From contig BPQB01000052.1 in NCBI GenBank assembly GCA_019973155.2, positions 124,001-188,000 on the forward strand: a stretch of 64,000 nucleotides of DNA, written 5' to 3'. A model generated the notes under the pieces. That model searched no databases. It was given only the letters and a program-made list of their open reading frames with translations, and was not told where the DNA came from. How positions within the stretch are numbered: the stretch's first letter is position 1; each line of letters starts with the position of its first letter. Of this stretch, positions 1-64,000 are shown in pieces. This DNA comes from Phanerochaete sordida (Eukaryota; Basidiomycota; Agaricomycetes; Polyporales; Phanerochaetaceae). A program made the translations under genes and the position numbers.

Positions 1-1920
1 CGGGACGCGAGAACGGGACGCGTCCGAGGGCCACCTGAGCATCAGTCTCCCGCGAAAGATGACTCGGCGGCCATAGAGCCCGACAACTCGCCTGCCGAGG
101 CGCAGGAACGGGTCAGGGCTTTCCAGCCAAAAGCAGCGTTCTTCGTCGAGAAGGACGAGGATGCGCATCCGGTCAGATCGGCGTTCGCCGTCACCAGGGC
201 CGAGGCCCGCCGAGCCAGAGGCGAAGAAGACCCGCGGCCTCAGCAGAGACAAAGGCCGCAAAGGAAACGCAAAGATACGTGCGCCGCTGCAGAGCTGAAC
301 GTCAGCACAGGGGGACCGAATGGTGGTACGACGGAGCCGAACGAGTCGCGGGACCTCTTCGAGAAGAAGACCGACTGGGAAGGAGAGAACGCTCCCCCGC
401 GAGCTCCCCTTTTGCATCTGGAGGAGGACCGCAAGAGGGCCTTCGTAGAGGGATATCGAGTGGATCCTTTCTTCAAGTCAAGATGGGAGGATCCGAACGC
501 GCACGTCGATTCCTGGTACGCAGGGAAGCGCTTCTTCCGGGATCAGGACGGTCTCCTGTTCTTCCGCGATGCCGACTTCCAGCCCAAGCTTTGCGTGCCT
601 GCTTCGTTGAGAGCCGCCGTGTTGAAGGCACTGCACGAATCCCCCTTCGACTCGGCGCACGCGGGACCGGAGAGGCTCTGGAAGAAGGCGTCAGATATCT
701 TCTACTGGCCGAGGATGCGCAAGGACCTGAAGCGGTTCTGCGCTACCTGCGACGTATGCCAGAAGGCCAAGCCCCGAAACTTCTCGCGTTTCGGAAGGCT
801 GCTACCGAACGCCATCGCATCCCGACCGTTCGAATCGATCTCCATGGACCTGATTGTGGGCTTACCCATGTCAGAAGGCTTCAACGCCATTTGGGTTGTA
901 GTCGATAGACTCACCAAATATGTCCTGTTCGTACCCACTACATCCGGGCTGTCGGCGGAAGGATTCGCCGAGCTGTTCGTCAAGAACGTGGCCTGCAAAT
1001 TCGGCATACCCGAATACATCATCACGGATCGTGACCCGAGATGGACCAGCGAGTTCTGGAGACACGTCGCCCGTTACCTGCGGATCGAGATGTGGTTCTC
1101 ATCTTCCCATCACCCGCAGCATGACGGGCAGACCGAAGTGGCCAACAAGCAGCTGGAGGTGATGCTGCGAAGCTACGTCTCGCAAGATCGGACACAGTGG
1201 GCTGCTTGGCTGCACCTACTGCAACACGCCCACAACAGCCTGACGGCGGGATCAACCGGATACAGCCTGTACTATCTCCTCTTCGGGTTTCAACCCCGAG
1301 ACGGCCTCGTCGGATGGCGCCACAGGGAGGACATCGCGCGGGCACCCCTATCAGAAGCGGTCAAAGCGTTCGTGGATGATCTGGAGTCGCACCGAGAGAA
1401 CGCGCGGCTCACGCTCGCCAAAGCGCAAGACGCGCAAGCTCGAGCGTACAACCGAGGGCGCCGTGCTCTCGTTTTCCGTCCCGGAGACTTGGTGCTGATC
1501 AACCCCCATTCGATTGAATGGAAGGAAGCGAAGGGCGAGGGCGTCAAACTGGGCCCGAAGTTCGTGGGACCGTTCCCCATCCAGGAACGAGTGGGCGAGA
1601 ACACATACCGGCTGGACCTGCCGGACTCCTTCGGCGGATCGTGCGTGCTGAACATCCAGCACTTGTCGGCCTACCAGGCTTCGCCCCCCGAATGGGGCGA
1701 AAGGGCCACTCTCGACACGTCGCGCAAGGACGTGGAACCCAGCGAGGAGTTCCAGGTCGAGAAGATCGTGGGTCATCGATTCAATAGGAAATCGGGCGCT
1801 ATGCAATTCCTGGTCAGATGGGCGGGCCTCACGCCGCTTTACGACTCCTGGCTATCCGCTAAAGACTTGCGGAACGCGCCGCGCCCCCTTTACGACTACA
1901 AGCTATTGAAACAGCTCTAG
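1..1920 (+). CDS. Pol polyprotein C-terminal part: integrase with chromodomain (5' end outside window)
   Basis: The frame is open from base 1 to the stop at 1918-1920, so this is the C-terminal 639 residues of a longer polyprotein. After a charged linker there is an HHCC zinc-binding region (two His near bases 630-660, paired Cys in CATCDVC), then a DDE integrase core: first Asp in SMDLIVG, second in ITDRDPRW, and the Glu in HDGQTEVANKQLE. A GPF/Y-like segment (KFVGPFPI) follows, then a chromodomain of about 50 residues (VEKIVGHRF to YDSWLSAKDL). Integrase inserts the cDNA; the chromodomain probably steers it to modified histones. No stops or frameshifts are seen in the visible part. Confidence 0.93.
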   Translation, partial: RDARTGRVRGPPEHQSPAKDDSAAIEPDNSPAEAQERVRAFQPKAAFFVEKDEDAHPVRSAFAVTRAEARRARGEEDPRPQQRQRPQRKRKDTCAAAELNVSTGGPNGGTTEPNESRDLFEKKTDWEGENAPPRAPLLHLEEDRKRAFVEGYRVDPFFKSRWEDPNAHVDSWYAGKRFFRDQDGLLFFRDADFQPKLCVPASLRAAVLKALHESPFDSAHAGPERLWKKASDIFYWPRMRKDLKRFCATCDVCQKAKPRNFSRFGRLLPNAIASRPFESISMDLIVGLPMSEGFNAIWVVVDRLTKYVLFVPTTSGLSAEGFAELFVKNVACKFGIPEYIITDRDPRWTSEFWRHVARYLRIEMWFSSSHHPQHDGQTEVANKQLEVMLRSYVSQDRTQWAAWLHLLQHAHNSLTAGSTGYSLYYLLFGFQPRDGLVGWRHREDIARAPLSEAVKAFVDDLESHRENARLTLAKAQDAQARAYNRGRRALVFRPGDLVLINPHSIEWKEAKGEGVKLGPKFVGPFPIQERVGENTYRLDLPDSFGGSCVLNIQHLSAYQASPPEWGERATLDTSRKDVEPSEEFQVEKIVGHRFNRKSGAMQFLVRWAGLTPLYDSWLSAKDLRNAPRPLYDYKLLKQL

Positions 1921-2112
1921 CCGACGCCTCGCTAGCCGAGTGCGCGGGAGCCGTGAGGCTGCCTGGGGCGCCCTACTCGCGCGTGGAATCCCACAGGCCC
2001 CTCCTTTTCTTCTCTCTCTCGTCCGACCTGTTCCCCAGCTACCCTCGATTCTTCTTCGCGTATACATATCTCTCTTGACTGTTTTCGACACCCCAGCTTC
2101 GACGATTTCAAC

Positions 2113-4413
2113 ATGACGGTTTACGACTGCGTCCTTCGACGTCAAGAACATCTCCTCTGGGTGCTAGCCCAGTTCCCGCATCCCGAGCGTGTGCGTCTCC
2201 CCACCGATGACAAGCTGACCGCCGTTCTCGAAGTAGGTGGTCAGGGTCTACGCCCTCTCCCCTTCGACGACTTCGAGGATCCTGTCGTCTGGGACCTCTG
2301 CGCGCCCTGGAGGCCGTGGATCCCGGTGCGCACGCCGGAAGAACCAACCTACTGGCCGTGGCTGTTCGGCCGTGGCGGTGACTACCCCGACGCCCAGGCC
2401 GTACCGGGCTCCTCTTTCGACGTTCATCCGAAGTGCAAGGAGAAGGGGCTCGAGATCACCGCGATCCTAAGCGACCTGCTGCTGGCGACCAAGGAGGCGC
2501 GCCGGGAGTGCAGCGCCGACCCTCCGCGGGTTCCTGTGGTCCCTAGACCCCCGTTCCCTTCGAACGAAACCCGGCCGTCGCCGGCGGACGTCGAGAGGGC
2601 GGTGAACCGCTGGAGACTCGGCTGTCTGGATCTCCTTGGGTACTTGGCCTACGTCCTGCAGGGGGACTACCCTCCCTTCGACTTCGACGCCGCCGTTCTC
2701 GTCTCGGCGCGTGAGGCCGCCCGCTACTACGTCTTCGAGGCGCCTCGTCGCGGCGTGTTTCTGAACGTCCCCGACTACGACTACGAGATCGGCACGATGA
2801 AGTTCTGCCGCGAGTTGTGGCTCGAGAACAAGGTCCCGTTTGCCTATCCTTGGAAGGACGGACACGGCTTGCTGTACGACGACGCCTGGGACCCCTTCCT
2901 TCCGGGGAACTTCGCGAGGATCGTCAACCCGTTCGACTTCGGGCCCGAGCGCGCTGCGCTGGCTGAGGAGTTTGGGTCCGGTGTAGCCTTCATCCTGCAG
3001 CAGGACCTCCGGGCGGTCTACGACCTAGCCTACTTCTACGAAGACTTCGCGGACGCTAAGTGGAAGGTGAACCTGCGCGTGTACTACGCGGATTGCCCTC
3101 GACCGGCTTTCCGGGGCGAGGTTAGCAAGATCCCCGGACCCTCGCTGCGGACTCTCGACCTCTACCCGTTCGAGTCGTTTCGAGCGGAGGGACCCTCTCC
3201 CCCGGAACTAATGGCTGCTGAACGAGCTAGTCGGGAAGCCGACGAACCTCGGGAGGCCGAGTCGACTCACGAGCCTTGCCAAGCTTCCAACCTGGAAGAT
3301 CGCCTGGGATCCTCTCCGCCGGCGAGCAGCTCTTCGCCGGAGGAAGAAGAATCTTCACCCCCTCGCTCCCAGTCGCCGTCGACTTCGGGTCATAAGTCAG
3401 CTCACCCCCACTACGAGCGCTTTGCACACGCCGCGAGGGCGATAATCGAGCAAGCCTGCGCCGACGACCTGTTAGTCAGGGACGACCTTATCCCGGACGT
3501 CTTGCCGTCCGTCTCGATAGGAGTGGATGACGCGTTCATGCAAGAATGCGTCGTCATCGTCCCGCCGCCCACCGCGTTGTGCTTCGTAGCGCACTACATG
3601 GAAGGCTACGACCAGACGCTGGGGGACCTATGCTCCGTTGCGGTGCGCTCCGGGATGCCATTCAGGTTGACCTTCTCTACGGAATTCGGCGAGAAGTACT
3701 CGCAAGAGCGAACGGCCGAACTCAGGGAGCTGGGTGCCATCCCCTCGAGCCCTCCGTCTTGGGCGGCCCCTTTCTATGGCGACTTGCTGTCCGTTCCCAG
3801 GCAGGGATCGGCAGCTGATTACCGCGATGCGTACTTCCGCGGGATCAGTTACATCACCTCTCTGCCGCACTACGTGCGCCTCTTCACGTACGGCGGTCTC
3901 ATCTGGCGACTGGCTGTCGCCCACCTGGCCGCGGCCCCAGCGGAACACCCGGTTCGCCGCCTCCTGTGCCGTCCCTCGGACGCTTGGGCACTTTACCGCG
4001 TCGGCGCCGAGCTCAACGCGAACACGAGGCGCTTCTGCGAAGCGTACGCGGTGGCGAATCAAGACCCGCTCGTTCGCACTCTACTGGGCGTCTTCAGCAA
4101 CGGTCAGTCCTTCTGGCCCCCGCAGGAGACCTTCCTGTCGAGCTTCCGTTGGTGGGGGCAATGGTCTCCGCTCAACGAGACCTGGTTCCTGCAGCGCAAG
4201 GCCCGTATCGAAGCGGGAACCGAACGCCCCAAGGCGGTGCACGCCTGGAGTGGAGAATTCTCTCGCGCGCCGGGCGACATGCGCGACCATCCGTGCGCCA
4301 AGTCGACCGCCAACCGCCGCGCCGAGGAAGCTTTAGCCCTTCTCCGCGAAGAGGGTGTCCTGGACGACACGATATTCGGCGACAACGGCGAGGTCTACGC
4401 AGCGCCGTTGTAG
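2113..4413 (+). CDS. Accessory ORF between pol and the 3' LTR, function unknown
   Basis: An intronless 766-codon ORF begins 192 bp after the pol stop and ends 28 bp before the LTR, so it lies inside the element. I do not recognise a domain. The N-terminal 350 residues and C-terminal 300 residues look folded and are rich in Trp, Tyr and Pro. They are joined by an acidic Ser/Pro/Glu-rich linker (about residues 360-440). It has no retroviral-type motifs, zinc knuckles or envelope features (no signal peptide, no membrane segment), which argues against an env gene. It could be a displaced gag-like or captured host ORF. The start is the first ATG of the frame. Expression from the element's single promoter would need reinitiation, splicing or an internal promoter. 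Confidence 0.75.
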   Translation: MTVYDCVLRRQEHLLWVLAQFPHPERVRLPTDDKLTAVLEVGGQGLRPLPFDDFEDPVVWDLCAPWRPWIPVRTPEEPTYWPWLFGRGGDYPDAQAVPGSSFDVHPKCKEKGLEITAILSDLLLATKEARRECSADPPRVPVVPRPPFPSNETRPSPADVERAVNRWRLGCLDLLGYLAYVLQGDYPPFDFDAAVLVSAREAARYYVFEAPRRGVFLNVPDYDYEIGTMKFCRELWLENKVPFAYPWKDGHGLLYDDAWDPFLPGNFARIVNPFDFGPERAALAEEFGSGVAFILQQDLRAVYDLAYFYEDFADAKWKVNLRVYYADCPRPAFRGEVSKIPGPSLRTLDLYPFESFRAEGPSPPELMAAERASREADEPREAESTHEPCQASNLEDRLGSSPPASSSSPEEEESSPPRSQSPSTSGHKSAHPHYERFAHAARAIIEQACADDLLVRDDLIPDVLPSVSIGVDDAFMQECVVIVPPPTALCFVAHYMEGYDQTLGDLCSVAVRSGMPFRLTFSTEFGEKYSQERTAELRELGAIPSSPPSWAAPFYGDLLSVPRQGSAADYRDAYFRGISYITSLPHYVRLFTYGGLIWRLAVAHLAAAPAEHPVRRLLCRPSDAWALYRVGAELNANTRRFCEAYAVANQDPLVRTLLGVFSNGQSFWPPQETFLSSFRWWGQWSPLNETWFLQRKARIEAGTERPKAVHAWSGEFSRAPGDMRDHPCAKSTANRRAEEALALLREEGVLDDTIFGDNGEVYAAPL

Positions 4414-4441
4414 GTACTCAAACGTTTTCGCAGGGGGGCTT

Positions 4442-4775
4442 TGTGACGGCCGGGCGACCTGGGTGAGCGGATGCGAAACCGCTTGCGTACCCGAGGCCCT
4501 TGGCGCCGGTACTTTACGCGCGCCTGCCACGTAGACGTCTCGATAGCACTTACCACATACTCGCAGTTCCCTTTTCGTCTGTTCTTCTCTCTCATCGTCT
4601 ACGTCGCTTCATTACCGTTTCCTCTTCTTATTTGTTTCCCCGTCTGGAATATATCTCTTTCCTCCTCGATTACCGCGCCTCGCTCCGCTCACCGCGGCTG
4701 CCGAAGGCACTCAGTTCCGTCACCTCGGGAGCCCTCTGGCTTGCACCATCGGACGTCCTAAGAAGGGACGTCACA
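4442..4775 (+). repeat. 3' long terminal repeat of the chromovirus
   Basis: A 334-bp block starts TGTGACG and ends CGTCACA, a perfect 7-bp terminal inverted repeat of the TG...CA type. It is preceded by a G-rich polypurine tract. A TATA-like stretch (AATATATC, near 4648) lies in the middle, suitable for an LTR promoter. The partner 5' LTR is outside the window. The 5 bases after it (GCTCT) are the candidate target duplication and cannot be checked here. Confidence 0.75.
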
Positions 4776-5117
4776 GCTCTGCCAGGGCACCGAGAATATT
4801 CTCGGTCGACGTGAGCGGGCATGCCGTGCTCATTAACCCAATCTCTTTCTCTACCAGGCGGATCTCTACCCTGCAGTTAGTGCTCTGCTCACACTCGACG
4901 GATTAAATGCCGCATTAATATCACCCGCAACAGAATCATCAGGTCCCACGGGGCAGTCTGCAAGACGGGGATATGAGCAAGGTTCGTGGGCTGAAGCTGG
5001 GCAGCCTGAGTGCCCGTTCGCAATACACTAAGTTATCGTCAAGTTAGTCTTCTCTTCTCTAAACGATTTTTTTAGCATGTCTGTTGCTTGCAGTTGCGAA
5101 AGAGCCTCTTCTGTCGA
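4776..5117. other. Intergenic, no gene seen
   Basis: The sequence between the LTR end and the first NADAR fragment has only short unrelated open frames. No repeat or RNA gene was recognised. Confidence 0.5.
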
Positions 5118-5220
5118 GGGTACCCTTCAGTCTACCCGACGTCTGACGGTTGACCATCGTGCGCCCCACGTCCATCTTGCCCATTCATTTCTCCGACACG
5201 TCCACGATGGTTTTGTTAGG
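5118..5220 (+). pseudogene. NADAR gene fragment (exon end plus intron)
   Basis: This stretch matches, base for base over long runs, the end of the exon encoding the YPTSEH motif and the following intron of the NADAR gene at 12390-13223 (compare 12735-12820). The shared parts include CCGACGTCTGA, CATCGTGCGCCCCAC and CCGACACGTCC. A short insertion sits before the His codon and the rest of the gene is missing. Because the intron matches as well, this is a DNA-level duplicate, not a processed copy. Confidence 0.75.
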
Positions 5221-7587
5221 CACTAGCTGCTACCCGTGCTTACGCACGGGTTTGAAGATGGCATGTAAAGACGTTCGCAAAGGTTGGGCAAGTCTCACGA
5301 TCAGGCCACGATAATGATGATTAGACGTTCAGAGTACAACGATACTATTAACTCGAGGTGTTACGCGAGCAGTAAGCTCTGCTCAACCTGGCTTTCAGCC
5401 GGAGGAGTACCCGTGGCCTCGGACATCGCCGTTTGTGAACCCATGCGCGCACCTACACGTCCAGCGCCACCCCAATGCAGGCACCTGGCGAGGGCCCCGA
5501 AACGCATCCCCGCTATGAGCGCCACGCAATAAGAGCGTGCGAGTCTCAGCCATTGGACTGTGACCGACTGCTGCAAGCTGTGCAGCAAGGTTCAGAGTCC
5601 ACAAACGACCCTGGCAGGATGCGCGTCTCGGAAGTAGAAGCCTGGGCTCATGAAGACACCGTCACTGAGGATGGATGTGCCAGAAAATGTTGCCGAGGGC
5701 ACGGGTTGCAGCCGAGAAAGGTGCGCGCCGAAGTAGCGTCATGCTCGACGACTTCCCGCCGACGCTGGAAGCCAGGGATTCGCGGCGCTGCTGGCGTTTT
5801 GCGCCCAAGCGCAGCATTTCTGAATCGGCCTTGGTGAACCACGTGCGGAAGGCTGGTATCGCGGTGTTCGTTAGAGTGTCCGCGCGCTCATCGACTGTCG
5901 TGATCAATGTTCGCCGAAGCCGCCAGTCGTGCCTATCGAGGTAGTGAAGATCGTGTCAGTCTTGCTCTACAGTAACGACAGGCAAGACGTCAAACTTGGG
6001 ATTGCGCATGCCAAGATCAGCGAACCGAGCCCGCCTGTCTCAAAGATCATTGCCGAAAAGTCTAGTGTAATATCAGAGAGCATTGACCTGAGGGACGCAG
6101 TTGCAGAGCTCACGGGCGACGTACTTGCGGCGAGGATGGGCGGGACGTACCTCACTGTTGACGTTGAGAATCTCGCAAGCGCAAAGTGGTAGCATGGCGA
6201 TAGGATAACGCTGCACAGATGTGGAATCGAGCGTGGCACACACCGGCAAGCATGGACGATAGAACATCGCACCTGGGAGCTGAGGCCGTCCCGAACACGG
6301 TTTGTCCTTGCCGTTATCGCCTTCTTGCAAGCATGAGCGGCAGTAGTGGGCACGAACCGGGTAGCGGTATATACAATAGTCGACGCGGCGGTGCAGGAGA
6401 CCGGGTTCTGCCCCCTGCGTCATTAGCGGAAGCTTCGCACGAAACGGGTCAGCTCACCGACTTGAACTGCCCTCTGTGGCAGAGTACTCGCATTACCACT
6501 GCCATCTGCTCTGTTGGCCCGTACGCTTATCAGCTGGCGCGGGCACGCACGAAGCTCCGCCCCCGCTGAACGATAACGTAGCTGGACTCGCTGCCACAGC
6601 TGTGGTTTCTCAAACCACTGAAGTTCGGATGCGAATCGGACGGGGAACGGAGAACCGATTGAGGGTGTTGCAGGAGCTCCCATGATAAGTCTTGGGCCCC
6701 ACACCTCGAATGCCGGAGAGTGGATTTTGAGAAGGCGGTTCCGACGGCGGCTGCTGGGTAGTGTGCTTGCGAGCGATGGTCGAGAGTCACGCTATCATGT
6801 TATTGAGAGGTGTCTGCAGTTAAACTGAGAAGTCCGGGCAAGCATAGAGCAGAACTACACACCTTTCAATGGCGCTTTTCCTGGCCTGGCACTCGCACTG
6901 CCATCGCCCACTGCTATCTCGAGGTAACTGAGCCATTGTCGACAGTCCTCCAAGACCTCGAGACCGCTGCCAAGGTGGTTATGGCCTGCTAACGCTATGG
7001 CGAGGATCAGCTCATCTAATAATATTGGAAAGCCACGGGGATTCACGTACCGAAGGAAGTCGGTAACCAAATGGTAAAGGAGCGCAAAGGGCTCATGACT
7101 CATGGTGAGGTCCCGTCACAAACGTCCTTGATGTGACAGAGGAAACCTGTGAAAGAATGAATGCCGGGACGTGAAGCTGGAGAATAAGTTGTGAGGCTTG
7201 TACGCCGACAGGGCTGCGAGACAGGCTGGAGAGTATCGCCTCGCGTGCAAGGGTAAAGAAGTGCAGGGATAAAACGCATGTATTCCTCCGAGTACTGAAC
7301 AGAATCGGACAGACTTGGGACAGACGCCGCTATACATGAGTGCACGGCGTTGGTGTCAGGAGAAGCTAATGTCAAGGGCGAGGCGAGGGGTAGTCGTCGT
7401 GGTCTGCGGGCAAGTGCGAGGACGCGACCGAGAAGCTTCCGCCAGCCCGCTTGAATGACGTCACGGAATCGCTGCGAGGGGAAGCTGGAGAATCACGTGC
7501 CAGTTTCGACGAACAACCAATCCCGTTGCATCTTGTATCGCTCGCATGCATCACATGACGTGTGTTCGAGGTGAATTATATATTGAA
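5221..7587. other. Gene-poor stretch in front of the NADAR array
   Basis: Only short open frames occur on both strands (the longest about 130 codons), without recognisable domains or a convincing set of splice sites. It may hold further decayed array members, but I could not align any part of it with the intact genes. Confidence 0.4.
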
Positions 7588-7960
7588 TACAAGCTCTTGC
7601 CAGCGTAGCCAAATCTCGCCGATGGCATCCGCAAAATTTGGTCGCCGCTCGCGGCGCTGGAGAGGCGACGCGCATGCGCCGCACACAGCGATGCGACTAG
7701 TAAGACGGGGGCATTGCCATGATGGACGTAGCCTTCGAGTCCAAGTTCACGTAAGACGCGTGGCTGAAGGCGCTATCCAACACGGGCGAACGCGAGCTGG
7801 CAGAGTACAATCTAGTGGGTTACGCGGTGCGTTCAGTCGTGTGTTGACTCTACACAAGTTGACCCGTTTTTGGGGCTGCGGCGCGGATGAAAACGGAAGG
7901 AATGAGCTCAGCAAGGCACTCGTACAACCTGGAGACAAGTTGCGCAGGTGAGAAAGCAGA
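7588..7960 (+). pseudogene. Decayed NADAR gene (last two exons)
   Basis: The stretch aligns throughout with bases 12830-13200 of the intact TM-NADAR gene. Shared are the segment around AAG-CTC-TTG-CCA-GCG, the ATGATGGACGT region, the AACACGGGCGA region, the intron, and the final exon with the FWGCG and GRNEL-like codons. It is broken by in-frame TAG (about 7605) and TAA (about 7751) and by small deletions. The nearest relative is the gene at 12390 rather than the adjacent gene at 8669, so array copies have been reshuffled. Confidence 0.85.
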
Positions 7961-8668
7961 GGTCGATCACGATGACGGACATCGTCGTAATATGTTTTTC
8001 CCTTGTAGTCAGTCGAACTCCGCGAGAATCGACAGAGAACATGAGAGGAAGAAGCGGCGTCTGGAGTAGTACAGGAAGAACAAGTAGGCAGCCACGAAAG
8101 GTGAGCTGGTGTCGTCATTCCATGTCTCTTGTGACTGTATGTCTCATATTTTCGTCGAAGCGATTGCCTTTGCGTCTTTGTTGTGGGACGGGAGCCCAGC
8201 ACGATCACCGCTCTGCAAAAAGAACCGTAGTCGAAAAATACCGGGCTCACTAGCCCATTATCTCCGCCCACTAGGACGGAGTTCCGCGCCGCGATCATTC
8301 ATTCCTGTAAGTGGGATATGCGTCAGAGTCCAGCGTCGTCATATATGTCCCAGGGCTGGGTAGGTACTAAGTTGCGCGATGCCTATTCACAATATGCATA
8401 AGGTGCATCGAGCTATTCCACTCGATGCGGCCCCGCGTATGTCATGCCCGTCCGAAAGACTGAGACGAGCATGGTTGTTTAAGTTTTCTTGGGCACATTC
8501 TATAGACTTGATTAAGTGGATCCAACGCTGGTATGGCACGTGACGGAGCTATCGGGTCTCACAGTACTGTATATCTATGCTTATCGGAAGGACTGAAGGG
8601 GATACAATGGGTGGTGCAGTAAATGGCCGACACGCCTTTCTCCTCCGTTCTTCGTTAGTCTGGTCAGC
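7961..8668. other. Intergenic, upstream of the helical-bundle/NADAR gene
   Basis: Nothing is recognised beyond short open frames. The last 200 bases presumably contain the promoter of the gene that starts at 8669; no clear TATA element was seen. Confidence 0.4.
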
Positions 8669-10413
8669 ATGTCTCGCCCTCCCAGTCGTGGAAGAGGCAA
8701 CTCTGTCGACGGCGTTCTTCGCGTCGCCATAGCTTTGTCGGATGACGTCGCTGGGCTACTCGGCATACCACTAATCCACCCCGCGGCAAATCTCGCAAAG
8801 GAAGTCCTCGACATTATCAAGGTACGTTTCTATTCACTAATTTCGGTAATGCCCCCAATATTCCCCCCTCGCCTTATCCGGGTACTCGCATAGGATGTAC
8901 GGTCAGAGAAACTCGAATGGTGCCAGTTAGCAAGACGCTGCATCAGGTTCCTCAACGACATCAGCAAGGCTTTGAGCGGAAATCGGGAACAGGCACCGAG
9001 ATCGCTCATGCAGGACGTTAATACTTTGACTAGGTAAGGCATCCATTGACGGCCATAGTTATTATTCATCAACTAACTTGGCCGAAGTATTTTGGAAAGT
9101 ATGCACGACGACGTCTTAGGCCAGGCTGGGCGGAGCTGGTTTAAAAAGATGCGAACAAGAGCTGAAACGAAGGGCCTTATAGTGCGCTACAACCGCGAGA
9201 TCGACGACGCCATCAAGTCCTTTCAAGTGACCACCCTGATACACATTCGCGTTTCCCCCTCCGATTCGTCCCCGTACAGTGCTCCTGCTCTGGATCGACG
9301 TTCTTCCTCTACCGGCAATCGATTCATGACTCGGACCCCTTCAGCATTACGGTCTACTGCTTCATTGGATTTCACAGCAGCCAGAACTCAGGATGTAGGG
9401 CGAGACAGGTCACTGAGGCCGTCAAGCTCACAGACATTTGCTCCAGCATCTCAATCACGAGACGAGGTGCGTCACATGTTATACTTTCTACAACTTGTCC
9501 ATCATCTCTACGCACTAGCTCGCTGTCCGCGATACTTTGCCAGAGGAACGCGGACGACGCATGGAACGGCACCATAAAAAGTTCGGTGCAACATCAAGGC
9601 ATTCAAGCTCCCAGAGTCATGCAGCACAGTCCGGACGCAGCATGAGCATAGCCAGTCGCTGGAAGTGGTGGAAAAAGACCAAGAAGACCCCGATCCTGTT
9701 CTACGAGAGAGGAAAGCCATACTATGAGTATGTTATCCACTCGGGTGCCGGAAGGATGTACATGACCAGAGGTTGGACTGCAGGTTCACCAACTTTGCGG
9801 CATTTCCAGTGTGCTACCAGGATAGACTGTATCCAACATCAGAACACTGTGCGTGGCGTTACCTGTGCGGAGTGCTGCTAGCGATTCTGATTGTTCTCAG
9901 TATATCAAGCTCTCAAATTTATTGGCCGCCGCTCGGACCTCGCAGAGCGGATCAGGAACGCTCCAAGTGCTCGTCAGGCCCTCATAGAAGCGACCAACAA
10001 TCGACAAAAGCAACGCAGCGACTGGTACCACGTTAACCTCAACATGATGGACCGGGCTCTCCATGCCAAGTTCACTCAGCATGCAGAGCTGCGTGACATG
10101 CTGCTCGGAACAGGAGATAGGTTGCTCATTGAGAACAGTCCTGTAAGCGAAGCAGTGCCGCGGATGGTGCTGACGATGACCAAATTGCCCACAGGTCGAC
10201 GACTTCTGGGGCACCGGGAAGAGTGGTCGAGGGCAAAACGAGCTGGGCAAGGCTCTCATGCGTCTCAGGAACCAGCTACGCCACGAGGCGGAGAAGAATG
10301 CTGTTATGACTGGCGTGAACGCGCACGTCTTCTCGAACCAGACCCGACGCAGAAGCCAATCCCGTGGAGAAGAGAAAGTCGGTACACTCATCTTTGGCTG
10401 CAGCGTACGCTGA
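8669..10413 (+). CDS. Fusion protein: MLKL-NTD-like helical bundle plus NADAR domain
   Basis: Spliced model: 8669-8821, 8894-9033, 9088-9466, 9546-9727, 9784-9848, 9901-10142, 10195-10413 (459 aa). Residues 10-145 form a helical bundle: an amphipathic first helix ending KEVLDIIK, then EKLEWCQLARRC, then RSWFKKMRTRAETKG and a helix ending DDAIKSFQ. This is the pattern of the MLKL N-terminal / fungal cell-death adaptor domain. A Ser/Arg-rich linker with a basic WKWWKKTKK patch follows. Residues 273-416 are NADAR: PILFYERGKPYYE, YPTSEH, RSDWYHVN, KFTQH, FWGTG and GQNELGKALM. NADAR proteins bind and cleave ADP-ribosyl or ribosyl-type linkages; the bundle in relatives controls cell death or oligomerisation. 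The combined role here is inferred. All introns have good donors and keep phase. Confidence 0.85.
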
Positions 10414-10597
10414 CGATTCCTCGCAGCCGCTGCCAACCGTACCCCTGCAGCCACATCCTGACATTGTCCCACAGAGCAGAGCGGCTAGCGTGGAGCCACA
10501 ACATGGAAAGCGAAGGCGTGGCGCAAACGCGCCTTCTGTCTACCGAAAACGTGAGCAATCGGCCTGAGATCTGTCTCGTGGTGACGATGATTAACGA

Positions 10598-11327
10598 ATG
10601 TCCGATTGTCTAGTCAAGGGCCGCTTCTCTTCGACTCCTGAGGTCATAGAGGATCCAATCTACTTCTACGACAGGGATCAGCCATATTACGAGTGAGTGT
10701 AGACTCATCGTGGCGAGGATATTGCTAATGATAATCCAAGATTCACGAACGTCTCGCCTCATGAAGTCTGGTATGACGGAAAATTGTATCCTACCCCTGA
10801 GCATTGTAAGCGCGATCTCTTTCATCCAGCCTGCACGTCTGCTCACAAAACACAGTGTTTCAAGCTCAAAGATTCATGCAAACTGCGCCCGATATAGCGG
10901 AGCATATACGAATGCAGCCTTCATCCAAGTTGGCCCTCTCAGAGGCACGGCGTCTCCGTGAGCACTGCCGGAGCGACTGGTTCAAAGTCAATCGCGAGTG
11001 TATGGACCTAGCCCTGGAGGCAAAGTTCACGCAGCACTCGAGCCTGCACCAGTTGCTTCTGTCAACCGGCGACCGCGGTCTCGTCGAGGCGAGCCCTGTA
11101 AGTGCACCTCCGTCATGCATATCTGGGGTCAACGCTGAGACATCGCGCGGCAGGTGGATCCCTTCTGGGGATATGGCAGGGACAAGAAGGGCAAAAACGA
11201 GCTGGGGAAGGCCCTGATGAGACTCAGAGCGCAGCTGCGCGCAGTCGAAGAAGCGCAGAGACAGGGGCAGGGACAGGTGGTTCCCGTGGGCCGTGGACGT
11301 TCCCGAAGCACTAGCACTGTCCGCTGA
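10598..11327 (+). CDS. NADAR-domain protein, minimal form
   Basis: Spliced model: 10598-10692, 10741-10805, 10856-11097, 11154-11327 (191 aa). The protein is almost only a NADAR domain: IYFYDRDQPYYE, YPTPEH, FQAQRF, CRSDWFKVN, KFTQH, LLSTGDRGLVEASP, FWGYG and KNELGKALMRLR, with a short Arg/Gln-rich tail. Exons of 65 and 242 nt are the same lengths as in every other array member. It lies 184 bp downstream of the helical-bundle fusion gene on the same strand and lacks any N-terminal extension. Tyr replaces the usual Leu in the first motif. Likely a cytosolic or nuclear ADP-ribose-handling enzyme; substrate unknown. Confidence 0.87.
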
Positions 11328-11680
11328 AGGACCGTCCGTAGAGTCCGTGGGCCGCTGGCTCGGAGAATCGCGCATCTTTTCCCCTCTTGTCGATGGTCTT
11401 GAATTGTGGAAGCACTCTTATGTACTTTCGGACTGTGATGAATACTGCTGCCGACCCTGTGTTTGTATTGTACTTGTCCTACTACGACACTCAATGGATG
11501 TATTGTTCGTTCAGAACTGGTACAGTGATGTTTGAGCACCCGGGCGGCACGAGATGTGCCATGCATGCGCCAGAGCACCTCTAGCGAGTAACGCAGAACC
11601 ACGGGGTACCAGCTGCTCCTGTTGACCGTTGACTGGAAGCTTGTTTAGTCAAATCCTGTGAGAATTCTTTCGTCATGTAG

Positions 11681-11782
11681 AAATAGGGACGAAGCTTGGG
11701 AAGGCTCTTACAAGACCGCAGCGCCAGCTGCGCGCACTTTCAAGCGCATACAGACAGGCACAAGAAGCGTGGATTCTCTAAG
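11681..11782 (+). pseudogene. NADAR last-exon remnant
   Basis: An open stretch reads GTKLGKALT...QLRAL and stops at 11782, matching the C-terminal helix (NELGKALMRLR.QLRA) of the gene ending at 11327. No other NADAR exon is attached. It is a leftover of a further tandem copy. Confidence 0.65.
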
Positions 11783-12389
11783 AAATGTGGGCTCAGGTTG
11801 TCGACTGTAGACCTCGTCAATTTCTGAATGAGCACTCTGTGCCACTTTTCTTGTCTATCCAGCGCTGCAGAATAGTTGAGAGTACAATTCTATCTCTAGC
11901 GTGTGCTGGTAAAGTATTTCTGCTATTGCTGCGCTTATGCTGAGCGTGGACGAAATGTACGTGCATAAATGATATTTTGAGAATATCCGATGAGGCTACG
12001 TACGTCGCCTCGAACTTATCATTTTTCCAGCTCCATAGTTCCCAGCCGTTGCAATCAGTATACTCTGCAACGTACAGTTGGCTCGTACCCTTCTCTGCTC
12101 ATTTTTACACGAACGGTGCCTTTGCCGATGCCAACAGATCTCCCATCCATCACTGGGAAGGGCGCTTATAGACGCTGCTCTCCAGCATTTGCTTGACGAT
12201 CTCAAGCCCCGCTTGCAACAGGGCAAAGCTCGTCGCATAACACTGAACAGTACCAAATCCTGGCCTGGTATTGACATCAAGGTTAAGGTTACCAGGCTCT
12301 CACGCCCCAGACGCACACGCTCCCATCAAACCCAACCTTGGCCAAGCTGCGCGAAGCGTAGCGCGCGCCTGGCGCGCCTGCCTCCGCCC
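11783..12389. other. Intergenic between array members
   Basis: No gene is supported here. Open frames on both strands are short and lack recognisable domains. The 3' end carries the promoter of the gene at 12390. Confidence 0.4.
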
Positions 12390-13223
12390 ATGACGAGCCT
12401 CCCGCCATTCTCCCTGTCTGACGTCTCAGCGCTGGAGCCATGGATGCTCGCGTCGGGCATTGTGGTATGCATCGCGCTCGTGACGGCGCTGCAGCTCCAA
12501 GGTGCGTCTGTCCCCGCACGCGCGCGCAGTCCCGCTCACAAATGCCAGACCCGAAGCCGCGGAGACGGCGCGAGCGGAGGGAGAGGAGAGGGGCACCATG
12601 GGATCCAAACGCGCCGATTCTGTTCTACCACCGAGATGACCCGTATTATGAGTGCGTACGCTGCAGAGCATGGAGGGCGGGGCTGACACTGTACGTGCAG
12701 GTTTACGAACTTCTCGCCCCACGCCGTCGAGTTTGAGGGGAAGATCTATCCGACGTCTGAGCATCGTGCGCCCCACATCTATCTTGCTCATTCATCTCCC
12801 CGACACGTCCGCGTTAGTTTTTCAGGCCCACAAGTTCTTGCCAGCGCGTCCCGACCTCGCAGATCGCATCCGCAGAACGCGGTCGCCACGCGCGGCACTC
12901 GAAGAAGCGACGCGCTTGCGACGCGTACAGCGACGCGACTGGTACGATGTGAACATTGCAATGATGGACGTGGTCCTCGAGCGCAAGTTCACGCAGGACG
13001 CACGGCTGAAGGCGCTCCTCCTCGACACGGGCGAGCGCGAACTGGTCGAGGATAGCCCGGTGGGTGGCCTACGCAGAACGTTTGGTTTCGTACTGATGTT
13101 ACTTAGGTCGACTCGTTCTGGGGATGTGGCGCGGACGGACATGGGAGGAACGAGCTTGGAAAAGCGCTCGTGCGGCTCAGAGACAAGTTACGCAGACGAG
13201 AGAGCAGGAGTCGACAGCGATGA
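12390..13223 (+). CDS. NADAR protein with N-terminal hydrophobic (membrane) segment
   Basis: Spliced model: 12390-12501, 12549-12651, 12701-12765, 12818-13059, 13107-13223 (212 aa). Residues 19-36 (MLASGIVVCIALVTALQL) form one hydrophobic helix followed by an Arg-rich stretch (KPRRRRERRERR). That looks like a signal anchor with the NADAR domain on the cytosolic side by the positive-inside rule. NADAR motifs: PILFYHRDDPYYE, YPTSEH, RRDWYDVN, KFTQD, TGERELVEDSP, FWGCGADGHGRNELGKALV. The TM exon is separate from the NADAR exons, so the anchor was probably gained by exon joining. Decayed copies of this gene lie at 5118 and 7588. Confidence 0.86.
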
Positions 13224-13570
13224 GGGGCGTCGGCAGTAACTCTATTGGTGTCCCTTGTAGTGAGCACCTTGTATCTGTGCTCAATGTTCGTAGAGCTGAC
13301 TAAGGAAAAAGAAAATATTGTACATCTAAGTTCTTCGTGCGTGATTTGTCGGAAGTTCGATGCCACTCCGCTATTACATCTCGCCAATGCTTCCTCTCGG
13401 GGAAGCACGGACATGCTGTTTCTCAAGTGTCATGCGGCTCCGGCGAGGCTCCCTCATGGAAGCACAGCAACGCGCCGCGTCTTGTCTGCGCCTCGGGTGG
13501 CGCGCTCTCATTCTCAAGCCCTGCGGTCTAACCCCTCTACCCCGATTTGCCCTCCACCCTCCACCCCCTC

Positions 13571-14084
13571 ATGCACTACGCTGAGCATGGCCGAGCTGTC
13601 CTGAGTGGGCCTCACGCCAAGAGAAACAACCTGGTCAATTTCGCCTTCGATGCAACCACTTTGATCAATCAAGTGTCTACCCTGATATCCTTCCCGCCCG
13701 TGACCGTCGCCACCAACATCCTGCTGGCCGTTTTGAGGGCTGTACAAGTGCGTAACCAGTTGTCGTTAGTACACTCTAGGCGGGAGCTAAGAGGCGTCTG
13801 TAGGCGCTGTCTCGTGAGAGGGAGGCATGGTGCGGTTTGGCGAAGCGCTGTGCCGAGTACATCTACCTCATCCAAAATACCCAGCGCAATAGGACGGCCA
13901 TTCCGGAAGACATCCGAAGGTACATCTCTGACTCTGAGAGGTTATTTACTGTCTACGATCGTCGACCATCTTGAAGCACTCAGCCAAGTGATACAGCACG
14001 CTGCGCAGAATAGAGGAGAGCATAGGCCATATCGCCAGAGCTTCGCGTCTGCGGAAACTGTTTCGCACCACGGAGGTTACGTGA
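13571..14084 (+). pseudogene. Stand-alone MLKL-NTD-like helical-bundle gene, interrupted by a stop
   Basis: Model: 13571-13747, 13804-13940, 13997-14084 (133 codons before a stop). Exon 1 gives FDATTLINQVSTLIS...LAVLRAVQ, exon 2 gives EAWCGLAKRCAEYIYLI, and exon 3 gives LRRIEESIGHIARAS, the same helical bundle and same intron positions as in the gene at 8669. An in-frame TGA at 14082-14084 cuts the last helix; after it the frame continues with LFHTDIDRAQGLL, the expected helix, to about 14208. It was therefore longer once. It may still make a truncated protein. The next gene, at 14314, is a NADAR gene on the same strand, so the two could be halves of a former fusion gene. Confidence 0.7.
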
Positions 14085-14313
14085 AAAATTCAGCTGTTCC
14101 ATACTGATATAGACCGTGCCCAAGGCTTGCTGCAGCTTGCCTTGTCGTTGCACACTGTGTGCGCAGCTGGAACTGCTGCAAACGATGCGCCAGTCCCGCA
14201 GGCAGAGGTGAGCACTCTTGTTTGGGGCTGGTCGGCGCGCGCTGAGACATGGGCAGCCTGCCGCCAGTTTAACTGTCACGAACCTCCTCGGAGCCGCTGT
14301 CGAGTTCACTGCC

Positions 14314-15119
14314 ATGGCTGCGATTACGGCGGTGGTCCTGCCGCCCGCTATTGCTGCCGCGTCCGTCAGTGTGTGCAGTCATGTGTGGAGTAGTCCAGGG
14401 AGCTGATCACAGGTCGCAGTCTGGCCGGTACGCGCGGTGTACCGCACGCTGGTGGGAAGCTCAAACCGCCCTTCGCCTGCTAGGGCGCAGCGGACGGTGC
14501 GGTGGACGGAGGCGCCAGTGATGTCTTGCAACAGGAACGAGCCATACTATGAGTGTGTTTGTCCCAGCTTGTGCAGTCCCGTAGATGCTCATCTTTACCA
14601 CAGGCTCACAAACGGTGCCCCGTATACCGCCACGTTTGAGGAGCGTGTCTACCCGACCGCCGAGCACCGTGCGTCTGAACGCGCTTCGTCGTTCGCCTTG
14701 GTGCTGACACGCACCAGTATTTCAGTCCTTCCGCTTCTACGGGACACGCCCAGACCTTGCGGAGCGCATCCGCACCGCGACCTCGCCGCGCGCTGCGCGT
14801 GAGGAGGCGGAGCGACAACGCAGGGACCAGCGCCATAACTGGAGCAAGGAGCAGCTCGAGATGATGGACTGCGTCCTCGCACACAAGTTCGCGCAGCACG
14901 CTGCGCTTGCAAACGTGCTCCTCGGCACGGGCTACCGGTATCTTGTGCTGAACAGCTATGTGAGTACATGGGCAGTGCAACCAAAATCCACGAGTGAGTG
15001 ATGACGGGGATCAGGACGACGCATTTTGGGGCTGTGGACCCAAGGGCCAAGGGCGTAATGAGCTCGGCAAGGCGTTGATGCGGCTGAGGGACAAGCTGCG
15101 AGGCAGTGGGCAGGTTTGA
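14314..15119 (+). CDS. Divergent NADAR protein with N-terminal hydrophobic segment
   Basis: Spliced model: 14314-14364, 14413-14552, 14604-14668, 14718-14959, 15015-15119 (200 aa). The N-terminus MAAITAVVLPPAIAAAS followed by VAVWPV is hydrophobic and may be a membrane anchor or signal. The NADAR core keeps YPTAEH, LLGTGYR, FWGCG and GRNELGKALMRLRDKLR, and the standard 65- and 242-nt exons. It is the most divergent copy: the first motif reads PVMSCNRNEPYYE instead of PILFY.R..PYYE, FTNF is replaced by LTNG, and VEDSP by VLNSY. Ligand specificity may have changed or been lost. Exon 1 is the least certain part; open frame continues upstream of the ATG. Confidence 0.75.
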
Positions 15120-16092
15120 GTGGATGCGCTGTGCCATATATACATTGACTGCCTAGTACGTTGGATGATGAGCTCGTAACTTTGTGTATAAGATGACTTG
15201 GTCAAGGCCATGCGATCTTCATTCCGTACGCCTGCGGCTTATAGCTCTTCGGGATGAGAAGCGTTACCTTAGTAAATTCTGTCAATGACTACAGCGGTTC
15301 TCGCCATTCAGGGCCAACATTCAGCCCGGCGCGGTATTGCGTTGATATGCATATTTGGCATTTTGCGCGTTTTACTCAATATCAATTTCTGTCGCCTTCC
15401 TAGACCACGCTCAGTCACAATTGCCACAGAAAATTAAATTCATGGGTTACACACCACACATATGTTCGACTTTAGTGCTGGCTGAGAGCTACATTACGAA
15501 TCACCGCCTCGCACGAAGCACTGGGCCTATCCCGCCTTGTTCCACCACAGCGTGTTTCTATTTCTCCCCTTAGATATACCTGATGACTTAATCTACAGTC
15601 ATTAATACAACACATTTATAGACGCAAGGACGCTACGAAGTCAGCACGGCCAACATAGCCGTCTACAACAATATCAATACTTACGCCTCGACGGTGAGGG
15701 GTCCTCAGGGTCCGCGGTACCCGGGGTCCCGGGGTTTTGGTAGACGCGCGCTGGCCGACATGTTCGTCAACACGGGAGCTTACGCTGCCCAGTCTTAGCC
15801 AGGTCGGCTCTCGGGGCTCCGAAACTAAGAAAGGGACCTCTACATATGGCACGCGCCGCCGCAGAGGCGCAGCCTCGCAGCGCACGCTTCTTTCGCGCCA
15901 GGCTCCCGCCGCGCCGCTCCCACACTTCCTGCCTCTCGCCCCGGCGCCCGTGTAGCATGCATGTGAGCTGCATGCGCAGTTTCCATCAAACCTAGCGGCG
16001 AGGATGCTATATGTACTGCTACCGGGCTCGTGTTTCCCGCCACAACCATACCATTCCCGGATACCCAAGCGCAAGCCAAGGGCGTTGAAGAC
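15120..16092. other. Intergenic, no gene seen
   Basis: AT-richer spacer with short open frames only. A frame on the minus strand (15616-16344) overlaps the next gene's first exons and shows no domain; I treat it as a shadow. Confidence 0.4.
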
Positions 16093-16884
16093 ATGGACCC
16101 CGTGATAATTGGAGGCACTATTGCCGGCGCCCTCGCCCTTGCTGCCGCTGTGGGGGCGTATATTGGTGAGCGGTTGCGTTTGAAGAGCATGGAACGAGTA
16201 CGTTGACAGGTGGCAGTCGTGCCGCGGCGGAACGGCGGATACAAGCACCTCAAGAAGCCCGCGCGGGGACACACTGGCCCGATCCTGTTCTACGACCGCG
16301 GAGACCCGTACTACGAGTGTGTTGCACCCTGCAAGGAGGTGCACGGACGCTGATCAGGTCCAGGTTCACGAACTTCTCACCACATGCCATCGAGTTCGAG
16401 GGCAAGATCTACCCGTCGTCCGAGCACCGTGCGTTCCCTCCCCGCCTATCCTCGCGCTCGCTGACGCCGGCTCCAGTGTTCCAGGCGCACAAGTTCCTCG
16501 GCACGCGGCCAGACATTGCGGAGCGCGTGCGCGCCGCACCGTCGCCGCGCGCGGCGCTCGAGGAGGCGACGCGCCAGCGCGCGCACGTGCGCCCCGGCTG
16601 GCGCCAGGTGAACATCGCGAGCATGGACACCGTGCTTGCGCTCAAGTTCGCGCAGCACGCGGACCTTCGCCAGCTCTTGCTCGACACTGGAAATCGTGTG
16701 CTCGTCGAGGATAGCCCTGTGCGTACCTCCTACTGCCCTCTTGGGGTCATTACTGACGAGGAGTTAGGTGGATTCGTTCTGGGGCTGCGGCGCAGACGGG
16801 AAGGGGAGGAACGAGCTGGGAAAGGCCTTGATGCGGCTGCGCGACAAGCTGCGCCAGCAGGCGAGGCTGGGTGGGCGGCTGTGA
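16093..16884 (+). CDS. NADAR protein with N-terminal hydrophobic (membrane) segment
   Basis: Spliced model: 16093-16165, 16217-16316, 16364-16428, 16477-16718, 16768-16884 (198 aa). Residues 4-24 (VIIGGTIAGALALAAAVGAY) are a clear single hydrophobic helix followed by basic residues (PRRNGGYKHLKK), an N-terminal anchor. NADAR motifs: GPILFYDRGDPYYE, YPSSEH, FQAHKF, RPGWRQVN, KFAQH, LLDTGNRVLVEDSP, FWGCGADGKGRNELGKALMRLRDKLR. Same exon lengths as the gene at 12390, including the 117-nt last exon. Convergent with the two-NADAR gene that follows on the minus strand. Confidence 0.87.
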
Positions 16885-17501
16885 GCGGTGGTGGCCCTCA
16901 TTGGTACGGAAGATGGACCATGTTTTCGATATTTCATGTTTTGAGGCATGCATCTGCGGTAATGACGGCCACGTTGCAGACCATGACCCTCCGAACTATT
17001 CTCCATCGCGCGGCTGCTTATCCAGATATCCAAGGGTGACAATTCGTGCGAACTTTATATGGCGCAGTCTAGATTGAGACGACCGAAATGGGTTGGGCCA
17101 GGTCGATTCCAGTGCGTTGATACATCGACCTCTCACGTAGCCGCCTGAAAATCGCAGACTATTATGTGCATCGGTCATCTCTAGGGCCAAGATTGACCTT
17201 TTGGAGCAGGAATCATGTCGCGAAAAATACGATGAGACAAACATACAAAGAGTTACAGAGCATGAGACGGAACGAAACCCAAAATGAAGGGCATACTTAT
17301 GAGGAGCGCAGCCTCCAGTATAACTCCCCCTACTTCGTGCCAGGGGTGGCAGTGCGGTACGGATGTACGCCGTTGGCGGCATGATGGGGAGGGTCCATGA
17401 AGGAATTGCTCGCCGCACTGTCCTTGACCGGCTCCTCGTAGCTCGACCCAGCGCCGTCGTCGCTGGCAGGAAGGGAGATTGATACCGGATCGAACGCGCC
17501 A
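16885..17501. other. Convergent intergenic region
   Basis: Space between two convergent NADAR genes. Bases 17330-17501 may belong to the C-terminal tail of the minus-strand gene if a frameshift or unrecognised intron joins its alternative frame. Confidence 0.4.
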
Positions 17502-20117
17502 TCAATGGGAGGTGTCTGGGGAGCCGTCGAGCGGCGGCTGCCAGGTGTCTGTCTGACAAGCGTGGGCGGGCGACGAACGGGCGTCGGAGAGCGGTGCGGC
17601 GTCGGCTCGGCGGGCCTGTCGTGCGGAGGTGGGGTCGCACGTCGTGGTAGCGATCCCGGGGGGCTCGTCTGCGCCACTACACTTATGATGTTCCTGCGTA
17701 TGCTGTCCGGCACAGGCGTCCGCAAACGGCGGATGATAGACAGTCGGCGCCAGCGCCGCCGTTGAACGCTGCCCTGCGTCCCGTTGGTGCGCGCAAGGCG
17801 GGAAAGCGTTCGCTGGCGATGCCTCATGAGCATCTTCCTCGCGGAAGCGCGTCCTCAGCCGCATCAGAACCTTTCCAAGTTCGTTGCGGCCCTTCATGTC
17901 CTTGCCGTAGCCCCAGAACGCGTCGACCTGCCAGTCAGATCAGCAGCACATCGAACACGCGACCGATGAACACTCACCGGGTTCGCTTGTACGAGCTCGT
18001 GATTGCCCGTCGAGAGGAGTAGCGTGCGAAGCTCCGGGTGCTGGATGAATTTCGCCTCAATGACATCCTCCATGACACTGATATTGATTTTAAACCAGTC
18101 TGATCGTTGATTCGGGCGCAGCCGCGTCGCCTCGGCTCGTGCAGCGCGCGACGTTGGTTGCAGGCGAATATGTTCGGCGAGCGCATCCGCATGGCCCTGA
18201 AACTTGTGCGCCTGGAACACTATTGCGAACACTAATCAGCCGTCTTCTCTGGCGAGAAAAACAACAAGCTACTGACGGTGCTCAGAAGTAGGATACGACT
18301 TCCCGCGGTGCAACATCGGGTGTGGGGAGGTGTTCATGAACCTGCAATGCGATGAAGCATCTTGGAATTACCGAAGATGAGCCCGTGCTTACTCAAAATA
18401 CGGCTGGTATCGCTCGTAAAAGTAAATTGTCGACAACGGTGAATGCGCTGTCGAGAAAACAGTATTGGACAATGATCCATAGTCGCCTTCAAGTTCAACA
18501 TAACCCAAACTCACAGGGAGAATCGACGTAGACAGCGTTGTGAGGAACCAACGGTAATGATGGTAGAGGCCGTTGCATCTGGTATCTGCCGCCCGTCTGC
18601 AGTATTTGAGATTATCGATCGCAAAGACAGATCACTACGGAGAGTGCGTACCGGGGTATTTCCGACATAGGGGATCGGGTTCTGTGAGGCAGCCTCGTCG
18701 ACGGACACGCTGGCACGGAATGAGCCCGCGCCCTCGGTCATATCTGCGCGCAATCGGTCGCGGGCGCGCATAAGGGCCTTGCCAAGCTCGTTCCGCCCGT
18801 GTTTGTCCTTGCCGTAGCCCCAGAAGGCGTCGATCTGCAGAAATACTATCTATGGGTATCCTTGCTACGCGGGCACAGACCGGCACTTACGGGGCTCGCG
18901 TACACAAGTTCGCGGTTGCCCGTGCTCAGGAGCATGTCACGGAGAAACGGGTGCTGCGTGAACTTCGCGGCCACGACGTCCTCCATCACGCTGATGTTGA
19001 CCTCGAACCAGTCGCTGCGCTGCAGACGCCGCAGTTGAGTCGCCTCGCTCAAGGCTTCGCGCGAGGTCGGTGCGGTTCGGATGCGCTCTGCAAGATCGGG
19101 GCGTTTGCTGATGAATTTCTGGGCTTGGAACACTGCGATGTGTCAGGTTCCGGTCGAGGGCACAGATAAGGGGAGGATGTCACGTACAGTGCTCAGACGT
19201 CGGGTACTCCTTGCCCTCGAACATGACGGGATACGCCGCGAAGTTCGTGAACCTATTGCGCTAGCGTTAGCGCGCGGAAGCTGCAAACAGGGCGCGACGT
19301 ACTCGTAGAATGGCTGGTCCTTCTCGTAGAATAGGAGCGGACTTTCGTCAAGCTGTGGCCGATTCTTCTTGCGCTCGGGCATTGGGCGCGTCATAAGCTC
19401 TGTCGAGCTGTCTACGCTGTGCCGCTCTTCGTCGTCCACCTTCTTGTCCTTCTTCTTCCACCCGAACCGTGAGGCAATGCTGAAGCTCTTTTTGCGTTCG
19501 CTGCTGTCGCGCTTGGCCCGCTGCTCTGCGTCATCCCGTTCACGCCGCTGGGGCTCGAGCTGCGCCTGTTCCTTGGAATCCTTGCCACGCTTTCTCTGCT
19601 CCAGCTCTCCGGCCTCACGGTTCTGCCGCACGCGGTCTTCCTCGTCGCGCTGCCTCCGTTCTTCGTCACGCTTTCTCCGCTCCTCCTCACCTCTCTGCCT
19701 CTGCTCCACCTTCGTTCGCTCCTGTTCCCTCCGCTCCGACGCTCCCTCCCGCTCTACGTGTCCGTTGCCGTGCGCCGGCTGGTCGTTTCGCATGTTGCTG
19801 TAGGCTTCGCCGCGCTGTCTCTGGTCCTCTGCGTCGCGCGCCTTGAGATCCCTTGCGCTGCTCGCTCGCTGCGCACGATGTTTGGCGTACTCTTCCTGTA
19901 CTCTCTGCGTCTCCGCCACCTCCACCACCTCCGACTGTGCATGCCGTTCGGCCTCTCGCTGCGCGAGCTCTTGTATCAGCTTCTTCAGCATCTTCCGTGT
20001 ACTCTGCGTGCTCTGCTTTTTTCGGTGCGCCTCGAGCCGTTCTGCCTCTTCAGCCTGGTGCTGTGCGTGTCCGCGTGCGATCCAGTCTTCGACGCGGTGT
20101 ATAGGGATGTCTACCAG
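17502..20117 (-). CDS. Coiled-coil protein with two NADAR domains
   Basis: Exons (minus): from about 20117 to 19303, then 19252-19188, 19132-18891, 18834-18652, 18596-18515, 18447-18393, 18341-18277, 18219-17978, 17927-17502. The first 200 residues are a highly charged Glu/Arg/Gln coiled coil. NADAR 1 runs from PLLFYEKDQPFYE to NELGKALMRARDRLR. A 60-residue Ser/Pro linker joins it to NADAR 2, from IYFYERYQPYFE to GRNELGKVLMRLR. The join between the two (introns 18651-18597 and 18514-18448) has GTACGC and GTGAGT donors and keeps phase exactly. Without it the second domain has no start codon. The first in-frame ATG is at 19991; true 5' exons are unresolved. The tail after 17830 is uncertain, since another frame (17330-17833) looks like a better proline-rich tail. 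Confidence 0.75.
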
Positions 20118-21564
20118 AGGTAGTTCGGTGTTTTACTGTTCGTGGCCTCGCTCGGCTGCTACTGGCGTCTGCTAAGTATGCACGAACGACGCCTGAGTGT
20201 CGTCTTACCGTTTCGCAAGGAGGTCCGTGCGCAGCTCGGGGTCGGCTCTGAATGCGCGGGAATCTTGCGGTGGCCAGCGCTTGGACGGCGAGCGGACGGT
20301 CCATGGCCGCCTTGCATGGAAGGCTGGAACATTGAGTTTGGGATGCAGGGTCTGATGTGGGATGGAATTCCTCGCGGCCCATACCGGACATATCCTCACG
20401 AGGATAGTTCTGCCCGAGCTCGAGTTCCAGTCAGGTATATGTTCGGTTGGGCTACACCTGCAGTCTCACCACGACACAAGCCTCCACTACAAGTGCACCT
20501 GCATGAACACGATCCATCGTGAGGTCAAGACCGCTATCAGCGTTTCTGTATACATAACCTTGTTAGCTAGAGCGAAGTACATAGTGGCAAAAATGAACAG
20601 ATGAACAGAATGTGGAATATGATTGTGGTTGACACTGCACAGCACTGGCACAAAACTCGACTCAAGCGAAGATCGAGTGCAACAAAGAATCACCCACACT
20701 CGACCCACACTGCGAGCTGCGTTGTTGCTTCTACTAATGCATGGAAGACGGAGCTGGGTTTTGCTGCGCGCGAGGGCGAGCGTTTCGAAGGGACAAACAA
20801 GGACAAATATCGTGCTACAAATTCAGTCAGCTCCATTAATTTGGCCATAATCAATATATACAATACCGTAAGGCCCGAATTACCATGAAAGGCAAATTGC
20901 CTTATATGGTGAATTTCTGCTCTCTATAGGCTAAGGAAGCGTGCTTACTGTGGCTTGAGCATCGACTACTCGCAGTGTTTCGACCACGGATATGGCAAGT
21001 CTCAAGCAGACGAACTGATGGGCACTCTCCGAGTCGCAGCGTCGCTGTAGCTAGAGGAAGCTGTGCCGTAGGCACGGGTATCCTGCTAGTTCCATTCATT
21101 TTCGTCTAAAAATCCTTGCAGATTGAAAGTAATTGCAATCCCTGTAGCATTGAGAATCATAGAAATGCTGAAGCTGCTACACGAAGCGGCTACGGAGATC
21201 TGGCAGAGATACTTACTTGGCGTTGGCGGAGCGTGCAGCGCTACCTAGCCATTGCAAGCCCCATTGCACAACTTTGTGATGGCGTGTGCGGCTTTGCTCC
21301 TCGTGCTGGTGCAGGAGGTGGGAGGTGGGTCGCGGCAGCGCGGTGTGACCTACCGTAACATGCAACCATTCAGCCTGAGGCATGGTTTCAGATTATAAAC
21401 TAAGAGCTACTAATATTGTATATATGCATGCTTGGTTATCTATCAGGCGGTACCACTGCTGTATCAACGGTGTTCCTGCCCGACATCTCTTGGAATAAGG
21501 ACGAACGAGATTCAGAATGACCTTGAGCAGCACCGTCGCTCGAGATTCAGCGGTGATCGCGACG
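20118..21564. other. Mostly non-coding; possible 5' exon of the two-NADAR gene
   Basis: A minus-strand frame at 20205-20399 ends at a GTAAGA donor and could be an upstream exon of the coiled-coil gene, but no acceptor keeps phase. The rest (20400-21564) has no supported gene. Confidence 0.35.
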
Positions 21565-22274
21565 CTATGGCGGCAGCGGCATGGGAAAGGCTTCCGCAGA
21601 GCTAGTGAGAGTCTGCGTGCGCCCCAACAGACCGTGCATGCAGAAAGCTAGGATCAGGAACTGCGTCGCGCGATCGATCGCGAGGTCAAATTGGCCCACG
21701 ATGTCCTGCTCGCCCTTCCAGCTGAGCAGTCGGCGATGCCAGGACCCTGTGCGTACGCCTTCCACATAACGGTGTATCTCTCGCAGCTTGCTGGAATGAG
21801 CCCGTCAGACCAGCTCATGGCCCTCTCAGGAATGAAGGCTACGACACCTTTCGAAGTCCGCGATGTGTTGCTGCACAAACGTCGGTATCTTCGCTCTGCG
21901 GCCGCGCAGTGTGCTTTCGATGAGGCCCATGTACGACGCACAGCGGCCTGAGAGCTCGGTACATGCTTCCTTGTTGCGCCGAAGTGTCTACGGTCCTCTA
22001 TTAGCCTGTCCCGGCCGCTCTGGGTTTTGACGACTCTGCGCACCTTAACAATTTCCAATATTTTTGTGAGGATGCCGGCTGCAAGAGTGATAGGTGGAAA
22101 TGACGCGAGCGCGGCCACTTCGTTGATGAGCGCGGCGGTGTCGGCCGCCATGCTGAACAGGTCACGGCCCAAGGGATGTAGCGACTCCTGAACTTGAACA
22201 GGAGGTGCTGGATCCACTGCTGTCGCTGCGTAATAATAAATCGCGTTCCTGCGAGGTTCGTGGAGAACTTGCAT
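21565..22274 (-). CDS. Stand-alone MLKL-NTD-like helical-bundle protein
   Basis: Spliced model (minus): 22274-22044, 21987-21848, 21790-21565 (198 aa). It contains AADTAALINEVAALASFPP, then ILTKILEIVK, RRNKEACTELSGRCASYM, and a last pair of helices with GSWHRRLLSWKGEQ and DLAIDRATQF. The SW-x-x-R motif, exon 2 length (140 nt) and intron phases equal those of the bundle part of the gene at 8669. No NADAR domain follows; the protein ends after a short tail. The neighbouring NADAR gene ends only 43 bp upstream on the same strand. By analogy with fungal and animal relatives it could be an oligomerising or membrane-active cell-death module, but that is inferred from family resemblance. Start chosen as first ATG; an inner ATG at 22151 is also possible. 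Confidence 0.72.
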
Positions 22275-22317
22275 GTCTTTGTCGGCGGTAGAAGCGATGC
22301 CGCGGTGCGTGCTTGTG

Positions 22318-23167
22318 TCAACACCTACAGCTCCGCTTTGCTGAGCCTGTCAATTGCGAGTCAGTTGGCCTGAACCTTTCAGCACAACGCCCTCCTCCAA
22401 CCTGGGCGGAACTTGGGAGCAGTTCACTGCGCAAGGTGTTGCGGACCCGCATCAAGGCCTTCCCGAGCTCGTTTCGCCCGCGCCCGTCCGGACCATGTCC
22501 CCAGAAATTGTCGGTCTGTCGATACATTAGTCGAGGCAATCCAGGCGTGGATGAGACTCACTGGGTTTGCCATGACAATTTCACGCTGCCCCGTGCTGAG
22601 GAGCGTGTCGCGGAGGTCCAGGTGCTGCGTGAACTTCGCGACGAGGACGTGCTCTATGAGCGTGGTGCTCACAGCGCACCAGTCTTCGCGCCACTCGGGG
22701 CGCAGCCGCATTGCCGCGCGCACGGCGGCGCGCGCCGTCGGCTGGGCGCGGATGTGTTTTGCGAGAGCGGGATGCGCATCGAGGAACTTGAGAGCCTGAA
22801 ACACTGCAGAGCGTCAGCAGCGCGGCATGCCTGGCGTGGAGAGGGCACGCACGGTGCTCGGCGGTCGCGTACTCCGTACCCTTGTGCTCGACAGGGTACT
22901 CGGCGAAGTTGGCGAATCTGCCGCAGGCCATCAGTTGGCCGTGAAACATGTGACGCAGGGGTACGCACGCTGAGTATGGTAGCTTCTCGTCGTAAAAATA
23001 TATAGGCTCTTGGCTAAGCTGCGGCTCAGAGTCTGTTTGAGGGCTTGAGAGCACCCCGGGTCAATGTGCGAACCGCTCTTGCTGGTCGTCATATCTCACC
23101 GATTATCGGTACCATGCTGTATAAGCATATCATAATGCTCTTTTGCGTGTCTTGGTTCTGGGACCAT
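22318..23167 (-). CDS. NADAR-domain protein
   Basis: Spliced model (minus): 23167-23100, 23043-22969, 22917-22853, 22803-22562, 22515-22318 (215 aa). The short N-terminus MVPEPRHAKEHYDMLIQHG comes from a first exon whose splice to the second keeps phase. NADAR motifs: PIYFYDEKLPYSA, YATAEH, FQALKF, REDWCAVS, KFTQHLDL, LLSTGQREIVMANP, FWGHGPDGRGRNELGKALMRVR. Divergent points are Ser-Ala for Tyr-Glu at the end of the first motif and Asn for Asp in the ANP motif. A 35-residue basic tail follows. It reads toward the stand-alone helical-bundle gene, 43 bp away. Confidence 0.84.
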
Positions 23168-23648
23168 GGTGTGGTGCTAGAATCGTAGCGATATGAGGAT
23201 AGAGATGTTAGCCTCCTGGGGTTCTACGGTGGAAATGAAGTTCGAGATTTGCGTGAAGTAAAATGTTAACTGGAAGCTATGTGAGTGCCACTGAGTGGGG
23301 GTTATATGGATCTTACAGTGTCAACACCTGTCATCGGAAATGGAAACTCCGTTCATCATCGCATCACGCCTGTAAGCGTATCGGCGCCTCCACCATTATC
23401 GCCGCGACTTGGGAGACCAGAACGCCGTAGCAAGCCATGGGCTAGTGCACTTTCTCTTCGAAGTCGGTGCACGGTCGAGGCGCATTGCACATCAGGCCTC
23501 AGACCAAATAAAAGCAGGACCCATTCGCAACAACTCGGGCCCACACTTAGCACGATATTCCGAGCTCGCTCGAGGTGCTGCAAAGGAAGTCTTCCAGAGA
23601 TATAGGAATAATCTGAGACTGGACACCTGAATCGCAAACAGGCGTGGC
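23168..23648. other. Intergenic spacer
   Basis: Region between the NADAR array and the zinc-finger gene. No gene supported. Confidence 0.45.
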
Positions 23649-26600
23649 TCACTGACGCTGCCTTTTGTCAGGAGACGCGGTCGCCTCATCATCATCGTCC
23701 TCATCCCGCTGCCTCTTCTTGCCCTTCCGATCCACCGCAGCCGGCGAGGCCGGATTCTCCAGGATCTCGACCTCTTCGTCCTCATCCTGCGCCTCCCGCC
23801 TCCCGGACTGTTTCTCCTCCGCCTCCACTCCATGCGCGGTTCTGACGTGGCCCAGCAGCGAGCTGAGCGAGACCTCGTGCGGTTTTGAGAAATTGGGGTT
23901 TTTTGTGATGTTTTTCGTGATTGTGCACACGCGACGGCCCGGGAAGCCTTCGCACTGTGTGGTGTGAACTTCCTCAAAATGCTTGTGCTTGCAATTCTTG
24001 GACCAGAAGCGGACGGGGCAGCCCCGGATCGGGCATTCCGTGTCTGATGCGCTCAAGGAGCCCGCACGTTGCTGCCGCCGCCCAGAGTCGGCGCGTGACG
24101 TTGACGGGCGCGACGCGGCAGCCCTAGCTGCGCTCGCCGCGGACCCTGCCTGAGGGTACATCGACGGCTCGACAAGGGGCGTCGGTGGCGGAATGTGAGG
24201 ATACCCAAGGCGCCCGCGCACACCGCTCCGCGCGTACGTCCCGTCCATGTGCGAGCTCTCCCTGGGCACGAAGCCATCGGTGGGTGCGAGCCCACCATAC
24301 GCGCCTGGATGCCCGGTGTATCGCGCTGCGTGTCCCATTTGCGCCGGCGCGTGCGCTGTGTTCGCCATGGCGTATCTCGGGTCGGCGATCGCGTGTCCCG
24401 TCCGCGACGCCCCGCGCAGCGCTGCAGCGTATTGGGCACTCGCCTGTGCGTCGGTCGGCCCGCGCCTCCCTTGCTGCCGCTGGTACTGCTGGTACTGCTG
24501 GTGCTGTTGGTACTGGCGCTGCGCCTGCGCCTGCTGCTGCTGGCTTTGTATGTATGCGGCGTGTGGCTGCCGGTGTCCTGGTGGCCGCGCCATCCCCGGA
24601 TGGTGAGCCATTCTCGGGTACCGAGCCATCCCCAGATTCGCCGCATACCCCTGATGCCGCGCCGTGTCGAGCCCTTGCTGCTGCATCTCTGTCGGCCGCT
24701 GTGACTGCGCAATCGAGGGCAAGTGCGTGTCCTGCGGCGAGAGCACGCTGCCGGCACCTGTCCCGTCCGCAAGCTCATGCTCGCTCGTGACGGCTTGCGC
24801 CTCAGCGGCCGCGGCGCGCTCCGCTGCCATTATCCTCTTCACCTCCTCATCTTTCTTGCGGAGAGCGTCGTACCACTGCTCGCTCACGGTGGGCTGGCGC
24901 TGGCCCTGTTGCCGCACTGCAAGCTCCGGAGGCTGGTGCTGTGGCGCGTCGCGCGTCGCCGCGATCTGCTGAGCCTCGCGCAAGCGCTGTTCCACCGGGT
25001 ACTGCTGGTGCTGTGGCGGCGGCGGGTACTGGTGTTGCACCAGCTGTGCCGTTTGCTGCTGCATCAGTCGCTGCTGGTACATCTGCTGTTGTGTCATGGC
25101 GGGCGGGTGGGACGGCCCTGCGTGCGCGTTCTGGCCGCTTTGATACGCGTGTTCGTCGTGTGCAGGGGGCATCGGGCTATCCGAGAGCAGCGAGGGCACG
25201 GGTACGGGCATCCCCGTCGTGGGGTCGTACAGCTGTGGTGCGACGTTCATATTGTGCGCCCCGCCGACGGTTTGCGACGAAGGCCTACTGTAGGCGGTAC
25301 CAGAGAGTGTCGCCGGTGTCGCCATCACTTGACCGAAGGATTGCCAACCTGGCGCAGGGCCCTCCGTGTGCGGCTCCATCACCTGCTCCGTGATCTGCTC
25401 TCGGACAGCAGCAGCGCTTGTAGTTGCTGCTTGCTCGCCTTGCGCGGTGGCGGCTCGTGCCTGCGCGATGTTCGCTGTTTGAAGCTGCGCGCGCTTCTGC
25501 ATCTCCACGTACATGGCCACCGAGCGATGAAAACATGCGTTTAAGTACACTCGCAGCTGGTGAAGGGCTTGCGGATTACCGTGTCTCGCGACCACAACGT
25601 CAACTATGTGCCCAATCTGGAAGTCCTTCCACATATAGGGCACTAAGCGGAGTTGGGTTTCGTTAAAGATTTCGGAGAGGACGTGGGCATGTCGAGGATC
25701 CAAGCGGGGGCGTCCGACCTGCGTCTGGGCCGTCGAGCTTGAAGAGTGCGACGAATCCAAGGGTGCAGGGTATGACATATGGGGCACAGTAGTCTCGGAA
25801 CGTCCAGGTGCTGCATTGTTCGAGGTGCCAGCCGTGGGGTAGACCGGTTGTACGAACTCAGCCGGCCCGTTCGAGACGTTCTGCGGGGGATGCATCATGT
25901 TCGAGCGGAAATGGCGCGGTACATGCGCCTGGTAGGCGGGGTCATCTGCTGGGGCATACACGCGCCCAGTCGGCAGAGGGACGTGGTGACTTGGCACGGA
26001 TGGTGTGGTCGACGCGCTAGTATACGGCGTCGCGACTCTTGACCGCGAATCAGTGTGCAAGTTGCTGGGGACGACTGGCGTGGACGGCACAGACGGGTAG
26101 TGAGAGCCCGAGGGCAACCCGGATTCTTGCGCAGTGGAGTCAAGAGTGGAAGACGAGCCCGGCGAGGCGGCAGGCCATGCCATGTAGGCATTTTGCGGAA
26201 CGTACGCTCCAGCGGACGTGGTCGGCGTGCTACAAAGGGGACAACCGTTGATATGAGCATCGAATAACCCGCTGAAAAAATAACGACGAATCGCACCTCT
26301 GATGCCCCGCTGTCTGCCATCCTTGCACCCCAGGCCAACCCGCGACCTGTGGTGCCATCTGCTGGGCCTGCCCTTGCTGCAAACCCGACGTTTGGGCGCG
26401 CGGTGCGGCTTGACCAGAGCGAGAGCTGCCCTGGACGAACTGTGGCACCCCATGCGACGTCTGAACACGGGGCGCGGCATGACCAGAACGAGAACTTCCC
26501 TCGACGAACTCTGGAAGCTCGCTCGAAGCCTGAGGGTGGTCCCAGCCCTGCACGGCGTTCCACGCCTCGGCGGGGAGGAGGAAGCTGGGGGCGGTCGCAG

Positions 26601-28221
26601 CTGTGCTCGGAGTCGACGGCGCCCACGCCGACGGGAACGCAGGTGTTGATGGTGCTGGAGTGCCCTGCGGATTCTCGTAGGTGTCCGCCGCGCGAGGGCG
26701 GGTGGATGGTGCCCTCGGCATTACGGAAACCGGCGTGGGCGGTACTCCCGAGGTCGGTGGCGGAATAGGTGTGAGCTCCGCAGGAGTGGCCGTGGGTTCT
26801 CGAAGTGCAGGAGCCGGTACAGGCGGCGGGGCCATCACGCCCACGGGACGCGTGCGCGTCGCCGACGTGTGCGAACCGCTGAAATAGTCGGTCGGGAGCG
26901 CGACCGTCCTCGGAGCGGGTGTGCTCGTCGACGCAAACTGGGAGGGCGGCTGCGGTCGCTGGGAGGGTTGCGCGCCAGGGGACCCGTTCGAGGGACCCGA
27001 AGGAGCGCTGTGATTGGGCGTCCTCAGAGGGCTGCCCGTGAATGGGGTCCGAGGCTGGGCACGTCCGGTGGGCGGACCAGCTGCTGGAGGCTCAGGCCTC
27101 CTCGACAGCATCCGAGGGTCGATTGTTGCAGGCGGCTCTGCATCGCACGTGCATGGCGTACTGATCTTCGGAGAGTGGTTCGAACTGAGAGAAAGCCCTG
27201 GTGGTGTCGTAGTCGTAGGCTGCTGAGGACGCCCCGAGGTACTAATAGCTGAAGCTGTCGTGGACGGAAGTTCAGCAGCGACGTCGCGGTGAGTCGATGG
27301 CCCATTCGCTCTGGGTGGTAGGAGCAACAGACGAGGATCAATGGCCGCAGGTGAATGAGCCGTAGAATGGATAATTGACGGTCCAGCCGTCGAGTAAGAG
27401 CCCACTGTATTTCCATGATCAAAGTTGCTCTTGAGGATCTCCATTATAGCCTGGAACGTTGAATCGGACAGCGAAGCATCGCTGTACAAGTCTTTCTTCT
27501 CTTCAGCATCAGACGACGGCGGTACTGGGCATGTGTCAGCTGCTGTAACCTCTGGAGGAACCGCAGCAAATATTGATTGATAGGACGGCGAAGCCCTAGT
27601 GAAGTGGTATGAGGGGACTGAACAGCCACGAAAATGCGACGGACGCACTGGTAATCGGTCGCCAAAATCCCTTCAGCAGCGGCATCCTGAGCGGCACTCG
27701 GAAGGTCTTCTGGCGTCGTCTGCCCGGTTGTTTGTGGAGACGGCCTTTCCGACGTTGCCGACCGGTCAGTGGCCACGCTAGGGGATGTGGCGGTTGAGTT
27801 GTGGCCCGAACCGGACGCTAGTGGAACACTTGAAGCAGCAGCGTCAAAAGGCGGTGCCGTTGCCTCGTCCGCTGGGTCTCCGCGTGGAGCGGTGAGCGTA
27901 GATGTGACCGAAGCTGGAGCCGTCTGCCCCAGCGTAGCGTCGGCGGAGGCGATGCGGATGCGCAGCTCCTGAAAGGCAGTCTTCAGTGCCTGCTGTGCGA
28001 AATCATGTTGTGCGTCTCACCTGTTTCAGCTCTTCACTGAGCGGGCCTGAATTTGCGGTTTCAGAGAGTAGGTCGTCGACCGTCCAATTGTGGCTTTGCG
28101 CGAGTCAGTAATGATCAGTGCTGAGACCAAGACAAATAGCTCACTGGTCGAACGGTGCTGTGGCCTCGTCGGCGACATCGTCATTGACGACAGTATCGAA
28201 GTATAGACCGTTGTCAGGCAT
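23649..28221 (-). CDS. Large disordered protein with C-terminal C2H2 zinc finger
   Basis: Spliced model (minus): 28221-28145, 28093-28021, 27968-27649, 27595-26297, 26229-23649 (1449 aa). Most of it is low-complexity: Ser/Thr/Pro-rich in the first 600 residues, Gln-rich repeats (QYQQHQQYQQYQ and neighbours) near 1150-1200. A conserved-looking folded block follows DPRHAHVLSEIF and contains LVPYMWKDFQIGHIVDVV. Near the C-terminus CPIRGCPVRF...HKHFEEVH fits C-x4-C-x12-H-x4-H, and a second, degenerate finger ends LLGHVRTAH. The last 60 residues are acidic and then basic (RKGKKRQRDE), a likely nuclear signal. Probably a nuclear DNA- or RNA-binding regulator; no target can be given. Further small introns inside the last exon cannot be excluded. 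Confidence 0.75.
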
Positions 28222-29954
28222 TGGAACTTGGGTTTGATGATAGTGTGAAGGAAAGGGAACGGGGAGCAAGGGGGAGCGTATTTATTGGCGCTACGCATCT
28301 GTGGCTCAGCGTGACTACGTGAATAGGCGTGACGGGGGCCACAAGACGACGCGTCTGTTTGTTCTCCTTGTTATGCGTGGTCACATCAGCCTGCTCACAC
28401 TTATCGTTATATTAGGGCTTCAGTGGCGCGGACGAAACGAGTCTTACCAGAGGTAATCAGGATGGGGCGGATGTCCTGGAGAGAACGCATAAGAGCCTCT
28501 CAGGGCACCTTATGATCATGTTACTCAAATGCTGCGTCGTGTGCGTCAGTAGGGAGAGACTGGTGCGTTTTATGGCGACGCTGACCTTGGTCTCTCGATA
28601 TTCCACACGACATGCAAGGGACAGAGGCCCAACAGCTTGTATACAGCTACCTGTTCCAGCTGCAGAAGCAAGACACGGGGAGGGTATCCAGTGAATCTCG
28701 GTCGTATCGTCCACCGTGTCGTATTGTGATACGTTTTGCTTCCGCTCTGCATGCAACCGGCCAGCGCACGGTTGCAAGCGAAGGCGAGCCCATAAGAGAC
28801 GGCTCGCGACTGCCGTTGACTATTTCAATTGTTGGCTTACCATCTACGCAAATGCTGGCGACGCTCACCTGCTAGTGCCTGACGATGGTCTAACCATGGC
28901 GGGCGGGCCTGACTGCAGCCCATACGTCATCGTCTTACCTTGTGAAGCTCGGATAAGAATCCAGGAAGACAAGACTGCGCATATAATGAGCCAGCTGTCC
29001 GCAGAATGCGAGACAGTCGACTTACATGTCACTCTCTGCACTGCAGTCAGCGCGAGCTTTGTATGTTTTGGGAAACTGGCGAAGTACGGAGCTGTGCACT
29101 TCGTATTCCTGACTCTCGATGGACTGGTCATGTGTATCCTGAGTAAAGCATCAGTGTTGAGTATCCTTTGCAATGTAAATCGATGATAGAAAGTGAGCTC
29201 CGTGCGCTGGGAGGGTCCAACGGCTACGTGGCACTAGCTTTTCGTTTCGGCAAGGACATCGCTCTACATCTCCCGTCCAGACACGTACCACCGTAGGATG
29301 AAGAAGTTTCATGGTGCCCTCTGCAGCACTGTAGGCTGTGCGAAGCGTACTCGAGTTCGACGACGTACTGTGCGACGCTAAGATAGTGTCGAAATATTGA
29401 CTTCGTTACCCTGTCATCGCTGAATACTTATCATTAGGCGCTGGAGTAAGCAAGCTAGCTTATCACGTTCGAACGTTCCCTTATGTCTACTACTTACTGC
29501 TATAGAAGCACGACGTTTCGTCTCTCGGCATGAATCGTCATCTTGCTTTTACACTTGCTCGCGGATACCAGATCTCCTCACGAGCTCAGCAACTGCACGG
29601 CTTTCCACAGACTCTGATTGAGCGTTTGAAGAGCCTGCCTATATGCATCCGCAGGTCTCGGCGCTGAGCAAAGCGTGGATCTGCGACCGCTCCGCGCACG
29701 ACGCGTTTCCTGGCTCTCCGTCCCGCGACCACCGCCGCCACTTCTTGCACTTACGTTCAGCGTTGCCTTAGCCGGTCTGCAGCTTGCCGTGACGCTTGAG
29801 AGCGACGGGTCTGTATGAGTACGGATGAGACTGCGCTGATATTAGGAACTGCAATCCCCACGCCAGAGGAGACGCATCGCGAAGCGGCGAGCTTGACTAG
29901 ACAACCTACGGCTAACGCGGAGCGCGTATAACCAGGACTAGACAGGAGAACACG
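28222..29954. other. Divergent intergenic region, no gene recognised
   Basis: Contains the promoters of the zinc-finger gene (leftward) and the SRAP gene (rightward). A few frames of 70-160 codons lack domains and splice support. A TATA-like GTATAA lies at about 29925, 25-30 bp before the SRAP start codon. Confidence 0.4.
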
Positions 29955-31744
29955 ATGTGCGGGAGGTTTGCGCTTGGGATCCCGGTGCGTCGCCTCTTCT
30001 TCCTTGCTCAGAACTAGTCCTATCCATCCCCTTACGTTCTCTCCTCCACTTGTTCACTTCCTCACACGCCCCCGCAGCACTACGAGATCCAGGCACTGGA
30101 CGGGTATGCCGTAGACGTCGGCGAGTGGGTGGGCCAGGCGCACTTCGTGCCTCGATTCAACGTCGCGCCACGCTCGAACGCGCCGGTGCTGCGCCGCGCG
30201 GACGGAGGACGGGCCCCACCTGAGGAACGCGGCGCGAGTGGCACTCAACAGCGCCAAGACGCGTCCGGGAGCCGCGCTGCCGCTGCGAACGCAGAGGCTT
30301 CTAATGAAGAAGCCCACGGAGACGGAAACGAAAGCGCAGCAGACGGCGCACAGGTCGACGCATGCGTGCTGCACACAATGAAATGGGGCCTCGTCCCGCA
30401 CTGGAGCAAGTACGAAGACCTGACGCTGAACACGATCAACGCGCGCGCCGAGGCGCTGCAGGACGGCAGTGGAATGTGGAAGAGCCTCCGTGGCACGCGC
30501 CGGTGTGCCGTGCCTGTGCAGGGGTGCGTCTCGTCCTTGCTGAGCCTTCATGTATGCACCAGAGAACGCTAACGAGCGTGAACAGGTACTACGAGTGGCT
30601 GAAGAAGGGCCGCGAACGCCTGCCTCACTACACGCGCCGTGGCGACGGCAGGCTCATGCTCCTTGCGGGGCTCTGGGACGTCGCCACGCTCGAAGGTGCG
30701 TCCGCCCTTCTTCTTCCCCTCAGCCGCCAACACACCCAGATTTGCACATGCTGACGCACGCACAGGCCAACCGGACCCTCTGTACACCTTCACGATCGTC
30801 ACGACGGACGCATGTGCAGACATGGCGTGGCTACACGACCGGCAGCCCGTGATCCTGCGCACCGACGCTGCGCTGCGCGCGTGGCTCGGGCCGCGCGCCT
30901 GGGACGCGTCGCTCTCTTCGCTGCTTGAGCCGTACGATGGCGAGCCGCTGACGTGGTGCGTGCCCCTTGCCCTCCGTAGTGTGTCGTTGCGGCACGGTAG
31001 AAGTGCTGACGGAACGCGCAGCTACCCGGTCCCGAAGGAGGTGGGCAAGGTTGGCGAGGAGAGCCCAACGTTCGTGCAGCCCCTCGCGGGCCGCCGCGAC
31101 GGCATCGAGGCCATGTTCGCGCGCCAAACCGCCAAAGCCACGCCGTCGCCGAGCCGCTCGCAGAAGCTCAAGGTGGAGGCGATGAGCCCGAGTCCGGGGA
31201 AGAGCCCGGGAAAGAGCCCCGGCAAGGACGCGGTCAAGCGCGAGCGGAGCCCGTCGCCCGCGCACCAGCCAAAGGCGGGCCCGTCGAGCACAAGGGCCAG
31301 TCCGAAAAAGCCCAAGACGGAAGCGAAGGACGAGGACGGCACCGTGGAGGAAGTCATCGACCTTTATCGCGACGACGCAGCAGACGAGGACTACGCGATT
31401 GCCAGCAGGACTAAAGCTGAGCCGAAGCTCGAGAAGATGAATACCTGGGAGGACGACGAGCTGGAGATTGTCGACGTGCCCGCGTCGAGCAGCAAGAGTC
31501 CGGGGAAATCGGTGAGAGCCCTCCGCCTCTCCCGTAGGAGCATTCGTTCACAAACAAGGTATGTAGCCGGCGCAGGGCACATCAGCCAAGAAGGTAAGTC
31601 GGTGCCCCCAGGCTGTTATGGCATTCACGCTTATGGGTGCTTTAGCTCAAACCACAGGAGCCGGCGAAGTCTCCAACGAAGAAGCCTGCGAAATCGAAGA
31701 AGGCAGACAAGTCGAAGATCACGGCGTACTTTGGCAAATCATGA
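29955..31744 (+). CDS. SRAP/HMCES-family DNA-protein crosslink protein
   Basis: Spliced model: 29955-29984, 30078-30523, 30586-30695, 30766-30955, 31022-31511, 31576-31593, 31646-31744 (460 aa). SRAP proteins cap abasic sites in single-stranded DNA by a covalent link through Cys2. All key residues are present: MCGRF at the N-terminus (Cys2 after Met removal), FNVAP, MKWGLVPHW, INAR (Asn131), YYEW (Glu162) and LHDRQPVIL (His219). An insert of about 55 disordered residues lies between the first strands. The tail holds the conserved block DGIEAMFARQTAK, Ser/Pro/Lys repeats, an EVIDLY and an LEIVDV segment (possible SUMO-binding), and ends SKITAYFGKS, which resembles a PCNA-interacting box. A six-codon micro-exon is part of the tail. 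Confidence 0.92.
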
Positions 31745-31961
31745 CACCGTGACCATCGAACCCCCCGAACCACTTCCTTGTATCGTTAATTTGTGTGTAT
31801 GACAAACATGTATTTCTTGGATCTGTACATTAGACGACGTTACAAGTATACGTTCTCTGGGATACACAGGAAGCTAGGGCTACATGGTCTATCATGATGT
31901 CGAACATGAAGTGGAAAAGAAACAGGTATCGCGAGTACTCAAGCTCTCACCAAAACTCAAA

Positions 31962-34900
31962 CTAGAACGCGACGCCGACCCCGGCAGAGAAGCTCCCCTC
32001 CTCGCGCGGACTCTCCCGCACCCTCTCCGCGCTCTCCGCCTCCGCCGCGCCGAGCCCAAACAGGCTCACGCCCTCGCCGCCCTCGCCGAAGCCCGACACG
32101 CCGCTGAAGTCGAAGCCGGGCACGTCGAGCTGGAGCCCGCGCAGGTCGAGCTCCAGCACGCTCTCGTTCGCGCTCGCGCGCAGGTCCGCCGTGCACACGC
32201 TCGCGCGCGTGTCCGCGCCGTGCACGCTCGCCGCGCCGCTGCGGGGCAGCGCGAGCAGCGGCAGCTCGAGCCCGCGGTCGGGCCGCCGGAAGTCCGCGAG
32301 CGCGGGCGCGCCGAGCGTGTTCAGCGCGCTGCCGGGCGCACGCGGCGCCGCTGCTGGGCGCGGCCCGACGACGACGTACGACGACGGCCGCGCGCCGGGC
32401 AGCCCGTCGTACGGCACTGGCGACGCGCGTGCCGAGGCTGGGAGCCCCTCGAAGGAGTGCTCCGACGCGCAGTCTTCCTCGATGATCGGGTAGAGCTGGC
32501 TGCCGTGGGGGCGCACGAAACTCTCTGCGCTGTTCTCCTGCTCCTCGACATCGAACTCCTCATCGGCGTCTACCCCACGCGCGGGCTCGTCGTCCGCGAG
32601 CAGCGAGCGCACGGAACGCGCCTCGATGCTGAAGTCGTCGTCGGCGTCCACGTCGAGCGAGCTGCTGCGCGAGAGGCGCGCGCTGAGGCCGAGCGCGGCG
32701 CTCACGGCGTCGACGTCGAGCTTGCCGTCGCTCGCGATGAGCTCGCCGATGTCGAGCGACGCCCAGCTCTCGGGCTTGCTCCGGCGGCGCGACGCGCCCG
32801 ATGTGCCCGACGCGGCCGTCGCGCGCGATTTGACGCTGCCGCTGGTGCCTGTGCCGCGCGAGGAGCGCGAGGACGCCTTGCTCGCGCCGGCGCTGGATGC
32901 GCTTGAGCCCGGGCCGACGTCGAAGACGAGAAGGCCTTCGACTTCCTCGCTCGACGTACCCTTCGCCGCGTCGCGTTCACCGCTCGTGTTCACGCCGAAC
33001 TCGTCAGGGTTGGGTGTCGATGGTCCGCTGACGCTCTTTCTGAAGCGGCTGGCGAGGCGTCCTTTTGGACCAGTAAACCTTGGTGTCGGGCTCAGCGGAG
33101 GCCTCGGGCTCGGCGCGAGTGGGGCCAGGGCAGGCGTGAGAGGGAGCGCGCCGGGCATTGCAGGGCTGTCCTTGCGAACGGTGGAGGCCGTGGAGGGGTT
33201 GTCGGCAGGAGGAGAGCGGGCACGGTGGTGTGTCTCACATCCGCTGGGCGAGGGTGTGTAAGTGTCCTCCGTTCTGCCTCTCCCAGGGGAGGGAGAAAGC
33301 CGCCCAGGCGTTTTGGTGGACGAGAGTCCAAGGCCAATCGGAGAGGCTCTGCGATGGGAAGCCTTGACGTCCCTAATTTCTTCGTCCGTTTTGTCCCGCA
33401 TACCCGGCGAGGCAGGCGTCTTCGGTGTGATATTCAGCGGCTTGGTGCTCATCTTGGCCTGCGAGCTCTTCGTGGGCGAAAGGTATGTGACGATAGAGCG
33501 CTCAGACGCTGGGGACACCCTGCGGCTGGAGACGGACTTGTCCTGTGATGAGTTCAAAGGGGTTGCAGGGGTAGATCCGAAGTTCGGCGAGGCTGGGTCC
33601 AAAGGAGAGGCGGGCACAAGAGGCGAAGGCAGTGGCGAGGTGACGCTGAGGGTCAGGCAGGCGCGGAGAGAGGACGAAGAAATTATGGATGCGACACTAA
33701 TGCGCTTGCTGGACGACTCTGAAGCGGGCAGCTTGTCCTGAGAATGCGACGACTGCGACGCAGAAAGCGTGAAGTAGCCTTCGCACCCATCCTGAGGCGC
33801 CTTCTTGGTATCATCTACAATGAATGTCAGGTTCGTGACGACCTCAACAATACTTCAAATGATGCGCTCACGTAAAGACGACATGGGTCCAGACTGCACG
33901 GGGCTCGCCGAGGCAGGCGAAGGGATGAGGTTCGGCGAGAAATAGTACGGTGTGAGGTACGGCGACGCGTCGGTACTGCCAGCTGTCGACTGCGCGCCCT
34001 GTAGTCTAGCGATGATACCCTGGCGCGCGATAGATCCGTGCGAGTCTGCACTGGTCAGTTGCGGCATAGACGACGAAGAGTGGACGATCCTGGCAGACGA
34101 TTCTGAAGCGACCAAGGGGAGAGAGCGCGACGACGAGCTTGGGCCGGGTACAGGAGAGGGCAGTGGTTGGCAAGGAGGAGACCCAGGGTGGACGCTAGCG
34201 CAGTCTTCGATGGTATTGGACTTGTTGATCGCAGAGTTGGCGCCAGCTGCCTCATGCTTACGGGACCTCAGCAGTGCAACCAGATCGGACGGCAACCCAG
34301 AGGGGCCAGCACCAGCAGTCGCCGCAGTACCAGAGACGCCGTCCAGAGCCTGTTCCGTAGCCTTCGCGAAGTCCTCCTGCCGGGCGGCACCAGAGAGCAC
34401 GCCGAGCTCGGGCGTGCCCATCTCCAGAAAAGACAAGCTGAGCGAGCGCGTGTGCGTGTCGAGGGACGCCGACGCGTACTTGGACGAGTGCGACTGCCGG
34501 TGCGAGTGCGTGCCCGACGAGCGCGCGCCCTTGGACACGGAGCCAGACGCGCGGTGGGAGCCAGCCGGCGCAGAGACGGACGCAGACCGGCGGCGCGAGC
34601 GACGCGAGCGGCGGGAGCCAGAACCAGAGCCAGAGTGCGAGGCGGAGGCATCGGCGGAGACCTGCGAGCGGGAAACAAGGCTCCCGTCGGGGGCAGCCGA
34701 CGTACGTGTCCGTGTCGCCGAGCTCAGCGTGCCGCGCTTCGAGTTCAGAGAGCTTGAATTCGCAGTGCGTGCCCGAGAGGCAGAAGAGACAGAGTTCGAG
34801 GCGAAGCCGCTCGCGGTGAGGTATGGCGACAGGTTTGGGCTCGTGTCGGGGTGCCGGCTGAGCGTGCTCCGCGGGCTGAAGGTGCTGGGGTGCGCGCTGC

Positions 34901-35512
34901 CAGGCCTGCCAGGCGCGTCAGTCGCGGACGGGGCTACGAGGGATGGGCGACTCACGTGGTCCGTGCGAGAGAGGCGCGGCGCGCGACCTTGTCGGCGCGG
35001 ACGGTGATGCGCGTCTCCCACTCGGGCGAGCCCAGGAAGCCGACGAGGTAGCCCTGGAGGGCGCGCCTCACGCTGACGAGGACAATACGCAGCGATACCA
35101 TGTCACGCCACCAGAGTCGGCGCGGTGTCGCGAGGGGGACCAGACCAGACGAGAGCGCAAACGCCGCCGACGCGCTGGACGTGTCGAGCCCGAGACCGAC
35201 GAGAGGGGAGCGCGCCTTCTCGCTGAGGGCGTCTGCAGAAGAGCGTGTCGTCGCGCGTGTCGCGCCAGAGGAGACCTGGTGACCGTGGTGGATGGTGTGG
35301 GCGCGCCGATACTTGAGGTAAAGCAGCTTCAGAGACGCAAGAAGGACGAAGGGCAGACCCAGGCCGAGTGCGAGGAGACCCGCAGATACTGGAGTGAGCC
35401 CCGAGTCCTGGTCCGACTTGCGAGGCACGGGGGAGGCATTGGTAACTGCTACAAGGGTCAGAAAGAATGTAATAAGTAGCGGGGTGGTAGAATGGGGACC
35501 AGAATCCAACAT
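31962..35512 (-). CDS. Ser-rich single-pass membrane protein, unknown function
   Basis: Spliced model (minus): 35512-34956, 34905-33872, 33814-31962 (1147 aa; phases fit). Residues 10-25 are a signal peptide (LLITFFLTLVAVTNASP), followed by a short outer segment and one membrane helix (SAGLLALGLGLPFVLLASL) with basic residues after it. About 1050 residues of Ser/Arg/Pro-rich cytoplasmic tail follow, with many SP and TP sites, and an acidic block near the C-terminus. The topology suggests a plasma-membrane or cell-wall sensor type protein with a phosphorylated cytoplasmic tail, but no domain identifies it. It converges on the SRAP gene with 217 bp between stop codons. Very high GC and codon bias match the neighbouring SRAP genes. 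Confidence 0.72.
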
Positions 35513-35934
35513 GGTGGTGAGGAGCGAAGCGTCGCGCCCGCGTACTTCGCAGTAAGCAGCGAACATAAGCCGGCATTTGAATAGAATAAGCCAGCTTACT
35601 TATCCAGGCGCCTACATGATCAGTAGTCGCGAAGACGTGGTCACAAATGTGAGTAACAAATGCTAGTATCTCATGCCCATATCGTCGTGCAGTGTTCCGT
35701 CTCCGCCGACTCCCTTGTGAACATCCCTTTGCACATTCCATGCTGCTCGGACCGTCGCAGAGAGCACAAAGCATTCTTCTCGCCCATTCACAAATACTTC
35801 GGTGCTCCCGTGGCGGCAAAAGGTTCCTCGTGGCGGTGCTCCGAGCATTGGTACTAGTTCAGCGCCACGAAACAGTTGTAGCTTCCCAGATCCTGCCAGC
35901 GGCTGACATTGGCAGCGAGAACTCGTTTTTGCTA
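35513..35934. other. Upstream region of the membrane-protein gene
   Basis: Promoter region between two minus-strand genes. No further gene seen. Confidence 0.4.
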
Positions 35935-36236
35935 CATTAACTGGAACGTCTGCTATCTACGGGACATGTAAAAGCACGTCAAAGTCGCGAGTAGGCGCGA
36001 AAGGGCTTTGGGCATTGTACGGCGTGCTACGCTTGTGCTGCGCAGAACTTGACAAACTATTACGAAACGAATCCAAGATACGGGTTCAAAAACAGCGCGG
36101 CGGTGGTTCATGTAGGGTTGTTCATCAGAGACTGCGAGGTGGGAGGGGCATACAAAAATCAAATGAAGCATAGAACGAACAGAAAAACTGGCATGGAAGG
36201 AGCACAGAGAAGGACATCACGAACCGCGAAAAAGCC
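35935..36236. repeat. Duplicated 3' flank of the SRAP paralogs, copy 1
   Basis: About 300 bp here match 38199-38499 almost base for base (for example CTGCTATCTACGGGAC and GGGCTTTGGGCATTGTAC). Both copies lie directly 3' of an SRAP paralog, so a unit of about 2.26 kb including gene and flank was tandemly duplicated. Confidence 0.85.
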
Positions 36237-37990
36237 TCACGCCGCACCCCGCCGCGAACGCACCGGCTCCTTGCCCTTGACCTTGGCATCGTGTGGCGGC
36301 GACGGCGAGGGCGCAGCGGACGCCACCATGACAGACGGCGGCGCGGACGACGCCCGCTCTACCACCCTTGCCCCCGCCGGCCGAGCCGTGCTCGCGCCGA
36401 CAGCGCGAGAGGGCCCAGCAGCCTCGGCCGCGCGAGGGTTCGCGCGCGCGGTGCGCCACGCCGGCGGCGGGATCTCGACGATGTCCGGCGAGGACTCGCG
36501 GGCCGCCTGCACCGTCGGACGCTCGACGATCTCCACCGAGGGGTCGCGCGCCTGGGGTGCGCCTTGCACGCGCGTACGTTTCGCTGGGGGCCCGGCTGTC
36601 TGGGGCGGTGTACGCGAGTGCGCACGCTTGCCACGCCGGGAGGGCGCACCCCGCTTCGCGCTGCCACGAGTGCCGCGGCGCTTCGGCTCAGCGCGCTGCG
36701 TCACCGGGCGCGGGCGTAGCGGCACGCCGGGCGGCGCCGACGCAGCGGACTGAGTCGAGGACCCAGCGCCTTGCGAGGGCTGTGTGACGGGTTGAGGTTC
36801 GTCGTGCTGCGAAGAGGTGTCGTGAGTTGTGACAGTGTGAGCAGGAGATGAAAGACGTGCGGGGGGCTCTGTAGGAGTCTGCGACGGGGCAGAACGCGCG
36901 GTTTGGCGCGCAAACGCCGCTACGATGCCGTCCTTGCGCTGTGAGATGGGGTGGATCATGGTCGGCGAGCTCGAGCGCTCGCGTTCGATACGTGGGTGAA
37001 CTTGGTAGCTTCAGGAAGTCGTCAGAGAAGCCTGACGTGGGCAAGGAAAGTGATCATACCTTGAGAGGAAATTGTAGATAGAAGTGGCTGGATTCATAAG
37101 CTGTTCGAGGGAAGGGCCCCATGTCTGTGATCGTGTGTCGAGCCAGGTGCTGAGCGCAGCGGGGTCATCCAGGACGATGGGTGATAGGGACTCTGGATGC
37201 GCGTTGTCGGCATGGTAAAGCAGCGTGAAGGTACCTTCTACAATGTGTAAGTCAGTCGTCGCTACAACCACGCCGAGAAAGAAACATACCTGGGGAGTCG
37301 ACGACATCGTACAGCCCCGCGAGGAGCACCACCGGCGCTGCCTTGTCCCAGACGTAGAACGGCTGGGCTGCCTTTCCGCGCCCACGCCACACGAAGAACC
37401 TAGTGCTCGCCATCATCATCATCATTAGTTTCGGCCCCAGGTCCCGAAAGCGCAAGCACGCACCCTTGGCATACGACAGCACACCGCTTCGTCTTGCGGA
37501 GTGTCGCCCATGCCGGTTTGGCGTCCCCAACAATAGCCGCGTTCTTGAGGACTGGGGTGCGGGCGCTTTCGTGTGCGCCCAAGTTGTGTAGTAGGAGTCC
37601 CCAGCGCATCGTGCGGAGCACGGCGTGGGCTGCCACTTGCCAGTTCGATGCGAAGGAGAGTGCGGCATGACCAGGGCAATGCAGCACGGGCAGCACGCAC
37701 CCGGGCTCTAAGTTGTAAGATGGCGTGAAGCGCGGATTGTCGAATGTGTGTGTAGGCGTGCAATCGTAGTGCTTCTTGAGCGCGTCGGGGAGGTCGAGAG
37801 GCTGTGGAGCGGTCAGTCTGTCCGCCGACGCGGACTCGGACGACGTCGAGCGCACCTCGAGAGGCAGTGCAAGCTTGAGGTGGTAGAGGCGTCGGGCGGG
37901 CGGCATGGCGTCTGATATAGATATCGTGCGGATGATATGGAGTGACCGGCGCGAATCTGGGTGCGGCGTGGGGGAAAGGGGCGGAGGCAT
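36237..37990 (-). CDS. SRAP-like paralog, probably catalytically dead (copy 1)
   Basis: Spliced model (minus): 37990-37464, 37399-37290, 37237-37060, 37008-36237 (528 aa). The fold is recognisable: PSYNLEPG for the FNVAP strand, TMRWGLLLH for MKWGLVPH, RCAVVCQG before the same intron, the 110-nt next exon, LAGLYDV and SPIVLDD. The N-terminal MCGR is absent (the protein starts MPPPLSP), and the catalytic Glu in YYEW is Val (FFVW, residues 177-180). Asn of INAR seems kept (LKNAA). The post-SRAP block is conserved (ISQRKDGIVAAFARQTAR). The tail is Pro/Ser/Arg-rich with two short hydrophobic-acidic motifs (VEIVE and DIVEIP). It probably binds DNA or partners without forming crosslinks. Confidence 0.8.
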
Positions 37991-38198
37991 TTCGCGCAAG
38001 GAACAATCAGCGTTGTGGTGCCGATCTTCTCGCGCACAATTGCGCGAGCGCGTCTCCAGCTGTGAGCCTGCACAGCGGCCGTCGTAGTAGCATACACACG
38101 ACACGCGATATATGCCAGTGATAACTCAGAGCATACTATGATGCTCAATCCATTGAAGCACTAGCTATGGTACAAACATGAGCTCGCTTTGTTGATAC

Positions 38199-38499
38199 AT
38201 TAACTGGAACATCTGCTATCTACGGGACGCGTAAAAGCACATCAACGTCGCGAGTACGCGCGAAAGGGCTTTGGGCATTGTACGGCGTGCTACGCTTGTG
38301 CTACGCAGAACTTAACAAACTATTACGAAACGAATCCAAGATACGGGTTCAAAAAAAAGCGCGGAGGAGGTTCATGTAGGGTCGTTCATCAGAGACTGCG
38401 AGGTGGGAGAGGCATAGAAGATTACATGGAGCACAAGTAGAACAGAAATCCGGGCATGGAAGGAGCACAGAGAAGGACATCACGAACCGCGACAAAGCC
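38199..38499. repeat. Duplicated 3' flank of the SRAP paralogs, copy 2
   Basis: Near-identical to 35935-36236 (see there). Differences are scattered single bases, consistent with a fairly recent tandem duplication. Confidence 0.85.
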
Positions 38500-40234
38500 T
38501 TATGCCGCACCCCGTCGCGAACGCACGGATTCCTTGCCCTTACCCTTCACATCGGGCGGCGGCGAAGGCGAGGGCGCAGCGGACACCGCTATGACAGACG
38601 GCGCCGCGGACTCGGAGGGCATCCGCTCTCCCGCCCTCGCTCCCGTAGCACGAGCCGAGCTCGCTCCGACGGTGCGAGAAGGCCCAGCGGTTGCGGTCGT
38701 CTGAACGTTCGCGCGCGCGCTGCGCCTCGCCGGCGGTGGGATCTCGACGATGTCCGGTGACGACTCGCGGTCCGTCTGCACTGCGGGCGGCCTCTCGATG
38801 ATCTCGACCGAGGGGTCGCGCAGCTGGGCTGCGACTTGCACGCGCGGGCGTTTCGCTGGGGGCCCAGTTGCCTTGGGTGGCGAGCGCGAGCGCGCACGCT
38901 TGCCGCGTCGGGACGGCGCACCGCGCTTCGCGCTGCCACGAGTGCCGCGGCGCTTCGGCTCAGCGCGCTGTGACGGAGGCAGCGGACGCAGGGGTGTGCG
39001 GGGCGGCGCCGACCCGGCAAGCTGGGGCGAGGGCCCGGTATGTTGAGACCGTTGCGTGGCGGGTAGAGCTTCGTCGTGCTGCGAAGAGGTGTGGTGAGCT
39101 GTGGAAGTGTGAGCAGGAGGTGAAAGACAGGCCTCTGCAGGAGTCTGCGTCGGGGCGGAACGCGCGGTCTGGCGCGTAAACGCCATGGCAATGCCGTCCG
39201 TGCGGCGTGAGATGGGCTGGATCATGCTCGGTGAGCTCGAGCGCTCGCGTTCGATGCGCGGCAGAACTTGGTAGCTACAGGGAATAATCAGCGAGGCCTC
39301 AGATAGGTGAGGGAGGAGAGCATACCTTGAGAGGAACTTGTAAATTGACGTGGCTGGGGTGATGAGCTCGTCGAGACCGGGGTTCCATAACTGCGAGCCC
39401 GTGTCGAGCCAGGCGGAGAGTGTGATGGAATCGTGCAGAACGATGGGCGACAGTGATTCTGAATACGTGTTGTCGGAATGATGAAGCAGCGTGAAGGTAT
39501 ACTTATCCCCCTCTGGAACGTGCATGTCAGTCGTCGCTTCAACAACATCAAAGAACGGACATACCTGGGGATTTGACAGTATCATACAGCCCCGCAAGAA
39601 GAATCACCGGCGCAGTCTTGTCCAGAACGTAGAATGGGTGAGATGCCTTTCCGTGCCCGCGCCACACGAAGAACCTAGCACCCGCCAGATCAGCCTCAGC
39701 CCCATCATGCCCCGAAAGCGCTAGCACTCACCCTTGGCACACGACAGCACAACGCTGCATCCTGCGGAGCGTCACCCACATTGGCTTGGTGCCCTCCACG
39801 ACGGCCGTGGTCTTGACGACAGGAGTGCCTACGCCCTCGTATTCGCTCCAATTGGGCAAGAGCCCCCAGCGCATTGTGCGGAGCACGACGTGAGCCGCCG
39901 CCTGCGACGCGGAGGAAAGTGCGGGATGAACAGGACAATGCAGCACGGGCAACACGCACCCGGGCTTCAGGTTGTAGGACGGCACGAAGGGCGGATCGCC
40001 GAATATGTGGGTAGGGATGCAGTCGTAGTGTGTCGCGAGCGTGTGCCCGACGTCGAGAGGCTGTGCAGCGGTCAGTCTGTGCCCTGGCGCGGGCGGGAGA
40101 GGGCGCACCTCGAGATGGAGCGCGAGCTTGAGATGCAGGAGCGGCATGGCGCGTGAGTTGGCTGGGAACGCGGATGATATGGGATGTCTGGCGCGAATCT
40201 GGATGCGGCGCGTGGGGGAAAGGAGCGGAGGCAT
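38500..40234 (-). CDS. SRAP-like paralog, probably catalytically dead (copy 2)
   Basis: Spliced model (minus): 40234-39732, 39674-39565, 39512-39326, 39274-38500 (524 aa). Intron positions equal those of the copy at 36237. The protein starts MPPLLSP (no Cys2). FFVW (residues 169-172) replaces YYEW. The INAR Asn is also gone (VKTTAVV), and the His of LHDRQP is replaced (YSESLSP). All four catalytic positions are thus changed. The structural motifs PSYNLKPG, TMRWGLLPNW, RCAVVCQG and LAGLYDT are kept, as is the RRTDGIAMAFTRQTAR block and the motifs VEIIE and DIVEIP in the tail. A TATA-like element (TATATATAA) lies about 20 bp upstream of the ATG. Confidence 0.8.
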
Positions 40235-40252
40235 TTCGAGCGCGCGGAGGCA

Positions 40253-40263
40253 AATTATATATA
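40253..40263 (-). promoter_or_regulatory. TATA-like element of SRAP paralog copy 2
   Basis: On the minus strand the bases just upstream of the start codon at 40234 read TATATATAA, in an otherwise GC-rich region. The short distance to the ATG would give a very short 5' leader. Confidence 0.4.
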
Positions 40264-43200
40264 CTGTCGGGAAATGCCGGGACGCGTAGCCGGAGCGCGT
40301 CGCGCTGGTCCGTGCGCGCGCGTCAACTCGCGGACTCGACAGGACGCAGACTCCTACCCGCGATTTGGACGGCTGCAGTGCGTATATGACTCTCTCTGCG
40401 CTGCGATCCAGTCGCTTTGCCCGCTCCATCTCCGCGGCCCTCTCCTCTGCCCTCGATGGAATCGCTCTCCGCTGCGAACAGGCCCACCATCCGAGCACTG
40501 GCACACCTCTGCTCGGGTCAAAGCTGCAGTCGGAGTGCGCCGTCCTTCCTACCAAGGCTCGCCAGCCTCGCACCGCCCTCCATCGTCGGCCGCTCCTCGC
40601 CGTACGCCCAGCGGCCTCATCAACTGAATCATTTCATTGCTGGTTCAACCTTCCTTGCCATGCATCACCGTGCATATACTCCCCTCGAGGCTTTCAGCAC
40701 TGTGCGATGAGTCGACAACAAGGCCTAAGGGTCGGCAGCCCGTGCACAGCTTGATGCCTTCCTGGACTCAGGACATAGGCATATGTAAGTCCGTACGCGT
40801 CATTGAAGCCTCGTAGACATACTTACAAAGCCATCGCGATTGCTGTACGGCAGACTCCATTCTTTTCGTTATCTCATGCGACCGACGCGAACTCTGCGCC
40901 TAGGATTGCGTACTGTACCCTCAGGCCAAAACCTATGGGGTCGCGGGCCTCCCTCGGCTTGAGCGAGGACCAGTTGTTATGGCTCCGTGCTTCCGACCCG
41001 AGCCAAGTCATAGCAATTAGCCTATACACCAAGGTGCGCACGACCGCCCGCATCCACGCAAGACAGTCAGCTGAGCATCGAGATGCATATACAAACTTTC
41101 GACCGAGAAGACGCCCCCCAAGCTCTCTCTTCAGGTGAAAATTCTCCCTATCAGACGCTATGGAGGTGCACGAAGCTAGAAATGAAGTCGTATGATGACA
41201 ATCGGGATTCAATAACGCTCCAGGTGCGTGTACATCGCGTACCCCACATACAGGATACTAACGTGATGTCCGTAGACACGACATAACGTGACGAAGGTAC
41301 GATTCACCACAAACCCATGGGTCTGGGTTGTCGAAAGCACGTCAACTCGTTGAGACGAGTCTTGCTGCAGAACGTCCGATAAGTGCACCGAGCCTCTTTG
41401 CCTTCGCCTCACAGTAAGCCCTCCTTCTCTCGTATTCGTTACTTATATCCCTACAACTCATGATGTGCCCAGGACTTCGACGAACTCGTGAAGACGCTCC
41501 ATGGATCTGATGGCGCTTGAGCTCCTCCTGACGAGGACCAAGCCGGCCTCCCACTCTACGATGTCCATGTGTAGGACCAGCGCAGCTTCAATCGCGGAGG
41601 CTATACAAGAAGAGCTTCCATCGCGACTTCTCCTTGCCCGAATGCCTGCCATGGCAGTCGCGCGATCGTCCATCCCGTCCTCGATTTCCGCTCGAGGCCG
41701 CATCGCGCCGCGCCCGTCGAGATTTGGGACCGGTCGCAGAATCTGAATGTTGCCAGAGCTGCCATAGGAGAGGACGTTGGCTTCCATCTGTCGGCGCCCA
41801 TCAGCTGAGGTTGCGTGCACGCTGAGGTAAGTCCTTCGGTCTGATGCACCTGAAGCAGCGCTCAAGCTATCTGTACTGGCAGAGCACTCGTACACCGGAG
41901 TCCCCACGCGTGCGACTGTCGGGACGGTTCGCGCAGGTACCGGCTCGCGGCGACGGTCGCGGACGCCCCCAAGCGGATGACGAACACGCCTTTCCCGTCG
42001 CACTTGCACCAACGTCACGACGTCGCTTCATGACATGGATCGCCTTGTTCACCAACGCTGATTTGAGCGCACATTACCGGCACCTCGGTCGGACGCGCTC
42101 GTCAGGGCACCGTCGCCGATAGGCGGGCACCGGCCTCGAGGCTGCATGTTTTCGGGGCTTGTTTGGTTGCTTCATGAGCAGCTAGCCGCTGTTGATATCC
42201 CAGGCGAGGAGATTGTCCAGAGGTACGCTGCCCACGCTAACGCGATGCTTTTGGGCTAACGTTCCGCAAACAGCCGTTACTTCAACGCCGGCTCAAGGTT
42301 CCTCTCAATCGCGCCGATTGTTCCATCGATGAAGGCCTATTCATTTATGCCCGGACAGAATACACTACCTACCGCTCAATGTCACGCTGGAGCGCGAAGA
42401 TGTGCCGCAGATTGGTGTTCACAGTCAGTATTCTCGTCCATCTTGCCCTGCGCTTCAGTGCTGGCTGCTTGCAGGGCCGGCGACGCATAGCCTCTGCATG
42501 TCGTGCCAGTGCTCTAGAACGTCGAGGCCCACGTTCTCTGCGCCGCCAAGGTCGTCTGACCGCGGCAGGGCGATAGCAACCTGCAATCTCAGCATAGAAT
42601 TCACCTTCGCGTGAGTTTCATAGTGCGTTCCTTGCCCCGCTGTACCGCTGAAATGGGTCCAGCCGCAGCAGATCGGTCGGCACACAACGATGTGTGCTGC
42701 TGGTGCTCGGCGCTCCCGCCAAGCTCGGCGATGCTCCCGACATCGTGCTCCACGTCGACGCCGACAATAGGAGAACCTGTTTGTGCCATCTGTTACTGCT
42801 CTTGGGCGGCTTGTCGTTCCAGCACAGAACCTGCGTTCCCGTGTGAGTATTTCTGCGTGCCTTAGGCTATCGCTCTTGGCTAACACGCCCTAGCGCACGG
42901 GATCCTCAGTCTGGCTGCAGAACGATCGCCCAGAATCTTGCGGTGACGGTCCTGACGCGACGCGGCCGTTCATGATGCGCTTGGAGGGCTTCTCGCGGAA
43001 GAAGATCCATTGCCGCGGTGCCAACTCGTAGCTGTTCGAGGGATCTTCTCGGCGCCTCTGTTCAATACACAGATTCTGGTAATTGCAGAGGACGGGATTT
43101 CCCTCGAGCGTGCCCTGCGGCCAGTCGGCGGGCTGCGCCACGTTAGGGCGAAGTGGACGTGACGGGCAGGTGAAGCGACAGGTTTCGCGACGGGCATCGT

Positions 43201-44166
43201 CTCGGTGAGTATATCGTTTTTAGGCCGTCCAGGGCTGCCGCTCACGATGCAGAAGCCGAATATCAGACTCCAGCCGTTGAGAAACCGACATGACGCTTGC
43301 AATCATGTAACGCGCCATCTTCAAACGATCTCAGGTATGTGCTGCCTCATGATGAACGGTGCTTTGCCCTGACTATCGGCTTCTTCTAGCGCACACGTAG
43401 GCGATGTCCCGGCAATGTATTACCTTCGTGCTATCTGTATGTAGCAGCTGCAGACTCGCTGTGTGTATAAAGGCAACTCTGCGAGGTCGATACACTGCTC
43501 GTGTTACCCCCGTCTCCGTCTGGCAGTGGACGCTCCGTCAATGTCCAATTCTATCGCTCTCGTTCCAGCTCGCTTGCTCGCTTGATCAAAGGATCAGCAA
43601 CTTGAACCAAGATTCTCACTCGCATTGAGTAGGCTCGCGTGCCGCCTGCAGTCGACATGCGCAACGTCAAAAGAGCCGACGACAACGAGGATGGTAGGCG
43701 CGCGGACTGCGTTACGCATAGCGCGCGGTACCGCAGGGGCTTCTTGTCGAGGTCGGGGGACGGCGGCGTATATAGAGCTAAATATTATCAGCATGCAGTA
43801 CATCGAGGTGAGTGCAGCTCGACGGCGGCGTACAATTTTGACGATGTCCAGCTTCGCGACGTTTCACGGCCTGCGCCAAGAGTTGCCGGCAATTTGGCGC
43901 ATGAGGGCCAAATGAGGGCACGCCTATGGTAAACGTCCGGCCTCAGATTGGACTCGTGCTGGAGGGCACCATGCCCTCGATGCACCCGCATAGTCCTCGG
44001 TTCGGCGGCGACGTGCGTATCCAATACGTTCGCTCACGGTCGCTGCCGAGCGGTGCCAGAGGCCCCGGCTCAGCTGGGTAACTGGAGCAGTCGCTCGCGG
44101 TTCACTATACTACTAATCTGAACGCGCAGTACGTTTGTCTTCCAACATGAGGCTTTAGCCTAGGTT
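40264..44166. other. Region without a recognised gene
   Basis: Several open frames of 80-190 codons occur (for example 41458-42018 minus and 40365-40754 plus), but none has a recognisable domain or a convincing splice pattern. Bases about 42483-42640 show diffuse similarity to 62985-63145, suggesting remnants of one repeated gene or element family. I see decayed material rather than an intact gene. Confidence 0.35.
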
Positions 44167-44940
44167 TGAAGTTTCATACCACACCAATTGGTGTCCGGCG
44201 CAATATATCACATCCCACTAATGGAGTAACTAAGCCTAGCATGCCCTCTTGGCCTCCGGCAGCCCTCGGCATGTCTCGGGAACGCTATATACAGTAACCC
44301 AATCAGCGGAGCCTCAATGCCGAGCCCCAGGACGCTGCCTGGGCCGTGCACCACGCCAGAAAACCCTGGAAAATCGTGGAAAAGAGCTCATATATTCCTC
44401 GCTCGCGTGGCAAAGCCCAGGGCGCGCTTCCCTGGCTGCCGCGGCGCCGGCGCTCGCCGGCCCACGCTCGCTGGCGCCTTCCCGCCCGCTGCGCGTTGGC
44501 GCTTTCCCGCCCTCCCGCATGCCGGCGCCTTCCCGCCCTCCCGCACGCCGGCGTCTTCCCGCTTCCCTCGCGTTGGCGCCTCGTGCGCGCCGGCGCCTTC
44601 TCGCCACCCGCGCGCCGGCGCCCTTCTTCTCGCGCGAACGCCGGCGCCTTCCCGCCTCCCGCCCGCCCCCGCCTCAAAAAATGCTCGGCAAAATCGTCGA
44701 TATTCCCAAGAAAATAGAAAATTGTTGTAAAATACTGAACAAATGTGAAAATAATCCTTGAGGAAGAGAACACAGTTCGACGTCCAAAGCGATAGGTTTC
44801 TCACGCTTCAGTCATCTGCAGCCCACTCTGAAAATGTTTCGGAAAAATCACGGATATTCACAAGATATTCGCAAAAAATGCCACAGAAATCACCTTTAAT
44901 TCTGAAAATACTGCTGCACACTCTACATGCTCTCTCCAAC
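44167..44940 (+). repeat. Left inverted repeat of the KDZ element, with internal GC minisatellite
   Basis: Near-identical, in reverse orientation, to 56608-57350 plus 58388-58410. It contains a GC-rich array of degenerate units built on GCCGGCGCCTTCCCGCC (about 44440-44660). It keeps the uninterrupted site ACACCAATTGGTGT at 44181-44194 that is split in the right copy. The open frames across it on both strands are repeat-encoded and not considered genes. Confidence 0.88.
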
Positions 44941-45283
44941 GTATTGCGTCGCGCTCTATACCATTGCCAGGCCGCAAGAGTGGCTGATTGTGCGCCTTTT
45001 GGCGAAAAATGCAAACCTACCCCCACACTAACATATACATGATTGCTTGCAGTAGTACCAGTCACATTATGGTCCCCAAAGCTCAATGTCATTCCTTAAG
45101 GACCTCAATCGTGGCAGCGAGGCGTACTTGCAAGATACTAGCGCGAAGTTTGTAGATCACGTGACCGCACCGCGCGCGATACGCTAAGTCCCGCAAACAG
45201 TCGTCGTCGCGCCGAATCGCCTTATGGCGGGCTCAAACGTAGTATCGTTCTATCAAAAGTACCTATACACACGGACAATATCC

Positions 45284-48200
45284 CTACTCCTCGTCGGACC
45301 AATCAGAATCAGATCCTGAGTCGTCTGCATCGTCGTCGTCGTCGTCCTCGACTGGGCGATAGGAGACTAGCACACGGGACTCAGCTTCGTCGGGCTCCTT
45401 GCCTTCGTCGACTAGTGGTAAGGCGGACGGACTGCTCGCCCACATGCCACTGAACTTGGTTTTGAGACCGCGATGGTATGCTGCCTGCCGATGGGCGTAC
45501 GCCGTCGCCCCTTCGCGCACCACGGGGTCGTCGTAAATGCTGTCGACGTCGGCGCGACGTTTGTCCCAGTCACTGGCGTTGCATTCGAGGCTTTCGAGCA
45601 CGCGCCGCTTCTCCTCCCCGAGCTGATTGTCTTCTTCGTCGAACCGAAGATGTCGAGCCCGAGAGCGTAGATACTCGCTCTTGAGTGCTATAACATATCG
45701 GTCGTCAGTCTCAGGCAGCATCGTCAAGGTATGATGCGCACCTTCTGTCATTCCCTTCATTAACCCCGCAGAAACTGTTCCATCACTCCTGTCCGCCGCC
45801 ATCCATATCCAAGATACCGTCCGCGTTCCTTCTGACACGGTAGCGGAGGCCTGGTCTTCGCCTTGACTGAGGGGCTCCGGCTCCCGCATACAGCGGACGT
45901 GCCTGTGCTCGAGCACCCGCCACTCACGCAGCCATTCTCCAGGCCCGACGAGCGATAGCTTCGCGCGATGCGCAGCGCGATACTTCTCCGCGAAGCCCTT
46001 GATCTTCTCTTCGTTGCTATCAAGTCGCTTCATGGCCCTTGTAAGCGATCCCTGGTGCCGGACGTTGCGCTGCTTGAACGTGACGAGACGGGCCTTGACA
46101 TGCAGCTGGATGCGCAGCTTGTCGAGTGAGTCACGTAGTTGTCCGTCGCGGAGCCGGTCTTCGAGCGGTATTAGGCCGTTCGTACAGGCCTCCAGCGATG
46201 CTGAGTCAAGGGAGGAAGGGAGGAAGAGCGGCTGCTCCTCCGCGGGGTCGTGGAGTTCAACGAACTCTTCTTGTACCACTTTCCGGCGCCGTAGCCTCGC
46301 AGGCAGTGAACTGCCTCCATCTTCGTTGGCGGCTTTACGGCGTTCAAGCTGATAGTGTGCAAGGAGCTGGGCGACGGGAGGCATGTAGACTGCCTGCACG
46401 AGGCGGACGGCGTTCAAGCGCCGGCGCAGAACGGCACGCTTCTCGAGGACTTCCAAGGTGCGTTGGGGCCCGTCGTTCCCGCGCGGGTATTTGAGCTTGA
46501 ACCGCCTCCTGAGAACATATGATTTGTGAGCTCTACATCAGCGGATGAGAGCACTGTGTACGTACTGTTGATCCTCGATGTCGAGGAGCTCCCCCAGCAT
46601 ACTGGCCGGCGAGATCTCGTGGAGACTAAACCTGCCCTCGGCAGCCTCTTTTTCATCTTCCTCGGCGAGCTGAAGCCGGATATCAGCCTCTGTGAGACCT
46701 GGAGTGAATGTCAGCTCGTTATCACCGGCGCAGCGAAGGTTCGTACCTGACGGCGGAACGAAGTAGGGGTCGTCACGCGCGACATCTGCTTCCCAAGCGT
46801 CCGCTTCCGCAATCCATTGTGCAACATTTGCAGGGTCGAGGCCGTGAGAGTAATCCTCGAATATTATCTTGAACTTCGCGCCCTCAACGCGTGCTTTCTT
46901 GTGCCGACGGCTAAGGCTCGCGCCTGGGCTGGAATTAGACACACGCTAACCAGGTATTGACACGAATACGCACCCATATCGACATACTTGAGGTGATTCG
47001 ACCACTGGAAATGGTCTTCCAGGGTGTCGTGTCTGGAGCCCGGGCCCATCTCGCGTGTGCTCGTAGCGGTACCTTCGTGACGGAACCATCCGCGCTCGAT
47101 CTCCTCCCCGTCCGTCCTGCAGGATCCCCACCGAAGGTTGAGGGAGAACTGATTATGTCCCTCTTCTTTGTGCCCGTTGAAGTGATACTTCGGGATGGCG
47201 TACCGCACTTGACCTTCGGGGAGTGCGACGCGGAGGTGAGCGGGGAAGTTTTCGGCGGTCCATCTGCGTTCGCGGTTCTTGATCCATTGACAGACAATGT
47301 CGTAGGATAGGACGACTGGGATGCCCTGGGCTTGGAGTGCCAGGGTGGAGGCGACGACGTAGTCCATGCTACAGTACCTAGTGGAAGAGTTAGTACGGAG
47401 CGAGATAAATCATATATGCGACGCACCGTTCGCCTTTCTGCAAGTCAACTACTCCGTTGGGCAAGACGAAGCCATGACGTGCGCACACTGCCATGGCGAC
47501 GCCAGTCTGCGCATATCCCTTGTTCCAGCGAGTGTTTGCGTGCAGCAGCGCTTTGAATCCTGTGCATGTACTCATCTAAACGGCCATCAGAAGTGGGTCA
47601 AAATAGCGGGAAGGAGGACTTACGTCGGCCTCGTCGGCGTACTTGAGGACGTAGTCCTCATAATCAGACGTCTCCACAAAAAACGCGTCACCCGCGATCA
47701 GGCCAGGGTCTCGGGCGTTGTTCGAGACCGCGCGACGCTTGAGACGGAAGTTCGCATCAATTGCGATGAACAGCGTGTAGAGGTACCTGTAATTCATTGT
47801 CAGCAATTTCTTGCGCATCGGCTGCAGGGAGAACTCACCTCAAGTCGTCGGAGATCGAGTCCCAGTTCGGGGGGAGGTTGCGAGAAGGATCCGGGCAAGC
47901 CGGGCAGCGCAAAGCTAGGGAACCGGGAGGGATCTGCCGGATACCGTCGGGAATGTGACCGCGGCCGGCTCGCTTTAGCATCTTGAGATGACGCCATTCA
48001 CGCACGACGCGCAGAAATGATTTGAGCCTGTCCTGGAGTCGGTTGGTGAGCCGCAGTGATCGTCGTCATTGAATTCAAGCGTCACTCACATATCGTTTTG
48101 CCAGCCCAGTGTTGTCGGTCAACCTTACCAATGAAAGGTAGTAATCGTAGGCCGTGAGTTTGCCTTGCAGAGTGAGCATGTGGAACTGCTCGAGCATCTG

Positions 48201-49142
48201 GAAGGTGAAGAACGTCGTCGGATCGGTAGATGTCGCAGGGTAGAGACCGGCGCGAAGGAGTTGTTGGACGCGATCTCCCGCTTGTCCCGCCCGGTCGCAT
48301 CGGCAAAATAGGACGGTTACTGGATGGATGCCATTGGTATGGAAGACAACGGAGGCGCGAGGGCCGTATTCCGGCGAAGCGCAGCAATCGCCAGCTGCGT
48401 GGCCGAGCTGGACACAGACTCCAACGTCCTGGAGAGTGACGCGCTCGAAGAATGCGCCGTTCCACCGCTAAGAACATATGCATGTTAGTGTGATAAATTT
48501 AAGGATATCGACACGCGTACCTTCACACGGTGATACGGACTCGTCTCGTGCTGCTCCATACAGCACCGTCGACAGACAACGCCGATGCTATGACAGTCGT
48601 CGCAGCGATATGTTGGCTTATCTTGTGATTTGCCCTTGCACTTCGGGCAGTTGTCCACGTCCGCCCCTCTTAGCCCCTCCCGACGTAATAGCTCGGCGAG
48701 CCACTTCTCCTTCTCTTTCTCCCACTCGAGCAACACCTTGTCGTGTTCCTGAAGTAGAACGTTAGCCTGAGAGAGGAGAACGATGCTGATGTGTCCTCAC
48801 TAATGTCACAAACACATTTTGGCCTCGTCGTCGCGATCCCTTACTCTGTGGGGCCTCGGTTGTGGGAAGCGGTACCAACGCTGGATCGGGAGCTTCATCT
48901 TCGCATACGAAATCCATCCATGGGGATGGTTCGATGCTGCCGCTGCCGGACGGCTGTGTGCCTGGAGGTGGTTTCGGTGGTGAGGCAGGAGTGTGGAAGG
49001 CGATCTTCTCGCGCCGGACACGTCGGCCGTCGCGCGAGACCTCGTCTACGTGTGCGACATGGTTCTTCCGCGGGGCGAAGGGGTTGATCTCGTACAAATC
49101 AGTCTCTTCCTCCTCGCAGTTCCGCTTCCTGCCGCGGGCCAT
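45284..49142 (-). CDS. KDZ transposase with CxC2-like zinc cluster
   Basis: Multi-exon gene on the minus strand. The N-terminus carries an acidic segment and a basic patch, then a Cys cluster: CPKCKGK, RCDDCHS, VCRRCCMEQHETSPYHRV, typical of the CxC2-like domain that precedes KDZ transposases. The DDE-type core follows: IDANFRLKR (first Asp), LSYDIVCQW (second Asp), then IPKYHFNGH, SLNLRWGSCRTDGEEIERGW (Glu) and GPGSRHDTLEDHFQWSN. The C-terminus is a long charged helical region ending in an Asp/Ser-rich tail. Exon joins I checked (for example VTL|EHDKV and VDMG|PGASL) keep phase, and no in-frame stop is seen, so it may be active. KDZ enzymes move cut-and-paste DNA transposons common in agaricomycetes. 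Confidence 0.88.
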
Positions 49143-51289
49143 GGAGTGTGGACTCTAGGTCTGTCGGCCGGGATAACGGTAGGGGGAAGGGGGCGAAATC
49201 CTCGATATTCGGCATCGACGTATGGATCTTTTTTGCGGCGGCTGCGACTACGGCACGAGCACCAAACAGGGAGCCGTTCTACCCAGCTTCAAGAGCTGTC
49301 AAGCGGCGTGGAACCTCAATAAAGCTGATCACGCACCTGCGCCAGAAGGCGTCATGTCGAGCATTGCATCTACATAAGTCTCCGCTCTCTAGTGTTGCTG
49401 GGTGGCGGTCTTGCGACAATTCAACGCCTGTAGACAAGTACTTGACGACAGTGGAGGTGAGACGAACGGCGGGCTATGTTTTGGTGAGAATTTGGTCTGT
49501 ACCTTGCTCGGATCAGGCGCACCATGACAGCAGACATAAAGCCGCTCGCTGCAAGCGAAGCAAACGACCCGTATGGTCGTCCGGATGCCTTGAATAGAGG
49601 AGGGATCTTGTGCAGCTGCCAGTCCTGCGAGGCGGATATTGTCGGCAAAGTTCCCGACGAAGTCTCGAACCTACTGGCGCCATTCAGCACACACTCAGGT
49701 CGATTTCCGTACTACGTACCACAGGACTGCGACAGGCGAGGATTGGGGAAGGCAGCGACGGTGGAGGTGGAGCTGGTGAAGTTCGAAGACAAGCTGGCAC
49801 CGCCAAAGTAGCGCCCAATCCTCCTCCGTCCTGACTTAGCCTCGACGCGAAGGTGAATACTACATGCAGACAAATCTAGATACCGTGCATGCGCTGGACA
49901 GTTTGCGTCGCCATAAGGCGGCGTATTTATCTGAGAGACACGGTGAGCATTTGTCAGATACAGCGGACAGTGCAGACTTCGCGAGACATGTCTCTCCGCT
50001 ACGGGTATACGCCAACACACTGGTGTTGCGAGTGTCAGAGAATATACTCCAGGCACATACATGGGTATGGGACAGATATTATTGACAACTATTTCAGCTG
50101 TAGGTTGGGGTGGGTAAAGTCGTGTGCGGCTTGGAGCAAGTGCGCACCCACTTCCGTGCAGTGTGCTTCCTGGCCGTAACGGCACTGCTCACGCTGCACG
50201 CCAGCACGGGGATGAATGTGGATTGCGGCATCTACATGGGTGAGTGTACAGACAGACGGAAAATGCACAGCGCCATGATACCCTACGCAGCCGGCCGGTT
50301 ACAAGTACGCAAACCGCGAAGACCGCTGCTGCAACGGGACAGCGAACCTCCAGAGGGGTAGCATACCGTGTAAGCTGCACGGTGCCGCTGTGCCAGATGC
50401 TGCGTTCGTGACCAACCGTCTTCCACAGCAGACTATCTGCGGGCTTTTCGAACGAACTACGACTACACACTGCGTGCAGTCTCGCGCGGCAGTCGGTGCA
50501 CTTCGCGGGCTCTCTACACAGAGACCCGCTATCGATATCTTGTGCAGCGACGGACGTACTGTGCGGGCCTGCGTATGTGGATCTATGCAGGTAGGCTGCT
50601 CATCTCAACGCTAGTTCGCCGCTGCCTGTCGTGCAGTGGCCATGCATCGTTGCGCCGGTCTGCATGTGCAGGGATATGGCAGCCGGCAGGCCGCTGGTAT
50701 CCGTACACGAGCCCGTCTCTTCGTGGTTGTGCTACCGCGTGATCATGGTCTCACGCTGGCCTACATGTGCGGGCATATGTGAACGAACTTCGAACTCGTC
50801 ATCTGTACACGAATCCGACAAGAGTCCGAGCGAGTAGCAGCATGTCATGTGGCGGCCGTGCTAACATTGCGGTTGTATCGCTGCTACGAGGGTGCTACGT
50901 CTGTCTATGTAGTCAAAAAGTCTCTATGCACATATGTCTCCGTCTCTACATAGTTATACAACATCGCCCGTGCCTTCGAACATCAGCTGCTGCTGCTGCA
51001 TTTTTCTGTCTCTGGTGCCGGTTGGGCAGAACTCGTCTGCTCGCACACCGTTCGCGACGTTCCGCGCGCGGCTGACTGATCTCCGTGTAATGATAAAATA
51101 TTGTCATGAGGCCAGGACTATACATGCACAGCAACAGTAGATAATGAGCAGGTATTCAGCAAACATGGGCGGTATCAAGCTACTTGTCGCGGGCGACGAT
51201 AAGACCACATGAGCGCGAGCGAGATCACCGAGACAACAAGAAATGCGACCGAAGCCACGGCAACAAGAACAATGGCATCGGGATCAGGG
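49143..51289. other. Non-coding interior of the KDZ element
   Basis: Between the transposase start and the next minus-strand gene there are only short frames without domains. It presumably contains the transposase promoter. Confidence 0.4.
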
Positions 51290-53161
51290 CTAGTTCCTAA
51301 ACTGCCGCTGCTTTGACTCGTTATCGACGAACCACACCATCGCGGCGCCCTCATCAGTAAACAGTCTGCCGTATCTCTCGGCATGCTGGCCGAGACCTGC
51401 CTCGTATGCCGCCCTGGAATACCAATGCGTCAGCTCGTTGCCCAAGGCGTACATAGTCGAGAACTCACCTGGTGTAGTGCACGCCGGGTTCGAGGCCCCG
51501 CAGTACGACCCAGACGACAATAGGTGGGGAAGGGGGGCGCGAGTTGACAGCGGCGGAACGATCTGCGATTCGGCGGTGAGTGTGACGTCGAGATCGAGGG
51601 CGGCGATGAGGAAACTACCATCGTCGGGATCCGTGCTTTCGATGGTCGAGACGGTCGAGTCGCTGGAGACCGTGTGGAGGCTCGGCATGGAGCTCGGGGC
51701 GCTGGGCGATCGGATCCTCGCCAGCGACGCACGAATGCTCTCCCAGTGGGCTCGCTCGAGTGATTCGCGATTCATCCAGCGGGATGGCTCGAGTGCTTCG
51801 CGATCCGTAGGCGAAGCCGCGCGACTGGCGCCAGAGGAAAGCGACGGCGAGGATGGGTCGACGAGGGTCGTCGTGGTCCTCGATGAACGGTCGGAAGTCG
51901 TCCTCGTCGTCGAGGACGCGGGCGGAGGCGCAGCGGCGTTGGTGCTTGTAGCCCTTGACGAGCGTCCAGCGGCCGAAGACGCCGTCGTCGTCGAGGACGC
52001 GGGAGGAGGCGCAGCGGCGGTGGTGCTTGTAGCCCTTGATGAGCGTCCGGCGGTCGCCGCCGTCGTCGTCGTCGTCGAGGAAGCGGGCGGAGGCGCAGCG
52101 GCGCTGGCGCTTGTAGCCCTGGACGATCGACTGGCGGTCGACTGCGGCGTCCAAGCCGAGGATGCTGGCGGAGCACCATCCGCGCGGGTGCTTGTTGTTC
52201 TCGACGAGCGGCTGCCAGCCGATGCTGAGGACGGCGGTGGAGGAGCGCCGCGCGCCGCGTGCGTGCTTGTTGTTCTCGACGAGCGGCTGCCAGCCGATGC
52301 TGAGGACGGCGGTGGAGGAGCGCCGCGCGTCGCGTGCATGCTTGCATTTCTCGACGAACGGCCCGCTGACGTCGTCGACGTCGTCGACGGTGCTGGCGGA
52401 GCGGCGGTGGGAGCGGGAGCGGGGGCCGCGCGAGCAGGAGCGGGGGCCGCGCGAGCAGGAGCGGGAGCATCCGGAACGAGCGCCCAGTCTTCAGCGGGAC
52501 GAGCGTCCATGACGGTGCGCACAGCGGCGACGAGCTCGGGGGTGGAGTCGAAGTCGACGCCATTGAGCTCGGCGAGAGCACGGAGGCGTTCGACCCAGAT
52601 TTTGCGCGTAATGACCGGACCGCAAATGTTCCCCGCGCACACGCGCATGCCGCGGAATCTACCGCTGATGTGTGCCCGGCGGTAGTGATCCCAAAACGTA
52701 TCCCATGCGTCGTATGACTGTTGGTGGGCTTTCGACTTACCCAGAACCATCGGCCCCACCGTGCCCCTTCAGAAAGCGTCAGCCAAACAGAAAAGCGGGG
52801 TTTTAAGTACACTCACCAGTCGGGGCATACCCCGAAATCAAAGATGGGGCCGTCGCCGCCACGCCACAAGATGTACACGGGTAGTTTCATGTGAGAGAAG
52901 TCGGGGTTGATCTCGTCCTCCGCATATTCACCAGGCATGAGCAGACCGCTCGCTCGCATGAGCGACGCTCCGGGTGAGATTTGCTCGCTGGCGCGCTGTC
53001 AGTTATGCGACTGCAGACTGATCGGGGACGTACTGGATGCTGAGGGCTTGGAGAAGGGCGACAAGAGGGTCGACATCGTCGGAGAGCCCGAGACCCGTGA
53101 CGTCGACGACGTGAACCTGGCACTTCAGCCTGCAGGTGCAAATTTTGCTGAAGAGGGGCAT
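51290..53161 (-). CDS. Repeat-rich protein of unknown function, probable KDZ cargo
   Basis: Spliced model (minus): 53161-53034, 52987-52817, 52766-51290 (591 aa). The N-terminal 170 residues look folded (VHVVDVTGLGLSDDVDPLVA, then VYILWRGGDGPIFDF, GPMVLGKSKAH, YDAWDTFWDHY). The arrangement of Trp, Gly-Pro and a late helix is reminiscent of the RNase H1 N-terminal/viroplasmin fold, but only weakly. The middle is built of tandem units around RSSRATSTxAAAPPPASS. The C-terminus (HWYSRAAYEAGLGQ to AAMVWFVDNES) is folded again. Another coding-looking exon lies at about 53180-53285, so the true start may be further upstream. It sits between transposase and HMG-like gene inside the inverted repeats, hence likely carried by the element. 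Confidence 0.6.
51880..52380. repeat. Coding minisatellite
   Basis: Six or seven degenerate units of about 75-90 bp encode RSSRxTSTxxAxPPPASS in the gene above. Two adjacent units near 52187-52267 and 52268-52348 are almost identical over about 81 bp, showing recent unit duplication; copy number is likely to vary between strains. Confidence 0.8.
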
Positions 53162-53441
53162 CGGAGAGTAGGTCGGGTCCTGGGGGGAGCAGCGAGCGGG
53201 ACGATGGAGTTTATAAGGACTTCGAGGCGACGGATAAACGCGCGCTCGATGACGAGCGAAATGGCGTCCCCACGAGTGTCGAGCTAGGCGATACACAAGC
53301 AGTATTTCACTGACCGAACACGCCAAGGGTTTACCTTATCCGGCAGTGGCGTAAACAGCTTGGGCGGGGCTGCCAGGGTGAGTTGCAAATTCCTCGATTT
53401 TTCTGGCTTGCACTCACCACACCCCTCATCACCTGAGCACC

Positions 53442-56402
53442 TTGCACGCCATGCCGCGCGACGTCGACGAGATAACAGAGTCGGAGGCTCCCCTACTTCC
53501 ACCGACAGCCAGTGCACGTGTGCTGGAGGGTGCTTCGGCAACGCTTCAGACCACTCAGGGCCCTGCGGACGGCTCTCCGCCGCGTCAGAATGTCCCACAG
53601 GACGATCCAGAAGACAACGAAGACTCACCTCGCAAAAGCAACAAGGACGGAAAGCGCAGACGCGTGGAGACAGACGCAGACTGGCACAACGAGGAAGATG
53701 AGGGCGACGGGGAGGAGGAGGAGGAGGCGGACGATGACGACGACGGCGACGGTGATGAGGGCGGCGACGGGGAGGGCGACGGGGAGGGCGGCAACGAGGG
53801 CGGCAACGAGGGCGGCAACGAGGGCGGCGACGAGATGGGCGGCGAGGCAGGCGGCAGCATCAAAGGCAGTGGAGCAGGGCCATCTTCTACCGAATTCGGT
53901 GATCGTCCTCTCCCCAGGAGACGCGCCAAAACGCGTGCCGAGCGCGAGACAGCCAAGGGTGGGAAACCTGGGATGCCTAATCGCTTCAAGGGCGCCGAGC
54001 GCGAGCTGCTAGACAAGCTCCAGCCCCAATATGAAACGGCGGTCGAGCTGGGCAAACAAAGGCTCTTCGACGACTTCTACGCCGACGTCGAGAAGAAGTA
54101 CTGGGAGACGTTCACTTGGGAGGAGGCGAAGGCGTCGATTGGCTCGAAGGCTGAACGCTGGGATAAGGGCGAAGTTATTTGGCGGACGAATGAGGTACGC
54201 ACCGTTTTCTCCTGCATTCACCGTATCACGCCAACCTCTTCTAGTCTTTTCGTAGCCATTTTCGCTACCAAGGGGATAACGCCGCCGCGGGGACCAAGAA
54301 CCTGTGGGCGAAGTCTCTTGCCCACCTGAATGACAACAATGAACGTAAGAAGAAGAGGACTAAAAAGCAGGCGGCTTACCTGCTTTGGTACAACGACCAC
54401 AAGGACGCCGTTCGCGCCGAGATGACAAGCCGAGGCATGACGGATATCGGCCAGCTGAACAGCGTCGCATCCGCGCTCTTCAAGGAGCTGCCCACCGAGG
54501 TGCAGGCTGACTACAAGAAGCGGGCCGACGACATGAAGGCGAAGGCGGTGGAGGACACTGCGCGGGTCGCGGGGAAATCGCCTGAGCTGACAGACGCAGA
54601 AATAGCGAGGTGAGTACCGCAGTTAGATAAGGATGATCACGCCTCACTCCGAGATACAGCGGAAGGAAGCGTCTGGCGCAGGTGGTGCGCCCTCTATTGG
54701 AAATCATTGCCCAGCGGACGAAGCTGCCGTACATCTGCCTGGTAGCTGGCAGCCTTCCTGCGCCAGGCGAGACCAAGTGCCCGGTCGCATGTGTCCATCT
54801 GGGCGAAACGGCAGATAAGAAGAACTTTGCGAAGTGGGATCCAGAGGGGTTCTCCACGAACGTTCTGGACCACTTCGGACTGTTCCTGAAGGCCGTTGAA
54901 GGTAAGACGATGAGCTTAATGCGTAGACTGAACTACTCACTGAAGTTGTCGTGCAGCTTCCTTGGGGTCGACGGCCGAGCCGCCGGTGCCGACGCCGACG
55001 CCGACGCAGGACCCCGGCGTAGAACCCCGTCCCGGAGCATCAGCCCCTACTCCCAGCATTCCGACCACTCACGAGGGACAGAGCGCACCTCGCACTCCCA
55101 CTTCGCCGCCGCCACCGCTGAGACTGCGACCAGAGGCCAACGCCGATTTGGTGGCGGAAGTCGAGGGGATTGAGCCGCCATCCAGGCGTCATGCGATCAT
55201 CGAAACCCTCAATGGTTTGGCTCTATTCGACTTCGAGACTCACAATAACAAGGCGTCGAACGTGGCTCTTGCGAAGGGTATGGGCCTGGACATTCCTTCG
55301 CAGTTTGCTCCGCCGCCCCCGCCCCCGAAGAGCAGTAAGCGCCCTCGACGTGTCCCGAAGAAGCCGGCGGCAGCTACGGCCAACTCCGAGCGTCGAGTCA
55401 GCCCCCTCGAGAGCGATCCACAACGTCCTCCCTCCCCCAACTCACCTCCCCATCCTCTCGACGGCTCTCCCACGACGCCTGAAGTATCCCAGCCCCCTCC
55501 TCTACCGCCCTCGCCCGCGCAGAACTCCACCCTTTCGCCTATCCACAGCGCTCAGGGCCCGACAGCGGCCGGGCTCCGACAGGCAACCCCACCCCGCCCA
55601 GATGAAGCCCTACCTTGCCCTGCGGAGCAGGAGATACACAGCAGCGACGCAATAGTCGCTAATCCTCCTGCGCGCGGGCGTGGCGAAGATGACGCGGTGC
55701 CGCAGCCACCCGTACAAGGAGATGGTCCAGCGGGCGACGGTGTTGACACCAGCGGCTGGCCCGCTTGGCTCATCGCCCTCCAGAAACGGTATGCTGGTCT
55801 TCCGCTCGAGGGGGAGGCCGCCCAGACTTGGAGCGGCCTGCTAGCGGACTGGGTTGCGTTGGAGCGACTGACGGGCTTCGATTCGCCGGTGAGTACCACG
55901 TCTTCGACGTCTGTAATGATCTGAACGCTTCCCATAGGGCGACGGTTTTGCGACCACTCGTCGCCCGGAAGAGATCGCAAAGTGGATCAATGGCGGGAGA
56001 AGGACGGATGTTTCTATTCCCCAGCCGCGATTCGCCGCGTACACAACGGAATGGCGCGCCTGGTGGGATAGCATCAACCCTGCTTGGCGAGCGCGGCAAG
56101 GGGGGTCGTTGGTTATCGGAGGGACCGGCGACTGGTCTACAATGTTCTACCCGGGGCGCAACGGCTTCGCAACGGTCATAGGAAGTCTATCCGGGCTGAA
56201 AAGGGCTGCAGACGAAGATACATGGGCCGCAGCGGTGAGAGATGTACGCTGGGTGGTAGGCGAGGTACTCGCAGCTCGTCGAGTCCATGGGTGCGTTCAT
56301 TTTGACTGCTACAAATACCTCCACTCACGTTACACTAGATACAAGCGACCTGCGCCGCCGAGTGAGGTCAAGCGCCTCAACAAGAAGAAGAAGACTAAAT
56401 AG
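53442..56402 (+). CDS. HMG-box-like protein with acidic repeats, probable KDZ cargo
   Basis: Spliced model: 53442-54194, 54245-54609, 54660-54901, 54957-55888, 55938-56290, 56339-56402 (902 aa; all phases fit). Residues 80-145 are acidic repeats (GDGEGGNEGGNEGG type). A conserved block follows (PNRFKGAERELLDKL to KYWETFTWEE), the pattern of a protein family that is abundant in agaricomycete genomes. Next is an HMG-box-like segment: AAYLLWYNDHKDAVRAEM, then LFKELPTEVQADYKKRADD. A Pro-rich middle leads to a Trp-rich C-terminal domain (EWRAWWDSINPAW, VIGGTGDWSTMFYPGRNG) and a Lys-rich end. Probably a DNA-binding protein; being inside the element it may help transposition or be a passenger. A second ATG at 53451 is an equally good start. 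Confidence 0.7.
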
Positions 56403-56607
56403 AGCGTCCCCTTCGCTTCACCGTCAAGGTCTTTCGCCTCCCGTCCTCTGCACATTAGCATTACCTTGTATTGGGCCGCTTGGGCCGCTGTGTCTAGCTG
56501 GTTATAATATATGCTGTATTTCTTGAGGAGTTTTCCGGAAATGCATGAAGACAGCTTCCTTCTGGCATGCAAATGGAATATGACGCCCTGCTGTACATTG
56601 AAACGAA

Positions 56608-57350
56608 CATGTAGAGTGTGCAGCAGTATTTTCAGAATTAAAGGTGATTTTTGTGGCATTTTCTGCGAATATCTTGTGAATATCCGTGATTTTTCCGAAA
56701 CATTTTCAGAGTGGGCTGCAGATGACTGGAGCGTGAGAAACCTATCGCTTTGGACGTCGAACTGTGTTCTCTTCCTCAAGGATTATTTTCACATTTGTTC
56801 AGTATTTTACAACAATTTTCCATTTTCTTGGGAATATCGACGATTTTGCCGAGCATTTTTTGAGGCGGGGGCGGGCGGGAGGCGGGAAGGCGCCGGCGTT
56901 CACGCGAGAAGAAGGGCGCCGGCGCGCGGGTGGCGAGAAGGCGCCGGCGCGCACGAGGCGCCAACGCGAGGGAAGCGGGAAGACGCCGGCGTGCGGGAGG
57001 GCAGGAAGGCGCCGGCATGCGGGAGGGCGGGAAAGCGCCAACGCGCAGCGGGCGGGAAGGCGCCAGCGAGCGTGGGCCGGCGAGCGCCGGCGCCGCGGCA
57101 GCCAGGGAAGCGCGTCCTGGGCTTTGCCACGCGAGCGAGGAATATATGAGCTCTTTTCCACGATTTTCCAGGGTTTTCTGGCGTGGTGCACGGCCCAGGC
57201 AGCGTCCTGGGGCTCGGCATTGAGGCTCCGCTGATTGGGTTACTGTATATAGCGTTCCCGAGACATGCCGAGGGCTGCCGGAGGCCAAGAGGGCATGCTA
57301 GGCTTAGTTACTCCATTAGTGGGATGTGATATATTGCGCCGGACACCAAT
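56608..57350 (-). repeat. Right inverted repeat of the KDZ element (inner part)
   Basis: Inverted, near-identical copy of the left repeat. Its outer 23 bp are found at 58388-58410, separated by the nested foldback element. Mismatches to the left copy are a few single bases (for example in the bases facing 44815-44890), so the element is young or its ends are homogenised. Confidence 0.87.
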
Positions 57351-58387
57351 CACTGCAGGCATCGGAAGATTTTATCACTGCTGAAATGACTCGGAAATTC
57401 CTCGAAAAGATGACATGGCAGTGAGATTTCAGAGTCATGTTGGTAGGACTGAAATGTACCCTTTTCTTGGCTTTTTTGAGCAATGTCGGGCTTGCGGGCA
57501 CGACGCCTGTCGTATGGGCTGGAATGATCACGAAACGGCTCTAAAAGGTAGCATGGCGGAGCGCCAGAAATGACTGGAGAAGTCATCATTTCCGAGCCCT
57601 TTGTGGCGCCTTTCAGCACGTCTGAAATACCTCATTTCCGGAGAGGCAAAAGACAAGCAATCCCATGTGTCAAAATTGAGATGAAAGGCCTCATTTTCGC
57701 CTCATTGCAAACATGCGGACATTGCCCTGAAACGTCGCCTTTTTGAGGCATGTCAGCAGGCCTAAAAGAGAAGCTTTTGGACCAATTGTAGACGCATTTC
57801 TGCCACTCTGAAATGAGGCTGAAATCTCGCTTGCATCCAGTTGCAACTGGTTGCGTCTCAGCGCACTGTAGCGCATCCGAGAGCAACTAGGAGCACCTGG
57901 TAGCAACCAAGATTTCAGCCTCATTTCAGAGCGGCGGAAATGTGCCTAAAATTGGTCCAAAAGATGCCATTTCAGGAGCGCCGACATGCCTCGAAAAGGC
58001 GACGTTTCAGAGCAATGTCCGCATGTCTGCAATGAGGCAGACATGAGGCCTTTCATCGCAATTTTGATACGTTTGATTGGCTGCCTGCCAGATCCGCTGA
58101 AATAAAGGATTTCGGACGTGGCCGAAAGGCAACACAAAGGGCTTGCACATGAAGCCTTTGTCAGTCATTTCTGGCGCTCCGCCATGCTACCTTTGAAAGC
58201 CATTTTGTGATCATTTCAGCCCACGCGACAGGCTTCGTGTCCGCAGGCCCGACATTGCTCAAAAAGGCCGAGAAAGGGGTATATTTCAATCCTACTGACA
58301 TGACTCTGGAATTTCTCTGCCATGTCATCTTTTTGAGGAATTTCCGAGTCATTTCAGCAGGGACAAAATCCTCGGATGCCTGCAGTG
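57351..58387. mobile_element. Foldback (non-autonomous, CACTG-ended) DNA element
   Basis: The 1037-bp element starts CACTGCAGGCATC and ends GATGCCTGCAGTG. Its two halves are inverted copies: 57351-57580 against 58150-58387 and 57640-57840 against 57905-58080, so the whole can fold into one long hairpin. It is flanked by AAT on both sides (57348-57350, 58388-58390). The left inverted repeat of the host element has the empty site ACACCAATTGGTGT with a single AAT, proving insertion with a 3-bp duplication. CACTG ends with a 3-bp duplication suggest the CACTA/CMC superfamily. No coding capacity. Confidence 0.87.
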
Positions 58388-58410
58388 AATTGGTGTGGTA
58401 TGAAACTTCA

Positions 58411-58934
58411 GACTAGCGCCAAAGGGTGCCAACATCTCTTTGTAGTCATTGACTTACTTACAATGCTCTGGAACGGTATGACATGGAATACAGGCCAAGC
58501 CGCGGCCTCAAGGCTGAGGACCGACGGCTTGAGTCTGAAGCCGAGCCGTGGGCCTTCCAAAGCCCTCACCTGAAGTGCATGGCGGCTCGGCTCGGCTAGG
58601 CCTGAGGCGGCTCGATTTTTGCGGCTCGGCCGAGCTCGCACATCACGACTTGTGATGCATCTGCATTACGTAGCATAGCAGGTGCTGGCGACCATTATTC
58701 CTGCCGCGTACACTGAGAGGTGGGTAGTACCAAATTCGCCACCGCTAACCGCAGCGTGCTGCGATGGCGTACAGTATTTATGGATACGAGACACTTTACC
58801 TGGTAAGACATAAGATGAAGCGATAAAAACCAATATATCGCTGTAGTGTGTGTTATACAATGTCTTGCACCGTTCCCAGAAATCGCTCGCGTGACGATGA
58901 TATGCGGTTAATACACGGCTCACGCGTCCGTACT
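58411..58934. other. Intergenic, with a short GC-rich degenerate repeat
   Basis: Bases about 58490-58640 contain repeated GGCTCGG motifs in both orientations. No gene is seen. The segment separates the KDZ element from the 3' end of the WD40 gene. Confidence 0.4.
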
Positions 58935-61704
58935 CTATGAGAGACGTAGTGCATCACAGATGCTCCACATTCGTACAACTCGGTCGGGCCCATACGACAT
59001 GACGTTCCACCCATCCATCGTAAATATCACATGCCGAGCGTTGCCCCTGTGTCCCTGAAAAGCCGCCACAAAAGCGGCGGTTGTGCGGTTCCAAACATGG
59101 ACGCAGCCATCGTCCGCGCCGCACGCGATGAACTTGTTTCTGGGCGAGTATGCAACAGCCCAGGCCGTCTTCTTGTCCTTTCCCTGGACGCTCTCGACGC
59201 GGAACGTGAAGCGCCGCTTGCCAGTGCGCACGTCGCACGTCACGACCGTCCCGTCAGACGACGCCGTCGCGACCTCGCCGCCATCCGGCGAGAACGCCGC
59301 ATCCCAGACATGGTACGTGTGCTCCTTCAGCACGAGCAGCGCCTTGCCGCTCGCCGCGTCCCACACGCACACGCTGCCGTCCTCGGACCCCGTTGCGATG
59401 CGGTCGCCCGAGGGCGAGAACGCCATGCAGAGGATGTCTCGCTTGCGCAGCGTCGCGATGCGCTCGCCCGTACGGCAGTCCAGGACCGCCACAGCCGTGT
59501 CTTCTCTCGAGGCGCCCGATGTGCGTGCCATGAGTCGGGAGCCATCTGGGGAGAAACGAATCTCGGTGCTCGGTCCTGAATGCCCAAGATCCGTGTTGGT
59601 ATGGAGCAGATTGCCGCTCGAGGCGTCCCAGATTTTGAGGGAGTCGCTGGAGCGAGTCGCGATCCGTATGCCGTCAGGGGAGAATGCAGTGTATACGACA
59701 GAGTATTCATGCCCCATCAAGCGGCGCATGATGTTACCGGTCTTGACATTCCAAAGGAGCGCAACCTTGTCTTCGGCTCCCGAGACAATGTGCCGGCTGT
59801 CTGGCGAAAATGAGATCTGCCAGATATCCTTTGTATGCCCGTCTCGCTCGAGCCGTTGGACGGTGAGGCCGTCTTGAAGCCTCCAGATGGTGATCGTATT
59901 TCTGGTTGCTGCTGCTAGTAGCTTGCCATCGGCGGATAAGGAGACACAGTGCTGATTGTCGACTGTAACCATAAGACGGCGTCAGTACTGCCTTTAAAAT
60001 CATGTCTGCCTCGCATCTGGAAGGCAAATGAAATACCACTTACTTCTCATTCTTTCGGAGTCGCCAAAAATGACTGCCTTGTACTGCACCTGACAGGCCT
60101 TCGACTGCATCGCTTCCAGCCATATTTGGCTGTCCGTCAAGACACCTGCGTCTTTCCGAGTGATGTGCGGCCAATTGGCGATGTCGGTGGTCACAATAGG
60201 TGGGTGCGCAAATCTATTCTCTTGCTGATGGCGGATGAGATCTTCCATACAGAGTTGGGCACCTTAGTTTGTGTCGACCCATAAGATGCTCTTCACCAAA
60301 TCATTCACCAATGAAATACTCACAGCCATCAACAATCTCCACTCTCACAGGCCTGTAGCGCCGCAGATAACTGTAGAAATCCTCTACATTTATGTTTCTC
60401 TGGTAAAAGTGAGACCCAGCACTCAGAAGTGTCAATGATGACGACATTAATGTACGTACAACGAGGCATTCTACTTCATCATCTCCTGCAATTGCAACGG
60501 GAGCTGCAGTATTCTGTTTCCATTCAATGAGAAATTGCCTGCTACAATTTTTGGGAGACTTACCTCGAGTATATAGAGCAGAAGGACATCCAGCATGTCG
60601 TACGCATTTTTCTATTGCAGCAATAATATTAGGCATCACATATGATATTCTCATATTCAACATCCATACCTCACTTTCCTGTTTCAGGTCTTCATCATCG
60701 CTAGCTGTTTCTTTCTCATGTGCCACTGCAAGCGCGGAACTCGACGCATGCCGCCGATCCTCCTTTCCAGGGTGATGGGGACCGGCCCCAGCAATCATCT
60801 TCGACAGGAATCCAAGTTGTCTCCTAACTCTCAAGCGCTTGTAGAAAATGCACTGGTCTCTGGGTCCAGTCCCGGCCGCAGGTCCGTGTGCATCTGCAGA
60901 GTATGCGGACCCTTTACGTGGGATAGGAGAGCTTGATGTAGATGTGGAATGTGAACCTCCAATGCTAGCGTGTGCAACTCCGGCTGCGCTCGCCTCGACA
61001 GATGCCGCAACTTCTGTGCTGTTTCGAATACCAAAGGTAGTTGACGCCCAGTCGTGGGACGTCTTGACCACTCCAGTGACGACCAAGATGTCCTCCGGCT
61101 TCAGGTCATCATATTCCAGTGTCTTTGTGGCATACGCATACCAATGATGATGATGCTGGAGGATGTACCGCTTAAGAGAGCGATTTGGCATGGTCTCCAC
61201 ACAGTCTGCGCTACTCTGTAGCGTGAGAGCGGCGCCTCGTGACTCCTTGCATGTGTAGGAAGCGTGGATATTCCCGGAGGCAGCTGGCAAGTTCGTTCTA
61301 CAAAGCAGTAAGCATGGCATGTGATGATGTTAGAAACAGCAGACCCACGATCCAGCAGATGCATGAATACTATCGCGATAAACACCGCGACTACAGTAAT
61401 CCCCGCGTGCAAGCCAATTTTCCGTGCAGATAATACTATTGGCTAGCGCAGCGTTTGGGAAAGGCTGAGAAGCCTTGACACTGAAAGCCGGCTTCCACCA
61501 CGTCACTTGTTTCTCGACATCCGAGGCATCCAAGTGGAACAGTCGAAAGAACCGCCCACCCCAGGTAAATCCCACGTCGCCGACCTGCGGCTCTCCTGAT
61601 ACATGAGGTTCGGGAATCCAGAGCGGATGCCCAAGCCCAAGAGGCTCGAGACTGCTGGCATAGATCTTGTCAGGAGTGGGCGGAGTGTTCCACCAGAACA
61701 GCAT
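58935..61704 (-). CDS. Agaricomycete multidomain protein with C-terminal WD40 propeller
   Basis: Minus-strand gene starting at the ATG at 61704. The first exon gives GHPLWIPEPHVSGEPQ and VGDVGFTWGGRFFRLF. After introns not resolved near 61300-61500 comes RGAALTLQSSADC, YILQHHHHWYAYA and DILVVTGVVKTSHDW, then a variable region. These blocks, in this order, match a large agaricomycete family without an assigned function that I know from many mushroom genomes. Exon 60262-60044 (LCMEDLIRHQQENRF to AVIFGDSERMR) and exon 59962-58935 follow in phase. The last exon encodes seven WD40 repeats (WQISFSPDSRHIVSGAED, IWDASSGNLLH, VCVWDAASGKALL and so on) ending IWDALRLS-like at the stop. Such WD40 tails often serve as ligand sensors in fungal NLR-type proteins. 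Confidence 0.7.
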
Positions 61705-64000
61705 TGTGGGCAAGTATGGAGTGGGGTAAGCTCGACGTAGATGCGACGATGGTGGTAGGACGCAAGCCCGGGACCTGCCACTTGCATCGAGGCTAGAATA
61801 GAGTTTCGATGCTGTGAGTCCTGCCACCTGCTGCGAGCGCAAGCTTGGGTCCTATTCCTCCGCGTACTTTAAGATAGGCATCTCTTCTCACGGGGTGAGG
61901 TATTCGGGCCCGGGCCAGAAGCATCGCGCGCGTTGGCGAGCGGCCCGGGTATTTGCTGCGGGATCCCGATAACACAGATCAGCGTTTTCGTCGTTCCCAA
62001 GATCTCTAGCCGACGGTGCGGACAAGCGACTGGGTCGACCTTCAGATCAAGAGCAAGCTCGGTACCCATTTCGAGGCTACTCAAGTGCGTTCGCAAGTAC
62101 GCCGAAAAGAGCTTCGTCCTGCACCAACGCATCTTCGACTCCTCAGCCGCGCTCGTCATGCAACCGTCCCGCGCGTCCGCGAGCAGCATTCAAAGTTGCT
62201 CGACGTTGCGTCTATCGATGTCCAAGGCTTGCCGTCGCACACGAGCGGTCACAAATAAGCGTCGTGAACACGACGTGCTCCGCGGCCCACGCTGTCCGTG
62301 TTTCTAGTCGAGGGTGTGTGTCTCAGTCTTCTGTCGGTGAAACGCCGCTTACATATCTGTAGATGCCAAAGAATCGGACGTCCCGACCTGAGATGCCGTC
62401 GCGTGCTGTCTATGCGCGACACCGCTCGTAAATCAACCAGCGCGTGACGATCGTAGAAACGTTCGCGAAGGCGGCGACGCCCACGAGAGCGCGGACGCGC
62501 TGCGCCCACATCGCGCGACGTCCAATGCCGATACAGAATACGTCGGTCACGGGCATCCAGGTCAACGCGCTTTCATAGCATTTCCGTCTCGCACGCACTC
62601 GCTGGATCGCCGCCATAGATACGCTAGTACCGAGGCAGGGATCCAGGACCGAGTGCTCGAGATATATGGTCACTTCAAGAGGGAGCGGACGCTCAGCGTC
62701 TTGACTGAGGGGATGGCCCAGAGGTATGACTCCTCGGATAGACCGATGATTTGCGACTGAAGCTTATGAAACAGCCATGACCTCGACATCGAGCTCAGTT
62801 TGGTGCGATTTCGCGCCGTCCTCGCTCAGAGAAGGGCCACCACTAGCCTCTCCTCCAAACGCGCCATTCAAACGTCGGATCTTGCGCTGCAACGCGGGGA
62901 TGTGCTATGGGCCTGCTCCGCGGGTAAATATATTTTGGCTCTTCCCCTGCGCTCCAATGCTGACTCCCACGGCTTCCAGGGACGAAGACGCATACCGTCT
63001 GCACTCGGGAAGCGCTATCGTGTTCTAAGACATCGAGCCCTCCGTGCTCGGCGTCGACACGATTTTGTGGCCATAGCAAGACCACATAGATCAACGCTCG
63101 TCGCCTCAAAACGCCCCTTCGCGTGAGTGTTAACACTCTGCCTGCATCGTTCAGTATAACCCGGCCTGCTGAAGGACGAACGTACCCAGTGCCCATGAAT
63201 GCCGCCGCCGCCGTGCTTGACGACGCGTTCGACCTGATACTCGATGCCGGAGACGACGACGATACCTATTTGCGGCTTCTAGCGCCGCCCGTTGTATGGC
63301 GACTCGTCATTGTGGCAACAAAACCCGGGCTGCGCGTGGGTGGTCTTGCGCCTCTTCTGCTGTCTTCCTTCGCTAACAAGCCCCAGTGTGCGGTGGTATT
63401 CTGGGGCTCGCTGCGGAATAGGCTCTCCGCGTCCTGCGTGTACGGCCCGCAGGGGCATTGGCGTATCAGGGTGCGCTTTATAGACCGCTTGCAGGGCATG
63501 ATAACTTGCTGCGCTGCATGGTCGTCGCCCTCTTCGGACCGGCTTGGAACGTCTGCGTGGCGCGTGTGTGCCAGCGTGCGCAGATGACGGAAGATCCCTA
63601 GACATTGTCCTGGGACCAGTCGGCTGACGGCAGCATGTCGGGTAGAGGCTGCCGCGATTGGCAGGCGAAGAATATGGTCTTCGCGAGGAGTCGCGGTGGA
63701 CATGTCCTCTTCGAACAGCTTGGACTGCTGCTAACGCAGGACTCTATACACAAAGACAGAATATATGGTGTTGACGACCGCGAGATTATGGCGATGCAAT
63801 TGCGTCGCGTCAAACGGATCCTAGGCTAAGTTGTATGCTACCGTGCTGTTAACGGCACGAACGCTGACCGTCTCCACCATGCAGTGCACCCATAGCACAC
63901 GTCATTGAAATACACGTTACTCTCGCCGCCTGTGCAAAGCGATTGAAAGATCGTGTCGGGTGTCGCGCGAGCTTCAGCATGGCGAAGTTATTGTCGGTGC
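61705..64000. other. Right-hand region without a recognised gene
   Basis: Open frames up to 154 codons (for example 63123-63587 plus and 61869-62189 minus) show no recognisable domain. Bases 62985-63145 resemble 42483-42640 weakly. Some may be exons of a gene that runs off the window. Confidence 0.35.

Follow-up and report, generated by a model that had tools for sequence, protein, structure and literature searches.

RESULTS

The window gene

The window analysed here is the whole 64,000-nucleotide stretch of Phanerochaete sordida DNA, bases 124001-188000 of contig C52 (234,441 bp) in a genome of 40.8 Mb and 222 contigs; positions refer to the window unless the contig is named. For the published YK-624 draft (41.2 Mb) genes were predicted by BRAKER2 with the fungus option and curated manually; the reads described are genomic, and RNA is unmentioned (PMC8530024). 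The most likely gene at 8669..11327 (+) consists of 12 exons and would encode 684 amino acids, with one stop codon, at the end; all 11 introns are of the GT-AG type and 48-72 nt long. As read from the DNA, the product most likely consists, in this order, of an MLKL-like four-helix bundle, a Ser/Arg-rich linker and two NADAR domains. The parts of the gene are:

8669-8821, 8894-9033, 9088-9466, 9519-9727, 9784-9848, 9901-10142, 10195-10377 (+): exons 1-7
10427-10550, 10614-10692, 10741-10805, 10856-11097, 11154-11327 (+): exons 8-12
8702..9268 (+): predicted four-helix bundle, MLKL-N/BaMLKL-like by profile, approximately residues 12-158, in exons 1-3
9269..9686 (+): linker of approximately 120 residues, Ser 19%, Arg 15%, crossed by intron 9467-9518
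9467..9518 (+): preferred intron 3, canonical, GTGCGT...CACTAG, 52 nt, in place of the originally proposed 9467-9545
9687..10284 (+): NADAR domain 1; E314, K321, E393, D398 and W401 match all five active-site residues
10378..10426 (+): intron 7, GTCGGT...TCGCAG, holding the originally proposed stop codon 10411-10413
10655..11243 (+): NADAR domain 2; Arg (R552) at the K50 position, other four active-site residues conserved

The initial annotation had proposed a 459-aa product encoded between 8669 and 10413. Its in-phase model could be reproduced, but the stop codon and one junction had to be corrected. The stop at 10411-10413 sits in intron 10378-10426, and the gene appears to run on to 11327. 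The public model of a close paralogue, P0001, has two NADAR domains, and its DNA, when spliced, yields the public protein exactly. Taking into account that the joining stretch of the window gene differs from that of P0001 in few bases and that the intron itself is identical, the stop codon is regarded as intronic. The second correction concerns the 9466/9546 junction, which needs a GAG acceptor; we prefer the canonical 9466/9519 junction, which keeps the frame and adds 9 amino acids to the original model. The CAG acceptor (9543), two bases before the GAG, was rejected because its use breaks the frame. A canonical in-frame one-intron path is offered by approximately 9% of random gaps of this size, and for this reason we call the 9466/9519 junction likely and no more; splicing of the whole gene into a single transcript is also likely.

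The N-terminal bundle

The initial annotation had proposed an MLKL-NTD/HeLo-like bundle at the N-terminus, and the bundle proved to be real but divergent. The window bundle alone scored 16.7-19.6 bits against the Pfam model MLKL_N (PF22215), under the 27-bit cut-off; in the 684-aa product the MLKL_N-like match spans residues 41-143. When the contig was scanned with a spliced profile aligner using a single sequence (score at least 88; best score on the reversed contig 82), eight bundles were found on C52, seven of them besides the query. A profile built from the other seven gave the window copy a score of 238 and returned the exon 1-3 boundaries proposed initially; outside the bundles, this profile scored at most 87 on the contig, and its best score on the reversed contig was 86. 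Leave-one-out profiles recovered 8/8 bundles with scores from 166 to 465, the local second-best scores being 47-67. All eight have two introns inside the bundle at equivalent places.

The relationship to MLKL was seen when the eight-bundle profile was compared with the PDB: the top seven matches were all MLKL N-terminal domains (E 1e-4 to 0.0016). Pfam MLKL_N was matched by six of the eight bundles at E up to 1, the best value being 2.2e-8. Near the N-terminus, the best 19-residue Kyte-Doolittle mean was 1.52-2.03 in 8/8 bundles, and in 7/8 this hydrophobic segment exceeded the rest of the bundle. The predicted structure of the paralogue P0039 consists of an all-helical bundle of moderate confidence and a confidently modelled NADAR; the N-terminal part has five helices (residues 6-153), with ten-residue pLDDT means of 38-75 over residues 1-150. 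A second P0039 model, with the window exons as extra alignment rows, was worse (mean pLDDT 57.3). A fold search with the P0039 bundle had no MLKL chain among its best 50 matches, which included vinculin tails, FAT domains and designed bundles. Since a row missing from a fold search excludes nothing, the identity of the bundle rests on the sequence profiles, by which it is judged to be a relative of the MLKL N-terminal domains.

The NADAR domains

The NADAR domain of the original 459-aa model is certain (PF08719, E 2.9e-35, residues 276-416; TIGR02464, 4e-33; YbiA structure 2b3w, 7e-29). In the 684-aa product PF08719 was matched in two stretches with 246.4 bits (cut-off 35.1), the second at residues 515-656, and a Pfam scan at E up to 0.05 found only NADAR and MLKL_N. 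The NADAR anti-phage family NF053876 gave a match of E 1.8e-21, but with 76 bits against a cut-off of 240 (459-aa model) the protein is not a member.

Active-site residues were mapped by spacing and motif onto E43, K50, E125, D130 and W133 of the Phytophthora enzyme as given in the available text of PMC11543638. NADAR 1 of the window gene keeps all five residues, and active-site loss was therefore rejected for this domain. The NADAR pair is under constraint: in a comparison with paralogue B (contig C52:43404-45345) over 413 codons, dS was 0.129, dN 0.052 and dN/dS 0.40. In the NADAR tree, the window gene's NADAR 1 has a short branch next to that of paralogue B. The window copy looks like a young chimera and may still hydrolyse; to judge from its intact NADAR 1, an active enzyme is as possible as a sensor role.

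Evidence for a fused protein

P0039, a P. sordida protein in the public records that is 359 aa long, is identical over its full length to our model at C52:85878-87259 (-). It has Pfam matches to MLKL_N and NADAR separated by a linker of approximately 20 aa, and its intron is strong (GTGAGC...ACGCAG). P0040, from another source, has both domains in the same order; in the 165-residue bundle region its identity is 59%, with 96% of that region aligned. P0041 is a truncated relative of P0039 with 65% identity, consisting of the bundle tail only and a NADAR. On C52, a canonical in-frame one-intron path was present in 5/7 bundle-NADAR gaps, as compared with 9-16% of random gaps; one of the five paths follows a bundle with a stop codon, and in 2/7 gaps no such path was present. 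Paralogue B, which is without a bundle, is 90% identical to the window gene from position 9651 onward. This position is the NADAR coding edge, and it follows that the window NADARs share no upstream region with B. The pairing of bundle and NADAR claimed initially is thus supported by sequence profiles, by repetition in the cluster and by an independently annotated fused paralogue, and we consider it very probable that the window locus encodes one protein.

Protein searches gave few fused relatives. Among 38 homologues of the whole 459-aa query, none was listed with MLKL_N and none matched the bundle by phmmer. A bundle-only search with a paralogue gave 2 matches. A search with the bundle profile, in which scoring was limited to the 7,996 candidates with the most words in common, gave at least 24 proteins, with both domains in P0039 and P0040. 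Genome searches scored only the best candidates, so that the genome-wide counts of NADARs and bundles are lower bounds. Outside C52, three bundle queries found relatives on contig C149 only, among the best candidates scored:

C149:21371-21890 (-): bundle L014, 52-64% identical, piece by piece, to the P0039 bundle

A NADAR was not found in the 9.9 kb examined at L014, which perhaps represents a free-standing effector. Weak MLKL_N-like places on contigs C72 and C36 were not recovered by the contig-built profile at a score of at least 95. At L015 (C72, approximately 41003-43250, +) a frame weakly resembling MLKL_N is followed downstream by one that looks, by eye, protein-kinase-like, a possible MLKL-like layout.

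The NADAR-bundle cluster

In an exon-by-exon search of the genome, 53 of at least 59 NADAR matches fell on C52. A spliced scan of C52:1-188000 resolved 33 NADAR domains between 10.65 and 147 kb, of which 32 are full or nearly full and one is a relic; nine of the 33, the relic included, lie in the window. The 32 full or nearly full domains occupy approximately 136 kb (C52:10650-147009) on both strands, many in two-domain genes, and window 1-23009 is the end of this cluster. To our knowledge, it is among the larger NADAR clusters known. Besides the gene described above, the cluster is represented in the window by the following features:

7482..7948 (+): relic of a NADAR immediately upstream of the gene, degenerate, with a frameshift and stops; score 162 over model columns 41-146
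12611..13196 (+): NADAR without bundle, active site intact
13628..14153 (+): second window bundle, with one stop in its third exon; the NADAR downstream is 380 bp away
14533..15101 (+): NADAR beside the second bundle, with Arg at K50 and Leu at E125
16279..16857 (+): NADAR without bundle, active site intact
17838..19343 (-): P0003 gene, two NADARs, grouped with those not linked to a bundle; both keep E43/K50, with Tyr and Gln at E125
21634..22157 (-): third window bundle; same-strand NADARs 2,291 bp downstream and, another, approximately 270 bp upstream
22429..23009 (-): last NADAR on the scanned part of C52, no bundle found upstream

Seven of the eight bundles sit 114-481 bp upstream of a NADAR on the same strand, whereas random placement of eight bundles gave a mean of 0.35 such neighbours and reached seven in 0/20,000 trials. 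The bundle at 21634-22157 seems to be an orphan; its linkage to the P0003 gene was rejected, as no open path could be seen by eye.

Other NADAR genes of the cluster differ in their N-termini, that of P0003 being long, charged and coiled-coil-like and that of P0011 Gln-rich (by eye). A retroelement piece, Ty3-type by our reading, with Integrase_H2C2, integrase core, SH3 and chromo domains lies beside the cluster at 1-1917 (+), and an open frame coding for an SRAP (SOS response associated peptidase) domain adjoins it at 30603-31799 (+). Farther away, a WD40-repeat open frame of 348 aa was found at 58938-59981 (-); the frame 60304-61329, located 5' of it, had no Pfam match at E 0.01, and no NACHT was seen there.

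Active-site changes in bundle-linked NADARs

Changes at E43 or K50 were concentrated in NADARs linked to a bundle: 8/11 bundle-linked domains were changed, as against 0/21 of the other NADARs on C52 (p 1.6e-5 by Fisher's test, which treats related domains as independent). Put the other way round, both residues were kept in 3/11 bundle-linked NADARs, in one of seven first NADARs and in 21/21 unlinked ones. The degenerate relic was left out of every active-site count. With a milder count, in which Arg was allowed at K50, 6/11 were changed (p 5e-4), and when one gapped row was also set aside, 5/11 (p 0.002); when the P0003 gene was counted as linked, the numbers were 8/13 versus 0/19 (p 1.2e-4). 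E125 was intact in 5/11 bundle-linked and 9/21 other NADARs (p 1) and thus shows no link with the bundle, and the difference in domains with all five residues intact (1/11 versus 9/21, p 0.11) was not significant.

The changes differ from one another (E to Q, A or V; K to G, R or M) and lie on separate branches of the NADAR tree. In six contrasts counted by hand on this tree, the change was on the bundle side in five and never the reverse (sign test approximately 0.03); the exception is the window gene. The bundle label changed nine times on the tree, with at least seven changes forced by supported branches, which indicates that the link between bundle and NADAR was gained or lost many times. 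The label was not clearly more clustered than shuffled labels (157/500 as low). Since bundle-linked NADARs have long branches, relaxed constraint could also explain the E43/K50 changes.

Among the database homologues, 63/68 rows without a bundle, some of which are P. sordida genes of the same cluster, read E..K; the other five comprise two true changes (Met in P0007 and Arg in P0059) and three partial or misaligned rows. There were three bundle-bearing rows: E43 is replaced by Ala in P0039 and in P0041, and P0040 reads E..K with D and S at E125 and D130. It was reported for the E. coli C7 NADAR, in the available text of PMC11543638, that E88A had a minor effect in vitro and failed in in vivo rescue, and that K95R still works in vitro and likewise fails in vivo. 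Because these mutants retained in vitro function, some of the altered copies may be active.

DISCUSSION

The initial annotation regarded the architecture as undescribed. Among the literature matches listed for NADAR together with MLKL, all were off topic by title and start of the abstract, older NADAR surveys lying outside the scope of this search, and to this extent the claim holds; the pairing itself, however, was already present in public records, in P0039 and P0040, as Pfam hits. Fungal NADARs have little literature among the matches listed. The comparisons below are based on PMC8530024 and on the available parts of PMC9815663, PMC12881547, PMC11543638, PMC9503650 and PMC10197012. The locus context comes from one genome, with few fused relatives, and the active-site statistics are from related domains.

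Fungal death bundles are described, in the available parts of PMC9815663, PMC12881547 and PMC10197012, mainly as NLR effectors or as NLR-controlled partners. The BaMLKL domains of fungal NLRs (Wojciechowski et al. 2022, PMC9815663) are likewise N-terminal MLKL-type bundles of basidiomycete proteins, and hundreds of BaMLKL domains outside NLRs are reported in the same source. The partner here differs: it is a NADAR, the Pfam scan found no NACHT or NB-ARC in the 684-aa product, and the word NADAR occurs zero times in the main text of PMC9815663. The MLKL/HeLo executioners of mammals, plants and fungi, in the account available in PMC12881547, have a bundle that is related by profile, and a hydrophobic stretch near the N-terminus is found here, too; unlike MLKL proper, the 684-aa product has no kinase or pseudokinase in the Pfam scan. 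As to the other half, NADAR/YbiA proteins and DarT1-associated antitoxins (Schuller et al. 2023, available text of PMC11543638) differ from the window gene, where tandem NADARs stand behind a bundle. In contrast to the DarT-NADAR toxin-antitoxin systems, no DarT (PF14487) was found in this genome by an exon-by-exon search at E up to 1, and E43/K50 are altered in most bundle-linked copies. A single PARP was found in the genome, on contig C12; a fungal ART of another family is possible. Bundle and NADAR are thus each of known kinds, and what appears to be new is the concentration of E43/K50 changes in NADARs that are linked to a bundle.

The best reading of these data, to which we assign a probability of about 0.48, is that the window gene encodes, in one protein, a sensor of ADP-ribose and an effector that acts on membranes. 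ADP-ribose is bound by NADARs and removed by them from guanine, as it is by a Phytophthora NADAR (available text of PMC11543638); MLKL/HeLo bundles act on membranes after oligomerisation (PMC9815663, PMC12881547 and PMC10197012, in their available parts). The NADAR part would bind an ADP-ribose ligand, either nucleic acid with ADP-ribosylated guanine or a soluble derivative of ADP-ribose, and this would change the assembly state of the NADARs. The bundle would then oligomerise and act on the membrane. Most NADARs that are linked to a bundle would serve chiefly for binding, and catalytic NADARs encoded separately nearby might clear the signal. A sensor-effector role is compatible with the turnover of the cluster and with its altered active sites. 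What the sequences show is the domains and their order, the cluster, the recurrent pairing of bundle and NADAR, and the preferential E43/K50 change in bundle-linked domains; the ligand, oligomerisation, membrane action, killing and a role in defence or allorecognition are our inference.

Other readings have to be weighed against this one. The fused protein might not kill at all: the bundle could serve to position an active NADAR hydrolase, by anchoring it in a membrane or by oligomerising, and this hydrolase would strip ADP-ribose from guanine or dispose of a nucleotide by-product. For the window copy such a role would agree with the intact active site of NADAR 1 and with the dN/dS of 0.40 of the NADAR pair; a eukaryotic NADAR, that of Phytophthora, does remove guanine-linked ADP-ribose according to the text available in PMC11543638, and similarly shaped helical bundles occur in many proteins of other function. 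We nevertheless regard an anchored hydrolase as unlikely: it would predict the opposite of the observed concentration of E43/K50 changes in bundle-linked NADARs (8/11 versus 0/21), and the best sequence relatives of the bundle are MLKL domains. More unlikely still, the fusions could be rapidly decaying chimeras, products of tandem duplication and recombination of which most, perhaps including the window gene, are without a selected joint function. The NADAR relic with stops just upstream, the bundle with a stop, the nine bundle-label changes without clear clustering, the long branches of bundle-linked NADARs, and the lack of a bundle in paralogue B are all of the kind that decay would leave behind. 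Decay does not account well for P0039 and P0041, which at 65% identity share the bundle tail, the NADAR and the change of E43 to Ala, nor for the full architecture elsewhere (P0040) and the bundle-then-NADAR order in seven of eight cases.

The objection that there is no fusion at all seems to us improbable. It would divide the locus into a bundle gene ending at approximately 9577 and a NADAR-NADAR gene starting at approximately 9642, like the public model of P0001, which is annotated from the equivalent methionine and has no bundle upstream of its copy; the frame of exon 3, if unspliced, is indeed open to a stop at 9577. The two genes would be separated by only about 65 bp, however, and the homology to paralogue B ends at 9651. 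Moreover, a canonical in-frame intron joins the two parts, and the gene at 86 kb of C52 is publicly annotated as fused, with its linker of approximately 20 aa.

The sensor-effector reading can be extended to the whole cluster, although we consider the extension doubtful. C52 would then carry an immune or allorecognition locus in which NADARs were repeatedly captured behind a bundle, lost or altered their catalysis and now serve as sensors of ADP-ribose or ADP-ribosyl-guanine that trigger membrane attack, and the catalytic NADARs beside them could be an off-switch that erases this signal. One genome offers a natural panel of NADARs, catalytic-looking and altered, with and without a bundle, and transformants have been made in a P. 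sordida strain (PMC8530024). The repeated fusion of bundle and NADAR with altered sites makes a link between an ADP-ribose signal and fungal cell death directly testable. If true, the immune-locus reading would define an NLR-free class of fungal sensor-executioner.
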